This document shows positions 1 to 64,000 of a stretch of DNA of 64,000 nucleotides, one piece after another. Origin of the DNA: an uncultured Acetatifactor sp. Its GTDB lineage: Bacteria > Bacillota > Clostridia > Lachnospirales > Lachnospiraceae. The notes under the pieces were generated by a model that made no database searches, was not told the DNA's origin, and saw only the letters and a list, made by a program, of their open reading frames with translations. The position numbers were made by a program, and so were the translations under genes. The stretch covers positions 1 through 64,000 of the forward strand of contig CANPWA010000008.1 of NCBI GenBank assembly GCA_947581865.1. Reading direction: 5' to 3'. The stretch's first letter is position 1. Every line of letters starts with the position of its first letter.

Positions 1-204
1 TTCGGCATCATGCCCATCCCCGGAGCCATGCCCTGCATTCCCATGTTCGGCATCATGCCCATCCCCGGAGCCATGCCCTGCACTCCCATGTTCGGCATCA
101 TGCCCTGGGCACTCATATCCGGCATACCCATCCCGGGCGTCATGCCCTGCATTCCCATGTTCGGCATCATGCCCATCCCCGGAGCCATGCCCTGCGTTCC
201 CTGG
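1..204 (-). repeat. 45-bp tandem repeat encoding a Met/Gly/Pro-rich linker of FliY
   Basis: Units start with TTCGGCATCATGCCC (plus strand) at 1, 46, 91 and 160. The units at 1-45, 46-90 and 160-204 are 45 bp long; the one at 91-159 is a 69-bp variant. Each encodes a version of MPNMGMQGMAPGMGM. The number of units beyond position 1 is unknown because the window cuts the array. All units are multiples of three, so copy-number change would keep the frame. Confidence 0.95.
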
Positions 205-1064
205 GCATCCATATGCGGTGCCATAGTGTCCGTTCCCGCCTGGGGAGCCGCGGGCACAGGCTCGGGCGCCGCCGGTTCCTCCTGTTCGGGTGTATAAGAA
301 CCTATCTGGTTATTGATGAAATTCTCCACCAGTTTCTTCGCAAAATCTATGGGGTAGAGCTGCATGATCGTGCTGTCCACCAATGCGTCGATCTGCATAC
401 GGAAGGAAATCTTTACGAAGGTTCCTCCCAGGAAAGGAGCGATATCTTCCGCCGCCTGGATTTTCGTCAGATCCAACAGCGTGGAGCTTGGCGGGCTGAT
501 ATCGATGACAGAGTTGAGCATGGTTGACAGGGATGTCGCCGCAGACCCCATCATCTGATTCATCGCCTCGGAGATCGCGCTCAGATGAAGCTCCCCCAGC
601 TCGCCCTCCGTATTCGTGCCGTCGCCGCCCATCATCAGATCCGTGATCACTTTCACGTCAGATTCTTTCAGCACCAGAATATTGGTGCCGTCCAGCCCCA
701 TGGTGTACTTGATCTGAATGAACACACAGGGTCTCTCATACATCACTAAAAGACTGTCCCATGTGGCAAGCTCCACCTCCGGCGTCGTGATATTTACTTT
801 TCTGTTGACCAGCGAATACAGCGTGGTCGCCGAGGAACCCATACTGATGTTGGCAACCTCGCCGATGGCATCCTTCTCCACATCCGTCAACGGTTCGGCG
901 CCGTCATTCGCCAATGCCCCCGCATACTCACTGCCCGGGGCATGTGCAGCTGCCGGTTCGGGATCGCTCGCGGGCGGCTCAGCGGAAGCCGGCGGAGTTT
1001 CTCCCGACAAATCCATTCCGCTGAGCAGCGCATTTATCTCGTCCTGAGAAAGCATTCCATCCAT
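1..1064 (-). CDS. fliY: Flagellar motor switch phosphatase FliY, N-terminal part (runs off the window)
   Basis: This is the C-ring protein that combines CheC-like CheY-P phosphatase activity with a FliN-type C-terminus. The ATG at 1064 lies 3 bases after the fliM stop and is preceded by GGAGGAG. The window holds 354 complete codons. The N-terminus (MLSQDEINALL) resembles the CheY-P-binding peptide of FliM. A CheC-like domain spans about residues 58-250, with two phosphatase motifs of the E-x2-N type (E69/N72 and E166/N169). After a Pro/Ala/Glu linker comes a Met/Gly/Pro repeat tract (about 290-354), cut by the window edge. The FliN (SpoA) domain expected at the C-terminus is therefore not visible. 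The family assignment is firm; the size of the repeat tract is unknown. Confidence 0.93.
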   Translation of the reverse strand, partial: MDGMLSQDEINALLSGMDLSGETPPASAEPPASDPEPAAAHAPGSEYAGALANDGAEPLTDVEKDAIGEVANISMGSSATTLYSLVNRKVNITTPEVELATWDSLLVMYERPCVFIQIKYTMGLDGTNILVLKESDVKVITDLMMGGDGTNTEGELGELHLSAISEAMNQMMGSAATSLSTMLNSVIDISPPSSTLLDLTKIQAAEDIAPFLGGTFVKISFRMQIDALVDSTIMQLYPIDFAKKLVENFINNQIGSYTPEQEEPAAPEPVPAAPQAGTDTMAPHMDAQGTQGMAPGMGMMPNMGMQGMTPGMGMPDMSAQGMMPNMGVQGMAPGMGMMPNMGMQGMAPGMGMMP

Positions 1065-1067
1065 TTC

Positions 1068-2048
1068 TTACTCCTCCTCTCTGATCACCGATGTAATCCG
1101 GACAGCGTAAGAATCCTTGTTTGCGCCGGGCAAAGCGGTAAACTTTCTAATATTTCCAACATAAATATCCATGTCGCTATCCACCTTTGAATCCAGCCGG
1201 ATACAGTCTCCAACCTGAAGATTCATGAAATCTCCCACGGAGATCCTGCTCTTTCCGAGTACTGCTTTGATAGGTATATCTACTTTACGAATCAAAGATT
1301 CGATATATTCCTCATAATGTTCATCATGGTTCTCCTGCATGGAGGCGAACCAGTACTTGGTATTGAGTCTGTCCATCACGTCCTCCAGCGTAAAGAACGG
1401 CAGACAAAAGTTCACAAACCCCTCCACCTCGCCGATCTTCACATTCAGGGTGACAATGGCGATCATATCATTGGGTGCGATAACCTGGGCAAACTGTGAA
1501 TTGGTCTCCACCCGGCTTAAGATCGGTGAAATATCGACCACATTCTTCCACGGTTCCCTCAAAAGCTGCGTCATGGTGACCAGCACTTTCTGGATGATGG
1601 AGAGCTCGATTTCCGAAAAATCCCTGTTTTTCTCCAACGGGACCCCCATGCCTCCCAGCATGCGGTCCAGCATGGCATACGCCAGATTGGTTGCCAGATC
1701 CAGAAGGATCACACCGTTTAACGGCGAGAAATTGATGATCCCCAATATGACCGGATTCGACAACGCATTGGTAAATTCGCTGAAGCTGACCGTCTCCGAC
1801 GTCGCCACCGTCACCTGCACATTTTTGCGCAGATAAGCGGGAAGGTTCGTGGAGATCAAACGCCCGTAATGCTCAAAAATAATTTCCAGTGTCCTCAGAT
1901 GCTCCTTGGAGAACTTGGTAGGACGGCTGAAGTCATAATTCTTGACTTGTTTTTCTTCACCATCCTGCATATTGTCCACATCCAGCTCTCCGGATGAAAA
2001 CGCCGCAAGAAGATTGTCTATTTCACTTTGCGAGAGGACTTCTCCCAC
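1068..2048 (-). CDS. fliM: Flagellar motor switch protein FliM
   Basis: FliM is the middle C-ring protein, which binds CheY-P and connects FliG to FliN/FliY. The 326 residues are the usual family length. The N-terminal CheY-binding peptide (LSQSEIDNLL, residues 5-14) is present. A CheC-like middle domain (about 45-235) follows, and a SpoA-type C-terminal domain begins near residue 245 with the IPIKAVLGKSRISVGDF stretch. The gene lies 61 bp downstream of fliL and almost touches fliY, as in other Clostridia flagellar operons. I see nothing missing or truncated. Confidence 0.97.
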   Translation of the reverse strand: MGEVLSQSEIDNLLAAFSSGELDVDNMQDGEEKQVKNYDFSRPTKFSKEHLRTLEIIFEHYGRLISTNLPAYLRKNVQVTVATSETVSFSEFTNALSNPVILGIINFSPLNGVILLDLATNLAYAMLDRMLGGMGVPLEKNRDFSEIELSIIQKVLVTMTQLLREPWKNVVDISPILSRVETNSQFAQVIAPNDMIAIVTLNVKIGEVEGFVNFCLPFFTLEDVMDRLNTKYWFASMQENHDEHYEEYIESLIRKVDIPIKAVLGKSRISVGDFMNLQVGDCIRLDSKVDSDMDIYVGNIRKFTALPGANKDSYAVRITSVIREEE

Positions 2049-2109
2049 TGGTCCTCACCTCCTTCACTCATCCCGGCTCTCTTATGCCTTCAGAGATGCC
2101 CTTTTACCG

Positions 2110-2649
2110 TCAGCCGTACACCACCTGGCTGATGGAAACATTATAGATGAAGTCGCTCTGGAACAAGTCCTGAACAGCCTGGAGTATTTCCGCCTTCAGA
2201 TTCTCCAGCCCCGCATCCGCCTGCAGTTCGCTGGCGGTATGTCTGCTGACCGTAGTGTTGACGGCATCCTTGATCAGTTCCGCATTGCCTGCCATCTTCT
2301 CGGCGGAGCCGTAAGTCTTATAGCCTTTATTCTTTTTGTCCATGGAAAACGATATATTGCACTGAAGATAACTCTGTTTCGCGGATCCGTCCCCGCCCTG
2401 CTCCGGAGCCAGAGGTATTGTCATGGTTTCCGCGATGGAGTACACCTCCGTGTCCGCCAGGGATACCTCGGGGGTCTTGTTCTCCTCCCCCGGTTCTGTC
2501 AGCTCCAGATTCATCACCGTGATGATATTGCCCACCAGCGTGGCAACCTTTTTGTTGGTGGAAGTCACACTGAACATCATCACGGATGTGAGAACGATGT
2601 TGACCAAAAGCAGCGCCAATATGATGATCGATAAGATATTTTTTTTCAT
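2110..2649 (-). CDS. fliL: Flagellar basal body-associated protein FliL
   Basis: FliL is a single-pass inner membrane protein that sits around the stator at the basal body and supports torque generation. The 179-residue product starts MKKNILSI, with one hydrophobic segment at about residues 4-26, then an extracytoplasmic domain ending in a hydrophobic VSISQVVYG tail. It sits between motB and fliM, the standard position. FliL proteins diverge strongly in sequence, so the call rests on topology, length and synteny more than on motifs. Confidence 0.88.
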   Translation of the reverse strand: MKKNILSIIILALLLVNIVLTSVMMFSVTSTNKKVATLVGNIITVMNLELTEPGEENKTPEVSLADTEVYSIAETMTIPLAPEQGGDGSAKQSYLQCNISFSMDKKNKGYKTYGSAEKMAGNAELIKDAVNTTVSRHTASELQADAGLENLKAEILQAVQDLFQSDFIYNVSISQVVYG

Positions 2650-2703
2650 GATTCTCTAAACCTCTTTCTCAGATTATAGAACATAGAAACAGCCGTTTCT
2701 CCT

Positions 2704-3528
2704 TTAAGAAGGATTGTAAATACGGATCTCCACCCGGCGGTTCTTGCTCCTGCCCTCCGCAGTGGAGTTGTCGGCGATGGGAACGCGCTCTCCCATGCCG
2801 GCGTGCTTCAGATTTGACATATCCAGCAGGGTGTGCTCGGACAGATAATAAAATACCGAGAGCGCCCTCGCACTGGAGAGTTCTTCATTGCTCGCAAACC
2901 TTGCACTGTGTATCGGAACATTGTCCGTATGCCCTTCTATCTCAATGATGCCGGCCGCATAGCGCTCTAAGATCACGCCGACCTGATCCAGCACAGTGTA
3001 GGACTCTTCTCTGAGCTCATCGCTCCCGGAGTCGAACAAAAGCGCACCCTTCATGGTAAGCTGCACATACTGCGCGTTAAAGCTCACATCCACCTGGTCG
3101 GCAAGCCTGTTCTCGGCTATCGTCTCTCCCATCAGCTCTGCCAGTTCCTCATTGTCCTGCAGCTGCTGTTCCTCCAGCGCCTCCTGCAGGATGGTCACAT
3201 CTCCGCTCTTCTCATATTCCTCCAGCTTCTCCTCCGGAGAATCACTGTCAGAAAGCTTTCCGGTGCTGTTGATATATTTATCCAATTCGTTCAGCTGGCT
3301 CACGCCGTTGCTGACAAGGATGCCGTCCCCGATAGCAGTCGCCCCGCCGTTGAACACGCTGAACGTGTTGTTCATGGAGGCAACCAGTTCCGCCCATTTG
3401 GACTCCTCAAGAGTTGACATGGAAAAAAGGAGTACGAAGAAACAAAGCAGAAGATTCATCAGATCACTGAATGTCGACATCCACGCCGGCGATCCGGCTG
3501 CCGGTTCCTCTGGCTTTCTCTTTGCCAC
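2704..3528 (-). CDS. motB: Flagellar stator protein MotB
   Basis: MotB is the peptidoglycan-anchored stator subunit of the proton-type motor and pairs with MotA. The 274-residue product has one transmembrane helix (about 19-39) containing the ion-carrying Asp (D22 in FSDLMNLLLCF). A periplasmic linker follows, then an OmpA-like peptidoglycan-binding domain (about 160-272) with the EGHTDNVPI motif. The likely start is GTG at 3528, directly after the motA stop (TAAGTG), with GGTGAGGAG upstream inside motA. Tight coupling with motA suggests translational linkage. Confidence 0.95.
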   Translation of the reverse strand: MAKRKPEEPAAGSPAWMSTFSDLMNLLLCFFVLLFSMSTLEESKWAELVASMNNTFSVFNGGATAIGDGILVSNGVSQLNELDKYINSTGKLSDSDSPEEKLEEYEKSGDVTILQEALEEQQLQDNEELAELMGETIAENRLADQVDVSFNAQYVQLTMKGALLFDSGSDELREESYTVLDQVGVILERYAAGIIEIEGHTDNVPIHSARFASNEELSSARALSVFYYLSEHTLLDMSNLKHAGMGERVPIADNSTAEGRSKNRRVEIRIYNPS

Positions 3529-4320
3529 TTACTCCTCACCCCCTGCTTCCTCATCGCCGTTTGACCTGTCTTTAGGCGCAAGGAAGGATTTCAGTTTCTC
3601 CTCGATCACCCTGGGATTTTCACCTGCCTGAATGGAGAGCAGACCTTCTATCATTATTTCCTTTAACAACATCTCAACGGCATTGTCCGCCTTCAGCTTG
3701 TTGGATACGGGAATGGAGATCCAGTTCGCCAGAAGGGAGCCGTAGAGGGTGGTGATCAGAGCCACTGCCATGGAAGGACCGATCGCACCGGCATCCTGCA
3801 TGTTGTTAAGCATGTCCACCAGACCCACCAGCGTACCGATCATACCCCAGGCAGGACCCATGGATGCCAGGGTATCCCAGAAACCGATCAGTTTCCTGTG
3901 TCTGCCCTCAATGCTCACCAGCTCCGTCTCCATGATCCCACGGACCAGATCAGGGTCTGTACCGTCCACGATCAGAAGGATCCCTTTCTTCAAAAACGGT
4001 TCGTCCAGATCGGAAGCCGCCTCCTCCAATGACAAAAGACCCTCTTTGCGGGCTACATTGGAAAGCTCTATTATTTTTTTGATCATCTCCGACATATCAA
4101 GAGTTGGCACCTTAAAAATCAAGGTGAAACTTTTCAGTCCCGCAATAAAATCCTGTATGCTGAAAGAACACAGGGTGGATCCCAGTGCGCCTCCAAAAGT
4201 GATGATCGCCGACGCCGGATCCAGATAATTTCCTGCGCCGCCAAGCCCTGCGCTGGAGATAATACCGAATGCCAGCATTGCAAAACCGAAGATGATGCCG
4301 ATTAACGATGCTATATCCAC
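3529..4320 (-). CDS. motA: Flagellar stator protein MotA
   Basis: MotA is the four-helix stator subunit that couples ion flow to force on FliG. The 263 residues match the family length. Helices lie at the N-terminus (about 2-50) and around residues 150-205, with the conserved WGMIGTLVGLV and GSLLANWISIP stretches of the ExbB/MotA proton-channel fold between them and a charged cytoplasmic loop. It lies between flbD and motB. The tail is rich in acidic residues (NGDEEAGGEE), a minor peculiarity. Confidence 0.96.
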   Translation of the reverse strand: MDIASLIGIIFGFAMLAFGIISSAGLGGAGNYLDPASAIITFGGALGSTLCSFSIQDFIAGLKSFTLIFKVPTLDMSEMIKKIIELSNVARKEGLLSLEEAASDLDEPFLKKGILLIVDGTDPDLVRGIMETELVSIEGRHRKLIGFWDTLASMGPAWGMIGTLVGLVDMLNNMQDAGAIGPSMAVALITTLYGSLLANWISIPVSNKLKADNAVEMLLKEIMIEGLLSIQAGENPRVIEEKLKSFLAPKDRSNGDEEAGGEE

Positions 4321-4354
4321 TTCAACTCACCTAAACATTCCGCAATTTATTAAA

Positions 4355-4540
4355 TTATTCTGCAAGAATATCCTTTCGATACAATTTTACTAAATTTTTT
4401 ATATCTTGTCTACTTTCTTTTACAATTATTTTTTTTCCAGTGGTCAAAGTCAGCACCGTATCGGGTGTTTCTTCCACTATTTCCAGCAAATGCGGGTTCA
4501 CGAGAATTTTTGTCCCGTTCAGTCTGGTCACTTCGATCAT
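4355..4540 (-). CDS. flbD: FlbD-like small flagellar protein
   Basis: This is a small protein of the FlbD/SwrD family, found between flgE and motA in Firmicutes and linked in Bacillus to swarming motor power. I start it at the ATG at 4540 (MIEVTRLNGTKILVNP), which has GGGGAGGGG just upstream and gives 61 residues, the family length. A longer in-frame version would begin upstream but adds residues foreign to the family. The conserved core (RLNGTK, NP, E-x2-PDT, tTGKKIIVKES) is complete. Confidence 0.9.
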   Translation of the reverse strand: MIEVTRLNGTKILVNPHLLEIVEETPDTVLTLTTGKKIIVKESRQDIKNLVKLYRKDILAE

Positions 4541-4569
4541 ACTACCCCTCCCCGCCCGAAAGGACGGAA

Positions 4570-4592
4570 GGGACGGAATAATTTCCCGTCCC
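4570..4592 (-). other. Intercistronic hairpin between flgE and flbD
   Basis: GGGACGG (4570-4576) pairs with CCGTCCC (4586-4592) around a 9-base A/T-rich loop. No T run follows on the minus strand, so it is not a standard intrinsic terminator. It may be an mRNA processing or stability element that sets the abundant hook protein apart from the motor genes. Confidence 0.4.
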
Positions 4593-4626
4593 TCTTTCAT
4601 CGTCACAGTCTATTTATTTCCAGATC

Positions 4627-6357
4627 TTATCTCTTCAGATTGGTCAGCTCCTCCAGCAGCGTATCGGAAACCGTAATGATACGGCTGTTCGCCTGGAAGC
4701 CCCTCTGGGTGGTGATCATCTCCGTGAACTCCGAGGAGAGATCCACATTGCTCATCTCCAGCTGTCCTGTGGACATCTTGCCGCCGTTGGCGGTGATATC
4801 CACGCCGATGCCGTCGAACTCGCCGGAGTTCAGGGTCGCGGAGTAGAGGTTGTCGCCCGCCTTCTCCAGACCGGAGGCATTGGCAAAGCTTGCGGTGGCG
4901 ATCTGCCCTAAGAGCTTGGTCATGCCGTTGTCATAGCTGGCATAGATCATACCGTTCTGCTGGATGGACACGCCGATCATCTTGCCCAGGCGCCGTCCGG
5001 TGCCCAGTCCGTCCAGATCGCCGCTGGTGGCTCCCACGGTGGAGGTTCCCTTGTTGTCGTACATGGAGGTCTGGGACAGATCCACCTCGATATTGGAGAA
5101 ATTGCCGAAAGCGTCGCCCAGCTCGTTGAAGTTCAGATTAAACTTGAAGTTCGTGCTGTTGCCGCCCACGGACACCAGCGTACCCTTCTTGCTGTCGAAC
5201 TCCACATCGTAACCGTAATAAACGCGGCTGGGAGACTCCGCTCCCGTTCCCAGCTTGTCGGTCAGGCTCATCGACGTATCCGCCAGGATATCGCCGAGGG
5301 TCATTAAATCGGGATCCCCTACTCCGTCGCTCACATCGATCTGCAGATTCAGGAACTCCTCCAGAGAGCCCTCGTAGCCGTATGCCGCAGCGACCTCCTC
5401 CAGAGCCTTCTGGTACTCCGCCTCCTTCTCGTCATCCGAAAGAGCGGTAAACTCATCCTTGGGAATGGTGCTGTAGGGGCGGGCCGTATCTCCGGTGGCA
5501 TACACCTTGACCTCGCCTCCCGCTTCCAGATTGCCGTCGCCATTCCAGGCAAAGCCGTCCGCCAGCTTGATGCTGGTGGGATTATCCTGCACTCTGCGGG
5601 TGCCGCCCATCAGGGTCTGCTTCTGCTCCTCGGTCAGCTCCACCTCATTGCCCTTGGAATCCAGCAGCTTGGAGAACTCCAGGCTGTATTTGTTGTTCTC
5701 CGCGGACTGGCGGAACACCAGCTTCGCGGTGTAGCTGTAACCCAGATTGTCGAAGAAATTCAGATTGACCACCTTGCCGTTTACGCTGGTCACGTCCTTG
5801 TCGTTCTTATCGATGATGCCCGCGATATAGGCTCTCGAAGTCGCCTCGGGGGGATAGGTCAGGTTCGCCTCGCTCATGATGCGCAGCGCCGCAACGGTAT
5901 CCTGCTTGATGTCCTGCGTATCAGGATCCACGCCCCAGCCCATGACATTGTATCCGGTGCTGGTCATGGCCAGGTTGCCGCCGCCGTCCACATAGAAAGA
6001 ACCGTCTCTGGTGAAGAAGTTCTCAAGTCCGTTGGAGACCACGAAGAAATTTTCCCCGGTGATCATGATATCGAAAGGATTGCCCGTGGACTGGGTGGAA
6101 CCCTGTCCCGTGATGTTCACGTTGATGGCGCCGCTCTTAACGCCCAGACCGATCTGTCTGGCGTTGATGCCGCCCGTCCCGGTGCGGGCGTTGGGGCCGC
6201 TGGCGTTCTGTGTGGTCTGGCTCATCAGCTCGCTGAACACGATGGAGCTGGACTTAAATGCAGTGGTGTTTACGTTGGCGATGTTGTTACCGATCACGTC
6301 CATCTTGGTCTGATGGGTCTTCAGTCCTGCCACACCGCTATACAATGATCTCATCAT
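4627..6357 (-). CDS. flgE: Flagellar hook protein FlgE
   Basis: FlgE is the structural protein of the hook, exported by the flagellar type III apparatus. The N-terminal rod/hook motif (MRSLYSGVAGLKTHQTKMDV, then IGNNIANVNT) and the C-terminal helix (SSEFTEMITTQRGFQANSR) are intact. The 576-residue product is longer than the roughly 400-residue enterobacterial form because of a large variable middle domain, normal for Clostridia. Two adjacent ATGs at 6357 and 6354 are both possible starts. It follows flgD and the TIGR02530-type gene. Confidence 0.95.
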   Translation of the reverse strand: MMRSLYSGVAGLKTHQTKMDVIGNNIANVNTTAFKSSSIVFSELMSQTTQNASGPNARTGTGGINARQIGLGVKSGAINVNITGQGSTQSTGNPFDIMITGENFFVVSNGLENFFTRDGSFYVDGGGNLAMTSTGYNVMGWGVDPDTQDIKQDTVAALRIMSEANLTYPPEATSRAYIAGIIDKNDKDVTSVNGKVVNLNFFDNLGYSYTAKLVFRQSAENNKYSLEFSKLLDSKGNEVELTEEQKQTLMGGTRRVQDNPTSIKLADGFAWNGDGNLEAGGEVKVYATGDTARPYSTIPKDEFTALSDDEKEAEYQKALEEVAAAYGYEGSLEEFLNLQIDVSDGVGDPDLMTLGDILADTSMSLTDKLGTGAESPSRVYYGYDVEFDSKKGTLVSVGGNSTNFKFNLNFNELGDAFGNFSNIEVDLSQTSMYDNKGTSTVGATSGDLDGLGTGRRLGKMIGVSIQQNGMIYASYDNGMTKLLGQIATASFANASGLEKAGDNLYSATLNSGEFDGIGVDITANGGKMSTGQLEMSNVDLSSEFTEMITTQRGFQANSRIITVSDTLLEELTNLKR

Positions 6358-6386
6358 AATACATGTTCCTCCTGTTTCCCGGAGCC

Positions 6387-6412
6387 GCGCCCCCTCCGTC
6401 GTTCGGGGGCGC
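6387..6412 (-). other. GC-rich intercistronic hairpin upstream of flgE
   Basis: GCGCCCCC (6387-6394) pairs perfectly with GGGGGCGC (6405-6412) around a 10-base loop, in the 87-bp gap just upstream of flgE. There is no following T tract on the minus strand. It is best read as an mRNA structure that could protect or separate the flgE message. Confidence 0.45.
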
Positions 6413-6444
6413 CCTGGTATGTAAACTTCCTTGTGAGGTCCGGC

Positions 6445-6858
6445 TTACATGATTACTGCTCCGTTGATATTTGTGAATACATTGTCACTGGTCTCCGTGC
6501 CGTCCATGGCTGTTATCACTGTCCTGTTGGGCACATTCACGATGAATGCGTACTCATCCACAATGACCAGCGAGTCCTTGATTCCTTTCTGACCCGCCCT
6601 GCGGACTCCGTCGTTCAGTCTCTCCATCTGACCCTCGGTGAGTTCGATCCCTCTGTCCGAAAGCCTCCCGGCCGCATGCTTGGAGAATTTCAGTCCCCGG
6701 CTCTGTACCGCTGTCTGCAGCGTCCTCTGCATGAGTACATCCTGGAACGATACCCCCGTCTGCTTCGTCTGTCCGTCCGCCTGCTTTGACTGGCTTAAAT
6801 ATCTGTCCGTCAGCTGTTCGATAGAAAGGAAGTTCTGATTCTGAATATCCATATTCAT
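6445..6858 (-). CDS. TIGR02530-type flagellar operon protein
   Basis: This is a small protein of the family annotated as flagellar operon protein TIGR02530, conserved between flgD and flgE in Clostridia and Bacilli; its biochemical role is not settled. The 137 residues include the typical GLKFSKHAAGRLSDRGIEL block and the C-terminal VPNRTVITAMDG strand pair. It sits 24 bp after flgD. The position suggests a hook-assembly accessory role, which is inference. Confidence 0.85.
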   Translation of the reverse strand: MNMDIQNQNFLSIEQLTDRYLSQSKQADGQTKQTGVSFQDVLMQRTLQTAVQSRGLKFSKHAAGRLSDRGIELTEGQMERLNDGVRRAGQKGIKDSLVIVDEYAFIVNVPNRTVITAMDGTETSDNVFTNINGAVIM

Positions 6859-6881
6859 TCCCTCCCGTCATTCTTCATATC

Positions 6882-7604
6882 TTACTCGCCGTCGCCGACC
6901 TCTCCCGTGTCACCGGTCTCGCCTGCGTCGCCGCTCTCGTCATCGCCGCCGTCTTCTCCGGATTCTTCCGCCGCAAGCCGGATCGCCTTGGCCTTCTCAA
7001 TGTACTTCTCCAGCGTATCCACCAGATCGCTGGCTACGAAAGACTTCTCGTAATCGCTCATGGAGTTGTAGATCTCCTCCAGTTCGTCGATCGCCTCCAG
7101 ATCCGTCTCGTCACAGCCGTCCACCGCGGGAAGCTTGCCCAGCTTATTGGCGAAATCCTTGCCTTTGTTGTACGCATCCAGATAGTCCTTATCCACCACC
7201 GTATCCAGATCCTCGATGCTGTAAAGAGCCTCGTTGATGGACAGATACGCTTTGCCGTTCTCGTACACCACATAGTCTACCTTGCCCTGCACGAAATTGG
7301 TCTCTCCCGTGGAGGATGTGGTGCGGATGTAAACCTCCTTGCCCACAAGCTGGCTGGCTCTCTGCAGATCCATGCTGCCCGCCATATTCTGCATCTGCTC
7401 CACCTGGGAGAACTGTGCGTACTGGGAAATATACTCCGTGTTGGAAGTGGGCTCCAAAGGATCCTGATACTTCATCTGCGCCACCAGAAGCTGAAGGAAC
7501 GCATCCTTATCCATGTCGCTTCCGTTCTTTCCCGTCTTGCGAAGGGAGTCCTGAGAGGCGGTCTCCACAATCTTACCGTCTTCAACCGGTTGTACCAATG
7601 CCAT
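6882..7604 (-). CDS. flgD: Hook capping/assembly protein FlgD
   Basis: FlgD is the scaffold needed to polymerise hook subunits. The N-terminal FlgD domain carries the signature LLVAQMKYQDPLEP and EYISQYAQFSQVEQM. The 240-residue product then has a region predicted to contribute a beta domain, and ends in a strongly acidic, low-complexity Gly/Asp/Glu tail over about the last 25 residues, which looks lineage-specific. It lies between fliK and the TIGR02530-type gene. The function call is secure; the tail is unexplained. Confidence 0.93.
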   Translation of the reverse strand: MALVQPVEDGKIVETASQDSLRKTGKNGSDMDKDAFLQLLVAQMKYQDPLEPTSNTEYISQYAQFSQVEQMQNMAGSMDLQRASQLVGKEVYIRTTSSTGETNFVQGKVDYVVYENGKAYLSINEALYSIEDLDTVVDKDYLDAYNKGKDFANKLGKLPAVDGCDETDLEAIDELEEIYNSMSDYEKSFVASDLVDTLEKYIEKAKAIRLAAEESGEDGGDDESGDAGETGDTGEVGDGE

Positions 7605-7654
7605 AATCTTCTCTCCTTTCCGTATGTATGTTTTGTTCCGTCATTTTGAGTGCG

Positions 7655-9025
7655 TCATGCCGTGAAATCTACCGTGCCGCCGTTTGCAGCCATCATCTCT
7701 GCCGCCATGCGCTCCTCGCTTCCGGGTTCCCCAAAGATCTCGGTCCCGTCCTCGCCTCCCAGCCGGATCCGTCTGGTCCTGGGACGTTTTCCCTCAAATT
7801 CCTCCCGGGTCTGACCCTCTCTGCCCTGCTCTAAGTTCTGCTCAAACTGATGGGTCTGCACGGTGACCTCGATGGCTTCCACTCTCACACCCTGCTGTGC
7901 AAAGCTTTCCTTTAGCTGGACCATCTGGCTCTCCAGCGCCGCCTTGACCGCCTCGTTCTGGGTGATAAAGTTCGCCGTGAGCACTCCGCCCTTTGCCGCC
8001 ACATGAATCTGAAGAGTTCCCAGACTTGCGGGGTGAAGCTGCATCTCCAGGCTGGACACGTCAGATTTTACCTGGACCCTCATATAGTCCATGATCTGGC
8101 GCATCATATCCTGTGTGTCCGCATCCCGGATACTGCCGGGCTCCTGTACGCTCTCTGTCTGCGGCTGGAAGCTCTCACTCCGGATGCCCTGAAGCATCAG
8201 ATTGCCGTCCGCCTCTGCGTGCCTGCCGTTTCCATGCCCGGATTCCTTCTCATTGCGTCCGTCCGCACTTTCCTGTGCCCCCTGCATCTGCTGTCCGTCA
8301 ACAGCCGCAGGATCTCCGGTCGTCTGAACAGGAAACACGCTGCCCTCTTTTGTCACCTCAATGACAGGACCCTCCGGCGTCTCATCGGGCACCCCGACGT
8401 TTTCCTCCACCGTCTGCAGGAGCTGTCCGGGGGAAATTCCGGCAGCCTCGCTCACCGTCCCGAGAGCTGTCTTCGCCTGCTCCATGAGCATCCGGTAATC
8501 GGAACAGAGTTGTTCGTCCGTCAGAAGGGAAAGTGTGTCTTCTGCGCCGCCAAGCTGAAGAAGAAGGCTGCTCAGATTCTCAGGCTGTAACAGTTCCACA
8601 GGCTCCAGACCCATGTCCGTCATGACTTCCTGCAAAGCTTCCCCTGAGATCTCAAAGGTGTCCCGGATCTGCTCCATCAGCCCTGCCGCCGCCGTCGCGA
8701 GCGCTTCCATGATGTTCCCCAGCTCTTCCTCGGGCACTTCCGTTGCAGATTCCCCGCCCCGGGTTTCCTGCACGTTGTCGGGATCATCCTCTCGGATATT
8801 CTTCCTGGATCTGTCCTTTGCCCTCAGCTCTTCCCCGGGTTTTGCCTTGTCAGCCGCAGTGCCGGATTCCTTTGCAGTCTGGTTCTGCTCCGGCGCCTTG
8901 TTTGCCTCCGCCTGACCAGACCACACGGCGGAAAAGCCCTCACCTTCCGTCTTTGACGGCGATCCCGCGGAACGAACTCCCGGATTCAGCATGCTCCCCA
9001 CATCTTTTACCGATGTAGCTGTCAT
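7655..9025 (-). CDS. fliK: Flagellar hook-length control protein FliK
   Basis: FliK is the secreted molecular ruler that switches export specificity once the hook is complete. The 456 residues have the usual layout: a variable, low-complexity N-terminal half rich in Glu, Gln and Ala, and a conserved C-terminal hook-length domain at about 320-410. That domain has the signatures EMQLHPASLGTLQIHV and LTANFITQNEAVKAAL. It precedes flgD, as usual. Only the C-terminal domain supports the assignment by sequence; the rest is by position. Confidence 0.92.
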   Translation of the reverse strand: MTATSVKDVGSMLNPGVRSAGSPSKTEGEGFSAVWSGQAEANKAPEQNQTAKESGTAADKAKPGEELRAKDRSRKNIREDDPDNVQETRGGESATEVPEEELGNIMEALATAAAGLMEQIRDTFEISGEALQEVMTDMGLEPVELLQPENLSSLLLQLGGAEDTLSLLTDEQLCSDYRMLMEQAKTALGTVSEAAGISPGQLLQTVEENVGVPDETPEGPVIEVTKEGSVFPVQTTGDPAAVDGQQMQGAQESADGRNEKESGHGNGRHAEADGNLMLQGIRSESFQPQTESVQEPGSIRDADTQDMMRQIMDYMRVQVKSDVSSLEMQLHPASLGTLQIHVAAKGGVLTANFITQNEAVKAALESQMVQLKESFAQQGVRVEAIEVTVQTHQFEQNLEQGREGQTREEFEGKRPRTRRIRLGGEDGTEIFGEPGSEERMAAEMMAANGGTVDFTA

Positions 9026-9106
9026 GTCAGTCCTCCTTTCCGTATTCTATTTGGTTTGCCTGAAATCAGGCTCCCAGATTCTATATCGGCTTCCCGGCGT
9101 GACGAC

Positions 9107-9982
9107 TTAAGACTCCGGATTCATAATTTTGGTAAGTTTTGCGGCTACATCCGGCTGCATGGCGCCCAAAATCGCCGCCCGGTTCTCCGCGGGCATCGCC
9201 TCCAGGATATCCGCCACCAGATTCAGATCGTCCGTCATCTCTTCAAAAATACCCGCAGCCGCCTTGGGCTTCATCTGGGAGTACGCGGCGGCATAATCCT
9301 GTACCGCCTTATCTTTTTCCGTCTGCGCGACCACCTGCTTGTACAGATAATCCGCGGTATCCCGGTCCATGCTCTCATAATATTTCTGATATTCCTCTGC
9401 CCCCGGACCGTTCTCCGCATAGATGACCTCCTCGTAGAATTCCGTCCGAATGCGCTGAAACTCTATCTGCTTGGCCTCAAAGGGCTGGAGGCGCAGGACT
9501 TCCGCCTTCAGTGTATCGATATCCGAATCCTTTGTTTTCGCCTCGCTCTGCAGCTGTTCGATCTGTTTCTCTAAAGCCTCGATCTGATCCACGGCATCCC
9601 TCAGGCTGGTGTAGCCGCCGTATGCCTCCCCGTCGGTAGTCTCCGTCAGAGAGTTCCCCGGCAGGATCCTGTTGACCACGGGTACATCCTTCAAAACCGG
9701 CGTCAGCACCGAACTTCCGAAACCGCCCACATCCATCTTCACCACCACACAGATGATGGCAAGCCAGAGCACCACGATAAAGATGGTGGTAAAAAAGGTG
9801 GCAAGACCTCCGCCCTCATCCTCATCGTCAAGTTCATCCTCACGCCTGGCAATTTCCTTCGCCCTGCGCTTTGCCTCTTTTTTGCGCCCTTTCTCATCCT
9901 TCTTCAGCTGCTTTTTTTCGGATTGGATCTTCTTTTTTTCTTCCGCAGCGGCAATCTCCTGCGGGCTCATTTCCTTCGCCAT
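9107..9982 (-). CDS. YlxF/MgtE-N-like flagellar operon protein
   Basis: This membrane-anchored protein occupies the ylxF slot between fliJ and fliK. Residues 1-50 are extremely Lys/Glu-rich. One transmembrane helix (about 60-83, TTIFIVVLWLAIICVVV) follows, then a coiled coil (about 130-170), then a C-terminal MgtE-N-like helical repeat domain (about 210-291) with VADILEAMPAENRAAILGAM. MgtE-N-like proteins at this site are thought to act as flagellar chaperones or stator partners (MotE-like); that role is inference here. The 291 residues look complete. It is not a Mg2+ transporter, since the channel domain is absent. Confidence 0.8.
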   Translation of the reverse strand: MAKEMSPQEIAAAEEKKKIQSEKKQLKKDEKGRKKEAKRRAKEIARREDELDDEDEGGGLATFFTTIFIVVLWLAIICVVVKMDVGGFGSSVLTPVLKDVPVVNRILPGNSLTETTDGEAYGGYTSLRDAVDQIEALEKQIEQLQSEAKTKDSDIDTLKAEVLRLQPFEAKQIEFQRIRTEFYEEVIYAENGPGAEEYQKYYESMDRDTADYLYKQVVAQTEKDKAVQDYAAAYSQMKPKAAAGIFEEMTDDLNLVADILEAMPAENRAAILGAMQPDVAAKLTKIMNPES

Positions 9983-9986
9983 ATCG

Positions 9987-10436
9987 TTATCCCTCTTGCC
10001 TCTGACCGTAAGTGTAACTGGTCAGCTCGTCTATCACTTTACTCTCGGCGCGGTTCTCCTCGCGCAAAAACTCCTCAAACGCCTTCTCCCGCAGGGTCTC
10101 CTGCGTCTTTCTCTCCTGTATCGCCACAGTCATATGTGTCCGCGCCTCCTCCAGGTTCTTCCTCGCCTTCGCGACCCGGGTCTTCTGGGCATCGATATAG
10201 CTGTCCATGGTGAGGATGGCGTTTTTGTTGTCCTCGATCTCCCTCACGTTCAGCACGCCGTTCAAAAGCTGTCTGGCGCGGTTTTCATACCCCTGTTTCC
10301 TCTCGATCAGCGCCTGCAGTTTCTCCTCCTCCTGATCCAGCTGCATCCGGGCAGCGGAAAATTGCTGCTTTGCCTGATCCTCCATCTTGAGCTTGATATT
10401 CAATATATTCTGCAATCGGTAACGGAATCTCGCCAT
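9987..10436 (-). CDS. fliJ: Flagellar export chaperone FliJ
   Basis: FliJ is the coiled-coil stalk protein that works with the FliI ATPase and FlhA in flagellar export. The 149 residues start MARFRYRLQNILNIKLK, the typical FliJ opening, and are almost entirely heptad-like coiled coil. The gene starts 2 bases after the fliI stop, consistent with coupled translation. No catalytic motif is expected. Confidence 0.92.
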   Translation of the reverse strand: MARFRYRLQNILNIKLKMEDQAKQQFSAARMQLDQEEEKLQALIERKQGYENRARQLLNGVLNVREIEDNKNAILTMDSYIDAQKTRVAKARKNLEEARTHMTVAIQERKTQETLREKAFEEFLREENRAESKVIDELTSYTYGQRQEG

Positions 10437-10437
10437 T

Positions 10438-11754
10438 CTATCCGAACATCTCCTTCAACCGGCTGGAACTGTCCTCAAAATCCACTTTTTCGTCCGTCTC
10501 CTGGCATAAAAACTCATTCACTTCGTCAATTTTGCTGATGGCATAATCCACGGAAGGGTTGCTGCCGCTCTTGTAGGCGCCGATGTTGATCAGATCTTCT
10601 GCCTCATTGTAGGTGGCAAGCACATTCCTCAGCTTCCCGGCAGACTGCCTGTGCTCCCTGTCTGCTACCTGGCTCATGCACCTGGAAATGCTCTGCAGTA
10701 CATCGATCGCAGGATAATGGTTTTTGTGCGCCAGTTTCCTGTCCAGCATGATATGACCGTCCAAAATACTGCGGGCAGTATCGGTGATGGGCTCGTTGAA
10801 ATCATCGCCGTCCACCAGCACGGTGTAAAGCCCCGTGATGGAGCCTTTTGCAGCTCTGCCTGCCCGCTCTAACAGCTTGGGCATCTCGGAGTACACACTG
10901 GGGGGATATCCTCTGGTCACGGGCGGTTCTCCGCTGGCGAGCCCGATCTCTCTCTGGGCCATGGAAAAACGGGTCAGCGAGTCCATCATGAGCAGCACGT
11001 CCCTGCCCTGATCCCTGAAATATTCCGCGATCGCCGTGGCAGTCTTGGCTGCCATCTTGCGCTCCAGTGCAGGACGGTCCGAGGTGGCGACCACCACCAC
11101 CGAGCGTTTCATGCCTTCCTCGCCCAGGTCCCTCTCTATAAACTCGCGCACCTCCCTGCCGCGCTCTCCGATCAGTGCGATGACATTGATGTCCGCTTTG
11201 GTATTTCGAGCAAACATGCCCATCAGCGTGGATTTTCCCACACCGGAACCGGCAAAAATGCCGATGCGCTGCCCCTTGCCCACCGTGATCAGCCCGTCCA
11301 CTGCGCGCACGCCCAAAGACAGGATCTCATCAATGATCGCCCGCGCCATGGGGTCGGGCGGATTGGCGTCCACGGGATACTCTACACCGCTGATGCGGGT
11401 CCCGTCTGCCGGGATGCCCATCCCGTTTAAGGTTTTGCCCAGCAGCTCCTTTCCCACCGTCACCGTCAGCGGATAACCGGTATTTTCCACCACGCAGCCC
11501 AGCCCGATGCCTTCCACATTATCATAGGGCATGAGCAGTGTCTTTTTGTCCTTAAAACCAACGACTTCTGCCAAAATCGGCGTAAGCCCCAGCTCCTCGT
11601 CCGGGATGATCCGACATAAATCTCCCAGCTTGGCATCCGGCCCCGCCGACTCAATGGTGAGCCCCACCACATTCACAACCTTGCCCAGCCTGCGAAAATA
11701 AGTGCGCTCTGTCAATCTTGTATATTTTGTAAAATCGATTCCCGGTGTCCTCAA
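10438..11754 (-). CDS. fliI: Flagellum-specific ATPase FliI
   Basis: FliI is the hexameric F1-beta-like ATPase that energises flagellar protein export. The 438 residues include Walker A GSGVGKST (residues 169-176), Walker B VLLMMDSLTR and the family signature PPSVYSEMPKLLERAGR. I use a TTG start at 11754, because the resulting N-terminus (residues 20-40, FRRLGKVVNVVGLTIESAGPD) lines up with the family and no nearby ATG in frame does so. It lies 26 bp downstream of fliH. Confidence 0.95.
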   Translation of the reverse strand: MRTPGIDFTKYTRLTERTYFRRLGKVVNVVGLTIESAGPDAKLGDLCRIIPDEELGLTPILAEVVGFKDKKTLLMPYDNVEGIGLGCVVENTGYPLTVTVGKELLGKTLNGMGIPADGTRISGVEYPVDANPPDPMARAIIDEILSLGVRAVDGLITVGKGQRIGIFAGSGVGKSTLMGMFARNTKADINVIALIGERGREVREFIERDLGEEGMKRSVVVVATSDRPALERKMAAKTATAIAEYFRDQGRDVLLMMDSLTRFSMAQREIGLASGEPPVTRGYPPSVYSEMPKLLERAGRAAKGSITGLYTVLVDGDDFNEPITDTARSILDGHIMLDRKLAHKNHYPAIDVLQSISRCMSQVADREHRQSAGKLRNVLATYNEAEDLINIGAYKSGSNPSVDYAISKIDEVNEFLCQETDEKVDFEDSSSRLKEMFG

Positions 11755-11780
11755 TCTCCAACGCTCCGTTCATCCCAAAA

Positions 11781-12686
11781 TCATCGGGAAACTTCCTTTT
11801 CATAGGACAGAAGACTCAGCTTCTGCCCCAGCTCTGTAAGCTGTGTCCCCAGCCCGCAGTCAAAGATGCCGCCTTCCGTCTCGATCATACACTCGTTATG
11901 CTTTAAAGTGTGATCCTCCACCAGCTCCAGTGTCGCGCCGGGAGAGGTGAGCGCAGCCAACAGCGTCTTTTTCTCCATGGTCACATAGGGATAATCCTCC
12001 GCGGACACATGCACCAGGAAATTTCTTCCCTCTATCCTGCGCACCGCCGCGTCGATCAGATACAGCAGAACTGCCCGGTAGGAGGACAGCTCCACACCGA
12101 AGAGATGCTCGTACACCCCGGTGAGGGCATCCACGAACTTCGGCTCGAGCTCATCCACCATTCCCTGATACTCTGCCTCCAGATCCTTCCGTTTCTTTTC
12201 CAGTTCCCGTTCCTTCACCGCATACTCGCTCTGCGCCTGTTCCCTGCCCTCACGGTAGCCCTGTTCCCTGGCGTCGGCAAGCGTCTTCTCCCGTTTCGCC
12301 TCAGCGTCTTTCTGCGCCTTCCTGCGGATGTCTTGTGCATCCTCCCGCGCCTGTGCAAGGATCTCCTCCGCCTGCACTCTGGCCTCCTCTACAAGCTTCT
12401 CCGGGTCAGGGCGGACGCTCTGCGTCTCTCCGGATGGCGGATCCGCCTTGATGACATTTCCGTGGAGTTCATCGCCCTCATCCGAAGACGCCCCGTCCAC
12501 ACGCTCCGCGTTCAGCCCAGAGAAGAAACCGCCGGCATCCGGTTCTGAGGTTTCCATGCCTTCCGCTCCGTGCCGGTGCGCCGTCATCTCCTCAATGCGG
12601 CGCGCAGCCAGCTCATTCGTGTCTATCACTCTCTTCTCCACATCCTGCAGACTGGCAAACCCCATCTTTAACAAATTACTAGACAA
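11781..12686 (-). CDS. fliH: Flagellar assembly protein FliH
   Basis: FliH is the peripheral stalk protein that regulates FliI and recruits it to the export gate. The likely start is a TTG at 12686 overlapping the end of fliG, with GGAGG about 11 bases upstream, giving MSSNLLKMGFASLQ and 301 residues. An in-frame ATG at 12731 would add 15 residues read in the fliG overlap and looks less natural. A long charged coiled coil (about 95-185) precedes a V-ATPase E-subunit-like C-terminal domain. The start is uncertain. Confidence 0.88.
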   Translation of the reverse strand: MSSNLLKMGFASLQDVEKRVIDTNELAARRIEEMTAHRHGAEGMETSEPDAGGFFSGLNAERVDGASSDEGDELHGNVIKADPPSGETQSVRPDPEKLVEEARVQAEEILAQAREDAQDIRRKAQKDAEAKREKTLADAREQGYREGREQAQSEYAVKERELEKKRKDLEAEYQGMVDELEPKFVDALTGVYEHLFGVELSSYRAVLLYLIDAAVRRIEGRNFLVHVSAEDYPYVTMEKKTLLAALTSPGATLELVEDHTLKHNECMIETEGGIFDCGLGTQLTELGQKLSLLSYEKEVSR

Positions 12687-13698
12687 CGATCTCGTCACCT
12701 CCACCTCTGGAGATAACGATTTCTCCCGCATCTTCCAGCTTGCGGATAATATTTACAATCTTCTGCTGCGCTTCCTCCACATCCTTCATGCGGACAGGTC
12801 CCATAAACTCCATGTCCTCTTTGATCATCGTGGCAAGACGCTTGGAGAGGTTGTTGAAGATCGCGGTCTGCACCTGCTCGTTTGCTCCCTTCAGGGCGAT
12901 CTCCAGATCGTTGTTGTCCACATCCCGCAGCACGCGCTGGATCGCGCGGTCGTCCAGAAGCAGTACATCCTCGAACACAAACATCTTCTTTCGGATCTCG
13001 TCCGCCAGCTCCGGCTCCTCGATCTCCAAAGTCTCCATGATATGTTTCTCGGTGCCGCGATCCACAGTGTTCAGGATCTCCACCACAGCGTCCACGCCGC
13101 CGATCACCGTATAATCCTGATTTACCAGGCTCGCCAGTTTGGACTCGAGCACCTTTTCCACCTCCTTGATGACATCGGGGCTGGTGCGGTCCATGGTCGC
13201 GATACGTTTTGCCACATCCGCCTGTCTGTCGGGGGGAAGCGCGGACACGATCATCGCGGCCTGTCCCGGGGACAGATAAGACAAAATCAACGCGATCGTC
13301 TGGGGATGCTCATCCTGTATAAAGTTGATCAGCTGAGAGGCATCGGTCTTGCGGACAAACTCGAAAGGCTTCACCTGCAGGGAAGCCGTCAGCTTTCCGA
13401 TCACCTCCATCGCCTTCTCCGTCCCCAGCGCCTTGTCCAAAAGCTCCTTGGCATACCCGATACCGCCCTCCGCGATATACTGCTGGGCAAGGCAGACCTC
13501 ATAGAATTCATTGATGACTGCCTCCTTCAGCTGAGGCGTCACACTTCTGGTGTTGGCGATCTCCAGTGTCAGTTCCTCTATCTCATCCTCCTTCAGGTGT
13601 TTAAACAACCCTGCGGAGCGCTCGGGTCCAAGAGAGATCAATAAGATCGCCGCCTTCTGCAGTCCTGTGATCTCATTCTCCGCGCTGCCATTTCTCAC
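12679..13698 (-). CDS. fliG: Flagellar motor switch protein FliG
   Basis: FliG is the rotor protein contacted by MotA. The N-terminal domain (TGLQKAAILLISLG), the middle domain with EHPQTIALILSYL, and the C-terminal torque helix region (MFVFEDVLLLDDRAIQRVLR) with its charged residues are all present. Of two in-frame GTG codons (13707 and 13698) I prefer 13698, because AAGGAGA then sits 9-10 bases upstream, giving 339 residues. It follows fliF by 29 bp and overlaps fliH. Confidence 0.95.
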   Translation of the reverse strand: MRNGSAENEITGLQKAAILLISLGPERSAGLFKHLKEDEIEELTLEIANTRSVTPQLKEAVINEFYEVCLAQQYIAEGGIGYAKELLDKALGTEKAMEVIGKLTASLQVKPFEFVRKTDASQLINFIQDEHPQTIALILSYLSPGQAAMIVSALPPDRQADVAKRIATMDRTSPDVIKEVEKVLESKLASLVNQDYTVIGGVDAVVEILNTVDRGTEKHIMETLEIEEPELADEIRKKMFVFEDVLLLDDRAIQRVLRDVDNNDLEIALKGANEQVQTAIFNNLSKRLATMIKEDMEFMGPVRMKDVEEAQQKIVNIIRKLEDAGEIVISRGGGDEIVV

Positions 13699-13727
13699 AA
13701 TCCGCACTCTCCTTCCACATCCCGGTC

Positions 13728-15320
13728 TTACCAGTCCTCACCGAGCCAGTTGCGCAGCAGCGCAGCGGCAGCTTCCGGGTTTTCGTCCACGAATTTCTCT
13801 ATCATCTTACGGGTCTCCGACTTGTTCTCCACCTCAATATCCTCCAGCTCCTCCTGGGGAGTAGACTGCAGGAGGCTCTCCACGGAAAGCTCCTCCTCCT
13901 GGGCGGCATGGCGTCTGCTGCTCATGCTGCGCAGCACCACAAAGCCCAACAGAGCCAGGATCAGGATCAGCATAATGATGGCAGAGACATTGGTCCAGTC
14001 CACGCTCAGCCCCGGGCTGTCGACAAACACCGGCGTCTCATAGGCGACGATGGTGATATTCTCCACCGGGATCCGGGTGGCATTGTGCGCCATATTGTAA
14101 TAGTCCTGATCCACCTCGAGTTTGACGTCCGCGGCATTGTTCAGCTTGAACTCCTCCCAGCTGATACCGTCCAGAAGCCCCTGCCTCTTTACGTCTTCCT
14201 CCCGGTACTCATGGTAGCGCAGGAGGGCAATGGACATATGGGAATTATTATAGTTGATCGCCCCCGCGGGGATCGTCTTATATTGAATATTCTCGTTGGG
14301 CAGATAATCCTCGTGCAGCTCGCTCTGGGTAGAGGAAGAATTGTTGGCATCGGGGCTCACATACACATCCTCGTCATTGGAGTCTGAGCCCGGCACATAG
14401 GAGCCGCTGTTTTCATTCTCCGACTCATATGTCTCACGCATTGCCAGATATCCCTCGTCACGCCCCTCTTCCACGGTGTAACGCTTCGCCGTCTCCTCAT
14501 AGGTGGCGTAATCCATATCCAGACTGCAGGTCACTTCCGCATTGTTAAACTGATTGGTTCCGATCAGCACATTCTTGACCTGAAACGCCACCATGGACTG
14601 CCCCTGATTTTGCAGCTCCTGCATGGAGCTTGCGATCCCTGCGGAGGAATAATCGTCTCCGCCCGCAAAGAGCAGCTCCGAATTGGAGTCCAGTATGGTG
14701 ATGTTGGACGTGGTGTCATTCCCCAGCCAGCTGGCCACTGCCCGCGCCATATTCGCCGCATTGGCAGAGGTAAAGGTCCCGTCCAGCTCCAGCTTGATAT
14801 AAGCGCTGGACTCCTGCCTCTCCCTGGAGAGCGTCCCCTTTTGTTCCGGTATATGTAACAGCACATCCGCGCTCTTGACATTCTCGAAAGAAGTGAGATT
14901 TTTTTCCAGCTTGCTCTCGTATGCCTCCAGCGTCAGCTTTTCCTTGTCCGAAGCCGTAGTGGAAATGCTGCCGTTCAACGCCTGCTGGATCGTGTATTCG
15001 TCCGCTCCGTAGCCTGCCGATCCCAGTGCCCACACTGCCGTCGGATACTGGCTGACCTCAACGCTGAACCGCAGACCGTCCGCGGAGGGCTTGAAGGTAA
15101 TGCCCGCTTCGGTGAGCAGGTTTTCCACTTCCGCCGCCTCAGCCGCACTTTCACAGGTGAACAGATCCGTATACTGAGGCTGTGACGTCACATATATGAT
15201 GATTCCAAAAGCAAAGATAACCGTTGCCGCCAGACCGATGATGATGGTCTTCTGCCGCGAGGTGAACCGGTTCCACCACTCTATCACCTTCTGCAGGATT
15301 TCCCTTAATCTTTCAGGCAT
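13728..15320 (-). CDS. fliF: Flagellar MS-ring protein FliF
   Basis: FliF forms the membrane-embedded MS ring on which the basal body is built. The 530 residues have a first transmembrane helix (about 26-46, IIIGLAATVIFAFGIIIYV), the RBM periplasmic region with VSQYPTAVWALGSAGYG, a low-complexity Ser/Asn/Asp loop near 295-335, a second helix (about 440-462) and a cytoplasmic FliG-binding tail ending LLRNWLGEDW. It is followed directly by fliG. Nothing is missing. Confidence 0.96.
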   Translation of the reverse strand: MPERLREILQKVIEWWNRFTSRQKTIIIGLAATVIFAFGIIIYVTSQPQYTDLFTCESAAEAAEVENLLTEAGITFKPSADGLRFSVEVSQYPTAVWALGSAGYGADEYTIQQALNGSISTTASDKEKLTLEAYESKLEKNLTSFENVKSADVLLHIPEQKGTLSRERQESSAYIKLELDGTFTSANAANMARAVASWLGNDTTSNITILDSNSELLFAGGDDYSSAGIASSMQELQNQGQSMVAFQVKNVLIGTNQFNNAEVTCSLDMDYATYEETAKRYTVEEGRDEGYLAMRETYESENENSGSYVPGSDSNDEDVYVSPDANNSSSTQSELHEDYLPNENIQYKTIPAGAINYNNSHMSIALLRYHEYREEDVKRQGLLDGISWEEFKLNNAADVKLEVDQDYYNMAHNATRIPVENITIVAYETPVFVDSPGLSVDWTNVSAIIMLILILALLGFVVLRSMSSRRHAAQEEELSVESLLQSTPQEELEDIEVENKSETRKMIEKFVDENPEAAAALLRNWLGEDW

Positions 15321-15357
15321 GACATTTCTCCCGTCTTATGTATTGTCCTGCCGATGC

Positions 15358-15705
15358 CTAAATCTGCATCTGCATCAATTCTTTATACGCATCCAGCAGA
15401 CGGTCCCTGATCGCCACCGTGTACTGCAGCGCCGTCGATGCCTTTTGAAGCGCGATCGTCAGATCATGGGTATTCTCCGTCTCCCCCAGGGCGAACCGGA
15501 TCTCCTCGTTCTCCATATCCGACAAATAGCTGTTGGTGGTCTTAATATTGTCGATGGCAGTGCCTAACAGCGCGCCGAACATATTGCCGTCCACCGTGCC
15601 GTTTTTCTTTGCCAGATCCTCCGAGACGGAGTCGGCAGGATTCACCGTGCGCAGCGCAGCTGCGCGGTCAATTCCGTTCAATGCCGCGATTGCCGACAGA
15701 TCCAT
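15358..15705 (-). CDS. fliE: Flagellar hook-basal body protein FliE
   Basis: FliE connects the MS ring to the rod and export gate. The 115-residue length is normal, and the C-terminal half carries the family signature, with ALQKASTALQYTVAIRDRLL followed by AYKELMQMQI. The start MDLSAIAALNGIDRAAALR is preceded by a GGAGGA-like site in the 12-base gap after flgC. The position between flgC and fliF is canonical. Confidence 0.94.
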   Translation of the reverse strand: MDLSAIAALNGIDRAAALRTVNPADSVSEDLAKKNGTVDGNMFGALLGTAIDNIKTTNSYLSDMENEEIRFALGETENTHDLTIALQKASTALQYTVAIRDRLLDAYKELMQMQI

Positions 15706-15717
15706 ACTTTAATCCTC

Positions 15718-16170
15718 CTACTGCTGTGACAGCTGCAGCCCCTGAAGCGCCATGGACTTGCTGGCGTTAAATGCCGTTGCGTTTGCCTCGTAAGCGCGGC
15801 TGGCATCGATCAGGTTTGTCATCTCTGTCACAATATTTACATTGGGATAAGTCACATAACCGTTCTCATCCGCATCGGGATGGGAGGGGTCATATACCAT
15901 ATTCTGCTCCGACTCGGTATCTTCATAGATACCGTTTACCTTCACGCCCTGCCCCACATAGGCGGCAGTCGCACCCTTCAACACCTTGTGGAAATCCTGG
16001 GAGCGGTCTGCCCCCTTCGTGGCAAAGGTGACGATCTTGCGCACATAGGGCGTGCCGTCCTCCGTCCGGGTCGTGTCGGCATTCGCCACATTTTCCGCGA
16101 TGGTGTCCATGCGCAGCCTCTGGGCAGTCATACCGGATGCGTTTATGTTAAAAGCCGAAAACATACTCAT
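15718..16170 (-). CDS. flgC: Flagellar proximal rod protein FlgC
   Basis: FlgC is a rod subunit. The N-terminal rod motif (FSAFNINASGMTAQRLRMD, then IAENVANADT) and the C-terminal motif (LIDASRAYEANATAFNASK) are intact, and 150 residues is the expected size. AGGAGG lies directly upstream of the ATG at 16170, in the short gap that also contains the duplicated flgB 3' end. Confidence 0.96.
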   Translation of the reverse strand: MSMFSAFNINASGMTAQRLRMDTIAENVANADTTRTEDGTPYVRKIVTFATKGADRSQDFHKVLKGATAAYVGQGVKVNGIYEDTESEQNMVYDPSHPDADENGYVTYPNVNIVTEMTNLIDASRAYEANATAFNASKSMALQGLQLSQQ

Positions 16171-16190
16171 ATCAATACCTCCTGTGGCAG

Positions 16191-16256
16191 ATCACTTCAT
16201 GACTGACTGCAGATCACTTCATCACTGACTGCAGATTACTTCATCACCGACTGCAG
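16191..16256 (-). repeat. Three 22-bp tandem copies of the flgB 3' end
   Basis: Units lie at 16191-16212, 16213-16234 and 16235-16256. The unit nearest flgB contains the last codons and the TAA stop; the next two are near-identical copies (1-3 mismatches each) with TGA at the equivalent position. The copies therefore lie outside the coding sequence, between flgB and the flgC ribosome-binding site. Confidence 0.92.
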
Positions 16257-16625
16257 ATTCTCAAACTCCTGATTGATGCCTGCAAGCAGTCCCTGGTATT
16301 TCAGCTGGTTCTCCGCCAGCATCACATTCTCGTTCTCAATATCCACATTGTTGCCGTCCAGACGGTAGGCATAATCGGCATAATCCGTATACACCTGCGG
16401 TCTCAGCCTTGACAGCACAACATGCCCCACTTTGCTGTCCATGGACTCATACCGGCAATCCCCCAGAGCTTTCCTGAGTTCCGACTCAAAGTCCACATCC
16501 TGCCTCTTGTAATAAGGCGTATCCACATTCGCGATATTGTTGGACAACGCCTGATTGCGCAGCCAGCTCGCATCCGCTGCCTTGTCCAGCACATTGATGT
16601 AATCAAACGCATTGGTGTTGATCAT
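16236..16625 (-). CDS. flgB: Flagellar proximal rod protein FlgB
   Basis: FlgB is the first gene of the flagellar series and a rod subunit. I start at the ATG at 16625 (MINTNAFDYINVLDKAAD), which has AAGGAG seven bases upstream; a longer in-frame frame begins at 16661 without support. The family motif (NQALSNNIANVDTPYYKRQD) and the C-terminal helix (NQLKYQGLLAGINQEFENL) are complete in 129 residues. Its 3' end has been triplicated downstream. Confidence 0.94.
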   Translation of the reverse strand: MINTNAFDYINVLDKAADASWLRNQALSNNIANVDTPYYKRQDVDFESELRKALGDCRYESMDSKVGHVVLSRLRPQVYTDYADYAYRLDGNNVDIENENVMLAENQLKYQGLLAGINQEFENLQSVMK

Positions 16626-16680
16626 AGCATACTCCTTTCCCAGTCCGAACAGCCCGGGCACATTGTACCCACACTATACT

Positions 16681-16708
16681 ATTATAAATATTTTTGAAAA
16701 AAAGACAA
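16681..16708 (-). promoter_or_regulatory. SigA-type promoter of the flagellar operon
   Basis: The minus strand has TTGTCT (16703-16708), 16 bases, then a perfect TATAAT (16681-16686), about 56 bp upstream of flgB. An A/T-rich stretch fills the spacer. It is well placed to transcribe flgB onward and lies downstream of the codY terminator, so the flagellar genes need not depend on codY read-through. Confidence 0.75.
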
Positions 16709-16771
16709 TAGCTTTTTCCAAATTCCAACAATTGCCGCCCGGGCAAAAACCGTCGGGCAGGATTTCCGTTC

Positions 16772-16816
16772 CCAAAAAACAAAAAAGGATTTACCGCACC
16801 GACAATAAATCCTTTT
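16772..16816 (-). terminator. Intrinsic terminator after codY
   Basis: On the minus strand, AAAAGGATTTA (from 16816) pairs perfectly with TAAATCCTTTT (to 16783) around a 12-base loop, and a T-rich run (TTTTGTTTTTTG) follows down to 16772. It ends the topA-codY unit before the flgB promoter. Confidence 0.8.
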
Positions 16817-16877
16817 ATCTTTCCGTTTCAATATCAATCCGTTTTATTCTGTTTTTGCCGCCGGAGCCTGAAGTTTT

Positions 16878-17666
16878 TCAGTTCCTCTGGTTCTGACGCT
16901 TCAGCTCCTCGATCTCGTCGAACACCACATCGTTCAACACCTTGATGTAGGTTCCCTTCATGCCGGAAGAACGGGATTCGATCACTCCCGCGCTCTCGAA
17001 TTTGCGGAGAGCATTGACGATGACCGAGCGCGTGATCCCCACCCGGTCCGCGATCTTGCTCGCCACAAGGATCCCTTCCATACCGTTTAACTCGTCAAAA
17101 ATATGGGTGATAGCCTCCATCTCCGAGAAAGAAAGCGTGCTGATCGCCGATTTGACGACCGCCACCTTGCGGCTCTCCTCCGCGCTCTCCTCGTTCACTG
17201 CCCGGAGCATCTCCAGCCCTACCACCGTTGTGCCATACTCACAGAGAATGATGTCGTCAATATCATACTGGGAATCACACTTATAGATAAACAGCGTTCC
17301 AAGGCGCTCGCCCGCGATCTCGATGGGGGCAATGGTCGCCTGGAACCTGCGGATCCCTTCGCTCTCAAACCCCAGCGTCTCCAGATTGACATTCTCCTTG
17401 GTGGAGAGCACACCCAGCAGACGCTCATTGAGCATGGAGTCGATAAATCCCCCCACGCCCTCATCGATCAGTTCCCCGATCATGTCCACGCCGTCGCATT
17501 TGCCGGATCCCAGTACCTTGCCCTTGCGGCTGATCACCAGCACATTTGAGTTGAGGATCTCCCGCATCACTTTACATATATCATTAAAAACAACTTTGCC
17601 GGAATTGTTATTGTGCAGCAATTTCCCAATTTTTCTAGTCTTATCCAACAACTGTACGCTGCTCAT
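16878..17666 (-). CDS. codY: GTP-sensing transcriptional pleiotropic repressor CodY
   Basis: CodY senses branched-chain amino acids and GTP and controls nutrient, motility and virulence genes in Firmicutes. The 262 residues show the N-terminal GAF ligand domain (about 1-155) and a C-terminal winged helix (about 200-255) with the recognition region SKIADRVGITRSVIVNALRK. It sits between topA and flgB, a common Clostridia arrangement. I found no convincing 15-bp CodY operator in the adjacent promoters, so autoregulation or flagellar control is not shown here. Confidence 0.97.
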   Translation of the reverse strand: MSSVQLLDKTRKIGKLLHNNNSGKVVFNDICKVMREILNSNVLVISRKGKVLGSGKCDGVDMIGELIDEGVGGFIDSMLNERLLGVLSTKENVNLETLGFESEGIRRFQATIAPIEIAGERLGTLFIYKCDSQYDIDDIILCEYGTTVVGLEMLRAVNEESAEESRKVAVVKSAISTLSFSEMEAITHIFDELNGMEGILVASKIADRVGITRSVIVNALRKFESAGVIESRSSGMKGTYIKVLNDVVFDEIEELKRQNQRN

Positions 17667-17743
17667 AAAATATCCTCCGTCTGTAAAAAGAAACCGGGCA
17701 GTTTGTGAATGTTCCTCCTGCCTTCAATATCTCACACATGGAT

Positions 17744-17749
17744 ATTTTA
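17744..17749 (-). promoter_or_regulatory. Possible extended -10 promoter of codY
   Basis: The minus strand has TGTTAAAAT, an extended -10 (TGn before TAAAAT), about 78 bp upstream of codY, in the A/T-rich 153-bp gap after topA. I see no clear -35 at the right distance. A TTGACT lies further upstream with unsuitable spacing. codY could also be transcribed from topA. Confidence 0.3.
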
Positions 17750-17819
17750 ACACATAACAAAACAAATTACAATGTAAAAATAGTCAATTTCATATTTTTA
17801 TGCAAATTTATTTGACAAT

Positions 17820-19895
17820 TTAAAAAACTGCCTCTTTTGCTTTATTTTGAATATAACCACAGTTTTCGTCCATGCAGACACATTTACTGCCCTTTTCCAG
17901 CATCAGGCCGCCACACCGGGGGCACCGCTCTTTGACCGGCTTATTCCACACCATAAAGTCGCATTCCGGATTGCCCGCGCAGCCATAATAGACTCTTCCC
18001 TTCCTGGTCTTCTTGAGCACCAGATCCCTGCCGCACCGGGGACACTGCACGCCGATCTTTTCAAAATAGGGTTTCGTATTGCGGCACTCCGGGAAACCGG
18101 GGCATGCCAGGAAACGTCCGTGGGGACCATATTTGATCACCATATTGCGGCCGCAGAGTTCACAGATCTCCTCCGAGACCTCATCGGCGATGGTCACTTC
18201 CGGCAGCTCCTTCTCCGCCTGTTTTACCGCCTCATCCAGATCGGGATAAAAGTTGGCGACGATGGTCTTCCACTTTACGCTTCCCTCCTCCACACCGTCC
18301 AGCAGCGCTTCCATGTTGGCAGTAAAGTTCACGTCCACGATGGAGGGAAATGCCTCCTTCATCATTCTGTTGACCACTTCTCCCAGCTCCGTGACATAAA
18401 GATTCTTATTCTCTTTCGCCACATATCTGCGGGCAAGGATCGTGGTGATGGTGGGCGCATAAGTACTGGGACGTCCGATCCCCAGCTCCTCCAGGGCGCG
18501 CACCAGCGTCGCCTCCGTATAGTGCGCAGGGGGCTGGGTAAAATGCTGTTTCGCATCGAACTCCACAAATTTCAGCCTGCTGTCTTCTGTGAACGCATGG
18601 TTTAAGGTGTTCTCAGCCTCCTTGTCCTCCTCCTGCACATAGACGCTCATAAAACCGTCAAACACCAGCTTGGACGCCGCCAGCGTAAAGATATGTTCCC
18701 CCGCCCGGATCTTCACCGAGGTGGTCTCATACTTTGCCGCGCTCATACGGCTCGCCACAAACCGCTTCCAGATCAGCTGATACAGCCGGAAGAGATCCCT
18801 GGGAAGCTGCTCCTTGATAGCCGGGGGAATCCTTGCCGGGTCGGTGGGGCGGATCGCCTCGTGGGCATCCTGGATTTTGGCGCCTTTTTTCCCCGCGGCA
18901 ATATGTTCCGCCTGATATGCCTCCCCATAATTTCTGCCGATGAAATCCCTCGCCATCCCTTCCGCCTCTTCCGAGACCCGGGTGGAATCGGTACGCAGAT
19001 AGGTGATCAGACCGATCGTCCCCTCCCCCTCAATGTCCACGCCCTCATAGAGCTGCTGGGCAAGGCGCATGGTCTTCTGTGTGGAAAAGTTCAGGACCTT
19101 GCTCGCCTCCTGCTGTAACGTGGAGGTGGTAAAGGGCAGCGGCGCCTTCTTGACACGCTCGCCTTTCTTAATCTCACTCACACGATAGTCCGCATTCTCC
19201 AGCTCCTTCATGACAGCGTTTGTCTCTTCCCTGCTGTGGAGGCTCTGCTTTTTGTCCGTGCCGTAATATTTTGCGACAATGGGCTTCTTTTCCCCCTCCA
19301 CGGAAAGCACCGCGTCCAGGGACCAGTATTCCTCGGGAATGAAGGCATTGATCTCCTCTTCCCTGTCACAGATGATACGGAGCGCAACGGACTGCACACG
19401 CCCCGCGCTCAGCCCTCTTTTGATCTTTGCCCACAGAAGCGGTGAGATCCTATAACCTACCATGCGGTCCAGCACACGGCGCGCCTGCTGGGCATCCACC
19501 AGGTCCATATCGATCTGACGGGCATTCTTCAGGGACTCCTTCACCGCGTTCTTGGTGATCTCATTGAAAGTAATGCGGTATACTTTTTTATCCTCCAGCT
19601 TCAGGGCGTGATACAGATGCCATGAGATCGCCTCTCCCTCACGGTCAGGGTCGGTCGCAAGATAGATCTTATCCGCTTTCTTAACCTCCCTGCGCAGAGC
19701 GGCAAGCACCTCGCCCTTCCCCCGGATGGTAATATATTTGGGCTCATAGTCATTTTGAACATCGATGCCGAGCTGGCTCTTGGGCATATCCCTCACATGC
19801 CCGTTGCTCGCCATAACTTCATAATTTGCACCCAGAAATTTCTTGATGGTCTTCACCTTTGCCGGTGACTCAACGATAACAAGATATTTAGCCAT
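17820..19895 (-). CDS. topA: DNA topoisomerase I
   Basis: TopA is the type IA topoisomerase that relaxes negative supercoils. I start at the ATG at 19895 (MAKYLVIVESPAKVKTIKK), with GGGGGA six bases upstream, giving 691 residues. The Toprim domain (about 1-115, DPDREGEAISWHL), the catalytic Tyr in TYLRTDSTR and the LGIGRPSTYAPTI block are present. Three C-terminal C4 zinc-finger modules (CELCGRN, CPRCGRD, CPRCGGL) complete the protein. Its usual upstream neighbour dprA lies 21 kb away here. Confidence 0.97.
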   Translation of the reverse strand: MAKYLVIVESPAKVKTIKKFLGANYEVMASNGHVRDMPKSQLGIDVQNDYEPKYITIRGKGEVLAALRREVKKADKIYLATDPDREGEAISWHLYHALKLEDKKVYRITFNEITKNAVKESLKNARQIDMDLVDAQQARRVLDRMVGYRISPLLWAKIKRGLSAGRVQSVALRIICDREEEINAFIPEEYWSLDAVLSVEGEKKPIVAKYYGTDKKQSLHSREETNAVMKELENADYRVSEIKKGERVKKAPLPFTTSTLQQEASKVLNFSTQKTMRLAQQLYEGVDIEGEGTIGLITYLRTDSTRVSEEAEGMARDFIGRNYGEAYQAEHIAAGKKGAKIQDAHEAIRPTDPARIPPAIKEQLPRDLFRLYQLIWKRFVASRMSAAKYETTSVKIRAGEHIFTLAASKLVFDGFMSVYVQEEDKEAENTLNHAFTEDSRLKFVEFDAKQHFTQPPAHYTEATLVRALEELGIGRPSTYAPTITTILARRYVAKENKNLYVTELGEVVNRMMKEAFPSIVDVNFTANMEALLDGVEEGSVKWKTIVANFYPDLDEAVKQAEKELPEVTIADEVSEEICELCGRNMVIKYGPHGRFLACPGFPECRNTKPYFEKIGVQCPRCGRDLVLKKTRKGRVYYGCAGNPECDFMVWNKPVKERCPRCGGLMLEKGSKCVCMDENCGYIQNKAKEAVF

Positions 19896-19933
19896 TTCCA
19901 TTCCCCCATACAACTATATGTGAATCGTGAATC

Positions 19934-19962
19934 ACTATACACCAAAATTTTTCAAGGTGCAA
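19934..19962 (-). promoter_or_regulatory. SigA-type promoter of topA
   Basis: The minus strand has TTGCAC (19957-19962), a 17-base spacer, and TATAGT (19934-19939), 38 bp before the topA start. It lies just downstream of the pilus-operon terminator, so topA has its own transcription start. Confidence 0.75.
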
Positions 19963-20038
19963 GTTTTTTAAGAAATTTTTCATAAAGCTATTGTGCGCAG
20001 ATCAGGGCCGGATATGCTTAAAACCGGCGGATACGCCC

Positions 20039-20068
20039 AAAAAAGGCTGCACCCGGATGGGTGCAGCC
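20039..20068 (-). terminator. Intrinsic terminator of the type IV pilus operon
   Basis: GGCTGCACCC (20045-20054) pairs perfectly with GGGTGCAGCC (20059-20068) around a 4-base loop, and a run of six T on the minus strand follows. This is a textbook Rho-independent terminator ending the pilus operon 80 bp after its last gene. Confidence 0.9.
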
Positions 20069-20148
20069 CTCGTCAGAATCTCATGATCTTGTTTTGGTGG
20101 TCCCTGTCGGACTCATATGCCTTTTGCCGGGCTGTTCTCCTCTCATCA

Positions 20149-22260
20149 TCAATGCAGACGGATGTAGAACACACCGCGGCCGCCCATATTCGGCGTTATC
20201 TCACGGGCATAAGTCTCGTTCTTTACTTTTTCCATCACGATCTTATAGACAACATTCTTCTGCATTTCACCGCCGTTTTTACACTCGAAGTAAAAGCTGA
20301 AGTTATCGTCTCCGCTCTTGTCCTGCAGCTGGAACTGACGCCCCACCTGTTGCCACTGGCTATTGCTGCTGTCCCACTTGTAGCACCTGGTGTTGTTGAT
20401 AAGATCGTCAACGGCATCTCTTGCAGCGGTGGAACCGGTAACATTCACACAGCGGAATTTGATCCACTGATGGGCATCCGTATAGCTCAACTCCACAGGA
20501 TTGTTGAAAGTACCCAGACCCGTGCTTCCCTCCTTCGCATAGGGAGAAGCGCTGTGACCGCCCGTCGCATCCTCATAACTCTCAAACTTCAGCGAGAAAG
20601 CATACAGCTGAACCGAATAGATATACTGGGGATCCACATCAGGGATGGGAGTGCTGGTACCGCCGGGGTACGCCGACTCGGGATAATATGCCTGCTGGTT
20701 ATTTCCCTTATTGTATTTGAAGCTGTAGAGGATCTCGATCGTATAATCCTTCATAAACTTCATATTCTGGAAGTCATTGGCGTTGAACTTAAAGTGCTGG
20801 GGATCATTTCCCTGATCCGTCATGCGGATCCACTGGGGATAGTTGGGCGATGTATGAACATCTGCCGGATCCGCATCCGTGGATTTATAACGGAAGTAAA
20901 TATTTCCCTGGAAACCACCGTTATAGGCGTCGTCCCCGGAAGGAGTCTCCCCGGGATGGTTGCGCTTCCATTCTTCCTCAACCAGTTTGGAATGATTGAG
21001 ATTTACATCCACATATCCCTCAGTACCACGCCGCAGCTGCCCGGACACACTCAGCCCTTCGCCGGAGGCGACCAGATCCCGGTGATCCACCACGCTGCCA
21101 TATACGCTGCTGGTCTTGTTAATCCCGTTGGGATGCTGTGCCGTGGCAACAACCTCCAATGTCATACCGTTGGAAATATTCTGTTTCAGTTTGAACCACA
21201 CTTCATTGCTGCTGTCTCCGGGAGGATCGATGATCTGGGCATAATCGCTGCCGCTTCCGGAACCGCCGACAATATTAAAGGTCCATTTTAACGTATTGGG
21301 ATCCACATAATCCGTGTCATACAGAGCTCCGGGCACCTTCGCAAGATTTGTTCCGTTCGGAGTTGCGCTGATACTGTAAACGGCATCCTGAGCCAGCGCA
21401 GAGCCCTCCCGCAGAACGAAACTCGTCCAGTCGAAGCCAAGCACACGCCTGATATTGATATCCACACGCTTTCTGTCCAGGGGAGCTCCGGAGGCGCCGG
21501 TGGCGTCTGTCTCTACGATAAGGGGCAGCACACCGTCACTTCCGCCGGTCTCCGTAGGTCCGATCTGAAGCGTGATCGTGGTCGGAGTCACAGAAAAAGA
21601 TGCGTCCGGTGAAGGATCATGGGTCGTATCAAAATAGCAGTGCCAGTTCTTGTTGGCAGAACCGGCGACGGAAACCTCCAGAGGATACGTCTGGTTGGGC
21701 TCCAGTGTTACCTTATCCATGACAAGGATCAGCGCCGTCAGCTCCAGAGGGGTGCCGGCATCGGGATTATTCCTGGAAGTGATATTGTATGCCGTGGAGA
21801 ATCTTCTTCCCTGGTTTTCCATCGTGAAAGCCAGCTGGACCGTTCTCGCAGTAGGAAATGCGGAGGCATCCACATCAAACGAAGCCATATGCTCTGCGAT
21901 CAGCTCATTCGCCGCAACCACATTGGAGGGGTTGTTCGTTTCGTACTGAGTATAACGCAGTGTCTGTGCCGACGGATCGTATGTGATCTCATAGGTATAA
22001 TCCACGTTGGCGATCTTGAGCACATTTCCGCTGAATTCCACCGTGTCCGTCGCGTCAATGATGAGCGCTTCGATGGCATTGGCAGTGAACTGTGCCTCCT
22101 GCTGCATGGCAGTCTCCACAGTGCCGCTCTTGTAGGAATTCGTGGCAACCACCATGGCGCCTCCTACGGTGGCAGAGATGATCGCCAGGATCGCCACTGC
22201 ACAGACCAGCTCGATCAGCGTCAGACCTCTACTGTCTCCTCGCATTTTCCTTTTAAACAT
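20149..22260 (-). CDS. Very large type IV pilin-like protein, GspJ/PilW-like N-terminus
   Basis: A class III signal (MFKRKMRGDSRG cleaved before LTLIELVCAVAILA, with Glu at mature position 5) starts a 703-residue protein. The hydrophobic helix covers about 13-36, and a GspJ/PilW-like segment follows to about residue 160. The remaining roughly 540 residues are a beta-rich, Gly/Asp/Thr-rich region that I do not recognise; parts look like tandem Ig-like or jelly-roll modules, and Cys is scarce. It is the last gene of the operon, 13 bp after the GspH-like gene. A pilus-tip adhesin is a reasonable inference, not shown. Confidence 0.8.
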   Translation of the reverse strand: MFKRKMRGDSRGLTLIELVCAVAILAIISATVGGAMVVATNSYKSGTVETAMQQEAQFTANAIEALIIDATDTVEFSGNVLKIANVDYTYEITYDPSAQTLRYTQYETNNPSNVVAANELIAEHMASFDVDASAFPTARTVQLAFTMENQGRRFSTAYNITSRNNPDAGTPLELTALILVMDKVTLEPNQTYPLEVSVAGSANKNWHCYFDTTHDPSPDASFSVTPTTITLQIGPTETGGSDGVLPLIVETDATGASGAPLDRKRVDINIRRVLGFDWTSFVLREGSALAQDAVYSISATPNGTNLAKVPGALYDTDYVDPNTLKWTFNIVGGSGSGSDYAQIIDPPGDSSNEVWFKLKQNISNGMTLEVVATAQHPNGINKTSSVYGSVVDHRDLVASGEGLSVSGQLRRGTEGYVDVNLNHSKLVEEEWKRNHPGETPSGDDAYNGGFQGNIYFRYKSTDADPADVHTSPNYPQWIRMTDQGNDPQHFKFNANDFQNMKFMKDYTIEILYSFKYNKGNNQQAYYPESAYPGGTSTPIPDVDPQYIYSVQLYAFSLKFESYEDATGGHSASPYAKEGSTGLGTFNNPVELSYTDAHQWIKFRCVNVTGSTAARDAVDDLINNTRCYKWDSSNSQWQQVGRQFQLQDKSGDDNFSFYFECKNGGEMQKNVVYKIVMEKVKNETYAREITPNMGGRGVFYIRLH

Positions 22261-22273
22261 TTTCTTTCCTCCC

Positions 22274-22792
22274 TTAATCTATATACACCTTACCGGTTAT
22301 TGGTACCAAATTCACCGTAAATTCTCTTCCGCCGCGGGTCACAATGATCTGCGTACAGTATCCTCCGCCGTCCAGAGGCTTGAATGCCCCGCTGCTTCTG
22401 TCAAAGGACAGCTTTAAGGGCAGATCATGCAGATCCGGTGCGCTGCCGACAAGATACTGGACCTTTACCTTCGATGCCCCGATCTCCACCTTGGATGTGC
22501 AGGGAACACTGTTGGTGTCAATGACTGCGTCCGTGTTGGATACCCACTCTTCCAGATACACTTTTCCGCCTTCCTCGACCAGCATATAAACCGCCCCTAC
22601 TTTACCCATGGCAGTCGTGCGATGCCGCTCCAGCGAATACACGATCTTCTGGGCACACTGCTGCGCCGGTTTCCCGGTCATGGCATTGATGCCCCAAATT
22701 CCTATTCCGCCCAGCAAAGCTATGATCGCGATGACGATCATCAGCTCTACCAGCGAGACTCCTCTGTTGTCCTGTCTCATACGCTCACCCAC
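22274..22792 (-). CDS. GspH/FimT-like minor pilin
   Basis: This is a 172-residue prepilin with the class III signal NRGVSLVELMIVIAII (Glu5 present) and a C-terminal strand region ending ITGKVYID. GspH/FimT-type minor pilins help start pilus assembly. The reading frame begins at a GTG directly after the upstream stop (TAAGTG); the ATG four codons later (MRQDNRG) is an alternative start. It is third of the four minor pilin genes in a row. Confidence 0.78.
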   Translation of the reverse strand: MGERMRQDNRGVSLVELMIVIAIIALLGGIGIWGINAMTGKPAQQCAQKIVYSLERHRTTAMGKVGAVYMLVEEGGKVYLEEWVSNTDAVIDTNSVPCTSKVEIGASKVKVQYLVGSAPDLHDLPLKLSFDRSSGAFKPLDGGGYCTQIIVTRGGREFTVNLVPITGKVYID

Positions 22793-23515
22793 TTATTCCT
22801 TTTTCCAATTCGCATACCGGACACTTCCTGACACATCCGCTTCGGTCTTGCGGGACGCATCCTGCTGGCTGACCCCTGCAGGCAGGGAAACCACTGACCC
22901 CTCCGCGCTCCAGTCAATTCCGGGTGCATACACATCCATATCCGTAGAAATGATCGTTGTCAGCTTTGTCGTCGGGTTGATATATGTCATCTGCAGTCCT
23001 CTGATCCGCACATATCCCTCGTCAGGGTGAAGCTCCAGCACCTCCGCGGAACTGAAAGCCCCGTCATGATTGGCATCATAGGCATCGTTTATCGCAAGGG
23101 TGTAATCGGAACCTCCCGTGCAGTAACTGCTCAGCAAAGGCACCCAGCTGTTGCCGTGGGCAAGCAGATCGGCATCCCACTCCTCCTGCACCTTGGCCAC
23201 AAACACATTGTTGTACTCCAGCTGGCGCAGTTCCTTGGTCTGAAGGGAGACAAACCTCATAGTGATATCATTATACGCCTCCACAGCGGCATTTGATGTG
23301 TCGATCATCAGATTTGCCCGGATCTCCTCCAACGCCTCTTCGCCTGTATAAAAATTCTTCTTATTCTGATAGTCCGCCTGCTTGATCTGGAAATTCATGC
23401 CGGAAATATACAAGAGCGTCGTCGCCAGGATGGTGAGAAAGCCCACCACCAAAACCACTGTCAACAGAGCAGAGCCGCGGTCATTCATTTTGCTGCCAAA
23501 TAGCTTTCTCAACAT
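22793..23515 (-). CDS. PilX/GspK-like minor pilin lacking Glu5
   Basis: The 240-residue protein begins MLRKLFGSKMNDRGSALL (ATG at 23515, with GAGG six bases upstream), with a hydrophobic helix VVLVVGFLTILATTLLYI. The cleavage-site Gly is present but mature position 5 is not Glu. That is typical of GspK/PilX-like initiating subunits at the pilus tip. The body is a mixed alpha/beta region with no motif I recognise. It follows the 464-codon minor pilin frame and precedes the GspH-like gene. Confidence 0.72.
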   Translation of the reverse strand: MLRKLFGSKMNDRGSALLTVVLVVGFLTILATTLLYISGMNFQIKQADYQNKKNFYTGEEALEEIRANLMIDTSNAAVEAYNDITMRFVSLQTKELRQLEYNNVFVAKVQEEWDADLLAHGNSWVPLLSSYCTGGSDYTLAINDAYDANHDGAFSSAEVLELHPDEGYVRIRGLQMTYINPTTKLTTIISTDMDVYAPGIDWSAEGSVVSLPAGVSQQDASRKTEADVSGSVRYANWKKE

Positions 23516-23526
23516 CTCACACCTCA

Positions 23527-24903
23527 CTACTCGTTCATGGTTCCGATAAAGGTCGCCACCTCATCCGTGGTTCCGGCTTCATACACATGAATCTCTACAT
23601 CATAAAGCAATGTCACTCTGTCCACAACACTGTTCCTCACCGTCTCACCGGAACTGAAACCGCTGATCGTGGGCGGTGCGATCGCAGAGCCAAGGGGCGC
23701 CAGGTTTTCGTACAGATTGGATTTTAAATCCACCGAACCGCCTGTCACCAGATTGTTGACGCGTACATTGTATCCCACTTCACCGAGATTTAACTGTGCG
23801 TCCGTCAGCCCGGTGGCGAGCTGTTTTGCCACCACGAACTGTAAAGCCTCATAGCCGCTCTCCTCAGGGTCTGCCACCCCGGAAGGATTATAAAGATTGG
23901 TCAGACTGCCATTGAGATTGATCTCATCCCTTGCGCTGGCTCCAAAGAGCGACGCGGAGGGATAGATCGGAAAATAATACAGATAAATGTGATTCAGTTT
24001 GCTCTTTCTGCCGTCCACTTCCACACCACCGATGGTAGCCGAATTATCATAAAAAGTCTTTGTCGTCGCCCCGGTGACGGGATCCATTGCCTGTTCCAGC
24101 TTCATCACCGTCTCGTCAAATGTTTTGCTGCCCGTACCCGTGGAACCCGTAGAGGTGATATAACTGTAGGAAACCGTTGCCTTACAGGTATATGTGATCT
24201 TCACTTCCACCTTCTGGGCAGATCCGGTATCGCTGACATCCACATCGATCACACGCTTAAAATCCTGAAAAGACACGGAATCGATCGTATGACTGGTCGC
24301 ATTGGAATGATAGGAGGAGAAATTCGTGTCCACCTCATTCTCCGCCTTCAGCTGTAACGCGGCAAGGGCATCATACCCCTCGCTCTCCTCCAGACAGATC
24401 AGGGCATCGGCGTACTGGCTGATGTCATCCACGCTCAGCACATCCGGCACACCGGCAGTGCGGGGAGTCACCAAAATATCCACGTCATAGAACTGCCCCT
24501 CGGAAGTGGCATTGGATACACGGAACCGATAGGAATCCGCATCATCCTTCAGCGTGCCGTCCGGATGCAGCGGGTATTGCTCCGTACCGCCGTACACCGC
24601 GGCAGCGCTCATCGTTGTGGTATGCGTTCCGTCCGAGCTTGCCACAGTGCCCTTAAAGGAATTGGACAAAAACTGTTTGCAGAGCTGCTCCACATTGTAA
24701 GCTTTAAAGGTCTCCATCGTGGCCTCCGCCACGGATGTCGCCCTCTGCCGCCCTCTGGAACGCAGGTTCGTACCTGCCGTAGATGCGAAGATACGCAGGG
24801 TAGGCGCAACCACCACAGAGAGGATCGCAACCGCCACGATCACTTCGACCAAAGTCATACCCTTATGATTCAGTTTCTTTCTCTTCCAAAATATCTTTCC
24901 CAT
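23527..24903 (-). CDS. GspI/PilV-like minor pilin with a large C-terminal region
   Basis: This prepilin carries the class III signal NHKGMTLVEVIVAVAILSVV (Glu5 present) and about 458 residues. I use the ATG at 24903 (MGKIFWKRKKLNHKG); a TTG six codons upstream is possible. The N-terminal pilin segment (to about 90) is followed by a long Thr/Ser/Asp-rich region without a family I recognise. The size is unusual for a minor pilin, which usually has 120-200 residues. It lies 45 bp downstream of pilO. Confidence 0.75.
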   Translation of the reverse strand: MGKIFWKRKKLNHKGMTLVEVIVAVAILSVVVAPTLRIFASTAGTNLRSRGRQRATSVAEATMETFKAYNVEQLCKQFLSNSFKGTVASSDGTHTTTMSAAAVYGGTEQYPLHPDGTLKDDADSYRFRVSNATSEGQFYDVDILVTPRTAGVPDVLSVDDISQYADALICLEESEGYDALAALQLKAENEVDTNFSSYHSNATSHTIDSVSFQDFKRVIDVDVSDTGSAQKVEVKITYTCKATVSYSYITSTGSTGTGSKTFDETVMKLEQAMDPVTGATTKTFYDNSATIGGVEVDGRKSKLNHIYLYYFPIYPSASLFGASARDEINLNGSLTNLYNPSGVADPEESGYEALQFVVAKQLATGLTDAQLNLGEVGYNVRVNNLVTGGSVDLKSNLYENLAPLGSAIAPPTISGFSSGETVRNSVVDRVTLLYDVEIHVYEAGTTDEVATFIGTMNE

Positions 24904-24947
24904 CTTCCTCTGGTCTCCCAACCGAATTCAACCAATCCAAACCGATT

Positions 24948-25679
24948 TTATTCAGCAGCCTCTCCGCCCTCGGCAACGGCTGTGTCCGCAGCCTCTCCGT
25001 CGGAACTGTAAGGCAGTGCGCCGAACAGGTCGGTTGCTCCGCCGAAGTATACAGGCATCTCAGGCGCCGTATACTCCTTGCCCATTCCGTTTATGCTATA
25101 GAAACATACATCGATCGTACCCTGAACGAAATTGTTTGTCTCGCTCTCTTTGCGGTATGCAATGGAACTGATACCGATCCGGTAAGGGCTGTCATACACC
25201 TTCTCGACAGCGCTCTTTAAATTGCCGTAAGTTGTCTGATTGCTGTAAGTGGCTTTCCTCTCCACAAAATCGATGGGCTGGTCCAGTCCCTCGATATTTG
25301 CTCCCTTTACGGTCTCCTCGGGAATGTTGAGAAGCACCTTGGGGCTTTCCACATTGATCTTGTCAAAATTCATAAGGGCAACCGCAGACATGTCCCGCGC
25401 CATCATGATCACGTCTTCTTCTCTGGCATCCCCGGGATAATCCTCCGTGCGCTCTTCGATATCCGCCACCATCTCTTTCACCTTTGTGCGGTAAACTTCC
25501 ATATTATCATAGTATTCCTTCATGCTGTCCACTTCCGTCTTGAGCGCCGCATTGCTGGTCTTTAACGCTGCCGTGGCATCGTTATACTTGGTAAACACCA
25601 GCATATAGATCAAGAGGCAGACCACCACGCCGATCAGAAGAACCACTGAAAACACCTGCTGTTTTGTCACATTTTTCAT
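24948..25679 (-). CDS. pilO: Type IV pilus inner-membrane protein PilO-like
   Basis: The 243-residue protein has one N-terminal helix (about 9-29, VFSVVLLIGVVVCLLIYML), a coiled coil (about 33-75) and a ferredoxin-like C-terminal region, the architecture of PilO. PilO pairs with PilN to link the pilus motor to the membrane. It follows the pilM-pilN fusion by 15 bp. Sequence similarity is weak across this family, so topology and position carry the call. The Ala/Glu/Gly-rich last 25 residues look variable. Confidence 0.8.
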   Translation of the reverse strand: MKNVTKQQVFSVVLLIGVVVCLLIYMLVFTKYNDATAALKTSNAALKTEVDSMKEYYDNMEVYRTKVKEMVADIEERTEDYPGDAREEDVIMMARDMSAVALMNFDKINVESPKVLLNIPEETVKGANIEGLDQPIDFVERKATYSNQTTYGNLKSAVEKVYDSPYRIGISSIAYRKESETNNFVQGTIDVCFYSINGMGKEYTAPEMPVYFGGATDLFGALPYSSDGEAADTAVAEGGEAAE

Positions 25680-25694
25680 TGTCTCAACCTCCGC

Positions 25695-27377
25695 TTATTT
25701 CTGCTGTGCCGCGCTGTCGGTATCCGTGATGATCGGATAATAGAAACAGTTCACCGTCAAGTTTACATAGGTATCTTTTGCGACAAGCTCCTCAACCTCG
25801 TCATCATCCGAGGAGGTGTTCTGCCCGTCCTCGTCCGAGTCGTTCTTCTTTTCTTTCTCCTCCATGGTCTCCATGGTCACCATCATAACGCTTTCAAACT
25901 CTCTCAGGGTGCTGACAACCTTTGCGGCAGTCGCCTTATCAGCCACATCCATATTGATGACACACTGTTCATCATCGGAAGTAAACTCCTCGATCACCAC
26001 ATCATAGGGAAGCTTGGTCTCCAGCTCGCCCAAAAACACCAGCAGATTGTCATTGGCATGCTCCGACAGCCGGGTGCCCAGCACCACCTGATCATATAAC
26101 GCCTGAGTTGCAGTGAACTCATTGTATGCGTCCATCCCTTCCTGATAGGTAGCCTGAAGCTCCTTGAGCCGTTCCTCCTCCTTCTTTGCCTCCATATAGG
26201 GCAGGATGGACATCACAACCATTACGACTGCCACCACTGCGGCAAGAACGCCCACCAGAACGGACATCGCGGTGTAATTGACCTCCATGGTCAGTTTGCC
26301 CTTGCTATCCTCATGGAGGAATCCGTCTCCGGCAAACCCTGCGCCGATGCAGGAAGAATAAGCGTCAACCTTCTGCTTGACATCCGAATCCGCCATCTGA
26401 ATATCCTGGAACATCCCCGCCTTACGGCAGACAATGCCCAATGCGGCTCCCAGGATCTCAGGCACACCGATGAACTGCGCGCCCAGACCGACGATGGAAA
26501 CATTCTCGATCTCCATGCCGTCAAAGTGGGAGTTGAAATAATCGAACACTCTCATGATACCGCTGAGCAGAGGATTCAGAGCCTCCGTCACGGCTGCTCT
26601 CGCATCCGGGCGTCCGGCTTCCTTCACATTGGTAACGGGCTCACTGGTACAGTTCTGACGGGTGATCAGACGCCAGACACCCAGGGTATCCCCCGCCGCA
26701 AAACTGGGCTGGGTAGCGACCTCGTTCATGGCATCGCCCACACCGTAATTGATGCTTCTCTGGAGCATCAGTACGCCGTCCTTCATCACGCTGATGATGG
26801 AGTACTTTTCCTCCATCTTGATGATCGCCTGACAGCCGGAAGCGCTCTGCTTTCTCGCCGCCTCGATGATACTCGCGCCGCTGCAGCATACATTGACGAT
26901 ATCCAGATCGCAGGCGGAAGCCAGTCTCTTGTAGGCATCCAGCATGTTCTTCTCCGCCGCGAAGATCAGCACTCTGTGCTTGCCCATGTCGGGACCTTCC
27001 GCGATCGTCTGGACCAGAGACTGGGTCACCTCATACTCTGCAAGGCTTACAGGGAAATATTCATTTAAGTTTGCCTGGATCACGGAGGCTAACTGAGACT
27101 CCTTGACGCCGGGCACAGTGACCTCACGGTTGATGATCTTGGCGGAAGCCACCGTGAAAATGACTTTCTTGGTCTTGATACCGTTGCGGGCAATGGTCTC
27201 CTTAATGGCATAAGCCAGATCCTTCATCCTTCCCTCCGTAATGTAACCGTCGTTCACGGAACCGGCGGGAGTGATTGCCTCCTGGCACTGATAAATCTTA
27301 GGATTTTTCACCTTGTAGTCCATCTCGCACAGCTTGATAACGGAATGCCCAAGCTCGATTGTCAGTATTTTTGCCAT
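25695..27377 (-). CDS. Fused PilM-PilN type IV pilus assembly protein
   Basis: Two usually separate proteins are joined in 560 residues. Residues 1 to about 350 are PilM, an actin/FtsA-like ATPase fold (MAKILTIELGHSVIKLCEM opening, SIVGLGAQFIGVPEI near the end). A transmembrane helix follows at about 378-402 (MSVLVGVLAAVVAVVMVVM), then a PilN-like coiled coil and ferredoxin-fold region ending in an acidic Glu/Lys/Asp tract and a short strand. The PilM moiety would be cytoplasmic and tethered directly to PilN. AGGAGG precedes the ATG. Confidence 0.88.
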   Translation of the reverse strand: MAKILTIELGHSVIKLCEMDYKVKNPKIYQCQEAITPAGSVNDGYITEGRMKDLAYAIKETIARNGIKTKKVIFTVASAKIINREVTVPGVKESQLASVIQANLNEYFPVSLAEYEVTQSLVQTIAEGPDMGKHRVLIFAAEKNMLDAYKRLASACDLDIVNVCCSGASIIEAARKQSASGCQAIIKMEEKYSIISVMKDGVLMLQRSINYGVGDAMNEVATQPSFAAGDTLGVWRLITRQNCTSEPVTNVKEAGRPDARAAVTEALNPLLSGIMRVFDYFNSHFDGMEIENVSIVGLGAQFIGVPEILGAALGIVCRKAGMFQDIQMADSDVKQKVDAYSSCIGAGFAGDGFLHEDSKGKLTMEVNYTAMSVLVGVLAAVVAVVMVVMSILPYMEAKKEEERLKELQATYQEGMDAYNEFTATQALYDQVVLGTRLSEHANDNLLVFLGELETKLPYDVVIEEFTSDDEQCVINMDVADKATAAKVVSTLREFESVMMVTMETMEEKEKKNDSDEDGQNTSSDDDEVEELVAKDTYVNLTVNCFYYPIITDTDSAAQQK

Positions 27378-27425
27378 ATTTTATGTATCCTCCTCTATAT
27401 TTTCACGCTTCTCTATTGTCGATTT

Positions 27426-27483
27426 GCCCACGACAGCGATCCCCGGCTGTCCCGGGCAAAATAATATTCCAAAATAATATTCC
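27426..27483 (-). other. Leader hairpin and 13-bp direct repeat upstream of pilMN
   Basis: In the 141-bp gap before pilMN, GCCC and GACAGC pair with GCTGTC and GGGC around an 8-base loop, with a 2x2 internal loop (27426-27457). Next to it is a perfect 13-bp tandem repeat, AAAATAATATTCC (27458-27470 and 27471-27483). No T tract follows the hairpin. It may adjust translation of pilMN relative to the upstream pilin genes. Confidence 0.4.
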
Positions 27484-27518
27484 AATTTAACAGAATAAAA
27501 ACGAAAATTTTTCCCCTT

Positions 27519-27947
27519 TCAGGGAGCAGGCGCCGCCTCCCAGGAATTGGTGACGATCACGATCTTCCTGTATGTGTCAATGCTGACATGGACCGTCTGC
27601 GCGCCGGCAGCCTCATACTTCTTTGAGACAAAATCGACGCTGTCCGGAATGATCCTGTGAAGTTCCTCCTCCAGCGGTGTAATATCCGATGTAACCGGGC
27701 TGCCCTCATCGATGGTGACCGTGGCATACACATCCCCGCTGGGCAGGGCGTCATAGACATCCATCGAAGCGCAGGCAACCTTCACCGCGCTCTCCACCTC
27801 ACTCAGAAAGGTTTCATCCTTCTGTATCCGGGAACTTTCCACATACCTCAGAAGCTGAGGTGTCAGGACGCTCATCAGCACCGCCATGATGGCAATGGTG
27901 ATGATCAGTTCCATCAAGGAAAACCCCCTGTTATCCATCCCCTTCAT
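27519..27947 (-). CDS. Second type IV pilin (ComGC/PilA-like)
   Basis: The 142-residue prepilin (ATG at 27947, AGGTGG five bases upstream) has the class III signal DNRGFSLMELIITIAIMAVL with Glu5. It is a paralog of the pilin at 28812-29228: both share LTPQLLRYVESSR / LAPQLLKYVESSR and the same C-terminal layout. It is separated from that pilin by the prepilin peptidase gene. It may be an alternative major subunit or an abundant minor one. Confidence 0.85.
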   Translation of the reverse strand: MKGMDNRGFSLMELIITIAIMAVLMSVLTPQLLRYVESSRIQKDETFLSEVESAVKVACASMDVYDALPSGDVYATVTIDEGSPVTSDITPLEEELHRIIPDSVDFVSKKYEAAGAQTVHVSIDTYRKIVIVTNSWEAAPAP

Positions 27948-27986
27948 AAAAACCACCTGCAGAACATTTTCTCAAAAATCTTACTG

Positions 27987-28745
27987 TCAGAAACCGAGCA
28001 GCCCAAGATACCAGGCGATCATCTCGCTTCCCCAGAGCGCCGATATGGCTACGCCCAGGGAAAGATACGGTCCCATGGCCAGTACATGCCCCTGTTTGGA
28101 TACCTTCATACGGATCACATGGATCACCGAGCCGATGATACATCCCAACAGGAAAGCCAGCACATTTCTCTGCCAGCCCAAAAGCAGCCCCGTGGCTCCC
28201 ATCAGCCTCACATCGCCGCCGCCGATCGCCGCGCCGTTGGAGAGTCTGTAGAGCAGATACAAAACCAGACTGACGGCTACAAGGCCGACCGCGTACTCCG
28301 TCCAGTGTTCCATGTCCGTCGCAACGCGGATCAGCCCCAGCGCCAGTATGAAATAATTAAATCCGATCGGGATTTCATAAGTTCTGAAATCTATCACACT
28401 CAGCGCAAGGAGCGCGCTGAAAAGCAAGCAGTAGAGTAGGGATTCTATGCTTAGTCCATATCTGGCAAACACCACCAGATACAGCACCCCATTCAGCCCC
28501 TCCACAAGAGGGTACTGAATGGAGAGCTTTTCTTTACATTTCCGACACTTCCCGCCCAGCGCCAGATAACTGAACAGAGGGATCAGATCGAACCACCGGA
28601 GCTGATACCCGCAGCTCATGCAGTGGGACCTGGTCATCACCAGGTTTTCCTTCTTCGGGATCCGATAGATCAGTACGTTCAGGAAACTGCCGATCACAAT
28701 TCCATATGCAAATAGGATCATGTAAAATAAAATCGCCGGGAACAT
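27987..28745 (-). CDS. pilD: Prepilin peptidase/N-methyltransferase
   Basis: This bifunctional aspartic protease (family A24) cleaves and N-methylates prepilins. The N-terminal methyltransferase part has GSFLNVLIYRIP and two zinc-binding CxxC pairs (CMSCG, CRKCK). The protease part has both catalytic Asp residues, in SVIDFRTYEIP and GGGDVRLMG. The 252 residues and multiple membrane helices fit the family. It lies between the two pilin genes, so all the enzymes needed to mature the pilins are in the operon. Confidence 0.95.
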   Translation of the reverse strand: MFPAILFYMILFAYGIVIGSFLNVLIYRIPKKENLVMTRSHCMSCGYQLRWFDLIPLFSYLALGGKCRKCKEKLSIQYPLVEGLNGVLYLVVFARYGLSIESLLYCLLFSALLALSVIDFRTYEIPIGFNYFILALGLIRVATDMEHWTEYAVGLVAVSLVLYLLYRLSNGAAIGGGDVRLMGATGLLLGWQRNVLAFLLGCIIGSVIHVIRMKVSKQGHVLAMGPYLSLGVAISALWGSEMIAWYLGLLGF

Positions 28746-28811
28746 GCGGGGTGTGTCCTTTCCATGCTGTCTAAGCCTAGTCAGTCAGATACATTCTGTC
28801 GGCAGAAGCCA

Positions 28812-29228
28812 TCAACCATCAATCAGAGCCTGCCAAGCAGGGTCTTTCTCCAGCTTGAAGGTACCTGCGGAAGCATCGAAACTAATTGTGATTGTGCCGC
28901 CGGTGCAGGACTTGGAGGTCAGCTTGATAGGATCGGGAATGGTCTTAAGCAGCTCCTCCTGCAGTTCAGCGCAGTCGGATTGAACATTATTGCCGTTGGT
29001 AATGGTAACAGTATTGCCATCAGATACTGCATTGTAGATCTTCTCCACACTCAGAGCGATCTTGGTCGCATTCTCCACCTCGCTCATTGCGGTCAGGTCA
29101 GACTGCAGTCTGGAACTCTCCACATATTTCAGAAGCTGGGGAGCCAGAACACCCATCAGCACTGCCATGATGGCAATAACGATGATCAGCTCTACGAGAG
29201 AGAAACCTTTGTTGTTCATCTTTTTCAT
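28812..29228 (-). CDS. pilA: Major type IV pilin
   Basis: This is a compact 138-residue pilin with the class III signal NNKGFSLVELIIVIAIMAVL, Glu5, and the AGGAGA-type site AAGGAG nine bases before the ATG. The mature protein has two Cys residues (CAELQ, KSCTGG), which could form the C-terminal disulfide of many pilins. Its position directly after pilC, the RNA hairpins before it and the typical size make it the best candidate for the main subunit. Confidence 0.85.
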   Translation of the reverse strand: MKKMNNKGFSLVELIIVIAIMAVLMGVLAPQLLKYVESSRLQSDLTAMSEVENATKIALSVEKIYNAVSDGNTVTITNGNNVQSDCAELQEELLKTIPDPIKLTSKSCTGGTITISFDASAGTFKLEKDPAWQALIDG

Positions 29229-29273
29229 AATACATTTCTCCTTTTCATTGAATATAGTGTTTATATCTGATTC

Positions 29274-29344
29274 GCCCGTCCCTACCCGGGCAGATCATTC
29301 TGATTTGGTACGGCAGGAAACACCGTCTGCGGTCTGCCTGCCGT
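29274..29344 (-). other. Two intercistronic hairpins between pilC and the major pilin
   Basis: Immediately after the pilC stop, ACGGCAGG (29310-29317) pairs with CCTGCCGT (29337-29344). A second hairpin (GCCCG, 29274-29278, with CGGGC, 29287-29291) lies closer to the pilin. Neither is followed by a T run. Such structures often mark mRNA processing and stabilisation ahead of an abundant subunit; that role is inference. Confidence 0.45.
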
Positions 29345-30559
29345 TTACAGGTTGCCCAGCGCCTCATACATCGTGAGCATGGGAGCCATACATGCGGCGA
29401 TCAGCCCGCCCACCACTACGGCCAGGACAATGATGATCATGGGTTCCATGGCGGCCATCAGCGACTGCACTGCCATCTCCACTTCCTCATCGTAATAGTC
29501 CGCCAGTTTATCCAGCATCTCTTCCGTATTACCGGCCTCCTCGCCGATGCGGATCATATGGTACACCATGGGAGGGAACAGCCCGCATTCCTCCAAAGGT
29601 CTGGAGAGGGGCAGCCCGATGGTGATCTCATCCTTCGCATTCTTGAGCGCCTCCTGGAAATATACATTTCCCACCACCCCGGAGACAATGTCCACCGCCT
29701 CGATCAGCGGCACGCCGGCGCCCAGCAGGGTGCTTAAAGTCCTTGCCGTCAGGGAAGACGCGGACTTGATGGTCATATTGTTCAGGATGGGCACCTTGAG
29801 CGCCAGTTTCCCGAATACATGTTTCCCGGCATCTGTCTTGGAAAACATGATCACGCCCACCACCAGGGCGATCACAAGCGGGATGATGATAAACCAGTAA
29901 TCGATCAGGAAATCACTCATCGCCACATACATCTTGGTGATCCAGGGAAGCTCCGTCCCCATATCCTCAAACATGGTGGCGTAATTGGGGATGACCACCA
30001 CCAGCATGACAACGGATACAATGATCGCCACCACGCAGACCGCGATGGGATAGATCATGGCCTTCTTGATCATCGCCTGGGTCTTTGCCGAGCTCTCCAG
30101 CTGTTCGGACACACGCTCCAGAGCCGTGTCCAGATTACCGGAAGCCTCGCCCGCTGAGACCATGTTGATCATCAGTTCCGGGAAGATATTCCTGTGTTCT
30201 CCCATGGCCGAGGCAAGACTCTCGCCCCGTTCCACACTCACGCGCACTTCCCTCTCCGTCGCCTGAAGCTTTTTGTTCTCCGTCTGTTCGGCAAGCATCT
30301 TTAAGGATTCGATCAGGGTCACGCCCGCCCGGTTCATGCTGACGAACTGACGGCACATAACGCCCAGGTCCCTGGCTTTGGGTTTCTTGCCAAAATCAAA
30401 GCTGAGCTCCTTTCCAAAAGCGCCCTGCGGCTTCACGCTGACCACTGTCAGATCCTTCTGTCTGATCTGCTGTTTTGCCTGGTCAATGTTTTCTGCGGTA
30501 ACAGAGCCTTTCACTTCCTTGCCTGTCTTGTCAACGGCAACGTAACCAAATGAAGCCAT
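29345..30559 (-). CDS. pilC: Type IV pilus platform protein PilC
   Basis: PilC is the inner-membrane platform protein on which PilB and PilT act. The 404 residues contain two GspF domains (about 70-190 and 270-395) with the typical AMIKKAMIYPI and LTARTLSTLLGAGVPL / PPMVYHMIRIGEEAGN motifs and three main membrane helices. It follows pilB by 44 bp. Confidence 0.95.
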   Translation of the reverse strand: MASFGYVAVDKTGKEVKGSVTAENIDQAKQQIRQKDLTVVSVKPQGAFGKELSFDFGKKPKARDLGVMCRQFVSMNRAGVTLIESLKMLAEQTENKKLQATEREVRVSVERGESLASAMGEHRNIFPELMINMVSAGEASGNLDTALERVSEQLESSAKTQAMIKKAMIYPIAVCVVAIIVSVVMLVVVIPNYATMFEDMGTELPWITKMYVAMSDFLIDYWFIIIPLVIALVVGVIMFSKTDAGKHVFGKLALKVPILNNMTIKSASSLTARTLSTLLGAGVPLIEAVDIVSGVVGNVYFQEALKNAKDEITIGLPLSRPLEECGLFPPMVYHMIRIGEEAGNTEEMLDKLADYYDEEVEMAVQSLMAAMEPMIIIVLAVVVGGLIAACMAPMLTMYEALGNL

Positions 30560-30603
30560 TCCTCATCCTCCCGATTCTATAGGTGTAAAACATTCTTTCC
30601 GTC

Positions 30604-32295
30604 TTATTCTTCAAAGGCAACCCGGAGCATCTCGCTGAAGGAGGTGACGCCCTCCACCACATACTCCGCAGAACTGATGCGCAGCGTGCGCATTCCCTCT
30701 GCCATTGCCTGCTCTTTCAATTTCTCCGCGCCCTCCCGCTTACTGATGATACGTCTCAGAGCAGGGCTCATCTTCATGATCTCATAGACGCCGATACGAC
30801 CCTTATAGCCTGTCTCCGAACACTGGGGGCATCCGCAGGGCTCATAGATGGTGAGCGGCTGGTTTTCGGGAACATTCAGAAGTTTCTTCTCCTCCTCCGT
30901 GGCTTCCTTCGCCTTCTTGCAGGCAGGGCAGAGTCTCCGCACCAGACGCTGGGCGATGATGCCCACCACGGAATCCGCGATCAGATAGGACTCCAGCCCC
31001 ATATCCTCCAGACGGGTGACTGTCGCCGCGGTGGAGTTGGTATGCAGGGTGCTCACCACCAGGTGGCCGGTGATGGAAGCCTGGACAGCGATGGAAGCCG
31101 TCTCCTGGTCACGGATCTCACCGATCATGATGATATCGGGGTCCTGACGCAGAATGGAACGCAGCGCCGAGGCAAAGGTCAGATCCGCCTTGTTGTTGGT
31201 CTGTACCTGATTGATGCCGTCGATATTCGCCTCCACCGGGTCCTCAACGGTGATGATGTTCACGTCCTCTGTATTCAGCTCGCTGAGCGCCGTATACAGC
31301 GTGGTGGACTTACCGGAACCGGTGGGACCGGTAACCAGAATGATACCGTGGGGATTCTTCAATATGTAATCCAGCTGCTCCATCTCGTAAGGTTTGAGAC
31401 CGAGCTGACTCTTTTCCCTGTTCAGCGCCGTCTTCATGGCAAGACGCATTACGACTTTCTCTCCGTAGACCGTAGGCAGGATGGATACACGGATATCGTA
31501 CTCCACCCGGTCAACCATCTGGGTGATACGCCCGTCCTGAGGTTTCCTCTTCTCGGAGATGTCCATGCCGCCGATGATCTTGATACGCGCGATGATGGAC
31601 GAAAGGACGCTGGGGCTGTAACGCATACGCTCATAGAGTGCGCCGTCGATCCGGTACCGCACGCGGATATAGGTCTCCATGGGTTCAATATGTATATCGG
31701 ATGCGCGCTGGCGCGCCGCCTTCTCAATGATCTCCTTGACCAGCGTAACGATGGGAGAATTGGAAACCGCCTCATCCTCCACAAGATCCGCTGCCGCGTC
31801 AAGATTCTTCTCCTTGGCGTACGCCTCCAGGGCGGAACTCATCTCTTTCTGACCAAAGAACTTGTCGATCGCCATCCGGATGCTCCGGCTGGTAGCCACC
31901 ACCGGCTCCACCTGATAGTTGGTGATCAGGTTGATATCATCCTGGGCATTGTAATCCAAAGGATCCGACATTGCCACCCGCAGCACACTGAGATTGTCCT
32001 CTCTGAACGCATAAGGAAACACGGTATGCTTTTTCAGCACATCAATGGGCACCAGGTCCAGGATCGCCTTATCCACCGACACATTCGCCAGGTCTACCGT
32101 GTCCAGCCCAAGCTGCTGGCTCAGCGCAAGAACCAGATTGTCCTCCGTCACAATGTTCTGCTCTATCAGATATTCGCCCAGCTTCTTGCCCGCTTTGCGG
32201 TGCTCTGACAGCGCAGCGGTAAGCTGTTCTTCCGTGATGAGTCTGCTGTTTACAAGGATTTCACCCAAGCGGATCTTTTTTCTGCCAAAATCCAT
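30604..32295 (-). CDS. pilB: Type IV pilus extension ATPase PilB (GspE family)
   Basis: PilB is the hexameric motor that powers pilus extension. The 563 residues have an N-terminal MshEN-type domain (about 1-150), which in relatives can bind cyclic di-GMP. They also have Walker A GPTGSGKSTT, the Asp and His boxes, Walker B DPDIIMIGEIRD, and a tetracysteine zinc site (CPACKK ... CGCPQC). It is the first gene of the pilus operon, 50 bp downstream of a consensus promoter. Confidence 0.96.
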   Translation of the reverse strand: MDFGRKKIRLGEILVNSRLITEEQLTAALSEHRKAGKKLGEYLIEQNIVTEDNLVLALSQQLGLDTVDLANVSVDKAILDLVPIDVLKKHTVFPYAFREDNLSVLRVAMSDPLDYNAQDDINLITNYQVEPVVATSRSIRMAIDKFFGQKEMSSALEAYAKEKNLDAAADLVEDEAVSNSPIVTLVKEIIEKAARQRASDIHIEPMETYIRVRYRIDGALYERMRYSPSVLSSIIARIKIIGGMDISEKRKPQDGRITQMVDRVEYDIRVSILPTVYGEKVVMRLAMKTALNREKSQLGLKPYEMEQLDYILKNPHGIILVTGPTGSGKSTTLYTALSELNTEDVNIITVEDPVEANIDGINQVQTNNKADLTFASALRSILRQDPDIIMIGEIRDQETASIAVQASITGHLVVSTLHTNSTAATVTRLEDMGLESYLIADSVVGIIAQRLVRRLCPACKKAKEATEEEKKLLNVPENQPLTIYEPCGCPQCSETGYKGRIGVYEIMKMSPALRRIISKREGAEKLKEQAMAEGMRTLRISSAEYVVEGVTSFSEMLRVAFEE

Positions 32296-32344
32296 TTTCC
32301 ACGCCCCGACTTAATTTTTTAACAATTTATTAAATGTTTATTAA

Positions 32345-32373
32345 ATTATAACCCTATATTCCCGTCTTGTCAA
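32345..32373 (-). promoter_or_regulatory. Consensus SigA promoter of the type IV pilus operon
   Basis: The minus strand has a perfect TTGACA (32368-32373), a 17-base spacer and a perfect TATAAT (32345-32350). The start site would be near 32338, leaving a leader of about 43 bases before pilB. That is too short for a cyclic di-GMP riboswitch. Such a strong promoter suggests steady expression or an unseen repressor. Confidence 0.88.
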
Positions 32374-32392
32374 CAAAATATGGTATGGAGGA

Positions 32393-34483
32393 TCATTTTT
32401 CCTGCAGGGGCAGCCATATATCCCGACAGATTCCCTCCCCCAGTAATATATCGTATTCCATGATCTTAAAATGGTTCAGCGCCTCCGCCTGCTCTCCGGT
32501 GCACTCCACAAGCGCCTTTCCCTCTCCGTCCAGCACGAATGCCCGGGCATTGGCCCGGAACAGGCTTCTCTCATAACGAAGGATCTGTGTCATCCCGGCA
32601 TCCGGCAGCCCCGCGCGCTCCAAAAGGATCTGCGGCAGATAATAGATGCCCTCCCCCGCAAACCGAAAGGGTTCCTCCGAACGGCTGCTCCACATCAGCA
32701 CCGGGACGGAATAAAGGCGTCTTAAGAGCTCGTCGGAAGAAAGCCGCTGCGGGATCTCCTCCCCTCCGGAAGCGTCCGGGGGATCGTTTTCTGAGAGACC
32801 GGCAGAGCCTTCCCCCGGAAGCTTCTGTTCCCAATCCACCAGCAAAGTGCCCCTGGCGTTCAGTTCTTCCTCCGCCGCGTCCATTCCCACCGCCTCCAGG
32901 ATCCCGCTGCTGAAATTCGGCATATGGTCCCCGTACATGAGAAGGATCACCGGTTCCTCCTTCCGGGAAAAATATTCCACCAACATACGATATGCCTCCC
33001 CGGCAAGATATATGCCATTCACATAATTTACCAGGGCCGTCTCGTCTGCCCGGCTCAGCTGTTTTCGGGTGCTGACCGAAATGGGATAATCATACTCCTG
33101 CGTCAGATTATTGAGATTGCCCTTCGGATACTCCAGGTTCAAACCGTGGTTCGCTACGGAGACCGCCCAGATAAAGCGGTTTTCTCCCTCCCCGTTCTCG
33201 TACTCCTCAATGATCTGCTCCGCCAGCGCCTCGTCGGAAATATAATGGGTATACAGCCCGTCGTGGCTCATATCCTCCGCAAAGACCGTCCTGTCAAATC
33301 CCATATTGTCATACACCTGCCTGCGGCTGTAAAATTCTCCATAATAAGGATGTATGGCAACCGTATCATAATCCAAAGCGTTAAAATAATCCACCACCGT
33401 GGGGAGTTTCCTGTCCAGAGTCCGGGAGTACACCCCCGAACTTCCCACATAATATTTCGTGTTGAGCCCCGTCAGAAATTCCGCCTCGGAGCTGACGGTG
33501 CCTCCTCCGTACACATTGGTGGTCAGATAACCGCTGCTGCACTCAGCCTCCAGCTCCTTAAACGGTTCCATGGGATCTTTGGAAAAGGTGATGTATCCGG
33601 GATCCAGATTGTCCGTGTTCCACCAGGACTCATTCATGATCACAATGATATTGGGGCGGGCAGCGTCTCCCTGTTCCCAGACGCCCTCTCCCGCGCAGAC
33701 TTTTGAGGCATATTCCTCTCCCTTCCTCTTCAGGAAGGCAGAACTCTCCTCCACATCTCTCACATCAAAGGATTGCAGCGTGTCATCCCTCAAAAACTGG
33801 TATAACACAAACCGATTTTTTTCCGTCTGTGTGGGATTGACCGCATCCACCTCATCCAGCTGCAGCCTGGACGCCAAAAATCCTCTGCCGTAACAGGCAA
33901 AAAAGACACAGAGCGCCAGAATACACCCAAGGCGCACCGCCAGCCTGCGGCACCGCAGACGGAACGGAGAAGCTCCGTTCCTGCCGGATGCTTTGTTCTC
34001 TCCATCCGTCTTTGCCGCAGCAGCCCTCACCGCCTCCGCAAGAAATGCCAGCGCCGTAAACCCCAGCAGAACTCCCGCAAACAGAAACAGAAATCCGTCC
34101 GGTTCAAAACGGATATATTGTAATGCCATCCCGGCTGCCTCCGTCAGCCGGAAATCCTCCAGCTTCAGAAGCTCTCTCCGGTTTAAATATTTCAGATAAC
34201 TGGCGTGGGTCAGGCTGAACAATAACAACGATGTGAGCAGGACGCTGACCCCCGCATGCGTCGTGGCACTATACAGGATCCCCAGCAGGACCGCCACTGC
34301 CACCGCCTCGAAAGTGTACAGGGGCTCCACCGTGCTGCTCTGATAAAATTCCGGGAAAGAAACCCCGGGGCGCACGGTATAATAATCCATCAACACCGGC
34401 ACGTAGCTGGCATACATCCCCGCAAGACACAGCGTGAAAAAACCATATGCCAATTTTCTTTTCAAACCCTTTTTATCTTTCAT
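32393..34483 (-). CDS. LtaS-like membrane sulfatase (phosphoglycerol transferase family)
   Basis: Five membrane helices in the first 200 residues precede an extracellular sulfatase-fold domain (about 275-560). The LtaS-family signatures are present: PNIIVIMNESW, VYGGGTVSSEAEFLTG (with the Thr nucleophile) and LLMYGDHMPNF (metal ligands). The 696 residues slightly exceed typical LtaS. It would transfer glycerophosphate to an envelope polymer such as lipoteichoic acid; the exact substrate is not evident. It has its own promoter and precedes the pilus operon. Confidence 0.88.
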   Translation of the reverse strand: MKDKKGLKRKLAYGFFTLCLAGMYASYVPVLMDYYTVRPGVSFPEFYQSSTVEPLYTFEAVAVAVLLGILYSATTHAGVSVLLTSLLLFSLTHASYLKYLNRRELLKLEDFRLTEAAGMALQYIRFEPDGFLFLFAGVLLGFTALAFLAEAVRAAAAKTDGENKASGRNGASPFRLRCRRLAVRLGCILALCVFFACYGRGFLASRLQLDEVDAVNPTQTEKNRFVLYQFLRDDTLQSFDVRDVEESSAFLKRKGEEYASKVCAGEGVWEQGDAARPNIIVIMNESWWNTDNLDPGYITFSKDPMEPFKELEAECSSGYLTTNVYGGGTVSSEAEFLTGLNTKYYVGSSGVYSRTLDRKLPTVVDYFNALDYDTVAIHPYYGEFYSRRQVYDNMGFDRTVFAEDMSHDGLYTHYISDEALAEQIIEEYENGEGENRFIWAVSVANHGLNLEYPKGNLNNLTQEYDYPISVSTRKQLSRADETALVNYVNGIYLAGEAYRMLVEYFSRKEEPVILLMYGDHMPNFSSGILEAVGMDAAEEELNARGTLLVDWEQKLPGEGSAGLSENDPPDASGGEEIPQRLSSDELLRRLYSVPVLMWSSRSEEPFRFAGEGIYYLPQILLERAGLPDAGMTQILRYERSLFRANARAFVLDGEGKALVECTGEQAEALNHFKIMEYDILLGEGICRDIWLPLQEK

Positions 34484-34537
34484 ATCCGTATCTGCCCTTT
34501 CTCCGGGCTCTTTCTTTTCTCCGTCACTTCACCACCC

Positions 34538-34566
34538 GTTGTACCACAAACCCGCCGCAAAGTCAA
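34538..34566 (-). promoter_or_regulatory. Promoter of the LtaS-like gene
   Basis: The minus strand has TTGACT (34561-34566), 17 bases and TACAAC (34538-34543), 55 bp before the gene. The -35 is good and the -10 has 4 of 6 consensus bases. Confidence 0.6.
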
Positions 34567-34570
34567 CGAA

Positions 34571-34680
34571 GCCGCACCGCATAAAAAAGTTTCATAAAAA
34601 AGCCGCATAAAGGAAACGGCATAAAGGAAGCCGCATAAAGATAGCCGCATAAAGATAGCCGCATAAAGATAGCCGCACAA
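34571..34680 (-). repeat. Tandem repeat of a 14-bp GCCGCATAAAGATA unit
   Basis: GCCGCATAAAGATA is repeated three times in perfect tandem (about 34630-34671). It is flanked by degenerate 12-26 bp versions built on GCCGCATAAA from 34571, ending in GCCGCACAATAAAA. The array lies between the tRNA terminator and the promoter of the LtaS-like gene and encodes nothing I can support. Confidence 0.85.
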
Positions 34681-34682
34681 TA

Positions 34683-34715
34683 AAAAAGCATCGAAATCTT
34701 TCAATTTCAACGCTT
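34683..34715 (-). terminator. Intrinsic terminator after tRNA-Glu
   Basis: On the minus strand, AAAGCGTTGAAAT and ATTTCGATGCTTT form a 13-bp stem with G-T wobbles around a 6-base loop, followed by six T. It begins 28 bases after the tRNA. Confidence 0.8.
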
Positions 34716-34743
34716 TCGGGTTGGGCTGTTCCTGGAACAAAAA

Positions 34744-34815
34744 CAGCTGATAGGGGAATCGAACCCCTGTTTCCGCCGTGAGAGGGCGGCGTCTTAACCG
34801 CTTGACCAATCAGCC
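34744..34815 (-). tRNA. tRNA-Glu (anticodon CUC)
   Basis: The 72-base cloverleaf has an acceptor stem GGCTGAT/ATCAGCT (its first pair is a G-U wobble), D-loop TTGGTCAAGCGGTTAAGA, anticodon stem CCGCC/GGCGG with loop CTCTCAC (anticodon CTC), and T-arm AGGGGTTCGATTCCCCT. CCA is not encoded. The sequence is close to bacterial tRNA-Glu. CUC decodes GAG; a UUC isoacceptor must exist elsewhere. Confidence 0.95.
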
Positions 34816-34846
34816 ATTTCCTTATCCGCAATCGCGGTACTTGTTC

Positions 34847-34875
34847 ACTATACTACATCCAAAGATAAAATGCAA
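34847..34875 (-). promoter_or_regulatory. SigA-type promoter of tRNA-Glu
   Basis: The minus strand has TTGCAT (34870-34875), 17 bases and TATAGT (34847-34852), 31 bp before the tRNA 5' end. Confidence 0.8.
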
Positions 34876-34889
34876 GCTTTTTTTGATAA

Positions 34890-34940
34890 CTTTTCTTTTG
34901 CCTTCTTTTTGCCTTCTTTTTGCCTTCTTTTGCCGGATGC
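34890..34940 (-). repeat. 11-bp A-rich tandem repeat after polC
   Basis: TTTTGCCTTCT (plus strand) recurs three to four times in tandem between polC and the tRNA promoter. A short GCCGG/CCGGC hairpin lies at its polC-proximal end. There is no T tract in the direction of polC transcription, so I do not call it a terminator. Confidence 0.7.
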
Positions 34941-34960
34941 CGGCAGGAAACTCTGCCCCC

Positions 34961-37900
34961 TTAAAGCCGGCTTTCGTTGCCGGCAAGATCAAACAGGCTG
35001 ATCTGATTGGTCTCGGGCAGATCGCCCAGCAGCCCCAGCGCGGTCATCTGATCCGTTATGGTCTGGGAAGCCTTCGTCCGTTCCCGGAAATCTTCCTTGG
35101 ACAGGAAGGGCCCGTTTTTTGCCGCCTCCACGATCCCGTCCGCCACTTTATCCCCCAGCCCGGCGATACTGCTCAGGGAGGGCATGAGCCTGCCGTCTAT
35201 GATCTGGAACTCCCTGGATTTGGCACGGAAGATATCGATGGGCATAAACTCGAACCCCCGGGCGTACATCTCCTGCACAATGCGCATATCGCCATACGCC
35301 TCTTTCTCTTTGTTGCTCAGGCTGTCCTGACGGCGCTTGTAATCCGCCATGATATCCTCCAGATGTTTCTGTCCGCGGCACATGGTCTCATAGGAAAATG
35401 CCTTCGCGCGGATACTGAAGAACGCCCCGTAATACGCCAGCGGATAATTGATCTTGCAGTAGGCTATGCGCCATGCCATCATGACATACGCCGCGGCGTG
35501 CGCCTTGGGGAACATATACATGATCTTCTGGCAGGATTCCACATACCACTTGGGGACATCATGGGCAAGCATGTCTTCCTTCCACTCATCCCACTGGGCG
35601 CATTTCTTCTTCGCCACCATGCCCTTTCTCACCGCCTCCATGATCTTAAAGGATTTCTCCGGCTCCACCCCCTTGCCGATCAGATAGGTCATAATATCGT
35701 CACGGGTACAGATGGCGGTGGAGATCGTGGCAGTACCGCTCTTGATCAGATCCTGGGCGTTGCCCACCCACACGTCGGTCCCATGGGCAAGCCCCGCGAT
35801 GCGCACCAGATCGGAAAAACTGGAGGGCGCCGCCTCGATCACCATCTGCATGGCAAAATCCGTTCCAAACTCCGGGATCCCCAAAGCTCCCAGGAGGGTT
35901 CCGCCGATCTGATCCGGAGTGATCCCCAGGGCGTCCGTGTTCTGAAACAGGCTCATCACACCCTTGTCATCCAGAGGGATCGTGGTGGGATCCACCCCCG
36001 TCATATCCTGCAGCATACGGATCATGGTGGGATCATCGTGTCCCAGAATATCCAGCTTCAACAAGTTGTGGTCAATGGAATGATAGTCAAAATGCGTGGT
36101 GATGATGCTGGTCTCCATGTCATTGGCGGGATGCTGCACGGGAGTGAAGGAGTTGATGTCCTGCCCAATGGGAAGCACCACGATGCCGCCGGGATGCTGC
36201 CCCGTACTCCTGCGCACGCCGGTACATCCCACCGTGATACGGTTGATCTCACTGATGCGCTTGTGCTGCCCTCTCTCTTCGAAATAGTTTTTCACAAAGC
36301 CAAACGCGGTCTTATCTGCCAGCGTGGCGATCGTCCCGGCGCGGAATGTCTGTCCCGCCCCGAAGATCACCTCCGTATATTTATGTGCCTTGGACTGATA
36401 TTCCCCGGAAAAGTTCAGGTCGATATCCGGCTCCTTATCCCCCTTGAATCCCAGGAAAGTCTCAAAGGGAATGTCAAACCCGTCCTTGTGGAGAGGAGCC
36501 CCGCACACAGGGCAGTTTCTGTCCGGCATATCCACCCCTGCCCTGCCCGCATAGGCTTTTACTTCGTCACTGTCAAAGTCCACAAAGTGACATTCGCTGC
36601 AATAATAATGAGGGCTCAGGGGATTGACCTCCGTGATCCCCGCCATGGTGGCGACAAAGGAACTGCCCACAGAGCCCCGCGATCCCACCAGATAACCGTC
36701 CTCCACGGATTTCCACACAAGCTTCTGGGCAATGATATACATCACTGCAAACCCGTTTCCGATGATGGAATTTAACTCCCTCTCCAGACGCGCCTCCACA
36801 ATTTCCGGCAGATCGTCTCCGTAGATCTCGTGCGCCCGGTTATAGCAGATCGACCTCAAAGTTTTGTCGCTGTCCTCGATCACGGGGGGACATTTGTCGG
36901 GGCGCACCGGCGAGATGCACTCCACCATATCCGCGATCATATTAGTGTTTGTTATGACAACCTCCCTCGCCTTGTCACTGCCCAGATAGGCGAATTCCTC
37001 CAGCATTTCCTCTGTGGTGTGAAGATACAGGGGCGCCTGAGTGTCCGCATCCTCGAAGCCCCTTCCGGCCATAATGATGCGGCGGTATATCTCATCTCCG
37101 GGATCCAGAAAATGCACGTCACAGGTGGCGACCACAGGCTTGTGAAACTGCTCTCCCAGCGCCACTACCTTCCGGTTGAGATTGCGGATGTCCTCCTCGG
37201 AATGAATCTCCCGGAAACGATCGGACAGGATCATAAAAGCATTATTGCCCACCGGCTGTATCTCCAGATAATCATAAAAGTTTACCAGCCGGGCGATCTG
37301 GATATCCGACTGCCCGTCCACCAGCGCGCGGTAGAGTTCCCCCGCCTCGCAGGCGCTTCCCAGGATCAGCCCCTCCCGATATTTCTCCACCAGGCTTTTG
37401 GGGATACGGGGATGACGGTTGTGGAAATAGGTCAGGTGGGATTCGGTGATCAGGCGGTACAGATTGATGCGCCCCAGATCATTCTTCGCCAGAATGACAG
37501 CGTGATAAGAGGGGAGCTTCTGCACCAGCTCCACGCTCTCCGTCCCCAGCGCATTCAGCCCCGCCAGCGAATCGATCTGCCGTTCTTTGAGCATCTCAAT
37601 GAATTTGACGAAAATCTGCGCCGTACACTCTGCGTCATCCACTGCCCGGTGATGATTTTCCAAAGAGATCTTCAGGGTTTTTGCCACCGCATCCAGCGTA
37701 TGCTTCGCCTGGTTCGGGAGCAGGATACGCGCCGTGTTCATGGTGTCCACATAGGTAAACTCCTGCGAATACCCCAGACGCCTGCAGTTTTCCATGATGA
37801 AACTCATGTCAAAACCGGCGTTGTGCGCCACCAGGACACATCCCCGGCAAAATTCCAGAAACCCCGGCAGGATCTCCTCGATGCCGGCATATTCCATCAC

Positions 37901-39586
37901 CATGTCATCCCGGATGCCTGTCAGATTCTCAATCTCAAAAGGAATGGGCACCTGAGGATTGACAAAGGTGGAAAAGCGCTCCTCAATGGTCCCTCCGCGG
38001 ACTTTCACCGCACCGATCTCAATGATGCGGCTGCTCACCGGGGAAAATCCCGTGGTCTCAATATCAAAGACCACAAAATCATCCTGCAGCGTCTGCCCCC
38101 GGTCATTGACAACGATCTCTTTGAGATCATCCACAAGATATGCCTCGACTCCGTAGAGGATCTTGAAAAAATCCTGCCTGTCCGGATTTTCCTCCCCCGC
38201 TTCCCTGCGTTTTTTCTTCTCGTCCTTCCAGAGATCCTCCCACACATGATTGGCGTCGGTAAAACCCTGCACCACGCCGTGATCCGTGATCGCGATGGCG
38301 CGGTGTCCCCATTTGTAAGCGCGCTTTACAATATCCGCCGCCTCCGAAACGCCGTCAAAATCGCTCATCTTGGTATGGCAGTGCAGCTCCACCCGCCTGT
38401 GGGGCGCGGTGTCCACACGTTTCACTGTAAAATCTGGAATCTTCTTGATCCCTGCGATGGAGCCCAGCGTCAATTCATGGTCAAATTTATCCACCATGCT
38501 GATCCCCTTGGCTTTGATAAACGTGCCCGGCTTAAGACCGTCCATGACTTCTTCCGCCTGGTCGCTGCCCACGAACAGTTTCAACGTCAAAGTGTCCGTA
38601 AAATCCGTGACATCGAAAATGACGATGGACTTGTCGTTCTTGATATCTCTCTTATTCAGATTGATGATCCTGCCGCGGATGACCACCTCGCCCATCTCGC
38701 CCACAAGCTCTTCCAAACGCATAGCGTCTTCTTCCACATCCCTGCCGTAGATCACATCCGGATTGTCACTCCTGCGCACACTGCGGCTGCCTCCGCGATA
38801 GGCATCGGTCTTCCCGGCCGGCGCGGCTCCCTCTTTGGGCTTTCCGTTTTTCTCTTTAAACTTTTCGTTTTTCTCTTTGAGCTTTTCGTTTTTCTCTTTG
38901 AGCTTTTCGTTTTTCTCTTTGGGCTTTCCGCTTTCCGCACCAAAGGGCTCACCGCTGTCGGCGCCCGCATCTACAAAGCGCTCTCCCGCATCCCCGGAGG
39001 GCTGTCTGTGGAGTCTTTCCGTGATCTCCTGTACTTTCAGCTTCAGGCGCAGCTCGTTTTCCCCGCCGAATCTGTCCTCATCGGCCGGTCGGTACTCTGC
39101 CTTCACTTCCACCGCAAACCCGCACCGCTCCACAAGGATCTTCTCCAGGATGCGCACCAGTTCCTCCTCCTTGCTGCGCACCGGCACCGTATCCTCCATG
39201 GTCAGCACCACCGTCTTTTCGTCCGGGCAGCTGACCTGGGCAGTTTTGAAGGCATTGTATAGGATATGGTTATATTCCCTGAGCTCTAACAGGATACTCT
39301 CCCGGTACAGCTTTAGAAACTTCCGGGGATCATACTGGGAGGAGAGCATGAAACGCTCATATATTTTTACGTTCATCTGCGCCTGCGCAAAAAACTGCCG
39401 CAGGATCTGCCTCTCCACTTCCATGATATCCTGTTTATAGATCAAATGAGCGCTGGAGAGATAAATGCGCAGAAGATCCCTGCTTTTGGTGGTCACGATT
39501 TTTTCCACCCGGGTCTGCGACATGATATCCTTCAACGTCCCGTTTAGTTCCAGCGTGGGAAATACCTCAAAAAATTCCTTGCTCAT
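34961..39586 (-). CDS. polC: DNA polymerase III alpha subunit, PolC type
   Basis: PolC is the Gram-positive replicative polymerase with built-in proofreading. The 1541 residues have the usual order: N-terminal domain, OB fold (about 285-380, VIRGRIINLNKRDIKNDKSI), PHP domain split around the exonuclease (HCHTKMSDFDG ... AITDHGV), DEDD exonuclease starting FVVFDIETTGF, then polymerase palm and fingers with SRGSVGSSFVA and GFKGDKEPDIDLNFSG. The start overlaps the ispG stop as ATGA (39586); a TTG two codons earlier is possible. A Lys/Glu/Asn tandem repeat lies in the linker near residues 215-265. Confidence 0.97.
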   Translation of the reverse strand: MSKEFFEVFPTLELNGTLKDIMSQTRVEKIVTTKSRDLLRIYLSSAHLIYKQDIMEVERQILRQFFAQAQMNVKIYERFMLSSQYDPRKFLKLYRESILLELREYNHILYNAFKTAQVSCPDEKTVVLTMEDTVPVRSKEEELVRILEKILVERCGFAVEVKAEYRPADEDRFGGENELRLKLKVQEITERLHRQPSGDAGERFVDAGADSGEPFGAESGKPKEKNEKLKEKNEKLKEKNEKFKEKNGKPKEGAAPAGKTDAYRGGSRSVRRSDNPDVIYGRDVEEDAMRLEELVGEMGEVVIRGRIINLNKRDIKNDKSIVIFDVTDFTDTLTLKLFVGSDQAEEVMDGLKPGTFIKAKGISMVDKFDHELTLGSIAGIKKIPDFTVKRVDTAPHRRVELHCHTKMSDFDGVSEAADIVKRAYKWGHRAIAITDHGVVQGFTDANHVWEDLWKDEKKKRREAGEENPDRQDFFKILYGVEAYLVDDLKEIVVNDRGQTLQDDFVVFDIETTGFSPVSSRIIEIGAVKVRGGTIEERFSTFVNPQVPIPFEIENLTGIRDDMVMEYAGIEEILPGFLEFCRGCVLVAHNAGFDMSFIMENCRRLGYSQEFTYVDTMNTARILLPNQAKHTLDAVAKTLKISLENHHRAVDDAECTAQIFVKFIEMLKERQIDSLAGLNALGTESVELVQKLPSYHAVILAKNDLGRINLYRLITESHLTYFHNRHPRIPKSLVEKYREGLILGSACEAGELYRALVDGQSDIQIARLVNFYDYLEIQPVGNNAFMILSDRFREIHSEEDIRNLNRKVVALGEQFHKPVVATCDVHFLDPGDEIYRRIIMAGRGFEDADTQAPLYLHTTEEMLEEFAYLGSDKAREVVITNTNMIADMVECISPVRPDKCPPVIEDSDKTLRSICYNRAHEIYGDDLPEIVEARLERELNSIIGNGFAVMYIIAQKLVWKSVEDGYLVGSRGSVGSSFVATMAGITEVNPLSPHYYCSECHFVDFDSDEVKAYAGRAGVDMPDRNCPVCGAPLHKDGFDIPFETFLGFKGDKEPDIDLNFSGEYQSKAHKYTEVIFGAGQTFRAGTIATLADKTAFGFVKNYFEERGQHKRISEINRITVGCTGVRRSTGQHPGGIVVLPIGQDINSFTPVQHPANDMETSIITTHFDYHSIDHNLLKLDILGHDDPTMIRMLQDMTGVDPTTIPLDDKGVMSLFQNTDALGITPDQIGGTLLGALGIPEFGTDFAMQMVIEAAPSSFSDLVRIAGLAHGTDVWVGNAQDLIKSGTATISTAICTRDDIMTYLIGKGVEPEKSFKIMEAVRKGMVAKKKCAQWDEWKEDMLAHDVPKWYVESCQKIMYMFPKAHAAAYVMMAWRIAYCKINYPLAYYGAFFSIRAKAFSYETMCRGQKHLEDIMADYKRRQDSLSNKEKEAYGDMRIVQEMYARGFEFMPIDIFRAKSREFQIIDGRLMPSLSSIAGLGDKVADGIVEAAKNGPFLSKEDFRERTKASQTITDQMTALGLLGDLPETNQISLFDLAGNESRL
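38837..38935 (-). repeat. 21-bp repeat inside polC encoding EKNEKLK units
   Basis: About four tandem 21-bp units encode heptads of the type EKNEKLK, EKNEKFK and EKNGKPK in the linker before the OB fold. Units are in frame and near-identical, so they look recently duplicated. Confidence 0.9.
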
Positions 39587-40683
39587 ACCCAATGATCCAG
39601 CTCTTCCTTCAACGCCGTAAGCAATTCCTTCTCGGGGATCTTACGGATGATTTCTCCATGTTTGATCAACAGCCCCTCACCGATGCCGCCGGCGATCCCC
39701 AGATCCGCCTCCCTGGCCTCGCCGGGTCCGTTTACCACGCAGCCCATCACCGCTACCTTAATGTCCAGAGGATAATCTTCCACCAGCTTCTCCACCCGGG
39801 CAGCCAGTCCGATCAGATCGATCTGCGTCCTTCCGCAGGTGGGGCAGGAAACCACCTCGATCCCGCCCTTTCGCAGCCCCAGCGTGCGCAGTATCAGCCT
39901 GGCGGATCTGATCTCCTCCACCGGATCCCCCGTGAGGGAAACCCGGACGGTATCCCCGATCCCCTGCCCCAGGATCATGCCCAGCCCCAGCGCGGATTTG
40001 ATATTTCCGCTCTGCACCGTGCCCGACTCCGTGATCCCCACATGGATGGGATATGCCGTCTTCTCTTTCTTCAGGGCATCCGCCAAAAGCTCATGGGCTG
40101 CCACGCACATAAGCACATTGGAGGATTTGATGCTGATGACCATCTGATCGTAACCCATGTCCTCGATGAGACGGACCTTGTCCAGCGCGCTCTCCACCAG
40201 CCCTTCTGCCGTGACGCCTCCGTATTTTTCCAGCAGAGGTTTTTCCAGAGAACCGCTGTTGACGCCCACGCGGATGGGGATACCGCGCTGCTTTGCCGCG
40301 TCCACCACAGCCCTCACCTTATCCGGGCTGCCGATATTTCCGGGATTGATCCGGATCTTATCTGCCCCGTTCTCGATGGCGGCGATCGCCATGCGGTAAT
40401 CAAAATGAATATCCGCCACCAGCGGGATATGGATCTGTTGTTTGATCTCTTTTAACGCCCGCGCCGCCTCCGGCGTCGGCACGGTACAGCGTATGATCTC
40501 ACAGCCCGCCTGCTCAAGCGCATGGATCTGGACCACTGTAGCCTCCACATCCTCCGTCTTCGTGTTGGTCATGGACTGGATGAGCACGGGGCTGCCGCCG
40601 CCGATCCACCGGTCCCCGATCCGGATCTTTTTGGTGACGGTGCGGAACAAAACACCCGCATCCGTGATGATATGTCCTGACAT
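39583..40683 (-). CDS. ispG: 4-hydroxy-3-methylbut-2-enyl diphosphate synthase
   Basis: IspG (GcpE) is the 4Fe-4S enzyme of the MEP isoprenoid pathway. The ATG at 40683 (MSGHIITDAGVLFR) has GGGAGGAG seven bases upstream and gives 366 residues; a longer frame upstream lacks support. The TIM-barrel start (GGSPVLIQSMTNTKT) and the cluster-binding Cys residues (CPTCGRTQ and VMGCVVNGPGEA) are intact. It is translationally coupled to polC, a pairing common in Clostridia. Confidence 0.96.
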   Translation of the reverse strand: MSGHIITDAGVLFRTVTKKIRIGDRWIGGGSPVLIQSMTNTKTEDVEATVVQIHALEQAGCEIIRCTVPTPEAARALKEIKQQIHIPLVADIHFDYRMAIAAIENGADKIRINPGNIGSPDKVRAVVDAAKQRGIPIRVGVNSGSLEKPLLEKYGGVTAEGLVESALDKVRLIEDMGYDQMVISIKSSNVLMCVAAHELLADALKKEKTAYPIHVGITESGTVQSGNIKSALGLGMILGQGIGDTVRVSLTGDPVEEIRSARLILRTLGLRKGGIEVVSCPTCGRTQIDLIGLAARVEKLVEDYPLDIKVAVMGCVVNGPGEAREADLGIAGGIGEGLLIKHGEIIRKIPEKELLTALKEELDHWV

Positions 40684-40777
40684 AATCTTTCTCCTCCCTG
40701 CGGTTTCCCGCGGTGAAAAAATTTTCCATATGTCCATTGTACTATGTTTTCCGCAAATTCTCAATGCGAAACCGGAA

Positions 40778-40835
40778 TTTCTTTCTGCCTGCAGGATTTC
40801 TTTCCGCCTGCAGGGCTTCTTTCTGCCTGCAGGGA
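40778..40835 (-). repeat. Three tandem copies of a 19-20-bp CTGCAG-containing repeat
   Basis: Units at 40778-40796, 40797-40816 and 40817-40835 follow TTTCTTTCTGCCTGCAGGA with few changes. They fill the gap between dprA (which ends at 40838) and ispG. The CTGCAG cores are self-complementary, so the RNA could fold, but no terminator T run is present. Confidence 0.88.
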
Positions 40836-40837
40836 TT

Positions 40838-42025
40838 TTATTTTCCCCCTGCCGGATTCAGGGCAAACTGTCCCGGGCTCACCTGCCGGGCGATCCCGCG
40901 GACACACAGCGCCATCAGCCCTGCCGTCAGTTCCGGCAGCGTCCTCTCCCCGGGAAGTCTCGCCCGAATCTGCTCCACGCTCATGGGAGACACATCCAGC
41001 ACCCTGCAGATCGCCCGCTGCCCTTCGTCCTGCCCCGCAGTGTCCCGGCTTTCCTCCTTTCCCCGGGCTTTCACGGAAATCACCCAATTTTCTGCCAGTT
41101 CCTGCAGAAAATCCTCCGGGTCCAGAAAGACTCCCGCCCCCTGCCGGATCAGACGGTTGCAGCCGCCGCTGAGTCTGTCCGTCACTCTCCCGGGAACCGC
41201 ATACACCTCCCGCCCCTGTTCCAGCGCCATATCCACGGTGATGAGCGTTCCGCTCTTGTCCCCTGCCTCTACCACAACGACCGCGTCTGCCAGACCGCTC
41301 ACGATCCGGTTGCGGGGAGGAAAATGCCCGGGTCTGGGCTCCGTGCCGGGAGGATAGGCGGACAAAAGCCCGCCCCTTTCACACAGGCTTTCATACAATT
41401 CCCGGTTGGAAGCCGGATAGCAGATATCCACTCCGCAGCCCAGGACTCCGAAGGAAGCCCCTCCTGCCCGCAGGGCAGCCGCCTGACTGATCCCATCGAT
41501 CCCCCGGGCCATACCGCTGATCACCTGCACCCCCATGGCTCCAAGACTTTTTCCGATTTCCCCTGCGACAAACTCCCCGTAACCGGAACAATCCCTCGCG
41601 CCGATCACTGCCACCGCCGGGCGATCCCCGTCGGGAAGCCGTCCCCTGAAAAACATCCCCCAGGGGGCATCCGGGATCTCCCGCAGCCTCCGAGGGTATT
41701 CCGTATCCGGAAGCGCCACAAACCCAATCCCCCTGCGGACCATCTTTTCCCACAGTTCCTCGGGCGTGATCCGTCCGGCGTAATTTCGGATCTGCTCCCT
41801 CTGCCTCTGGCTGAGTACCTGTTTCCACAGTTCCTCCCCCCTGCGGTATATTTCCTCCGGGTCGGGACAGAGCGCCAGCAGTTTCTCCATGGTCCTGCTG
41901 CCGATGCCCGGAACGCAGCACAGCCAGCAGGCATAGATCTTTTTCGTGCCGTTCCTATCCTCCCGCTCCTCTTTTCTCTGCTCCTCTTTCCTCTGCTCTT
42001 CTTTCCTCTGCTCTTCTTTTTCCAT
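40838..42025 (-). CDS. dprA: DNA-processing protein DprA
   Basis: DprA loads RecA on incoming single-stranded DNA during natural transformation. After a helical N-terminal domain (about 30-100), the Rossmann-like core (about 130-340) shows GARDCSGYGEFVAGEIGK, SGMARGIDGISQAAAL, GCGVDICYPASN, PRNRIVSGLADAVVVVEA and SGTLITVDMALEQGR; a winged-helix-like tail follows. The first 20 residues are a run of EEQRK repeats (15-bp DNA units) unusual for the family, so the true start could lie after them. It follows yifB by 54 bp, a typical competence pair. Confidence 0.94.
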   Translation of the reverse strand: MEKEEQRKEEQRKEEQRKEEREDRNGTKKIYACWLCCVPGIGSRTMEKLLALCPDPEEIYRRGEELWKQVLSQRQREQIRNYAGRITPEELWEKMVRRGIGFVALPDTEYPRRLREIPDAPWGMFFRGRLPDGDRPAVAVIGARDCSGYGEFVAGEIGKSLGAMGVQVISGMARGIDGISQAAALRAGGASFGVLGCGVDICYPASNRELYESLCERGGLLSAYPPGTEPRPGHFPPRNRIVSGLADAVVVVEAGDKSGTLITVDMALEQGREVYAVPGRVTDRLSGGCNRLIRQGAGVFLDPEDFLQELAENWVISVKARGKEESRDTAGQDEGQRAICRVLDVSPMSVEQIRARLPGERTLPELTAGLMALCVRGIARQVSPGQFALNPAGGK

Positions 42026-42079
42026 TGTCCTCCCCTTTGTCTCCCGGCGGTTCTTTCCGCATTCCGCCGTCTTTGCAGG

Positions 42080-43627
42080 TCAGCTTCCGGACACCATCTG
42101 TCCCGGCCGGTAAGCCGCCGCCTCCAGCAGATGTTCCTCTCTGATAGCTTCCTCTCCCTCCAGATCCGCGATGGTACGGGCAACACGCAGCATACGGTGA
42201 TATGCCCGCGCCCCCAGCCGGAGATTCTGATACAACTGCTCCACCAGCCGACGCTGTGTCTCTCCCAGGGAACAAAAGCGTTCCATATCCCGGGACAGGA
42301 TATCCGCGTTGAATCGATACTGTGTCCGCGCAAACCGCTCCTGCTGCCTCTTTCTCGCCCGCTCCACCCTGCGCCGGATCTGCCCGCTGGATTCTTCCCC
42401 GTCTGCGCCCCGCAGATCTTCCAACGCCACCGCCTGCAGTTCCACCCACAGATCCACCCGGTCCAGCACAGGGCCCGATATCCTGCTCTGGTACTTCTTG
42501 ATCTGCGATTCCGTACATCTGCAGCGGTTCCGGTCCGGCAGATAACCGCAGGGGCAGGGGTTCATCGCCCCTACCAGCATAAATTTGGCAGGATAGGAGA
42601 TATTGCCCCCCGTCCTGGACAGATGTACCGTATGTTCTTCCAGCGGCTGCCGCATACCGTCTATCACCTCCCGCCCGAATTCCGGCAGCTCATCCAAAAA
42701 CAATACCCCTCCGTGGGCAAGCGAGACCAGTCCCGGTCTCGGGTGCAGCCCCCCGCCGATCAGCGCTGTCCGCGTCACCGTGTGATGAGGGCTTTGAAAC
42801 GGTCTTTGTGCGATCAGGGGGCGCCCCTCCTCCAACAGCCCCGCAACACTGTATATGCCCGTAACTTCCAGGCTTTCTTCCAGGGTCATCTTCGGGAGGA
42901 TCCCGGGAATCCGGCGGGCGATCATCGTCTTCCCCGCTCCCGGAGGTCCTATCATGAGAAGATTGTGAAATCCCGCAGCGGCAATCTCCGCGGCGCGCTT
43001 TGCCATCTGCTGCCCCCGTATTTCGGAAAAATCTTCCGTTGTATATGTGCTGTTCTGAAGGATCCCGAAGGCATCCGCCGACACTGCCGGAAGGATCCGT
43101 TCCCGCTCCTGCCCGCTTTCCTGCTGCAGAAAGGCAAGCACTTCCCCGATATGGGATGCCCCGCGCACGACGATCCCCGGAATGACCGCCCCTTCCGCGG
43201 CATTTGCCGCGGGCAGGATGCACTGGGCAATTCCCGCCTTTGCGGCGGCACGGACCACAGGAAGCGCTCCCCGCACTTTCTTCAGGCTCCCGTCCAGCCC
43301 CAGCTCCCCCAGAAACAAGGTATTTTCCACAGCGCTCCCCGCAAAATAAGCCATGGACTGGAGGATTCCCACGGCAATGGGCAGATCAAACCCCGTCCCC
43401 TCCTTATGCACATCCGCCGGGGCAAGATTGACCGTGATCCGGGACACAGGAAGCGAAAAACCCGCGTTTTTGAGCGCGACCGCCACACGTTCCCGCGACT
43501 CCCGCACCTCACTCCCCAAAGAACCCACCATGGCAAAAGACGGCAGCCCCCTGTCAATATCCACTTCCACCCAGATAAAAGACGCAGCCACCCCCGCCGT
43601 GCCTCCCGATAAAATCTTACAGAACAT
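42080..43627 (-). CDS. YifB/ComM family Mg chelatase-like ATPase
   Basis: The 515-residue AAA+ protein has the N-terminal Lon-like domain (about 20-165), Walker A GPPGAGKTMIARR, Walker B GVLFLDELPEF and the conserved NPCPCGY zinc-like motif. ComM relatives in Gram-negatives are branch-migration helicases in transformation, and the pairing with dprA supports a DNA-uptake role here. It is not a magnesium chelatase of chlorophyll synthesis. Confidence 0.93.
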   Translation of the reverse strand: MFCKILSGGTAGVAASFIWVEVDIDRGLPSFAMVGSLGSEVRESRERVAVALKNAGFSLPVSRITVNLAPADVHKEGTGFDLPIAVGILQSMAYFAGSAVENTLFLGELGLDGSLKKVRGALPVVRAAAKAGIAQCILPAANAAEGAVIPGIVVRGASHIGEVLAFLQQESGQERERILPAVSADAFGILQNSTYTTEDFSEIRGQQMAKRAAEIAAAGFHNLLMIGPPGAGKTMIARRIPGILPKMTLEESLEVTGIYSVAGLLEEGRPLIAQRPFQSPHHTVTRTALIGGGLHPRPGLVSLAHGGVLFLDELPEFGREVIDGMRQPLEEHTVHLSRTGGNISYPAKFMLVGAMNPCPCGYLPDRNRCRCTESQIKKYQSRISGPVLDRVDLWVELQAVALEDLRGADGEESSGQIRRRVERARKRQQERFARTQYRFNADILSRDMERFCSLGETQRRLVEQLYQNLRLGARAYHRMLRVARTIADLEGEEAIREEHLLEAAAYRPGQMVSGS

Positions 43628-43727
43628 TCTTTTCCTCCTGACGCAATAGTTTCAGGGCGGACGACAGGATCTGACCGATCCCCATACAGCCCCAAAAATC
43701 CTCCCTGTATCCGTATGCTATGTTGTT

Positions 43728-43838
43728 GACTGAGATCATAATGGAAAAATCCTTGAAGATTGATGATTGAGATCATAGTGGAAAAATCATTGAAGATCGA
43801 TGACTGAGATTATAATAGAAAAATCATCGAATATAGAA
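43728..43838 (-). repeat. Three 37-bp imperfect direct repeats upstream of yifB
   Basis: Units at 43728-43764, 43765-43801 and 43802-43838 share GAxTGAGATxATAxTxGAAAAATCxTxGAA. The spacing is exactly 37 bp with no unique spacers, so this is tandem duplication rather than CRISPR. Confidence 0.88.
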
Positions 43839-43898
43839 AATCCCTGTGAACAGGATGATAACACGGGCAGCAGAACACTGTCCGACAAAAGAAGCGCT

Positions 43899-43930
43899 GC
43901 CGGCTGCGGAAACACCCTTCCGCAGCCGGT
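43899..43930 (-). terminator. Terminator-like hairpin after pilT
   Basis: CCGGCTGCGG (43900-43909) pairs perfectly with CCGCAGCCGG (43920-43929), extended by A-T pairs, just after the pilT stop. The following minus-strand sequence (CAGCGCTTCTTTTG) is only moderately T-rich, so termination strength is uncertain. Confidence 0.65.
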
Positions 43931-43938
43931 CCGGCATC

Positions 43939-44991
43939 TTAAAGTTTCTGTTCCATTCCTTCCGGATCGCGGGCAAAAGTGATCGCCTGTTCCCGGTCGA
44001 TCTTGCCGGCCATATAAAGCGCGCCAATGGCATCGTCCATGGTCATCATACCCATCTTGCGGTTGGTCTGCATCACGCTGTCCAACTGATGGGACTTTCC
44101 CTCACGGATCAGATTTCTGATCGCGTGGTTGGCGTGCATTACCTCAAATGCCGCCACGCGCCCGGTTCCGTCTGCGGTAGGGATCAGCGCCTGTGTGATG
44201 ACTGCCTCCAGCACGTTGGCAAGCTGCACACGGATCTGCTGCTGCTGATGGGGAGGGAACACGTCTATCACACGGTCCACCGTGCTTGCCGCGGAATTGG
44301 TATGTAAGGTGGAGAGCACCAGATGCCCGGTCTCTGCCGCGGTGATGGCAACGCTGATGGTTTCAAAGTCACGCATCTCTCCCACCAGGATCACGTCCGG
44401 ATCCTCACGGAGCGCCGCACGAAGCGCATTTGCATAGCTTTCCGTATCCGCGCCGATCTCACGCTGATTGACCATGGAAAGCTTATGGGGATGAAGATAC
44501 TCGATAGGGTCCTCCAGCGTGATGATATGTGCATCCCTGGAACTGTTGATCTTATCGATGATCGCCGCCAATGTGGTGGATTTACCACTACCGGTAGGCC
44601 CGGTGACAAGGATCAGCCCCCTCTTTCTCTGATAGAGGTTCACGACGGATTCCGGCACCCCCAGCACCTCCGGGGAAGGGACATTCGTGCCGACCACACG
44701 AAACGCCATGGCGATCGAACCGCGCTGCTTGAAGGCATTGACACGGAACCGTCCGCTCACGGGAGAGGCATAGGATAAGTCATACTCGCCCAACTCTTCA
44801 AAAACCGCTCTCTGATGCTCGTTCAGCACACTGATCAGCATATCAAGCGTATCTGCGGGGGTCATGACAGGAAACTCGGAAGTGACCAGATTGCCGTGGA
44901 CACGCATCATAGGGGGCAGCCCCACCGTAAGATGGATATCACTGGCTCCCAGACTGACGCCTTTTGCCAAAATTTCTTCGATATTAAACAT
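43939..44991 (-). CDS. pilT: Pilus retraction ATPase PilT
   Basis: PilT powers type IV pilus retraction and twitching. The 350 residues show Walker A GPTGSGKSTT (131-140), Walker B DPDVILVGEMRD, the His box (TGHLVLSTLHTNSAA) and the C-terminal AIRNLIREGK motif. It is encoded 11 kb from the pilus operon, next to a degenerate HD-GYP gene 43 bp upstream, so retraction may be regulated apart from extension. Confidence 0.96.
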   Translation of the reverse strand: MFNIEEILAKGVSLGASDIHLTVGLPPMMRVHGNLVTSEFPVMTPADTLDMLISVLNEHQRAVFEELGEYDLSYASPVSGRFRVNAFKQRGSIAMAFRVVGTNVPSPEVLGVPESVVNLYQRKRGLILVTGPTGSGKSTTLAAIIDKINSSRDAHIITLEDPIEYLHPHKLSMVNQREIGADTESYANALRAALREDPDVILVGEMRDFETISVAITAAETGHLVLSTLHTNSAASTVDRVIDVFPPHQQQQIRVQLANVLEAVITQALIPTADGTGRVAAFEVMHANHAIRNLIREGKSHQLDSVMQTNRKMGMMTMDDAIGALYMAGKIDREQAITFARDPEGMEQKL

Positions 44992-45034
44992 GCTTCATCC
45001 CTCTCTCTGTATATTTTATATTGTAAAAACATTC

Positions 45035-46129
45035 TCAAAACCCCGCCTCACGCAGGGCAGCCGTGTCGATCACACAACGGTTATCCAATGTTTTCATAAT
45101 ATCTACGACCTCATAATCCCTGTTGACCTGCAAAGAGAGGTCAAGAATGGTATTATCCTTAAAGCTTAAGACCGTGGGACGCAGAATATCGTCCGGATTC
45201 TCCGCAAGCACCAGCGCCTTCTCCCCGGTATTGAGTTCCACGCTGACACCCGGGAACAAAATATTGACGGATTCCACCAGTGCTTCCACAACCTCGGGGT
45301 CATAGACCTCGGGATGTTCATAAAACTCCCGGATCGCCCTGACTTCCGTCTGTGCGGTTCCGTCCAGGGTCATTCCGGTAAGCTCGTCATAGCGGTTTGC
45401 CACTATCAGTACCTTGGCGCCCCGCACCAGTTTCATCCCGTTGTGCGTTGCCTCGTCCTTATACATGTCATACTGCACCACCAGCGCCTGATTGCAGATG
45501 CGCTTGATGGCTGCCCCGTCGCCAAAGGCATCCTCCACAAGGTCTCCCGCAGCAAGCTGGGCGCTGTAGAACTGCATACGCTGTTCGTCCGTCAACTCAT
45601 TACTGTAGATCCAGTCCCCTTTCAGGGACAGTTTACCGATATCGTGTACGATTGCCGCATAGAGGATCTGCTGCTGCTCATCCCGGCGCAGATTCATCAC
45701 CCGGGTGATCAATGCGCAGAGTATGGCAACATTCAGGGAATGGCGGAAGACATAGTCATCCCTGCTGCGCAGATTCTGATAGAAATTGATCTTGCCGCTT
45801 TGTCTCCCGAACTGCTTGATGATCAGGTCGGTGATACTCTGCATCTTATGCTGCTTCCCCGTGGCCAAGATCCTGTTCAGTTCCTCCTGGATGGAAAACA
45901 CTGCCATGGTCTGAAACCGTTCAAACTCCCGATCCTCCTCCGACATGGGCGGAAGGGGCTCCGCCGGCTCCAGGATATAAATGCCCAAAAGCCCAAATTT
46001 TTTAATGCTGTCAATGGTCTGAAGCGACAGATTGGAATCGCGTTCAAACAGGAGAACGCCATTATTGCTGTATATGGGGCGTGCCAGACGCATGCCGATC
46101 TTCAAATCTTCTGCCTTAACAAATCTCAT
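45035..46129 (-). CDS. HD-GYP-type protein, probably degenerate
   Basis: The 364-residue protein has an N-terminal region of about 60 residues typical of HD-GYP proteins (DLKIGMRLARPIYSNNG) and an HD domain with H130, H162/D163 and K166 (VHDIGK). The second signature of cyclic di-GMP phosphodiesterases, HHE...GxGYP, is not recognisable: the corresponding stretch reads VQYDMYKDEATHNGMKL. It may be inactive or act as a binding or regulatory protein. Its linkage to pilT and its strong promoter suggest a role in motility control, which is inference. Confidence 0.8.
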   Translation of the reverse strand: MRFVKAEDLKIGMRLARPIYSNNGVLLFERDSNLSLQTIDSIKKFGLLGIYILEPAEPLPPMSEEDREFERFQTMAVFSIQEELNRILATGKQHKMQSITDLIIKQFGRQSGKINFYQNLRSRDDYVFRHSLNVAILCALITRVMNLRRDEQQQILYAAIVHDIGKLSLKGDWIYSNELTDEQRMQFYSAQLAAGDLVEDAFGDGAAIKRICNQALVVQYDMYKDEATHNGMKLVRGAKVLIVANRYDELTGMTLDGTAQTEVRAIREFYEHPEVYDPEVVEALVESVNILFPGVSVELNTGEKALVLAENPDDILRPTVLSFKDNTILDLSLQVNRDYEVVDIMKTLDNRCVIDTAALREAGF

Positions 46130-46188
46130 GAATCTGCCACTCTTTTCCTGAGAAATTGAATATTATGGAATCCGATATAATCAAATAC

Positions 46189-46217
46189 ATTATACCCCAA
46201 TATCATATTTTTGACAA
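46189..46217 (-). promoter_or_regulatory. SigA promoter of the HD-GYP-pilT unit
   Basis: The minus strand has TTGTCA (46212-46217), 17 bases and a perfect TATAAT (46189-46194), 60 bp before the HD-GYP gene. Confidence 0.85.
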
Positions 46218-46295
46218 GCTTATTATTTTTTCTCCGCAAATTTCTCCGTAAATGAGTGGTTTTTGCCCTTTCCCTGCCGTCCCGTCCTGTCTTTA

Positions 46296-48908
46296 CTATT
46301 GTATCACCGTCATGCTCAGACGGTTTCTGCCATCCTTCCTCTCATAGAAAACCTCATCCATCAACTCCCGTACCATGTAAATTCCCAGACCGCCCGGGCT
46401 TCTTTCCTCCAGCGGCTTCTTCAGGTCGGGGCGCGGGAACTGCAGAGGATCAAACTCTATACCGTCATCCTCCAGGGTCAGGATATACCGTTTTTTGCCC
46501 GCATCCGTCCCAGGTCCCTCCTCCCCGGCACATTCCTTTCGGCATTCGACAGTGAAGTTTTGCGCCCTGCTGTAGCGGCAGATATTGGAATAGACTTCAT
46601 CCAGAGCAATGAGAAATCTGTGAACCGCCCTTTGGGAAATCCCCTGCCCTTCAAATGATCGTTCCACAAATTTCTGTATTGTTCCGCTTTGGGTTCCGGA
46701 TACTGCCCCGGTAAAAATCCTGTTCCACCCCCGGTAGCAGAGCACAAGCATCGTAATATCGTCAAACTGCCCGGCAGCCCCCTGAAATCCCCGCAGATCG
46801 TTTTGTACGGTCAGCGCCAGCCTGTCCGGGTCCGTTTCCCTGCAGGAGCCCAGCAGCGCCTTAAGGCGGGCGTCGCCATAAAAATCTCCCCTGCAGTCAT
46901 TGGCCTCGGTGACTCCGTCCGTATACAGAAAAAGCAGATCCCCTTCCCTCATTTTGATGCAATGCTGCCTGTAGGACATACCGCCCATTCCCGCCAGCAC
47001 AAACCCGTCCCTGCTGTCTATGTATTCATATCCCTTTTGGGCATTTCCGATCAGGGGCGGATTGTGACCGGCATTTACATAAGTAAGCAGCCCTGTGGAA
47101 AGCGTCAGTACCCCGATCCATACGGTTACGAACATCCCGTTTTTATTGCAGGCACAGAGCCTCTCATTTACCGCCTCCACAGCCTCCGACAGCGTGCCGG
47201 CTTCCCGGATCCGGCTTTGAAGCAGCGTCTTTGCCACCACCATGAACAGTGCCGCGGGTACACCCTTCCCTGAGACGTCCGCGATCAGAATGGCCAGATG
47301 ATCCTCATCCGTGAGAAAAAAATCATAAAAATCCCCGCCCACTTCTTTCGCCGGCGTCATGGACGCATAGAGGTCAAATTCTCTTCTCTCCCGCAGAATC
47401 TCCTCATAATCCGGCAGCATATCCGCCTGTATTTTGGAGGCAAGGGACAACTCCGTGTGGACCCGCTCCTTTTCCGCGGTTATGGCTGCCAGATTCTCTA
47501 TGTAAGTTTTTAACTGTACCGTCATATCGTGAAAGGCATGTCCCAGATCTTCCACCTCATCCCCGGTGTCAATGCCGATGGCAATGCAGACGGGCGTATC
47601 GAGGTTTCCCCCGTCTATGCGCTTCACTTCCCTGGTCAGCCTGCGGATGGGCTCCGTCAGTCTGTTGGAAAAAAGTATGCCGACTGCCCCGATAAGCACC
47701 GCCGCTGCCGACATGATACCGAGAAACAGAAAGATGGTCCTGCGGATGGCGACATCCTGTTTGTCCAAAATACCCTCCGTCATGGCAAGGATCCTATTCT
47801 GATTATCCCTGACCGGCGCGATGACCTCCTCCACATCCATGACCGTCACAAAACTCCAATGCAGCCCCGGAAGAGGCGCATAGGCAAGATAGACCTCTCT
47901 TCCGTCCATCTTCAGCCGCACCAGGCTGCTGCCTCCCGCCACCATATCCTCTGCAGCCGTCGCAAGCGGCTTATTTTCGCTTTTTCTTAAGTCCTCATGG
48001 GAGAATTGCCCCGCGGTCTCTCCCGTTTGGGCGCTGGATACCAGGATCTGCCCCTTGTCATTGACCAAAAAGGCATACCCGCTCTGCCCTATGGCAGTGT
48101 CCAGCACCGTCTGCTTTACCGTGTCAAGATAGGAACCGATCCCTGCCACGGCAACGATCTCTCCGTCTATATAGACCGCCCTGGAACATACAATGCACTC
48201 CTTTCCCTCATGGATATCCCTGATCACATCCGTGTAGACGCACTCTCCGGGGCTTGCCAGTTTTGCCCTCTGATACCATTGTCTTGTGTCTGCCTCATAA
48301 TAATCCGGCAGATCCTGTCCCCCGGAATATTTGCTGTAGGCAATGTAATCCGCCTGAAGCATCCAGCCGCTCTGTGTGGCCAGATAGGTGGAGGAGATCA
48401 TATCGTTATTGGCATTGTACTGTACCAGAAGTTCCTGCAGATTTCCCAGCCTGTAGAGCTCCTCATACTGTTTAGGGGAAGGGTATTTTAACCGCGCTGA
48501 CCGCAAAAGCTGTGCCGCCAGTTCTGTGCTTCCCCTCTGGGGCAGGGCAGTCTCCCTGTCCGGATATTTTTCGGGATTTCGGTAAATATCCTCCGCCGCC
48601 CGCGCGATTCCGTTTACATCGGCAATCACTGTGTTAAATTTTTCCTCGATATATGCCGCCTTTTGGGCTGCCACGATCAAAAGCTGCCCGCCAGCCAGTT
48701 CCTCCAGCGCCGCCTCCCCATCTTCCGCCGCCATCTGTCCGAGCATTTTACTGCTCTCCTCGGACAAAGCGCGCATGGAATAGAGGCTCCACAAGCTGAC
48801 TGTCCCTGAGACAGACAATGCAGTCAGCACCATGGTCAAAAGAAGGATGATGACCTTCCTGCGGATAGAACCCTGTCTTTTTTTACTGCCCCTTCCATGA
48901 TCTGTCAT
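46296..48908 (-). CDS. Sensor phosphatase: dCache, HAMP, SpoIIE-type PP2C and HATPase domains
   Basis: The 870-residue membrane protein has a first helix (about 17-42), an extracellular dCache-like sensor (about 60-370), a second helix (about 390-415), HAMP (about 416-470), a SpoIIE-type PP2C phosphatase (about 500-700: GGDFYDFF, ADVSGKGVPAALF, LYTDGVTEA, FDDITMLVL) and a C-terminal RsbW-like kinase domain (N-box EVYSNICRYS, G2 box GGLGIYMVRELMD). It joins both opposing activities of a partner-switch in one protein. The STAS protein at 50071-50370 is the obvious substrate. No cognate sigma factor is adjacent. Confidence 0.88.
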   Translation of the reverse strand: MTDHGRGSKKRQGSIRRKVIILLLTMVLTALSVSGTVSLWSLYSMRALSEESSKMLGQMAAEDGEAALEELAGGQLLIVAAQKAAYIEEKFNTVIADVNGIARAAEDIYRNPEKYPDRETALPQRGSTELAAQLLRSARLKYPSPKQYEELYRLGNLQELLVQYNANNDMISSTYLATQSGWMLQADYIAYSKYSGGQDLPDYYEADTRQWYQRAKLASPGECVYTDVIRDIHEGKECIVCSRAVYIDGEIVAVAGIGSYLDTVKQTVLDTAIGQSGYAFLVNDKGQILVSSAQTGETAGQFSHEDLRKSENKPLATAAEDMVAGGSSLVRLKMDGREVYLAYAPLPGLHWSFVTVMDVEEVIAPVRDNQNRILAMTEGILDKQDVAIRRTIFLFLGIMSAAAVLIGAVGILFSNRLTEPIRRLTREVKRIDGGNLDTPVCIAIGIDTGDEVEDLGHAFHDMTVQLKTYIENLAAITAEKERVHTELSLASKIQADMLPDYEEILRERREFDLYASMTPAKEVGGDFYDFFLTDEDHLAILIADVSGKGVPAALFMVVAKTLLQSRIREAGTLSEAVEAVNERLCACNKNGMFVTVWIGVLTLSTGLLTYVNAGHNPPLIGNAQKGYEYIDSRDGFVLAGMGGMSYRQHCIKMREGDLLFLYTDGVTEANDCRGDFYGDARLKALLGSCRETDPDRLALTVQNDLRGFQGAAGQFDDITMLVLCYRGWNRIFTGAVSGTQSGTIQKFVERSFEGQGISQRAVHRFLIALDEVYSNICRYSRAQNFTVECRKECAGEEGPGTDAGKKRYILTLEDDGIEFDPLQFPRPDLKKPLEERSPGGLGIYMVRELMDEVFYERKDGRNRLSMTVIQ

Positions 48909-48994
48909 TCTTTAATCCTCTTTTTCTTTCCTTCTCTCTTTCTTTTTCTTTTTTCCTTCTTCTTTATTGCTTTGGCTCTTCCTTATGTTCTTCC

Positions 48995-50074
48995 TTACGT
49001 TCTTCCTTCATTCCTTTCTTCTTCCTTTCCATTGTTCTTTTGGGGGATCAGACGCCCCACATAATCTGCCATCTCCGCGAACTCCCCGCTGAGAAAATAA
49101 TCCTCAAAATAAATTTTCACTTCACCCGGATGATGCAGCACCATATATTCCCTCTCGCTGCACAGGGGCTTTAGCCCGGTAAAAAAATACCCCAATCTAC
49201 AGAGAGCTTTGTATGCCCATACCGCGTTGGCGTCGCTGATATTCAGAAACAGATTTGCTGTCTGTTTTCCCCTAAGCGGAAATCTCTCCTGCAGTGCGGC
49301 AACCTGTTCTGTCAGGTCCGCCCCTGTCAGATCCACACTGATCTCCAGACTTGCCTGCCTCTCATCCTGTCTGTATGTCAGGATACTGGTATCCGGCAAA
49401 TGTTTGGGATCTCCGCACTGTCTTTCCATGCAGACAGCCGCCCCCAGCCGCCTGTAAATCCCGCTGCAGAATTCCCGGTGTTCTTCCGGCACATAAATTC
49501 TTCCTGCATCCCGTTTTCCAATCGCCCGTATCTGGATTCCCTGGGAATGCTTCTTATTGCGCTTGTTTTGATATGAATGAACGATCTGTTCCACATCAAA
49601 CACATTCAGAACAAAGCCGGCAGCCCTCATTTCCAGCCGGTACAATAGTCTCTGGGTGATGTCATGGAAAAGCACCGGAAGACAGTACGCCGCAGAATAA
49701 TTCCGGGAAAGCACGATCTCCATCCCGTATTGAAAAAAAGGCATGGCTAACCCATATCTCCGGTACTTTTTACGAAAAATCTGGGAGGCGATCTCACACA
49801 TATTTTCTCTTGGGGCAAATTCCTTTAGCAGCATCATCCCGGCGATCTCCCCGGGCGTGGTCTGCGCCACCAGAAAAGTCATGCGCCCGCTTTGTGCCTC
49901 CCTCTTCAAGAATTCGGGCAGATAAAAACTTCTTTTAAAATAGGTATCACCGTATTCGTCCCGGATGCAGGCGAGCATTCCTTCCTCATCTCCGGGTCTG
50001 TATTCCCGAAGCGTCACGGTCAGTCCTCTCCCCTGGGAATTTGTGAGATGGACCGTCCGAGCCCGCCCGCTCAT
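48995..50074 (-). CDS. GNAT-like acetyltransferase-fold protein
   Basis: The 359-residue protein has an N-terminal GNAT-like domain (about 15-150; LREYRPGDEEGMLACIRDEY, then FRKKYRRYGLAMPFF in the acetyl-CoA-binding region). A second region of about 180 residues resembles a degenerate GNAT repeat. The last 15 residues are strongly Lys/Glu-rich. The ATG overlaps the stop of the STAS gene (ATGA), so the two are translationally coupled. It belongs with the partner-switch genes; the substrate is unknown. Confidence 0.7.
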   Translation of the reverse strand: MSGRARTVHLTNSQGRGLTVTLREYRPGDEEGMLACIRDEYGDTYFKRSFYLPEFLKREAQSGRMTFLVAQTTPGEIAGMMLLKEFAPRENMCEIASQIFRKKYRRYGLAMPFFQYGMEIVLSRNYSAAYCLPVLFHDITQRLLYRLEMRAAGFVLNVFDVEQIVHSYQNKRNKKHSQGIQIRAIGKRDAGRIYVPEEHREFCSGIYRRLGAAVCMERQCGDPKHLPDTSILTYRQDERQASLEISVDLTGADLTEQVAALQERFPLRGKQTANLFLNISDANAVWAYKALCRLGYFFTGLKPLCSEREYMVLHHPGEVKIYFEDYFLSGEFAEMADYVGRLIPQKNNGKEEERNEGRT

Positions 50075-50370
50075 TGAATGTCCAGGATTCTATGGAATCC
50101 TGTAATGAGAAAGACCTCCTTGACTTCGTCGTTCACATGATAGACGGGCATTGTGCCCCGCTGCCCGTGCATTTTTTTTGATGCCGCCAGCAGCACCCTC
50201 AGCCCGGCAGAAGATACAAACTCCAACAGTTCCATATCTATCTGCAGTTCTTTTACCCCCTCGGTCTCCGTATCCACTACCTCCTGCAGCATGGGAGCAG
50301 TGTCGGTGTCCAGCCTGCCCTTCAGCTTCAGGATGAGCGTCTCTCCCTGTTTCTTTTTTTCTATATCCAT
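50071..50370 (-). CDS. STAS-domain anti-anti-sigma factor
   Basis: The 99-residue single-domain STAS protein is of the SpoIIAA/RsbV type. The core is complete: LKLKGRLDTDTAPML, and LEFVSSAGLRVLLAASK with the Ser that is phosphorylated in this family. It would be the substrate of the phosphatase/kinase at 46296-48908 and would sequester an anti-sigma or HATPase partner. Coupled to the GNAT-like gene. Confidence 0.9.
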   Translation of the reverse strand: MDIEKKKQGETLILKLKGRLDTDTAPMLQEVVDTETEGVKELQIDMELLEFVSSAGLRVLLAASKKMHGQRGTMPVYHVNDEVKEVFLITGFHRILDIQ

Positions 50371-50406
50371 ATTTCGCTCCTCTCCTCCTGCACATTCAGC
50401 CCATGA

Positions 50407-50679
50407 TCATAAGACCTCCCATGGAGGTTTTCTCTCAAACCCCACATGATAGGTCACTTTCTCCATCGTCAGTTCATGTTCCCCCACCAGATACCGTCCA
50501 ATGCTCACATCTTTTCCGATAATGATCCCTTTGGGATAGTCGTTGAGACATTTGTTCAACAATGCCGCCTGTTCTTCTTTGGACTGTTCCGAGAGCGGAT
50601 TGTTGGGATTTATACTTCCCAGCGTGACCAGCTTGATATAATGAATATCCGAAAGCGCCGTTTTTTCCTCTCTGTTCAT
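50407..50679 (-). CDS. Small protein of unknown function (90 aa)
   Basis: I do not recognise this family. The protein is soluble, with no signal or membrane segment. It has an acidic N-terminal half (SEQSKEEQAALLNKCLND) and a conserved-looking beta-rich C-terminal part (KGIIIGKDVSIGRYLVGEHE) ending YHVGFERKPPWEVL. It has a clear GGAGGAAGAAG site before the ATG. It lies between the DUF2589 gene and the STAS gene, in the same direction, and is probably co-transcribed. Confidence 0.65.
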   Translation of the reverse strand: MNREEKTALSDIHYIKLVTLGSINPNNPLSEQSKEEQAALLNKCLNDYPKGIIIGKDVSIGRYLVGEHELTMEKVTYHVGFERKPPWEVL

Positions 50680-50717
50680 ACTTCTTCCTCCGGTATGGAT
50701 GTTACTATATGGGCGGA

Positions 50718-50748
50718 GCCGTCCGGACCACTGTCAGGTCCGGATGGC
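50718..50748 (-). other. Strong intercistronic hairpin between the DUF2589 gene and the 90-aa gene
   Basis: GCCGTCCGGACC (50718-50729) pairs with GGTCCGGATGGC (50737-50748) with one wobble and a 7-base loop. It is followed by TCCGCCC rather than a T run on the minus strand. It may split the operon into two expression levels by processing or partial termination. Confidence 0.55.
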
Positions 50749-50762
50749 ACCGTCACCCCCGC

Positions 50763-51959
50763 TTAATTGGGCTGACTCTGATCGGTCTTGGCAGGTTTGG
50801 CCCTGCCTGCCACCGCGTCGCTGTACTCCGCCCTCTTATCAAACAACTCCTTCTCGATCTGACTCACATTGCGCTGACAGTCCACAGCATTCTTCTGCGC
50901 CGCAAGGATTGCCGTATAATAAGTTTCAGCGGATTCATAAGGGGTCATATCTCCCTCTTTGCTCAGGGCTTTGAGCGCGAACATTTCTGAGATACCGCTC
51001 TGCTCCCCGCCGCTGTCCGCAATGATCTTGATATAATCGCCCACCTGACCGGAAAATGCTCCCCAGCGCTGATTCACTTCATCCATCGTCCGGCTGTAAG
51101 TAAGCTGCTTCTTTTCCAGATCTTCTTTTTTCTCCAGAGCCGCTTTTTTCTCGGCTTCCGAATTTGCATTTTCAATCTCTTTGTCAACCTCCTCAGGCTG
51201 AAGGCTGTTGAGCAGCCCGGTGATAGTCCCCTGATAAATATTTCTCTGGGAATCACCCAGTTTTTTGAGTTGTGTAATGCTATTGCTGAGCCCATCCTGT
51301 GCAGCCGAAAGTCTTTTTTCGATCTGGCTGATATCCTGCCGCAGCGCTTTGAGATTTTCCGCCTTGATCCTCGCCTGTTCGGACAGATTCTGACCGTTTC
51401 CGTCCTTCAGACTGCTGCCCACCAGCATGGGTGCAACATTGGCTGCCATCATATCGAGAACGCGGGCAAGCCCCTCAGGGGTGCCGTGATTGGTTGCCCG
51501 GACATCCACATGGTACTTGGCAGAATTGTCGGAACTTCGGGTATTGGAACTGTGGGCGCTGACACTTCCCGTCACGCTGACCTTTATGATCCCCAGATTC
51601 AGTGTCCCGGAAAGGGTGGCTCCCATATCCATGGACTGTTCCGATTTTTCACTCTGCTTTACCTCCATGTCAAAGAGGATATTGACCTCATCCACCTGCA
51701 GATTCGGAATGGGGACAATGGCCAGCATGGGCACATCCACCTTCATCTCATCCAGATTACTGGTACCGTCCTCATTCATGCTGCGCTTCTGATAGGCAAA
51801 TGCCACTGTGCGCACCGATCCGTCTCTGTTAAAGCCGACTTTGTTGATAAAGTCGGCAGTAGAGTTTGCAAGCTGGGAACTCGCGTCCGCTGCCGCCGAT
51901 AAGGGGCCGCCGATAAGCTGATTCATATCTAACCCTGCAAATTGTTCTGCGATCGCCAT
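50763..51959 (-). CDS. DUF2589-family protein (398 aa)
   Basis: This is a soluble protein with no signal peptide. Residues about 60-160 match the DUF2589 pattern: VPMLAIVPIPNLQVDEVNI followed by LFDMEVK, a polar Ser-rich segment and a beta strand block. The C-terminal half (about 200-350) is long coiled coil. It is paralogous to the protein at 52233-53102, where the same block reads VPLLSIVPVANLTVEKAQI. DUF2589 has no function I know. The start MAIAEQFAGLDMNQLIGG has GGTAGAT-like weak upstream support. Confidence 0.8.
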   Translation of the reverse strand: MAIAEQFAGLDMNQLIGGPLSAAADASSQLANSTADFINKVGFNRDGSVRTVAFAYQKRSMNEDGTSNLDEMKVDVPMLAIVPIPNLQVDEVNILFDMEVKQSEKSEQSMDMGATLSGTLNLGIIKVSVTGSVSAHSSNTRSSDNSAKYHVDVRATNHGTPEGLARVLDMMAANVAPMLVGSSLKDGNGQNLSEQARIKAENLKALRQDISQIEKRLSAAQDGLSNSITQLKKLGDSQRNIYQGTITGLLNSLQPEEVDKEIENANSEAEKKAALEKKEDLEKKQLTYSRTMDEVNQRWGAFSGQVGDYIKIIADSGGEQSGISEMFALKALSKEGDMTPYESAETYYTAILAAQKNAVDCQRNVSQIEKELFDKRAEYSDAVAGRAKPAKTDQSQPN

Positions 51960-51964
51960 AATAT

Positions 51965-52240
51965 CTACCTTCTTTCTTTTTTAGCTTCTCTTTGGAATAA
52001 GTGTAGAAAAAACCTTACCATCATCCCCCGTCTTCTGCGCGATCGATGCACCGGAACAGGCTCATAAGCTGTGATGATGACCTTCTCCACCCACAGGGCT
52101 TGAGAAGACAGATCCTGTAGATCCATTATCATACGGAAATTCAGCTCGGGAAGCAGGCTGTCCAGATACTGCTGCAGGAAAGAACATTCTGTTTCACGCC
52201 CGGTGGTATCCTCCGGTTCTTTTTTCCCCCGGTTACTCAT
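51965..52240 (-). CDS. Small basic-tailed protein of unknown function (91 aa)
   Basis: The ATG at 52240 (MSNRGKKEPEDTTG) overlaps the end of the upstream DUF2589 gene, and AAAAGG lies just before it. The middle (ECSFLQQYLDSLLPELN, then an amphipathic helix) is followed by a very basic tail (RSRRRRGMMVRFF, REAKKERR). No family is recognised. Tight packing between two DUF2589 genes suggests a partner of one of them. Confidence 0.65.
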   Translation of the reverse strand: MSNRGKKEPEDTTGRETECSFLQQYLDSLLPELNFRMIMDLQDLSSQALWVEKVIITAYEPVPVHRSRRRRGMMVRFFLHLFQREAKKERR

Positions 52241-53102
52241 AATCCTTTTCCAGCCCATAGCGGATCTCCATATTCATAATGCGCTCCTGATACTCCATGA
52301 TACGATTGATGATATTGGACTGAGCCATCAGATATTTGTCCTTGTCAAATTCATAGGTATCCGCCTCAAAAGCATCTTTGCTTATCTGGTGCAGCCTTTC
52401 CTGCTCCGCCATCATATCGGATATCTTCTGATGAAGCGTCGTAAGTCTGCTGATTTTTGCCTTCAGTTTCTTGACCTCCGAAAGCGTCTTTTTCTGTTCA
52501 TCGGAGCCTAAATCCCCGCTGACTGCGACAGGTCTTGAATCCAGCTTCTTTGCCACCTGATTTGCACTCAGCGCGTCGATCAGGCGCAGGATGCCCTCCG
52601 TTGCCGGTATGGACGCCACCTGCAGCTTATAGGATACCTTCGGCAGAAAGTCACTCTCCCGCTGGGAGGGCGCACAGATCCGCGCATCGATCCGGGTCTC
52701 TCCTGTCTCCTCATTGTTCACCGCCTTAATCTCGGTGGAAAACTCGATCTGCGCCTTTTCCACAGTTAAATTTGCCACAGGCACAATGGACAACAAAGGC
52801 ACCTGGACCTGCAGACTGTCCACACTGTATCCGTCCTCCGCCTCGGGTCTGAGCTGGTCATAGGCTATATTGATATTGTTTAAATGGATCGTCTCTTCCT
52901 GCCCGTTCTGCTTGCTGGTTCCCATACTCTTGACGGCTTCCACGATCTGCGCCCGGAGCCTGTGCCCGGACAGTGCCAGAGCATGCAGGGGCGCGTAGAC
53001 CAGATCGTTCAACGGTATAAAGTCATTGTCCATGATCCCGCCGTTTCCCCTTGCCTCATCCGCCTCAGGCGCATCCGTCGTATTGTCTTTTCTGTAAGGC
53101 AT
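52233..53102 (-). CDS. DUF2589-family protein (289 aa)
   Basis: This is a second DUF2589 paralog, soluble. Residues about 20-50 (FIPLNDLVYAPLHALA) open the domain, and the core at about 95-130 reads VPLLSIVPVANLTVEKAQI followed by EFSTEIK. A C-terminal coiled coil covers about 205-285 (KKLKAKISRLTTLHQKISDM). It differs from its neighbour in the N-terminal extension and in lacking the Ser-rich insert. It lies 37 bp after the endolysin-like gene. Confidence 0.8.
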   Translation of the reverse strand: MPYRKDNTTDAPEADEARGNGGIMDNDFIPLNDLVYAPLHALALSGHRLRAQIVEAVKSMGTSKQNGQEETIHLNNINIAYDQLRPEAEDGYSVDSLQVQVPLLSIVPVANLTVEKAQIEFSTEIKAVNNEETGETRIDARICAPSQRESDFLPKVSYKLQVASIPATEGILRLIDALSANQVAKKLDSRPVAVSGDLGSDEQKKTLSEVKKLKAKISRLTTLHQKISDMMAEQERLHQISKDAFEADTYEFDKDKYLMAQSNIINRIMEYQERIMNMEIRYGLEKDYE

Positions 53103-53139
53103 CCTGCTTTCCTCCTCATCTGCTGTCTACTTCAGAAAT

Positions 53140-54216
53140 TCAGCTCAAAAAAAGCGCTCTTTCCTCTTCCCTTCTTCTGACCAGCCCCGCCAGCACTTTT
53201 CCGCCGCCCTTATTATAGGCAGGGATCTTGTCCGCCACAGTCGCTGCGTCTCTTCCGGATACCAGCTTCTGAAGATTCCCTTTTCCGCAGTTGTAGCAAA
53301 AACTTGTGAGGGCATCAAACTGGTTCTGCGTCAGGGGAAACGTGATCAGCCCCTGCTTCACACAGTCATTCACATAACCGCCGTACTTCTTTATATCTTC
53401 CTTCAGGAGGGCTTTCGCCGCCTCCTCGGAGGGCAGCGTCTGTCCGGGCTGCACCCCTGCGGTGTGCCCGTAACCGATCGTCCATACTCCCGCAGGGCAT
53501 TTGTACGCCTCCAGACGGCAGCCCTCATACTTTGCGATCAGATCCACTCCCCTGTCGGAAACGGTCATCTCTCCCGCCGTGGCAGGCGGAGGCGCCTGCT
53601 CCACTGTCCGGGGCTGCACCGGGTCTTGTGTCTGTCCGGGCGTGCCGGCAGTCTTATTCATGGTATCCGCAACTGCCCTGCGGAAATCGTCCATGGTATA
53701 ATTCATATGTAACTGCCGAAACAGATGGTCCGGATCCGCGTGCCCCGACGCCACACCTCTGTCATGCCCCTCCTTATGACTGATGATCACACCGTCCTCG
53801 AGAGGATTTAATCCAAACTGTCCGCACAGGAAAGCAAACAGCTCCACTGCGGATCGCAATGTGCGCCGGACTGCCTCCCGGGCCTTTTCCTCATCACTGC
53901 AGGTAATGTTTGCTCCCCCCGTATACCGGATGCAGGAGGGCTCACACATTTCCACGCCGATGTGCGTCTTGTTTGCCTGCCCGCCGCAATGCCAGGCCTT
54001 ATAATCCCAGGGAAGGATCTGATATACCCTGCCCGTCTCAGCATCCACAAAGCCATGTACACAAACCTTTGCCCCTGCGCTGTTAAAGCGCTTTACAAAA
54101 ACCTCCGCCGAGGGCTGGGGACATCCCACGCTGTGCAGTACCAGACCCTTCACCGCAATTTTTTTCCCCGCTTTGTAACAGGGATTTTCCGTCGCAAAAC
54201 TTTGTACCAACTCCAT
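53140..54216 (-). CDS. Endolysin-like fusion: PGRP-type amidase plus GH24 lysozyme
   Basis: The ATG at 54216 (MELVQSFATENPC) has AGGAGGAGAG nine bases upstream, giving 358 residues. The N-terminal part (about 20-195) is an Amidase_2/PGRP domain (LVLHSVGCPQPSA, DYKAWHCGGQANKTHIGVEM, SHKEGHDRG). A Pro/Gln-rich linker (about 200-225) leads to a GH24 lysozyme (about 228-358) with IAKYEGCRLEAY, CPAGVWTIGYGHTAG and FNALTSFCYNCG-like core. Two cell-wall cuts are thus in one protein. There is no signal peptide, and no holin is nearby. It resembles phage endolysins but is not in a prophage. Confidence 0.85.
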   Translation of the reverse strand: MELVQSFATENPCYKAGKKIAVKGLVLHSVGCPQPSAEVFVKRFNSAGAKVCVHGFVDAETGRVYQILPWDYKAWHCGGQANKTHIGVEMCEPSCIRYTGGANITCSDEEKAREAVRRTLRSAVELFAFLCGQFGLNPLEDGVIISHKEGHDRGVASGHADPDHLFRQLHMNYTMDDFRRAVADTMNKTAGTPGQTQDPVQPRTVEQAPPPATAGEMTVSDRGVDLIAKYEGCRLEAYKCPAGVWTIGYGHTAGVQPGQTLPSEEAAKALLKEDIKKYGGYVNDCVKQGLITFPLTQNQFDALTSFCYNCGKGNLQKLVSGRDAATVADKIPAYNKGGGKVLAGLVRRREEERALFLS

Positions 54217-54327
54217 ATCCGTTTTCTCTCCTCCTATAATATGATTGTAGGGTTTCCGCACCCGACAGCCGATTGGGACTTAATCCCCTTACTGTTTAAG
54301 CTGTATGATGAGGTATTTTCCCATCTC

Positions 54328-55116
54328 CTAGGGCTTTGCTGCATTGTCTGCCGGCAGGAAATTTGTCAGGACACCGTTCAGGATCTTATCCAATTCACCC
54401 TCCAGTGTCCCTGCCCAGCTGCGCACAGCATCCGATCCCGCCTGCCCGTCCTCCTGCATCAAAACGGCAGTTGCCAACAGCTCGCACAGCACCGGGAAAT
54501 ACTCTCCCGCATCTTCTTTCAGACATCTCTGCAGGTATTCCCATTGTTCGTTACAGCTCTCTACCCACATATCTTTTTTTCCTTCATCTATAAATGATTT
54601 TATGAAACTGAACCAATCCTCCTGAATCTGGTTGTCTTTGGCAATCGTATCCCAAGTATATTTCTCGGGTAACTGCTCCGCCAGAAAATGAGAGGACTCA
54701 TGGATCAAAATGGGCAAAAAATACCTCGCATTCCGTTCCAGAATCAACTTCGAGTTTATCAGGATCACGACCCGGGTGGGAACTTCTTCTACATTCAACG
54801 ACCAGGATAAGGTATACTGTCCACCATAAGTATTCCCCGACTTCCACATTGCTTCTGCCGCCTTAACCAATTCGCTGTCCTGCGTTTTCGTCATCCATTC
54901 ATGTATCCCGTCGGGATTTACCTCAAGCACAACAATGTCTTTTCCCTTCTTCGCAAGACGTTCCGTCCAGCCCTTAAATTTTTCCTGCAGCCGGTCAGGC
55001 ACCTTTGGGTCAGAAAGAGCGGAGATCAACCTCTGATCCACCCCATAAAAATGATAATCCAAACCCAGAATGGTTTGGGTGCAGCACACCGGCTGGATTT
55101 CTTTTACCGTACACAT
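54328..55116 (-). CDS. Unknown protein with an HExxH zinc-metallopeptidase motif
   Basis: I do not recognise this 262-residue family. It contains HESSHF (H139, E140, H143), the zinc-binding signature of zincins, within LPILIHESSHFLAEQLPE. Candidate third ligands (E205, E212) lie 62-69 residues further on. It has no signal peptide. The N-terminus is Cys-rich (CTVKEIQPVCC) and the C-terminal part is helical. AAGGAGGAG lies upstream of the ATG. It is the first gene downstream of the invertible promoter element and the start of the co-directional run. Confidence 0.68.
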   Translation of the reverse strand: MCTVKEIQPVCCTQTILGLDYHFYGVDQRLISALSDPKVPDRLQEKFKGWTERLAKKGKDIVVLEVNPDGIHEWMTKTQDSELVKAAEAMWKSGNTYGGQYTLSWSLNVEEVPTRVVILINSKLILERNARYFLPILIHESSHFLAEQLPEKYTWDTIAKDNQIQEDWFSFIKSFIDEGKKDMWVESCNEQWEYLQRCLKEDAGEYFPVLCELLATAVLMQEDGQAGSDAVRSWAGTLEGELDKILNGVLTNFLPADNAAKP

Positions 55117-55170
55117 ATTCTCCTCCTTGTCTGTGTTTCTTAGTGTTTTTGTTACTGCTTGTTAATGTCC

Positions 55171-55182
55171 TTAATATAGCAT
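55171..55182 (-). other. Three-codon leader ORF (MLY-stop) downstream of the switch
   Basis: ATG CTA TAT TAA is preceded by GGGAGGTG at normal spacing and lies between the left inverted repeat and the metallopeptidase-like gene. It would be at the 5' end of the transcript when the switch is inverted. It could just be a chance SD-ATG, or a leader peptide that tunes downstream translation. Confidence 0.35.
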
Positions 55183-55280
55183 TTTCACACCTCCCTTCCT
55201 GCTGTATACATAATACGATATTAAGTTAACCTCCTGCTGCTTTATCTTGGAATATTTTTTTACCAAAGAAAAGACAGGAC

Positions 55281-55301
55281 AAAAAAAGCAGCGCTTTTTT
55301 T
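55281..55301. terminator. Symmetrical A/T-rich hairpin inside the invertible element
   Basis: AAAAAAAGC (55281-55289) pairs with GCTTTTTTT (55293-55301) with a 3-base loop, giving T runs on both strands. It could terminate transcripts entering from the recombinase gene or from either side, insulating the switch. The stem has only two G-C pairs. Confidence 0.4.
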
Positions 55302-55361
55302 TGCAGCCTGCTCTGTGATTTCCATATATTTTTTTGTTAACTGTTTTACTTAAAAAAAGGG

Positions 55362-55390
55362 TTGACAATGCCTTCATAATATCGTATTAT
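55362..55390 (+). promoter_or_regulatory. Consensus SigA promoter, plus strand, within the invertible element
   Basis: TTGACA (55362-55367), a 17-base spacer and TATTAT (55385-55390) form a near-perfect promoter. As drawn it reads right, starting near 55397 and running antisense through the recombinase gene (55438-56259), which is on the minus strand. No plus-strand gene follows it. Confidence 0.85.
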
Positions 55391-55437
55391 GTTAATTTCT
55401 TTGCGTGCAGAGCAAATTCCTTTTACCGCTCCTTCTC

Positions 55438-56259
55438 TCACAGTTTGATCCTGTTGATTTTTCTGCGTTTTTCCTCCGCCGTCGTAACGGTATAAATTCT
55501 TGTGGTCTCCAGACTCGCATGTCCCAAAATATCCGCCAGTTCAAACAGATTGGAATACTGGCGCATGTAGGTGACTGCAAACAGGTGACGGAAACTATGG
55601 GGATGTACCCTCTCCTTTGGTATCCCGATACACTCCGCCATCTTCACCAGCATTTTATAGACTGCCACCCTGCTGATAGGCTTTTGATCCTTTCCGCGAA
55701 AAATGATCCCCTTTTCAATTCTCTGACAGGCACAATAATTTCTTATGTCCGCAACCAATTTATCCGGGAGATAAATCTCCCTGTTCTTTCCTTTGCTGCG
55801 GATGATGTAACTGCCCTGCTCCAAAGACTCCACGGTCAAGCCTGCCAGTTCACTTACGCGGATACCGGTCAGGGCCAGCGTCCGCATGATACAGTAATAC
55901 TTTTCTCTGCCATTTTCCTTTGCCCATAAAAGCAGCCTTTCATATTCTCCGACGCTGAGGACATTATCCGGGCATTGTCTCCTCTGCTGTCGGAGAGCTT
56001 TTACGACACAATCTGCATGACCCGTATACTGCAGATACCGGTTCAGCGCTGCCAGATACAGATTTATGGTTGACAGCCGGGTATATTTTTCCTGTAAGCC
56101 TTTTTTGTAGGCAAGCGCTGCCGCCTTCGTGAGTTCCCTCTTCCCCAAAAAGTCCAAAAACAATTCCGCCTGTTTCAGGTATATCTGTATGGTAGCATCC
56201 GCCAGTTCTTCCTGTTGCAGATATTGTGCATATTGCTCCAGTTTATTCTTATGTCCCAT
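55438..56259 (-). CDS. Tyrosine recombinase (phage-integrase family)
   Basis: The 273 residues are complete, with a SAM-like N-terminal core-binding domain (about 1-95) and a catalytic domain. All catalytic residues are visible: R134 (TGIRVSELAGL), K158 region (RSKGKNREI), H221 and R224 (HPHSFRH), H247 (LGHASLETT) and Y256 (TRIYT). AAGGAGG precedes the ATG at 56259. It is similar in size to other small site-specific recombinases and sits 46 bp from the inverted repeats. I infer it is the invertase of the neighbouring element. Confidence 0.9.
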   Translation of the reverse strand: MGHKNKLEQYAQYLQQEELADATIQIYLKQAELFLDFLGKRELTKAAALAYKKGLQEKYTRLSTINLYLAALNRYLQYTGHADCVVKALRQQRRQCPDNVLSVGEYERLLLWAKENGREKYYCIMRTLALTGIRVSELAGLTVESLEQGSYIIRSKGKNREIYLPDKLVADIRNYCACQRIEKGIIFRGKDQKPISRVAVYKMLVKMAECIGIPKERVHPHSFRHLFAVTYMRQYSNLFELADILGHASLETTRIYTVTTAEEKRRKINRIKL

Positions 56260-56321
56260 CCCTTTTACCTCCTTTCGCAGTAAAAGGAATTGCCTGCTCC
56301 CGCATTGATTGCCCGATGATC

Positions 56322-56342
56322 ATCCGGTTCTGCGGACCGGAT
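56322..56342 (-). other. Hairpin between sigK and the recombinase gene
   Basis: ATCCGGT and ACCGGAT pair around a 7-base loop just after the sigK stop. There is no T tract, so it is a weak candidate for partial termination or processing of a sigK-recombinase transcript. Confidence 0.35.
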
Positions 56343-56344
56343 CG

Positions 56345-56995
56345 TCACACCGGTCTGAGAGTATCCAGATGAAATCTCTCCCTGAGTTTTTGCAATGCTC
56401 TTTTCTCGATTCTGGATACATAACTTCTGGAAATACCCAGAGCGTTTCCGATCTCGCTCTGGGTGACGGATTTATGCCCGTTCAGCCCGTATCGCAATAT
56501 GAGGATTTCCCGTTCCCTGTCCGTCAGACATTCGTCCAGATAAGCAAACAGCCTGATGATATTATTCTGCATCTCCATGGAGTCTACCGTGTCCGGCTGC
56601 TGCTGTTCGATAATATCCACCAGACAGATTTCATTTCCCTCTTTATCCTGTCCGATGGGTTCAAAGAGGGAGACTTCCCTCGAGGTTTTTTTCTTTGCGC
56701 GGAGCAGCATCAGAAGTTCATTATCTATACAGCGGCAGGCATACGTTGCAAGTCTGCCCTTGCCTGCGTCAAAGGTCTCCACTGCTTTGATCAGTCCGAT
56801 ACAGCCGATGGAGATCAGATCCTCCATATCCTCATCCACATTTTGATATTTTTTTGCCACATGTGCCACCAGCCTCAGATTGCGCTCGATCAGAATGTCC
56901 TTCGCCTTTTTTGCCTCTTCCCTGCTGCCCTCCCTGAGCAGACGTACATAATAGGCTTCTTCTCCCGAGGTCAGGGGTTTTTGAAAGGTTTGCAC
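56345..56995 (-). CDS. sigK: Late mother-cell sigma factor SigK
   Basis: The 216-residue SigK-type sigma factor has region 2 (AKDILIERNLRLVAHVAKKY, EDLISIGCIGLIKA) and region 4 with REREILILRYGLNG and SEIGNALGISRSYVSRIEKR. The intermediate block SLFEPIGQDKEGNEICLVDI is typical of SigE/SigK. The start is GTG at 56995 with GGAGG seven bases before. The N-terminus is short (MQTFQKPLTSGEEAYY) with no clear pro-sequence, as in many Clostridia. It is not interrupted by a skin-like element. Confidence 0.9.
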   Translation of the reverse strand: MQTFQKPLTSGEEAYYVRLLREGSREEAKKAKDILIERNLRLVAHVAKKYQNVDEDMEDLISIGCIGLIKAVETFDAGKGRLATYACRCIDNELLMLLRAKKKTSREVSLFEPIGQDKEGNEICLVDIIEQQQPDTVDSMEMQNNIIRLFAYLDECLTDREREILILRYGLNGHKSVTQSEIGNALGISRSYVSRIEKRALQKLRERFHLDTLRPV

Positions 56996-57026
56996 CGATG
57001 TGCCTCCACGGACGTTTCCTCACAAA

Positions 57027-57056
57027 TATTCTATGTGAAGTCCGCCAAAGCAGTGC
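57027..57056 (-). promoter_or_regulatory. SigK/SigE-like promoter of sigK
   Basis: The minus strand has GCAC (57053-57056), 17 bases and CATAGAATA (57027-57035), which fits the SigK -10 pattern CATAnnnTA and partly SigE (CATAcaaT). It lies 31 bp before the GTG, suggesting mother-cell transcription and possible autoregulation. Confidence 0.6.
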
Positions 57057-57087
57057 CTGGCACACAAAATTAAATCAAGATTAGATA

Positions 57088-58236
57088 TTATACAAACTTA
57101 GCCATCACATAATTGGCAAGATCCACTCCCCGTTTCGTCAGAAAGATCCTGCCGTCCTGCACTGCCAACAGCCCCTCCCGGCAGCTTCCCTCTATCGCAT
57201 CCCTGTAAATCTCCTCTGCATCCGCACCGTATGTATCTTGAAACACGGAAAGGCTCACCCCATCCGCCATCCGCAACCCCAGAAACATCGTCTCAGCCAT
57301 CTGCTCCTGCGCCGTCAGTTCTTCTCTGTCCTGTCTGCATCCCAAAGGATCGCTTAGATAACCCTGCAGGGACTCCCCGTTGCGGAACCTGACATTGTCC
57401 AACAGAGAAGCCGCTCCGATCCCGAAGCCCAGATAATCCGTGCGCTGCCAGTAACCGCAGTTATGTCTGCATCGATACCCGGGTCTGGCATAATTAGAGA
57501 TCTCGTAATGCTCATATCCTGCCTCCCTGAGGATCCGGGCGGTCCTCCAGTACATATCCCGCTCCAGATCCTCATCCACAGGTTCCAACATCCCCTTTTC
57601 GTACCGTTCCCAGAAAACCGTACCCTCTTCCAGGATCAGGCTGTAGACGGAGAGATGCTCCGGCGCGGGGGACAGGGAGAGCACCGTGCGCAGATTTTTC
57701 TCCCATTCCTCCAGTGTCTGCCCGGGCAAAGCGCTTATCAGATCCACGTTAATATTGTCAAAACCGGCATCGCGCGCCATGCGGCAGGTATCCTCAAACC
57801 GGGAATAGTCATGGATCCTGCCCAGAAACGCCAGCTCTCTGTCATCCGCCGACTGACATCCGATGCTCAGCCGGTTGATCCCCGCCTCCCGGTAATCTTT
57901 TAAGTCTCTCTCCGTCACGGTACCCGGATTGATCTCCACAGTGATCTCCGCATCCGCCGCCAGATCAAAACGGCGGCGCACCAGATCGAGCACACGACAA
58001 AGCCACACAGTGTCCACCACGGAAGGGGTTCCGCCCCCGATAAAGACACTGCGCACGACACGATCCCGCGCCATGCCGCTTCCCGCCTCCGTCTCCCGCA
58101 AAAGCGCCTCCATATACGCGTTCTGCACCTGCTCACCGGCAGGTGCAGAAAGAAAGTCACAATAATTACACTTTTGTCTGCAAAAGGGAATGTGGAAATA
58201 CAATTCCAGATCCCGCTCTCTCCTACTTCCTGTCAT
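57088..58236 (-). CDS. hemW: Radical SAM heme chaperone HemW
   Basis: HemW is a heme chaperone related to coproporphyrinogen oxidase HemN. The radical-SAM cluster motif is C19xxxC23xxC26 ([12 protein letters not shown]), followed by GGGTPS and the family's C-terminal HemN domain. 382 residues is a normal length. The ATG lies within the last codons of lepA (14-base overlap), a common lepA-hemW arrangement in Firmicutes. Confidence 0.93.
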
Positions 58237-60040
58237 CCAGCTTTAAAACGCTCATAAACGCCTTCTGGGGAATCTCCACATTTCCGATCTGGCGCATACG
58301 TTTCTTCCCCTCCTTCTGCTTCTCCAAAAGCTTTTTCTTGCGGGTGATGTCGCCGCCGTAACACTTTGCCAGCACATCCTTCCTCATCGCCTTGACGGTC
58401 TCCCGGGCGATGACCTTGCCCCCCACAGCCGCCTGAATGGGGATCTCGAACAGATGTCTGGGAATCTCATCCTTGAGTTTCTCGCACATCTTCCTTCCCC
58501 TCTCGTAAGCGGAATCCGCGTGGACGATAAAGCTCAGCGCATCCACCTCCTCGCGGTTGATCAGAATATCCAGCTTCACCAGCCTGGATTCCTCATAGCC
58601 CTTGATATCGTAATCGAAAGAGGCATATCCCCTGGAACGGGATTTCAGCGCGTCAAAGAAGTCATAAATGATCTCATTGAGGGGAAGTTCATACTTTAAC
58701 AGCGCCCTTGTCCCCTCGATATATTCCATGCCCAGATACCGCCCTCTGCGCTCCTGGCACAATTCCATGATAGAGCCAATGAACTCGCTGGTCACCATGA
58801 TCTCCGCGTTTACAATCGGCTCCTCCATATACTCGATCTCGGAGGGATCCGGCAGATTGGAGGGATTGGTCAGTTCGATCACTTCCCCGTTTGTCTTGTG
58901 TACTTTGTAAACGACACCGGGGGCCGTGGTCACCAGATCCAGATTATACTCCCTCTCCAGTCTCTCCTGGATGATCTCCAGATGCAGCAATCCCAGAAAC
59001 CCGCACCGGAAACCGAAGCCCAGAGCCACGGAGGTCTCCGGCTCATAATTTAAAGAAGCGTCATTGAGCTGAAGCTTTTCCAGCGCGTCCCTCAGATCGG
59101 GATACCTGGCGCCGTCCGCAGGATACATGCCGCAGTACACCATGGACTGTACTTTCTTGTAGCCCGGAAGCGGCTCCCTGCAGGGATTGTCATTGTCCGT
59201 CACCGTGTCTCCCACGGCGGTATCCTTCACATTCTTGATGGAGGCGGTGATATATCCCACCATACCCGCAGAGAGCTCGTCGCAGGGAATAAATCTTCCC
59301 GCCCCGAAATATCCCACTTCCACTACTTCCTCCACCGCGCCGGTCGCCATCATGCGGATGGAAGTTCCTTTTTTTACCTTTCCCTCCATGATACGGCAAA
59401 AGATGATGACGCCCTTATAAGAGTCATAGAGGGAGTCAAAGATCAGCGCCTGCAGCGGATTGTCCGGGCTGCCTCCCGGCGCGGGGATCTTTGCCACGAT
59501 CTGTTCTAAGACCTCCTCCACATTCACACCGTTCTTCGCGGAGATCAACGGCGCGTCCTGCGCCTCGATCCCGATCACATCTTCAATCTCTTCGATGACA
59601 CGCTGAGGGTCCGCGCTGGGCAGATCGATCTTGTTGATCACCGGGAACACATCCAGATCATGGTCCAGGGCGAGATACACATTCGCCAGGGTCTGCGCCT
59701 CGATGCCCTGGGCGGCGTCCACCACCAGGATCGCGCCGTCACAGGCGGCGAGAGACCTGCTGACCTCATAGTTAAAGTCCACATGCCCGGGGGTATCGAT
59801 CAGATTAAAAATATACTCTTCCCCGTTCTTCGCCTTATAGACCGTCCGCACAGCCTGCGCCTTGATGGTGATCCCGCGCTCCCTCTCCAAATCCATATTG
59901 TCAAGTACCTGGGCCTGCATCTCCCTGCTGGTCAACAGCCCCGTCATCTCAATGATCCGGTCCGCAAGCGTGGATTTGCCGTGGTCGATATGCGCCACAA
60001 TACAGAAATTCCGGATCTTGCTCTGGTCAATGGAAGCCAT
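58223..60040 (-). CDS. lepA: Elongation factor 4 (LepA)
   Basis: LepA is a ribosomal GTPase that promotes back-translocation or aids assembly. G-motifs are intact: [14 protein letters not shown] (G1), DTPGHVDF (G3) and [10 protein letters not shown] (G4). The 605 residues have the LepA-specific C-terminal domain with [20 protein letters not shown] and ending [17 protein letters not shown]. Strong synteny with spoIIP and hemW. Confidence 0.97.
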
Positions 60041-60091
60041 TTGTATTCCTCAACTTTCCCTTGTAATCTGTCGCAACGGACATTTATCCTC

Positions 60092-60120
60092 ATTCTATCA
60101 GAAAGATTTTGGAATGTCCA
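60092..60120 (-). promoter_or_regulatory. SigA-type promoter of lepA
   Basis: The minus strand has TGGACA (60115-60120), 17 bases and TAGAAT (60092-60097), 52 bp before lepA. Each hexamer matches consensus at 5 of 6 positions. Confidence 0.65.
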
Positions 60121-60137
60121 CCGTTTCAAACGGAAAC

Positions 60138-60398
60138 CTATCCCGGAAACTTATCCTGCGTGATCTCATGCCGGATCTCTCCCTCCACTCGCTCCTCATT
60201 TTGTCTCTGCGTCTGCCTTATGACGCCCTCATAGCCTGAAAGGGCGGCAAAAGGAGAAAACTGTGCTGCCCTCTCCCCGGGGGACATCGGGGGATGACTG
60301 GGTGAAACCGGACGGGGGTGGTGCAGGATATCCTCATATCCTTTTCCGTCCCCCAGCCCGTTTGTTGTGACAACCTCATACTTCATCATGCTCTTCAT
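60138..60398 (-). CDS. Small partner-like protein of the Y-family polymerase (YolD-like context)
   Basis: The 86-residue protein carries the block SPGERAAQFSPFAALSGYE, seen in small proteins encoded beside Y-family polymerases in Firmicutes (YolD-like context). It directly follows the polymerase gene, sharing the base at 60398. It is Pro- and polar-rich and has no enzymatic motif. Its role with the polymerase is inferred from position. Confidence 0.68.
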   Translation of the reverse strand: MKSMMKYEVVTTNGLGDGKGYEDILHHPRPVSPSHPPMSPGERAAQFSPFAALSGYEGVIRQTQRQNEERVEGEIRHEITQDKFPG

Positions 60399-61933
60399 TA
60401 CGCCTTATGCCCTCCGATCTGACTGTTGCGCTCCCGCGCCGTAGCCCCTTCCTCCAGGTTCATCCCTTTCAGGATGGCGTTTTTGCCGTATTTTTTCTTG
60501 ATGTCCAGAACAGCCTGCTGTATGCGCCGCTCTTTCGCCAGCTGTTCCTCCTCATCCGCCCGCTTTTTTTCCAGATCCATACTATCGTCGAACAAGCTTA
60601 ACTGCTCATATTCTGCGTCCTCCTCGGCTCTTTTTACGGCATCCTGCTCCCCGATCACATGGTTTGCCGTGACATTCAGCCGCCGGATGAGAAGCTTCGG
60701 GTTGACGATCCTTTGGTACAGGTCCGTCACCGCCTCCGTGATCAGCCTTGCCGAGGATGTAAAACGCCCCAGATTCGCAGTGCCATGGGCGTGTCTGGGC
60801 ACCTTTCTGCCATAGTGGTCCGTGGTCACCGGTCCCCTGTATTGTTCCCGGATGTGCTCATCGCTTAAATTTTCAATATCATACCCCACCGTCACCACTA
60901 TCTGATCGGTGACGAGCCCTTTATCCACCAGCTCCAGCGCCAGCAGATCTGCCATCTCCCGCAGGACCAGCTTCGCTTTCTCAAATTCATAAGGGCAGTG
61001 GAGCACCTGCCCGGATCCTAAGCTGTTGGATTCCGGTTTGTACGCCTTGATCTGTTCTATCGTACAGGGTTCCCATCCCCAGGCATGATCGATCAAAAGT
61101 TCCGCGTTCACCCCGAAGAGATGATATAACAAATCCTCGTTATAATATTCCTCCGGGCTGCCCAGGGAACAGCGCGCCACATCCCCCATGGTGAAAATGC
61201 CGTTTTCCTCAAGTTTTCTGGCACAGCCCGGTCCCACCCTCCAAAAATCCGTCAGCGGTCTGTGGTTCCAGAGAAGCTTACGGTATGAGAGCTCGTCCAA
61301 CTGTGCGATCCTCACCCCGTTTTCATCCGGCATAATGTGTTTTGCCACGATATCCATGGCAACCTTGCACAGATAGAGATTGGTCCCGATGCCCGCCGCG
61401 GCGGTGATACCGGTGGTTCCCAGCACGTCCCGTATGATCTCTGCCGCCAGCTGCGCGGCGCTCATTTTATAGATTCCCAGATAGTGCGTGACATCCATGA
61501 ACACTTCGTCCACGGAGTACACATGAATATCCTCGGGCGCCACATATTTTAAGTAAATCTGATAGATGTCCGCGCTGTACTTCATATAATATGCCATTCT
61601 GGGCGGCGCCGCGATATAGTCTGCCTCCAGCGAAGGGTCTTCCTGAAGCGCCGCCGCGTCAAACGATTTCCCTGAAAATTCTTTTCCCCCGATCCGGTGT
61701 CTCCGCTCCCGGTTGACCTCCCGCATCCTCTGCACCACCTCAAACAGCCGGGCGCGCCCGGAAATTCCGTATGCCTTCAGGGATGGGGACACCGCCAGAC
61801 AGATCGTCTTCTCGGTGCGGCTTTTATCTGCCACCACCAGATTCGTCGCAAGCGGGTCCAGCCCCCGCTCCACACACTCCACGGAGGCATAGAAAGATTT
61901 TAGATCAATGGCGATATAACTGTTTTCGGACAT
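60398..61933 (-). CDS. Y-family translesion DNA polymerase (UmuC/UvrX-like)
   Basis: The 511-residue Y-family polymerase has the palm motif YIAIDLKSFYASVECVERG, the catalytic SVDE (YSVDEVFMDVTHYLG), the helix-hairpin-helix region (about 225-260) and the little-finger domain (about 300-430). A Glu/Lys-rich C-terminal extension (about 455-511) follows. It inserts bases opposite DNA lesions and may be SOS-induced; I see no clear LexA box upstream. It is inserted between spoIIP and lepA. Confidence 0.9.
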   Translation of the reverse strand: MSENSYIAIDLKSFYASVECVERGLDPLATNLVVADKSRTEKTICLAVSPSLKAYGISGRARLFEVVQRMREVNRERRHRIGGKEFSGKSFDAAALQEDPSLEADYIAAPPRMAYYMKYSADIYQIYLKYVAPEDIHVYSVDEVFMDVTHYLGIYKMSAAQLAAEIIRDVLGTTGITAAAGIGTNLYLCKVAMDIVAKHIMPDENGVRIAQLDELSYRKLLWNHRPLTDFWRVGPGCARKLEENGIFTMGDVARCSLGSPEEYYNEDLLYHLFGVNAELLIDHAWGWEPCTIEQIKAYKPESNSLGSGQVLHCPYEFEKAKLVLREMADLLALELVDKGLVTDQIVVTVGYDIENLSDEHIREQYRGPVTTDHYGRKVPRHAHGTANLGRFTSSARLITEAVTDLYQRIVNPKLLIRRLNVTANHVIGEQDAVKRAEEDAEYEQLSLFDDSMDLEKKRADEEEQLAKERRIQQAVLDIKKKYGKNAILKGMNLEEGATARERNSQIGGHKA

Positions 61934-62028
61934 CCTTCTCTCCTCCCTTCGTCATTCATCCGTCCGTATATATTATAAACCATTTTGCCCCGATGCGGTA
62001 GCCCCTGTCGTCTGCCGCCGGGCATTCT

Positions 62029-63303
62029 TCATTCTTCTTTTGAGAGCACCATATCCAACACATGGGCCAAAGGGTCACAGGCGTTCATCGCCTCCTCCAC
62101 CGTGTTGTTCTGTGCGCCCAGCTCCACCAAAAGACTTCGGGAGCGCAGGTGCATATTATAACGGTAGCCCTTCAGATAAATCTTTCTCGTCAGCCCCGGA
62201 TAATATTCCGCGCACTTCAACTGCATCTGAAAAGAAAAGGCGAGATTTCCGTCAATATTTTCATTTTTGAGATAGTCGATATCTCCCGATTGTTTCGTGC
62301 GGGACAGCCCGTTAAAAAACATAAACCTCGCCGTGGGTCTTCCGTCCAGATCCATCACAAGTCTGGTTTCCTCCGCCATCTGATCCCGGTGCAGATCGAT
62401 CACCACCTGGATAGAGGGATGTTCCTTTAAGATCTGCTCCAGCGCGGGCAGCGCCCTGCCATAGGCATCATCCCTGCCGTCCACATCATATCCTCCCGTG
62501 TGGTGCAGCACCGTGTAACCGTATTCCTCCCGCAGGATTTGTGCGAGACGCTCCCCCACCCCCACGATGGATGTATTCACATCGCCGGGGACAGAATCCG
62601 CAAATGCCTCCTGCGAGTGGGTATGATAAATTAAAATCTGTGGTTCCTCCCCTCCCTTCTGCAGACTCAGGTCCTCGGACAGCAGTTTCTCAACATCCAG
62701 CTGATCCCGGCCCGCCATGGTATTGGCATCTATGGTATAAAAACTGCCTATCAGCGACTCATAATCCGCATACTCCTCCGGATCGATCCGCATCATCTTC
62801 TGTGTGTGGGGTATAAAAGCCCGGGCAGACTGCCAGGCAAGCTGATTTTCCTCCCACACAAGATTCTGAAGCTTTGTCTCGTCGGCCAGATTCTCCTGCA
62901 GGGTTGTCTCAAAGGAGGCGCTCTCCGCCAGTTCCTCGCAGGAGAGCACCCGGGAATGCCCGTCTTCCTCCCGGATCGCCGCCGTACCGCTGTCTGTATC
63001 TTTCTCATCCCTCACCATGCCGTACAAGGGCAGGATGGTCTCCATCTGTGTGTATGTCACCCACTGGGCACAGCTCTCCTCCGCTCCCTGTGCCACACAG
63101 GGCATGTACTGCACATAGAGCTCCTGTGTCAGTTCTCCCGCCAGCCCTTCCCCGAATAATTTCCAAAAGGGCGTCTTTCCATCCTCCCCATCCCTTTTCC
63201 ACGCCGTCAGAAGCAATATTAAAAGGGCCAATCCTGCCAACAGTCTGCCGGATCCGCCCTTCCTTTTGTCCCTGTGACCCCTGTTGACCGCTCTATGCCG
63301 CAT
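62029..63303 (-). CDS. spoIIP: Stage II sporulation protein P
   Basis: SpoIIP is the amidase/endopeptidase of the DMP engulfment machine. I start at the ATG at 63303 (MRHRAVNRGHRDKRKGG), with AAGGA nine bases upstream, giving 424 residues; a GTG eight codons earlier is possible. A membrane helix (about 22-34, LLAGLALLILLLT) anchors it. The amidase domain has the zinc motif QILIYHTHSQEAF and VIDLHRDQ, and a conserved C-terminus (LVELGAQNNTVEEAMN). It follows gpr by 46 bp. Confidence 0.93.
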   Translation of the reverse strand: MRHRAVNRGHRDKRKGGSGRLLAGLALLILLLTAWKRDGEDGKTPFWKLFGEGLAGELTQELYVQYMPCVAQGAEESCAQWVTYTQMETILPLYGMVRDEKDTDSGTAAIREEDGHSRVLSCEELAESASFETTLQENLADETKLQNLVWEENQLAWQSARAFIPHTQKMMRIDPEEYADYESLIGSFYTIDANTMAGRDQLDVEKLLSEDLSLQKGGEEPQILIYHTHSQEAFADSVPGDVNTSIVGVGERLAQILREEYGYTVLHHTGGYDVDGRDDAYGRALPALEQILKEHPSIQVVIDLHRDQMAEETRLVMDLDGRPTARFMFFNGLSRTKQSGDIDYLKNENIDGNLAFSFQMQLKCAEYYPGLTRKIYLKGYRYNMHLRSRSLLVELGAQNNTVEEAMNACDPLAHVLDMVLSKEE

Positions 63304-63349
63304 CAGAGAGATTCCTTCCGCACACACCTCCCTCTAGTATATGAGCCGC

Positions 63350-64000
63350 TCATCCGTCACAGACTACATTATTTTTCTCCATCGCCATATTGATCCCCTC
63401 GGACAAGGTGAAACTCACCCGCTTGATCACCGCGTCGATATCCTTTCCCGTCATATACATATTGTTCAGCTCCGCGAATGCAAGACGGCTGTCAAACTTC
63501 TTGTCCATCTCCTCATCCAGCCATTTTTTCAGCGCATCCCCCACGATGGTAGCCGCGTCAACCACTGTGGGCACGCCGATGGCGATCACGGGTATGCCCA
63601 GTTCCTCCTCGGTGAGAGCATTGCGGTGATTGCCCACACCCGAGCCGGGCTGTATCCCCGTGTTGGTGATCTGTATCGTCCGGTTGAGCCGTCTGGTGCT
63701 GCGCGCTGCCAGCGCGTCGATCACGATCAGCAGATCGGGCGTGGTCTCGGACACGACTCCCTTCACGATCTCCGCCGTCTCCATACCGGTCTTGGCCATG
63801 ACGCCCGGCTCCATGCTGCTCACCAGATTCATCCTGCTGCAGTTGTACGCCGCCTTGCCGTACTCTTTCACCACATGGCGCGTGATAAACAGATTGTCTA
63901 CCACCTGTGGTCCGAGGGAATCTGCCGTCACCTCACGGTTTCCCAGCCCCACCACCAGGACGGAAAGCTCCCGGTCCCCGTCCGGGATCAGATCCAGTAA
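63350..64000 (-). CDS. gpr: Spore germination protease GPR, C-terminal part (runs off the window)
   Basis: GPR degrades small acid-soluble spore proteins during germination. The window holds the last 216 codons; the 5' part lies beyond 64000. The core LVVGLGNREVTADSLGP, LVSSMEPGVMAKTGMET and LIVIDALAARSTRRLN match the family. The conserved acidic residues of the A25 family, including the two Asp residues, are upstream of or within this visible part. It is the usual neighbour of spoIIP. Confidence 0.93.
   Translation of the reverse strand, partial: LLDLIPDGDRELSVLVVGLGNREVTADSLGPQVVDNLFITRHVVKEYGKAAYNCSRMNLVSSMEPGVMAKTGMETAEIVKGVVSETTPDLLIVIDALAARSTRRLNRTIQITNTGIQPGSGVGNHRNALTEEELGIPVIAIGVPTVVDAATIVGDALKKWLDEEMDKKFDSRLAFAELNNMYMTGKDIDAVIKRVSFTLSEGINMAMEKNNVVCDG

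Follow-up and report, generated by a model that had tools for sequence, protein, structure and literature searches.

A predicted invertible SigA-type promoter, sequenced in the OFF orientation, between a tyrosine recombinase gene and a lysin/DUF2589 operon of an uncultured Acetatifactor

The invertases of the E. coli fimS element are FimB and FimE. In the part of PMC7446863 that deals with it, fimS is a short promoter-bearing element which is inverted to switch the adjacent operon, and the same part describes the RecV switches of C. difficile, a member of the Clostridia, as recombinase-inverted elements located upstream of operons (154 bp for the flagellar switch). According to passages of PMC8748976, the invertible promoters of gut Bacteroidales are flanked by repeats, lie immediately downstream of the invertase gene and drive the downstream genes. 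Invertible promoters, or invertons, are called less common in Firmicutes/Clostridia than in Bacteroidales in passages of PMC8748976 and PMC11892184. The locus analyzed here shares these traits: a short repeat-flanked and promoter-bearing element, similar in size to the C. difficile flagellar switch, is found immediately downstream of a recombinase gene and upstream of an operon in a 64-kb stretch of DNA from an uncultured Acetatifactor sp. (the window). With good confidence, we read this locus as an invertible SigA-type promoter switch which was sequenced in its OFF state.

On the minus strand, a SigK-family gene (56345-56995) is followed by the recombinase gene (55438-56259), by the element and then by an operon extending from 55116 to 46296. 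The features of the predicted switch are the following:
55438..56259, minus strand: tyrosine recombinase, 273 aa, Phage_integrase, predicted invertase
55208..55392, no strand: predicted invertible element, 185 bp including 16-bp perfect arms, of an architecture common to 24 elements
55209..55225, no strand: distal (operon-side) putative recombination site, CATAATA-CGA-TATTAAG
55375..55391, no strand: proximal (recombinase-side) putative recombination site, CATAATA-TCG-TATTATG
55362..55390, plus strand: SigA-type promoter, TTGACA-17-TATTAT, aimed as sequenced at the 3' end of the recombinase gene

The perfect 16-bp inverted repeat around 153 bp that had been claimed in the initial annotation was recovered: its two arms, 55208-55223 and 55377-55392, pair at all 16 positions (100%) and are separated by 153 nt. 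It is the sole perfect 16-bp inverted repeat with a gap of 20-500 bp in the window, and such a repeat was present in 1 of 200 Markov-1 copies of the window (500-bp blocks) and in 0 of 20000 local 330-bp copies. The promoter is composed of TTGACA (55362-55367), a 17-nt spacer and TATTAT (55385-55390), with 11 of the 12 consensus bases. Its -10 is located within the right arm, in agreement with the annotated consensus SigA promoter straddling the right repeat, and repeat and promoter thus have bases in common. On the plus strand of the window, no other exact TTGACA is followed by a -10 of at least 5/6 at 16-18 nt, and one further exact TTGACA promoter of that kind was found on the minus strand at 32373. 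The inverted repeats therefore surround a promoter which points out of the element.

The repeat can be described as two copies of a 17-bp near-dyad site of the CATAATA-CGA-TATTATG type, a near-dyad with central bases being the typical look of tyrosine-recombinase core sites. In each site, the -10 corresponds to the outer half when this is read outward, the end of the spacer is made up of the inner half and the centre, and the -35 is situated inside the element; the outer half of the distal site is the -10 of the predicted ON state (TATTAT, minus strand 55215-55210). Since the -10 is the outer half of the site, inversion would shift the -35 to the operon-side -10, and by this geometry the promoter would be placed before the adjacent operon; since both -10s are TATTAT, the rebuilt promoter would be identical. 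By inspection, the -35 and spacer would meet the mirror -10 at 55215-55210, so that the earlier proposal of a promoter restored on the minus strand with a start near 55203 holds. In the window as sequenced, the operon side lacks a -35 (AGCAGG at that position, 1/6 matches) and the promoter faces the 3' end of the recombinase gene, which suggests that the operon on the opposite side is OFF. Folding of the 153-nt interior was no better than that of shuffles (z -0.65), and an Rfam search of 50000-58500 gave 0 matches. Other copies of the switch were looked for in the same genome with the 11-bp core and discarded, as 73 sites with at most one mismatch were obtained against 61 for the reversed pattern. 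Among the matches listed, the nearest other opposite-strand core pair is located on contig C20 of this genome, at 1683-1693 (+) and 3570-3580 (-); its cores are 1.9 kb apart, one of them is mismatched, and the pair may be due to chance.

The recombinase had been annotated as possessing all catalytic residues. R134, K156, H221, R224, H247 and Y256, which we take to be the catalytic positions of a tyrosine recombinase, are all present, and none of them varies among 18 aligned recombinases, that of the window among them. The element is thus accompanied by a site-specific recombinase with presumably intact catalytic residues. Three observations concern the surroundings of this gene. The SigK-family gene directly upstream (56345-56995, minus strand) encodes a sporulation sigma factor, and the neighbours at this place differ in other species. 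A 28-nt, 75% inverted repeat brackets the recombinase gene itself (55402-55429 and 56277-56304), its 56277-56304 arm being in the leader region. At locus L081 (genome G049), a 1236-aa protein with an eCIS_core domain is encoded just upstream of the recombinase (3156-6866).

In the mechanism that we propose, the recombinase would bind the two near-dyad sites, the asymmetric 3-bp centre CGA setting the direction, and strand exchange at these sites would invert 55208-55392. The moving part would be the -35 with the spacer, each -10 remaining as the fixed outer half of its site. In the sequenced OFF state, the full promoter would be directed toward the 3' end of the recombinase gene and the operon would possess a -10 and no -35. 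Inversion would bring the -35 up to the operon-side -10, and a transcript could start near 55203 and run through 55116, perhaps to 46296. From the sequence we infer the action of the recombinase on these sites and the position of the crossover, as well as the existence of an ON form, the promoter strength and the extent of the operon.

The conservation of this architecture was analyzed with relatives of the recombinase collected from 138 genus genomes (an orthologue above 430 bits in 14, the window's own genome among them), from a family sample of 397 (4 genomes besides its own at E<=1e-85), from an order sample of 392 (8 at E<=1e-80, three already known) and from named genome contigs (8 loci). 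The inverted site pair was defined in 24 elements, the window's included: 22 recombinase-adjacent elements, the remote L153, and L264. Twenty-three of them lie beside recombinases 41-100% identical to the window's (itself included) and one lies before a remote operon. Left out of this set were L037 and L042 (no site), L041 (one site), L158 (contig ending soon after the recombinase), L110 (repeat upstream only), L265, L267 and L268 (no such pair called) and L266 (a different 21-bp repeat), and the loci of a sister family were treated apart. This operon is preceded by 20 of the 24 elements; the contigs of L012 and L039 end before the DUF2589 genes, and L080, L108, L109 and L264 precede other or unexamined genes.

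The centres of the two sites are identical to each other in all 24 elements, being CGA in 22 and CTA in both sites of L107 and L264; such matched and covarying centres are what strand exchange requires. The recombinase-side -35 (for L153, that of the arm away from the operon) is better than the other one in 24/24. It has at least 5/6 matches in 23 elements (4 in L080), 17 bp from the -10 and on one side only, and the other arm reaches 5/6 in none. The downstream-side -10 remains in register despite the missing -35, and it is better than the other -10 in 17 elements, equal in 5 and worse in 2 (L012, L156); the corresponding sign test (p=0.0007) is indicative only, since some of the loci form close groups (L009/L010/L085/L086 and L038-L040) and do not count independently. 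In L009, L010, L011, L080, L014, L085, L086 and L108, the downstream-side outer half alone departs to TATTATG, the three other halves keeping TATTTTG. In L035, L039 and L040, three halves are TATTATG and the downstream-side outer half is TATAATG; L036 follows this scheme bar one inner change, and L038 has TATAATG also in the inner distal half. These departures follow a pattern that would be expected from selection on an ON promoter.

A check for relatives keeping the repeats without their inverted geometry had been suggested with the initial annotation. The geometry is maintained in the 24 elements, the exceptions being L041 with one site and L037, which has neither site nor operon. At L041, the single site is found 3' of the recombinase, no TTGACA-type promoter was called before the operon, and the locus may be a natural loss variant. 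A search for ON copies in the genus with the promoter pattern (2 mismatches) gave matches in 99 of the 138 genomes, above the reversed control, as ordinary promoters would; among the matches listed, 10 are exact, and all 10 are beside the recombinase. In viral contigs, 17 loci with relatives of the recombinase (30-40% identity) were found, none with this repeat and one with any perfect repeat of at least 13 nt near the gene, of unrelated sequence. The viral contigs also gave 51 pattern hits, none with the recombinase and 3 with a one-mismatch partner.

The genes following the element, which constitute the predicted target, are listed below:
54328..55116, minus strand: first gene of the operon, 262 aa, no family match, contains HESSH
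53140..54261, minus strand: amidase_2 + phage_lysozyme cell-wall hydrolase
52233..53102, minus strand: DUF2589 protein (a)
51965..52258, minus strand: small operon protein, 97 aa, no family match
50763..51959, minus strand: DUF2589 protein (b)
50407..50679, minus strand: conserved 90-aa operon protein
50071..50370, minus strand: STAS-domain protein
48995..50074, minus strand: 359-aa protein kept in the operon, no family match
46296..48908, minus strand: dCache-HAMP-SpoIIE phosphatase-HATPase sensor protein

The HESSH motif of the 262-aa protein looks zinc-protease-like by eye, and this protein is a near-orphan, for which a search by words among 5.8 billion proteins gave a single further relative. 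Downstream of the lysin and DUF2589 genes, and in the same direction, STAS, SpoIIE and HATPase form a signalling set. For the 90-aa protein, a confident fold was predicted and no match at E<=0.001 was obtained in two fold libraries. The model of DUF2589b is poor (pLDDT 67), and its profile gave nothing better than E 0.12 against PDB sequences. PADLOC returned weak matches alone for DUF2589b (best E 0.00014) and DUF2589a (0.0039). DUF2589b was met in 1 phage record and 5 plasmid records, all partial matches below 60% identity. The names borne by homologous proteins include Lachnospiraceae bacterium and Acetatifactor sp.

Related operons contain variable genes, which stand at the head of the operon, further down, or inserted between the amidase part and the lysozyme part. 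Among them are DUF6765 (L073 and L081), a jacalin-like lectin (L145), an HNH match (L159) and an endonuclease/exonuclease/phosphatase match (L144); several inserted genes gave no family match. At L036 (8821-9879), L040 (8804-9826) and L145 (6964-7527, minus strand), unrelated genes, one of them that of the jacalin-like lectin, separate the amidase and lysozyme halves, which are then distinct ORFs. Related switches with other cargo precede an Exo_endo_phos gene (L160) or, by some kilobases, a C39-ABC exporter (L191). At L266, the different 21-bp inverted repeat is found 3' of the recombinase with TTGACA facing the recombinase, and a gene then seems to recur whose peptide, read by eye, may be a double-glycine bacteriocin leader. 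As a whole, this mix of genes suggests a role in competition or lysis.

The association of the recombinase with this operon was examined across the genus. DUF2589b was detected at E<=1e-80 in 14/14 genomes with the orthologue against 12/124 without it (Fisher p=1.8e-12, uncorrected for phylogeny), a line which was drawn after the list had been seen; at the search's own 1e-10, the counts are 14/14 and 17/124. The operon follows the element in 13 of the 14 genomes with the orthologue (in G092, the first gene alone precedes the contig end). In genome G015, contig C10 carries the recombinase and one site pair, and contig C24 carries the operon, again with a site pair (L153). In this genome the operon's element has the -35 TTGACA and the recombinase's element has TTGATT, so that the promoter follows the operon; this one case speaks for a promoter retained for the sake of the operon and for an enzyme able to work on distant sites. 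Within 500 bp before the presumed first gene, a site pair was found in 0/9 operons without the orthologue (a single one-mismatch core in L144); this inspection covered ten operons, these nine and L153, with L146, L150 and L152 outside it, and the true start may lie further up in some, for example L142. The distances of the recombinases and of the DUF2589 proteins correlate over 16 loci (Mantel r 0.65 and 0.75), a correlation that common descent of the species alone could explain.

In 5 of the 12 operons of the genus that lack the recombinase, a LytTR-domain gene comes first, recognized by Pfam in L141, L148 and L151 and by identity to L148 in L149 (94%) and L143 (49%). L142 seems by eye to be LytTR-headed too, and the remaining recombinase-less operons either look different or are truncated where their contig stops. 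A search of the ORFs near 17 recombinase loci gave no LytTR homologue (E<=0.01); in G015, one weak LytTR match is present about 7.5 kb upstream of the operon. Comparison of LytTR-headed and switch-headed operons suggests that, in a good part of the genus, this operon is headed by either a regulator gene or an invertible promoter.

Support for inversion itself comes from a sister family, ∼35-39% identical to the window's recombinase, in which 15 of 19 distinct loci have an inverted repeat 3' of the gene, with arms of 15-31 bp and other sequences. Between genomes G135 (L193) and G033 (L194), the flanks are colinear at 84% and 93% and a segment of about 460 bp 3' of the recombinase aligns at 88% on the opposite strand; because this segment is inverted between colinear flanks, it is very probable that the wider family includes an enzyme that inverts the element next to the 3' end of its gene. 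In L193, the segment is followed by the gene of a very large predicted protein; the part of it that was searched gave weak beta-helix and Ig-like matches. At 14 of the 15 sister loci, checked closer, no strong edge promoter of the window's kind was called, so that this family provides a precedent for inversion and not for the promoter logic described here.

Taken together, the conserved site pair and -35, the covarying centres, the operon-side -10 left without a -35 and the inversion seen in the sister family make a recombinase-driven invertible promoter much the likeliest reading, in line with the initial annotation. What speaks against it is that all 24 assembled elements, the window's locus and clade included, are OFF (ON in 0/24), that L041 has one site and L037 none, and that the operon-side -10 is the worse one in L012 and L156. 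Since the majority form is the one that tends to end up in an assembly, OFF may be the prevailing state, and would presumably be that of most cells. At even odds, a uniform OFF orientation is unlikely to arise by chance, even with few independent groups.

This uniformity would also suit a self-limiting variant, which refines the main reading without replacing it and to which we give a modest, clearly minor likelihood. In this variant, the OFF promoter makes an RNA antisense to the recombinase gene which curbs inversion; in the ON state this RNA stops, the recombinase rises and the switch is reset, OFF being the default. It is favoured by the 24/24 OFF elements and by the distance of the site core from the end of the recombinase tblastn match, 11-120 bp in 20 of 22 loci (234 and 429 bp in the two others). 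Terminator-like stem-loops were called inside 11/22 elements in the direction of the recombinase, in 10/22 in the other direction and in 8 in both, about 1 being expected for each; over the stretch that runs from the promoter to about 150 nt inside the recombinase gene, a terminator was called in 4/22, which also counts for this variant. The figures of 11, 10 and 4 of 22 were obtained with criteria loosened after a first, stricter scan (6, 4 and 2 of 22), which missed stems running into the T tract. The stem-loops in the direction of the recombinase speak against the main reading, but the window's own element has no terminator-like stem-loop inside. Against the variant, the operon element of G015 is also OFF although it is on another contig, so that antisense RNA made from it could not reach the recombinase gene in cis, and the element next to the recombinase in that genome has the weaker -35 (TTGATT); antisense RNA is therefore not needed in general.

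A switch that is locked or decayed is improbable. Inherited with its recombinase, it would no longer be inverted in this species, and the operon would be permanently off or read through from upstream. The lack of an ON form among the 24 elements would fit such a decay, and L041 indicates that elements can be lost, but in the window the catalytic residues are intact, the centres are identical, the 16-bp arms are perfect, and both -35 and -10 are preserved; the correlated recombinase and DUF2589 distances (16 loci, Mantel r 0.65 and 0.75) also speak against it, although common descent could by itself produce them. That the repeats serve only the integration or excision of a mobile element, with an incidental promoter match, is very improbable: the recombinase does belong to the phage-integrase superfamily and the upstream neighbours of the module do differ among many species, but the sites are inverted and not direct in 24/24, a -35 of at least 5/6 stands 17 bp from the -10 on one side only in 23/24, and the one perfect repeat of at least 13 nt near a gene among the 17 viral loci is of unrelated sequence.

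Returning to the recombinase-driven promoter, we tentatively propose a wider role, which we hold to be less likely than not. A half-promoter module biased to OFF and widespread in Lachnospiraceae may silence an attack-like operon (a cell-wall hydrolase, the DUF2589 pair and exchangeable effector-like genes) in most cells and fire it in few, and may alternate in evolution with the LytTR head, stochastic control being swapped for regulated control. One operon with either head would offer a natural comparison of regulated and random control, and the uniform OFF orientation makes the bias of the switch directly testable. The locus would be a clean Clostridia-type case, for which recombination site, half-promoter logic and target are defined in many species, and its target is built around DUF2589, a term found in a single paper of the literature searched. 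Its main interest lies in the conserved half-promoter design, the uniform orientation, the exchange with LytTR and the uncharacterised cargo.

In the titles and abstract starts of the literature searched, no description of this switch or operon was found. Compared by description with fimS, the present locus has one adjacent recombinase, a -10 fixed outside the presumed crossover, a -35 that moves, and other cargo. The Bacteroidales promoters, as given in passages of PMC8748976, consist of a -33 TTTG and a -7 TANNTTTGY and that of the window of TTGACA/TATTAT; their cargo in those passages is resistance genes in capsule/glycan-derived loci, whereas lysin and DUF2589 genes are found here, in Lachnospiraceae-type genomes. 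The parallel with Clostridioides switches drawn in the initial annotation stands for an inverted element beside an operon and is otherwise loose, because the C. difficile flagellar switch, by the description in part of PMC7446863, is located in a 5' UTR, has no functional promoter of its own and acts through Rho, whereas here a predicted promoter with 11/12 consensus bases overlaps the repeat. PsrA, a streptococcal tyrosine-type DNA invertase (PMC11709252, in part; S. dysgalactiae record), is 34.9% identical over 92% of the window's recombinase. Pneumococcal PsrA inverts coding hsdS segments, according to the same part of PMC11709252, whereas the present element is promoter-bearing and intergenic, its overlapping ORFs all being of at most 80 aa and none supported, which does not point to an exchange of coding segments. 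In the main text of an inverton survey of a defined gut community (PMC11892184), the word stem 'lachnospir' is absent, and the passages considered do not mention this cargo. In those passages, invertases are generally placed beyond the reach of the inverton's promoter, an arrangement that is also that of the locus described here.
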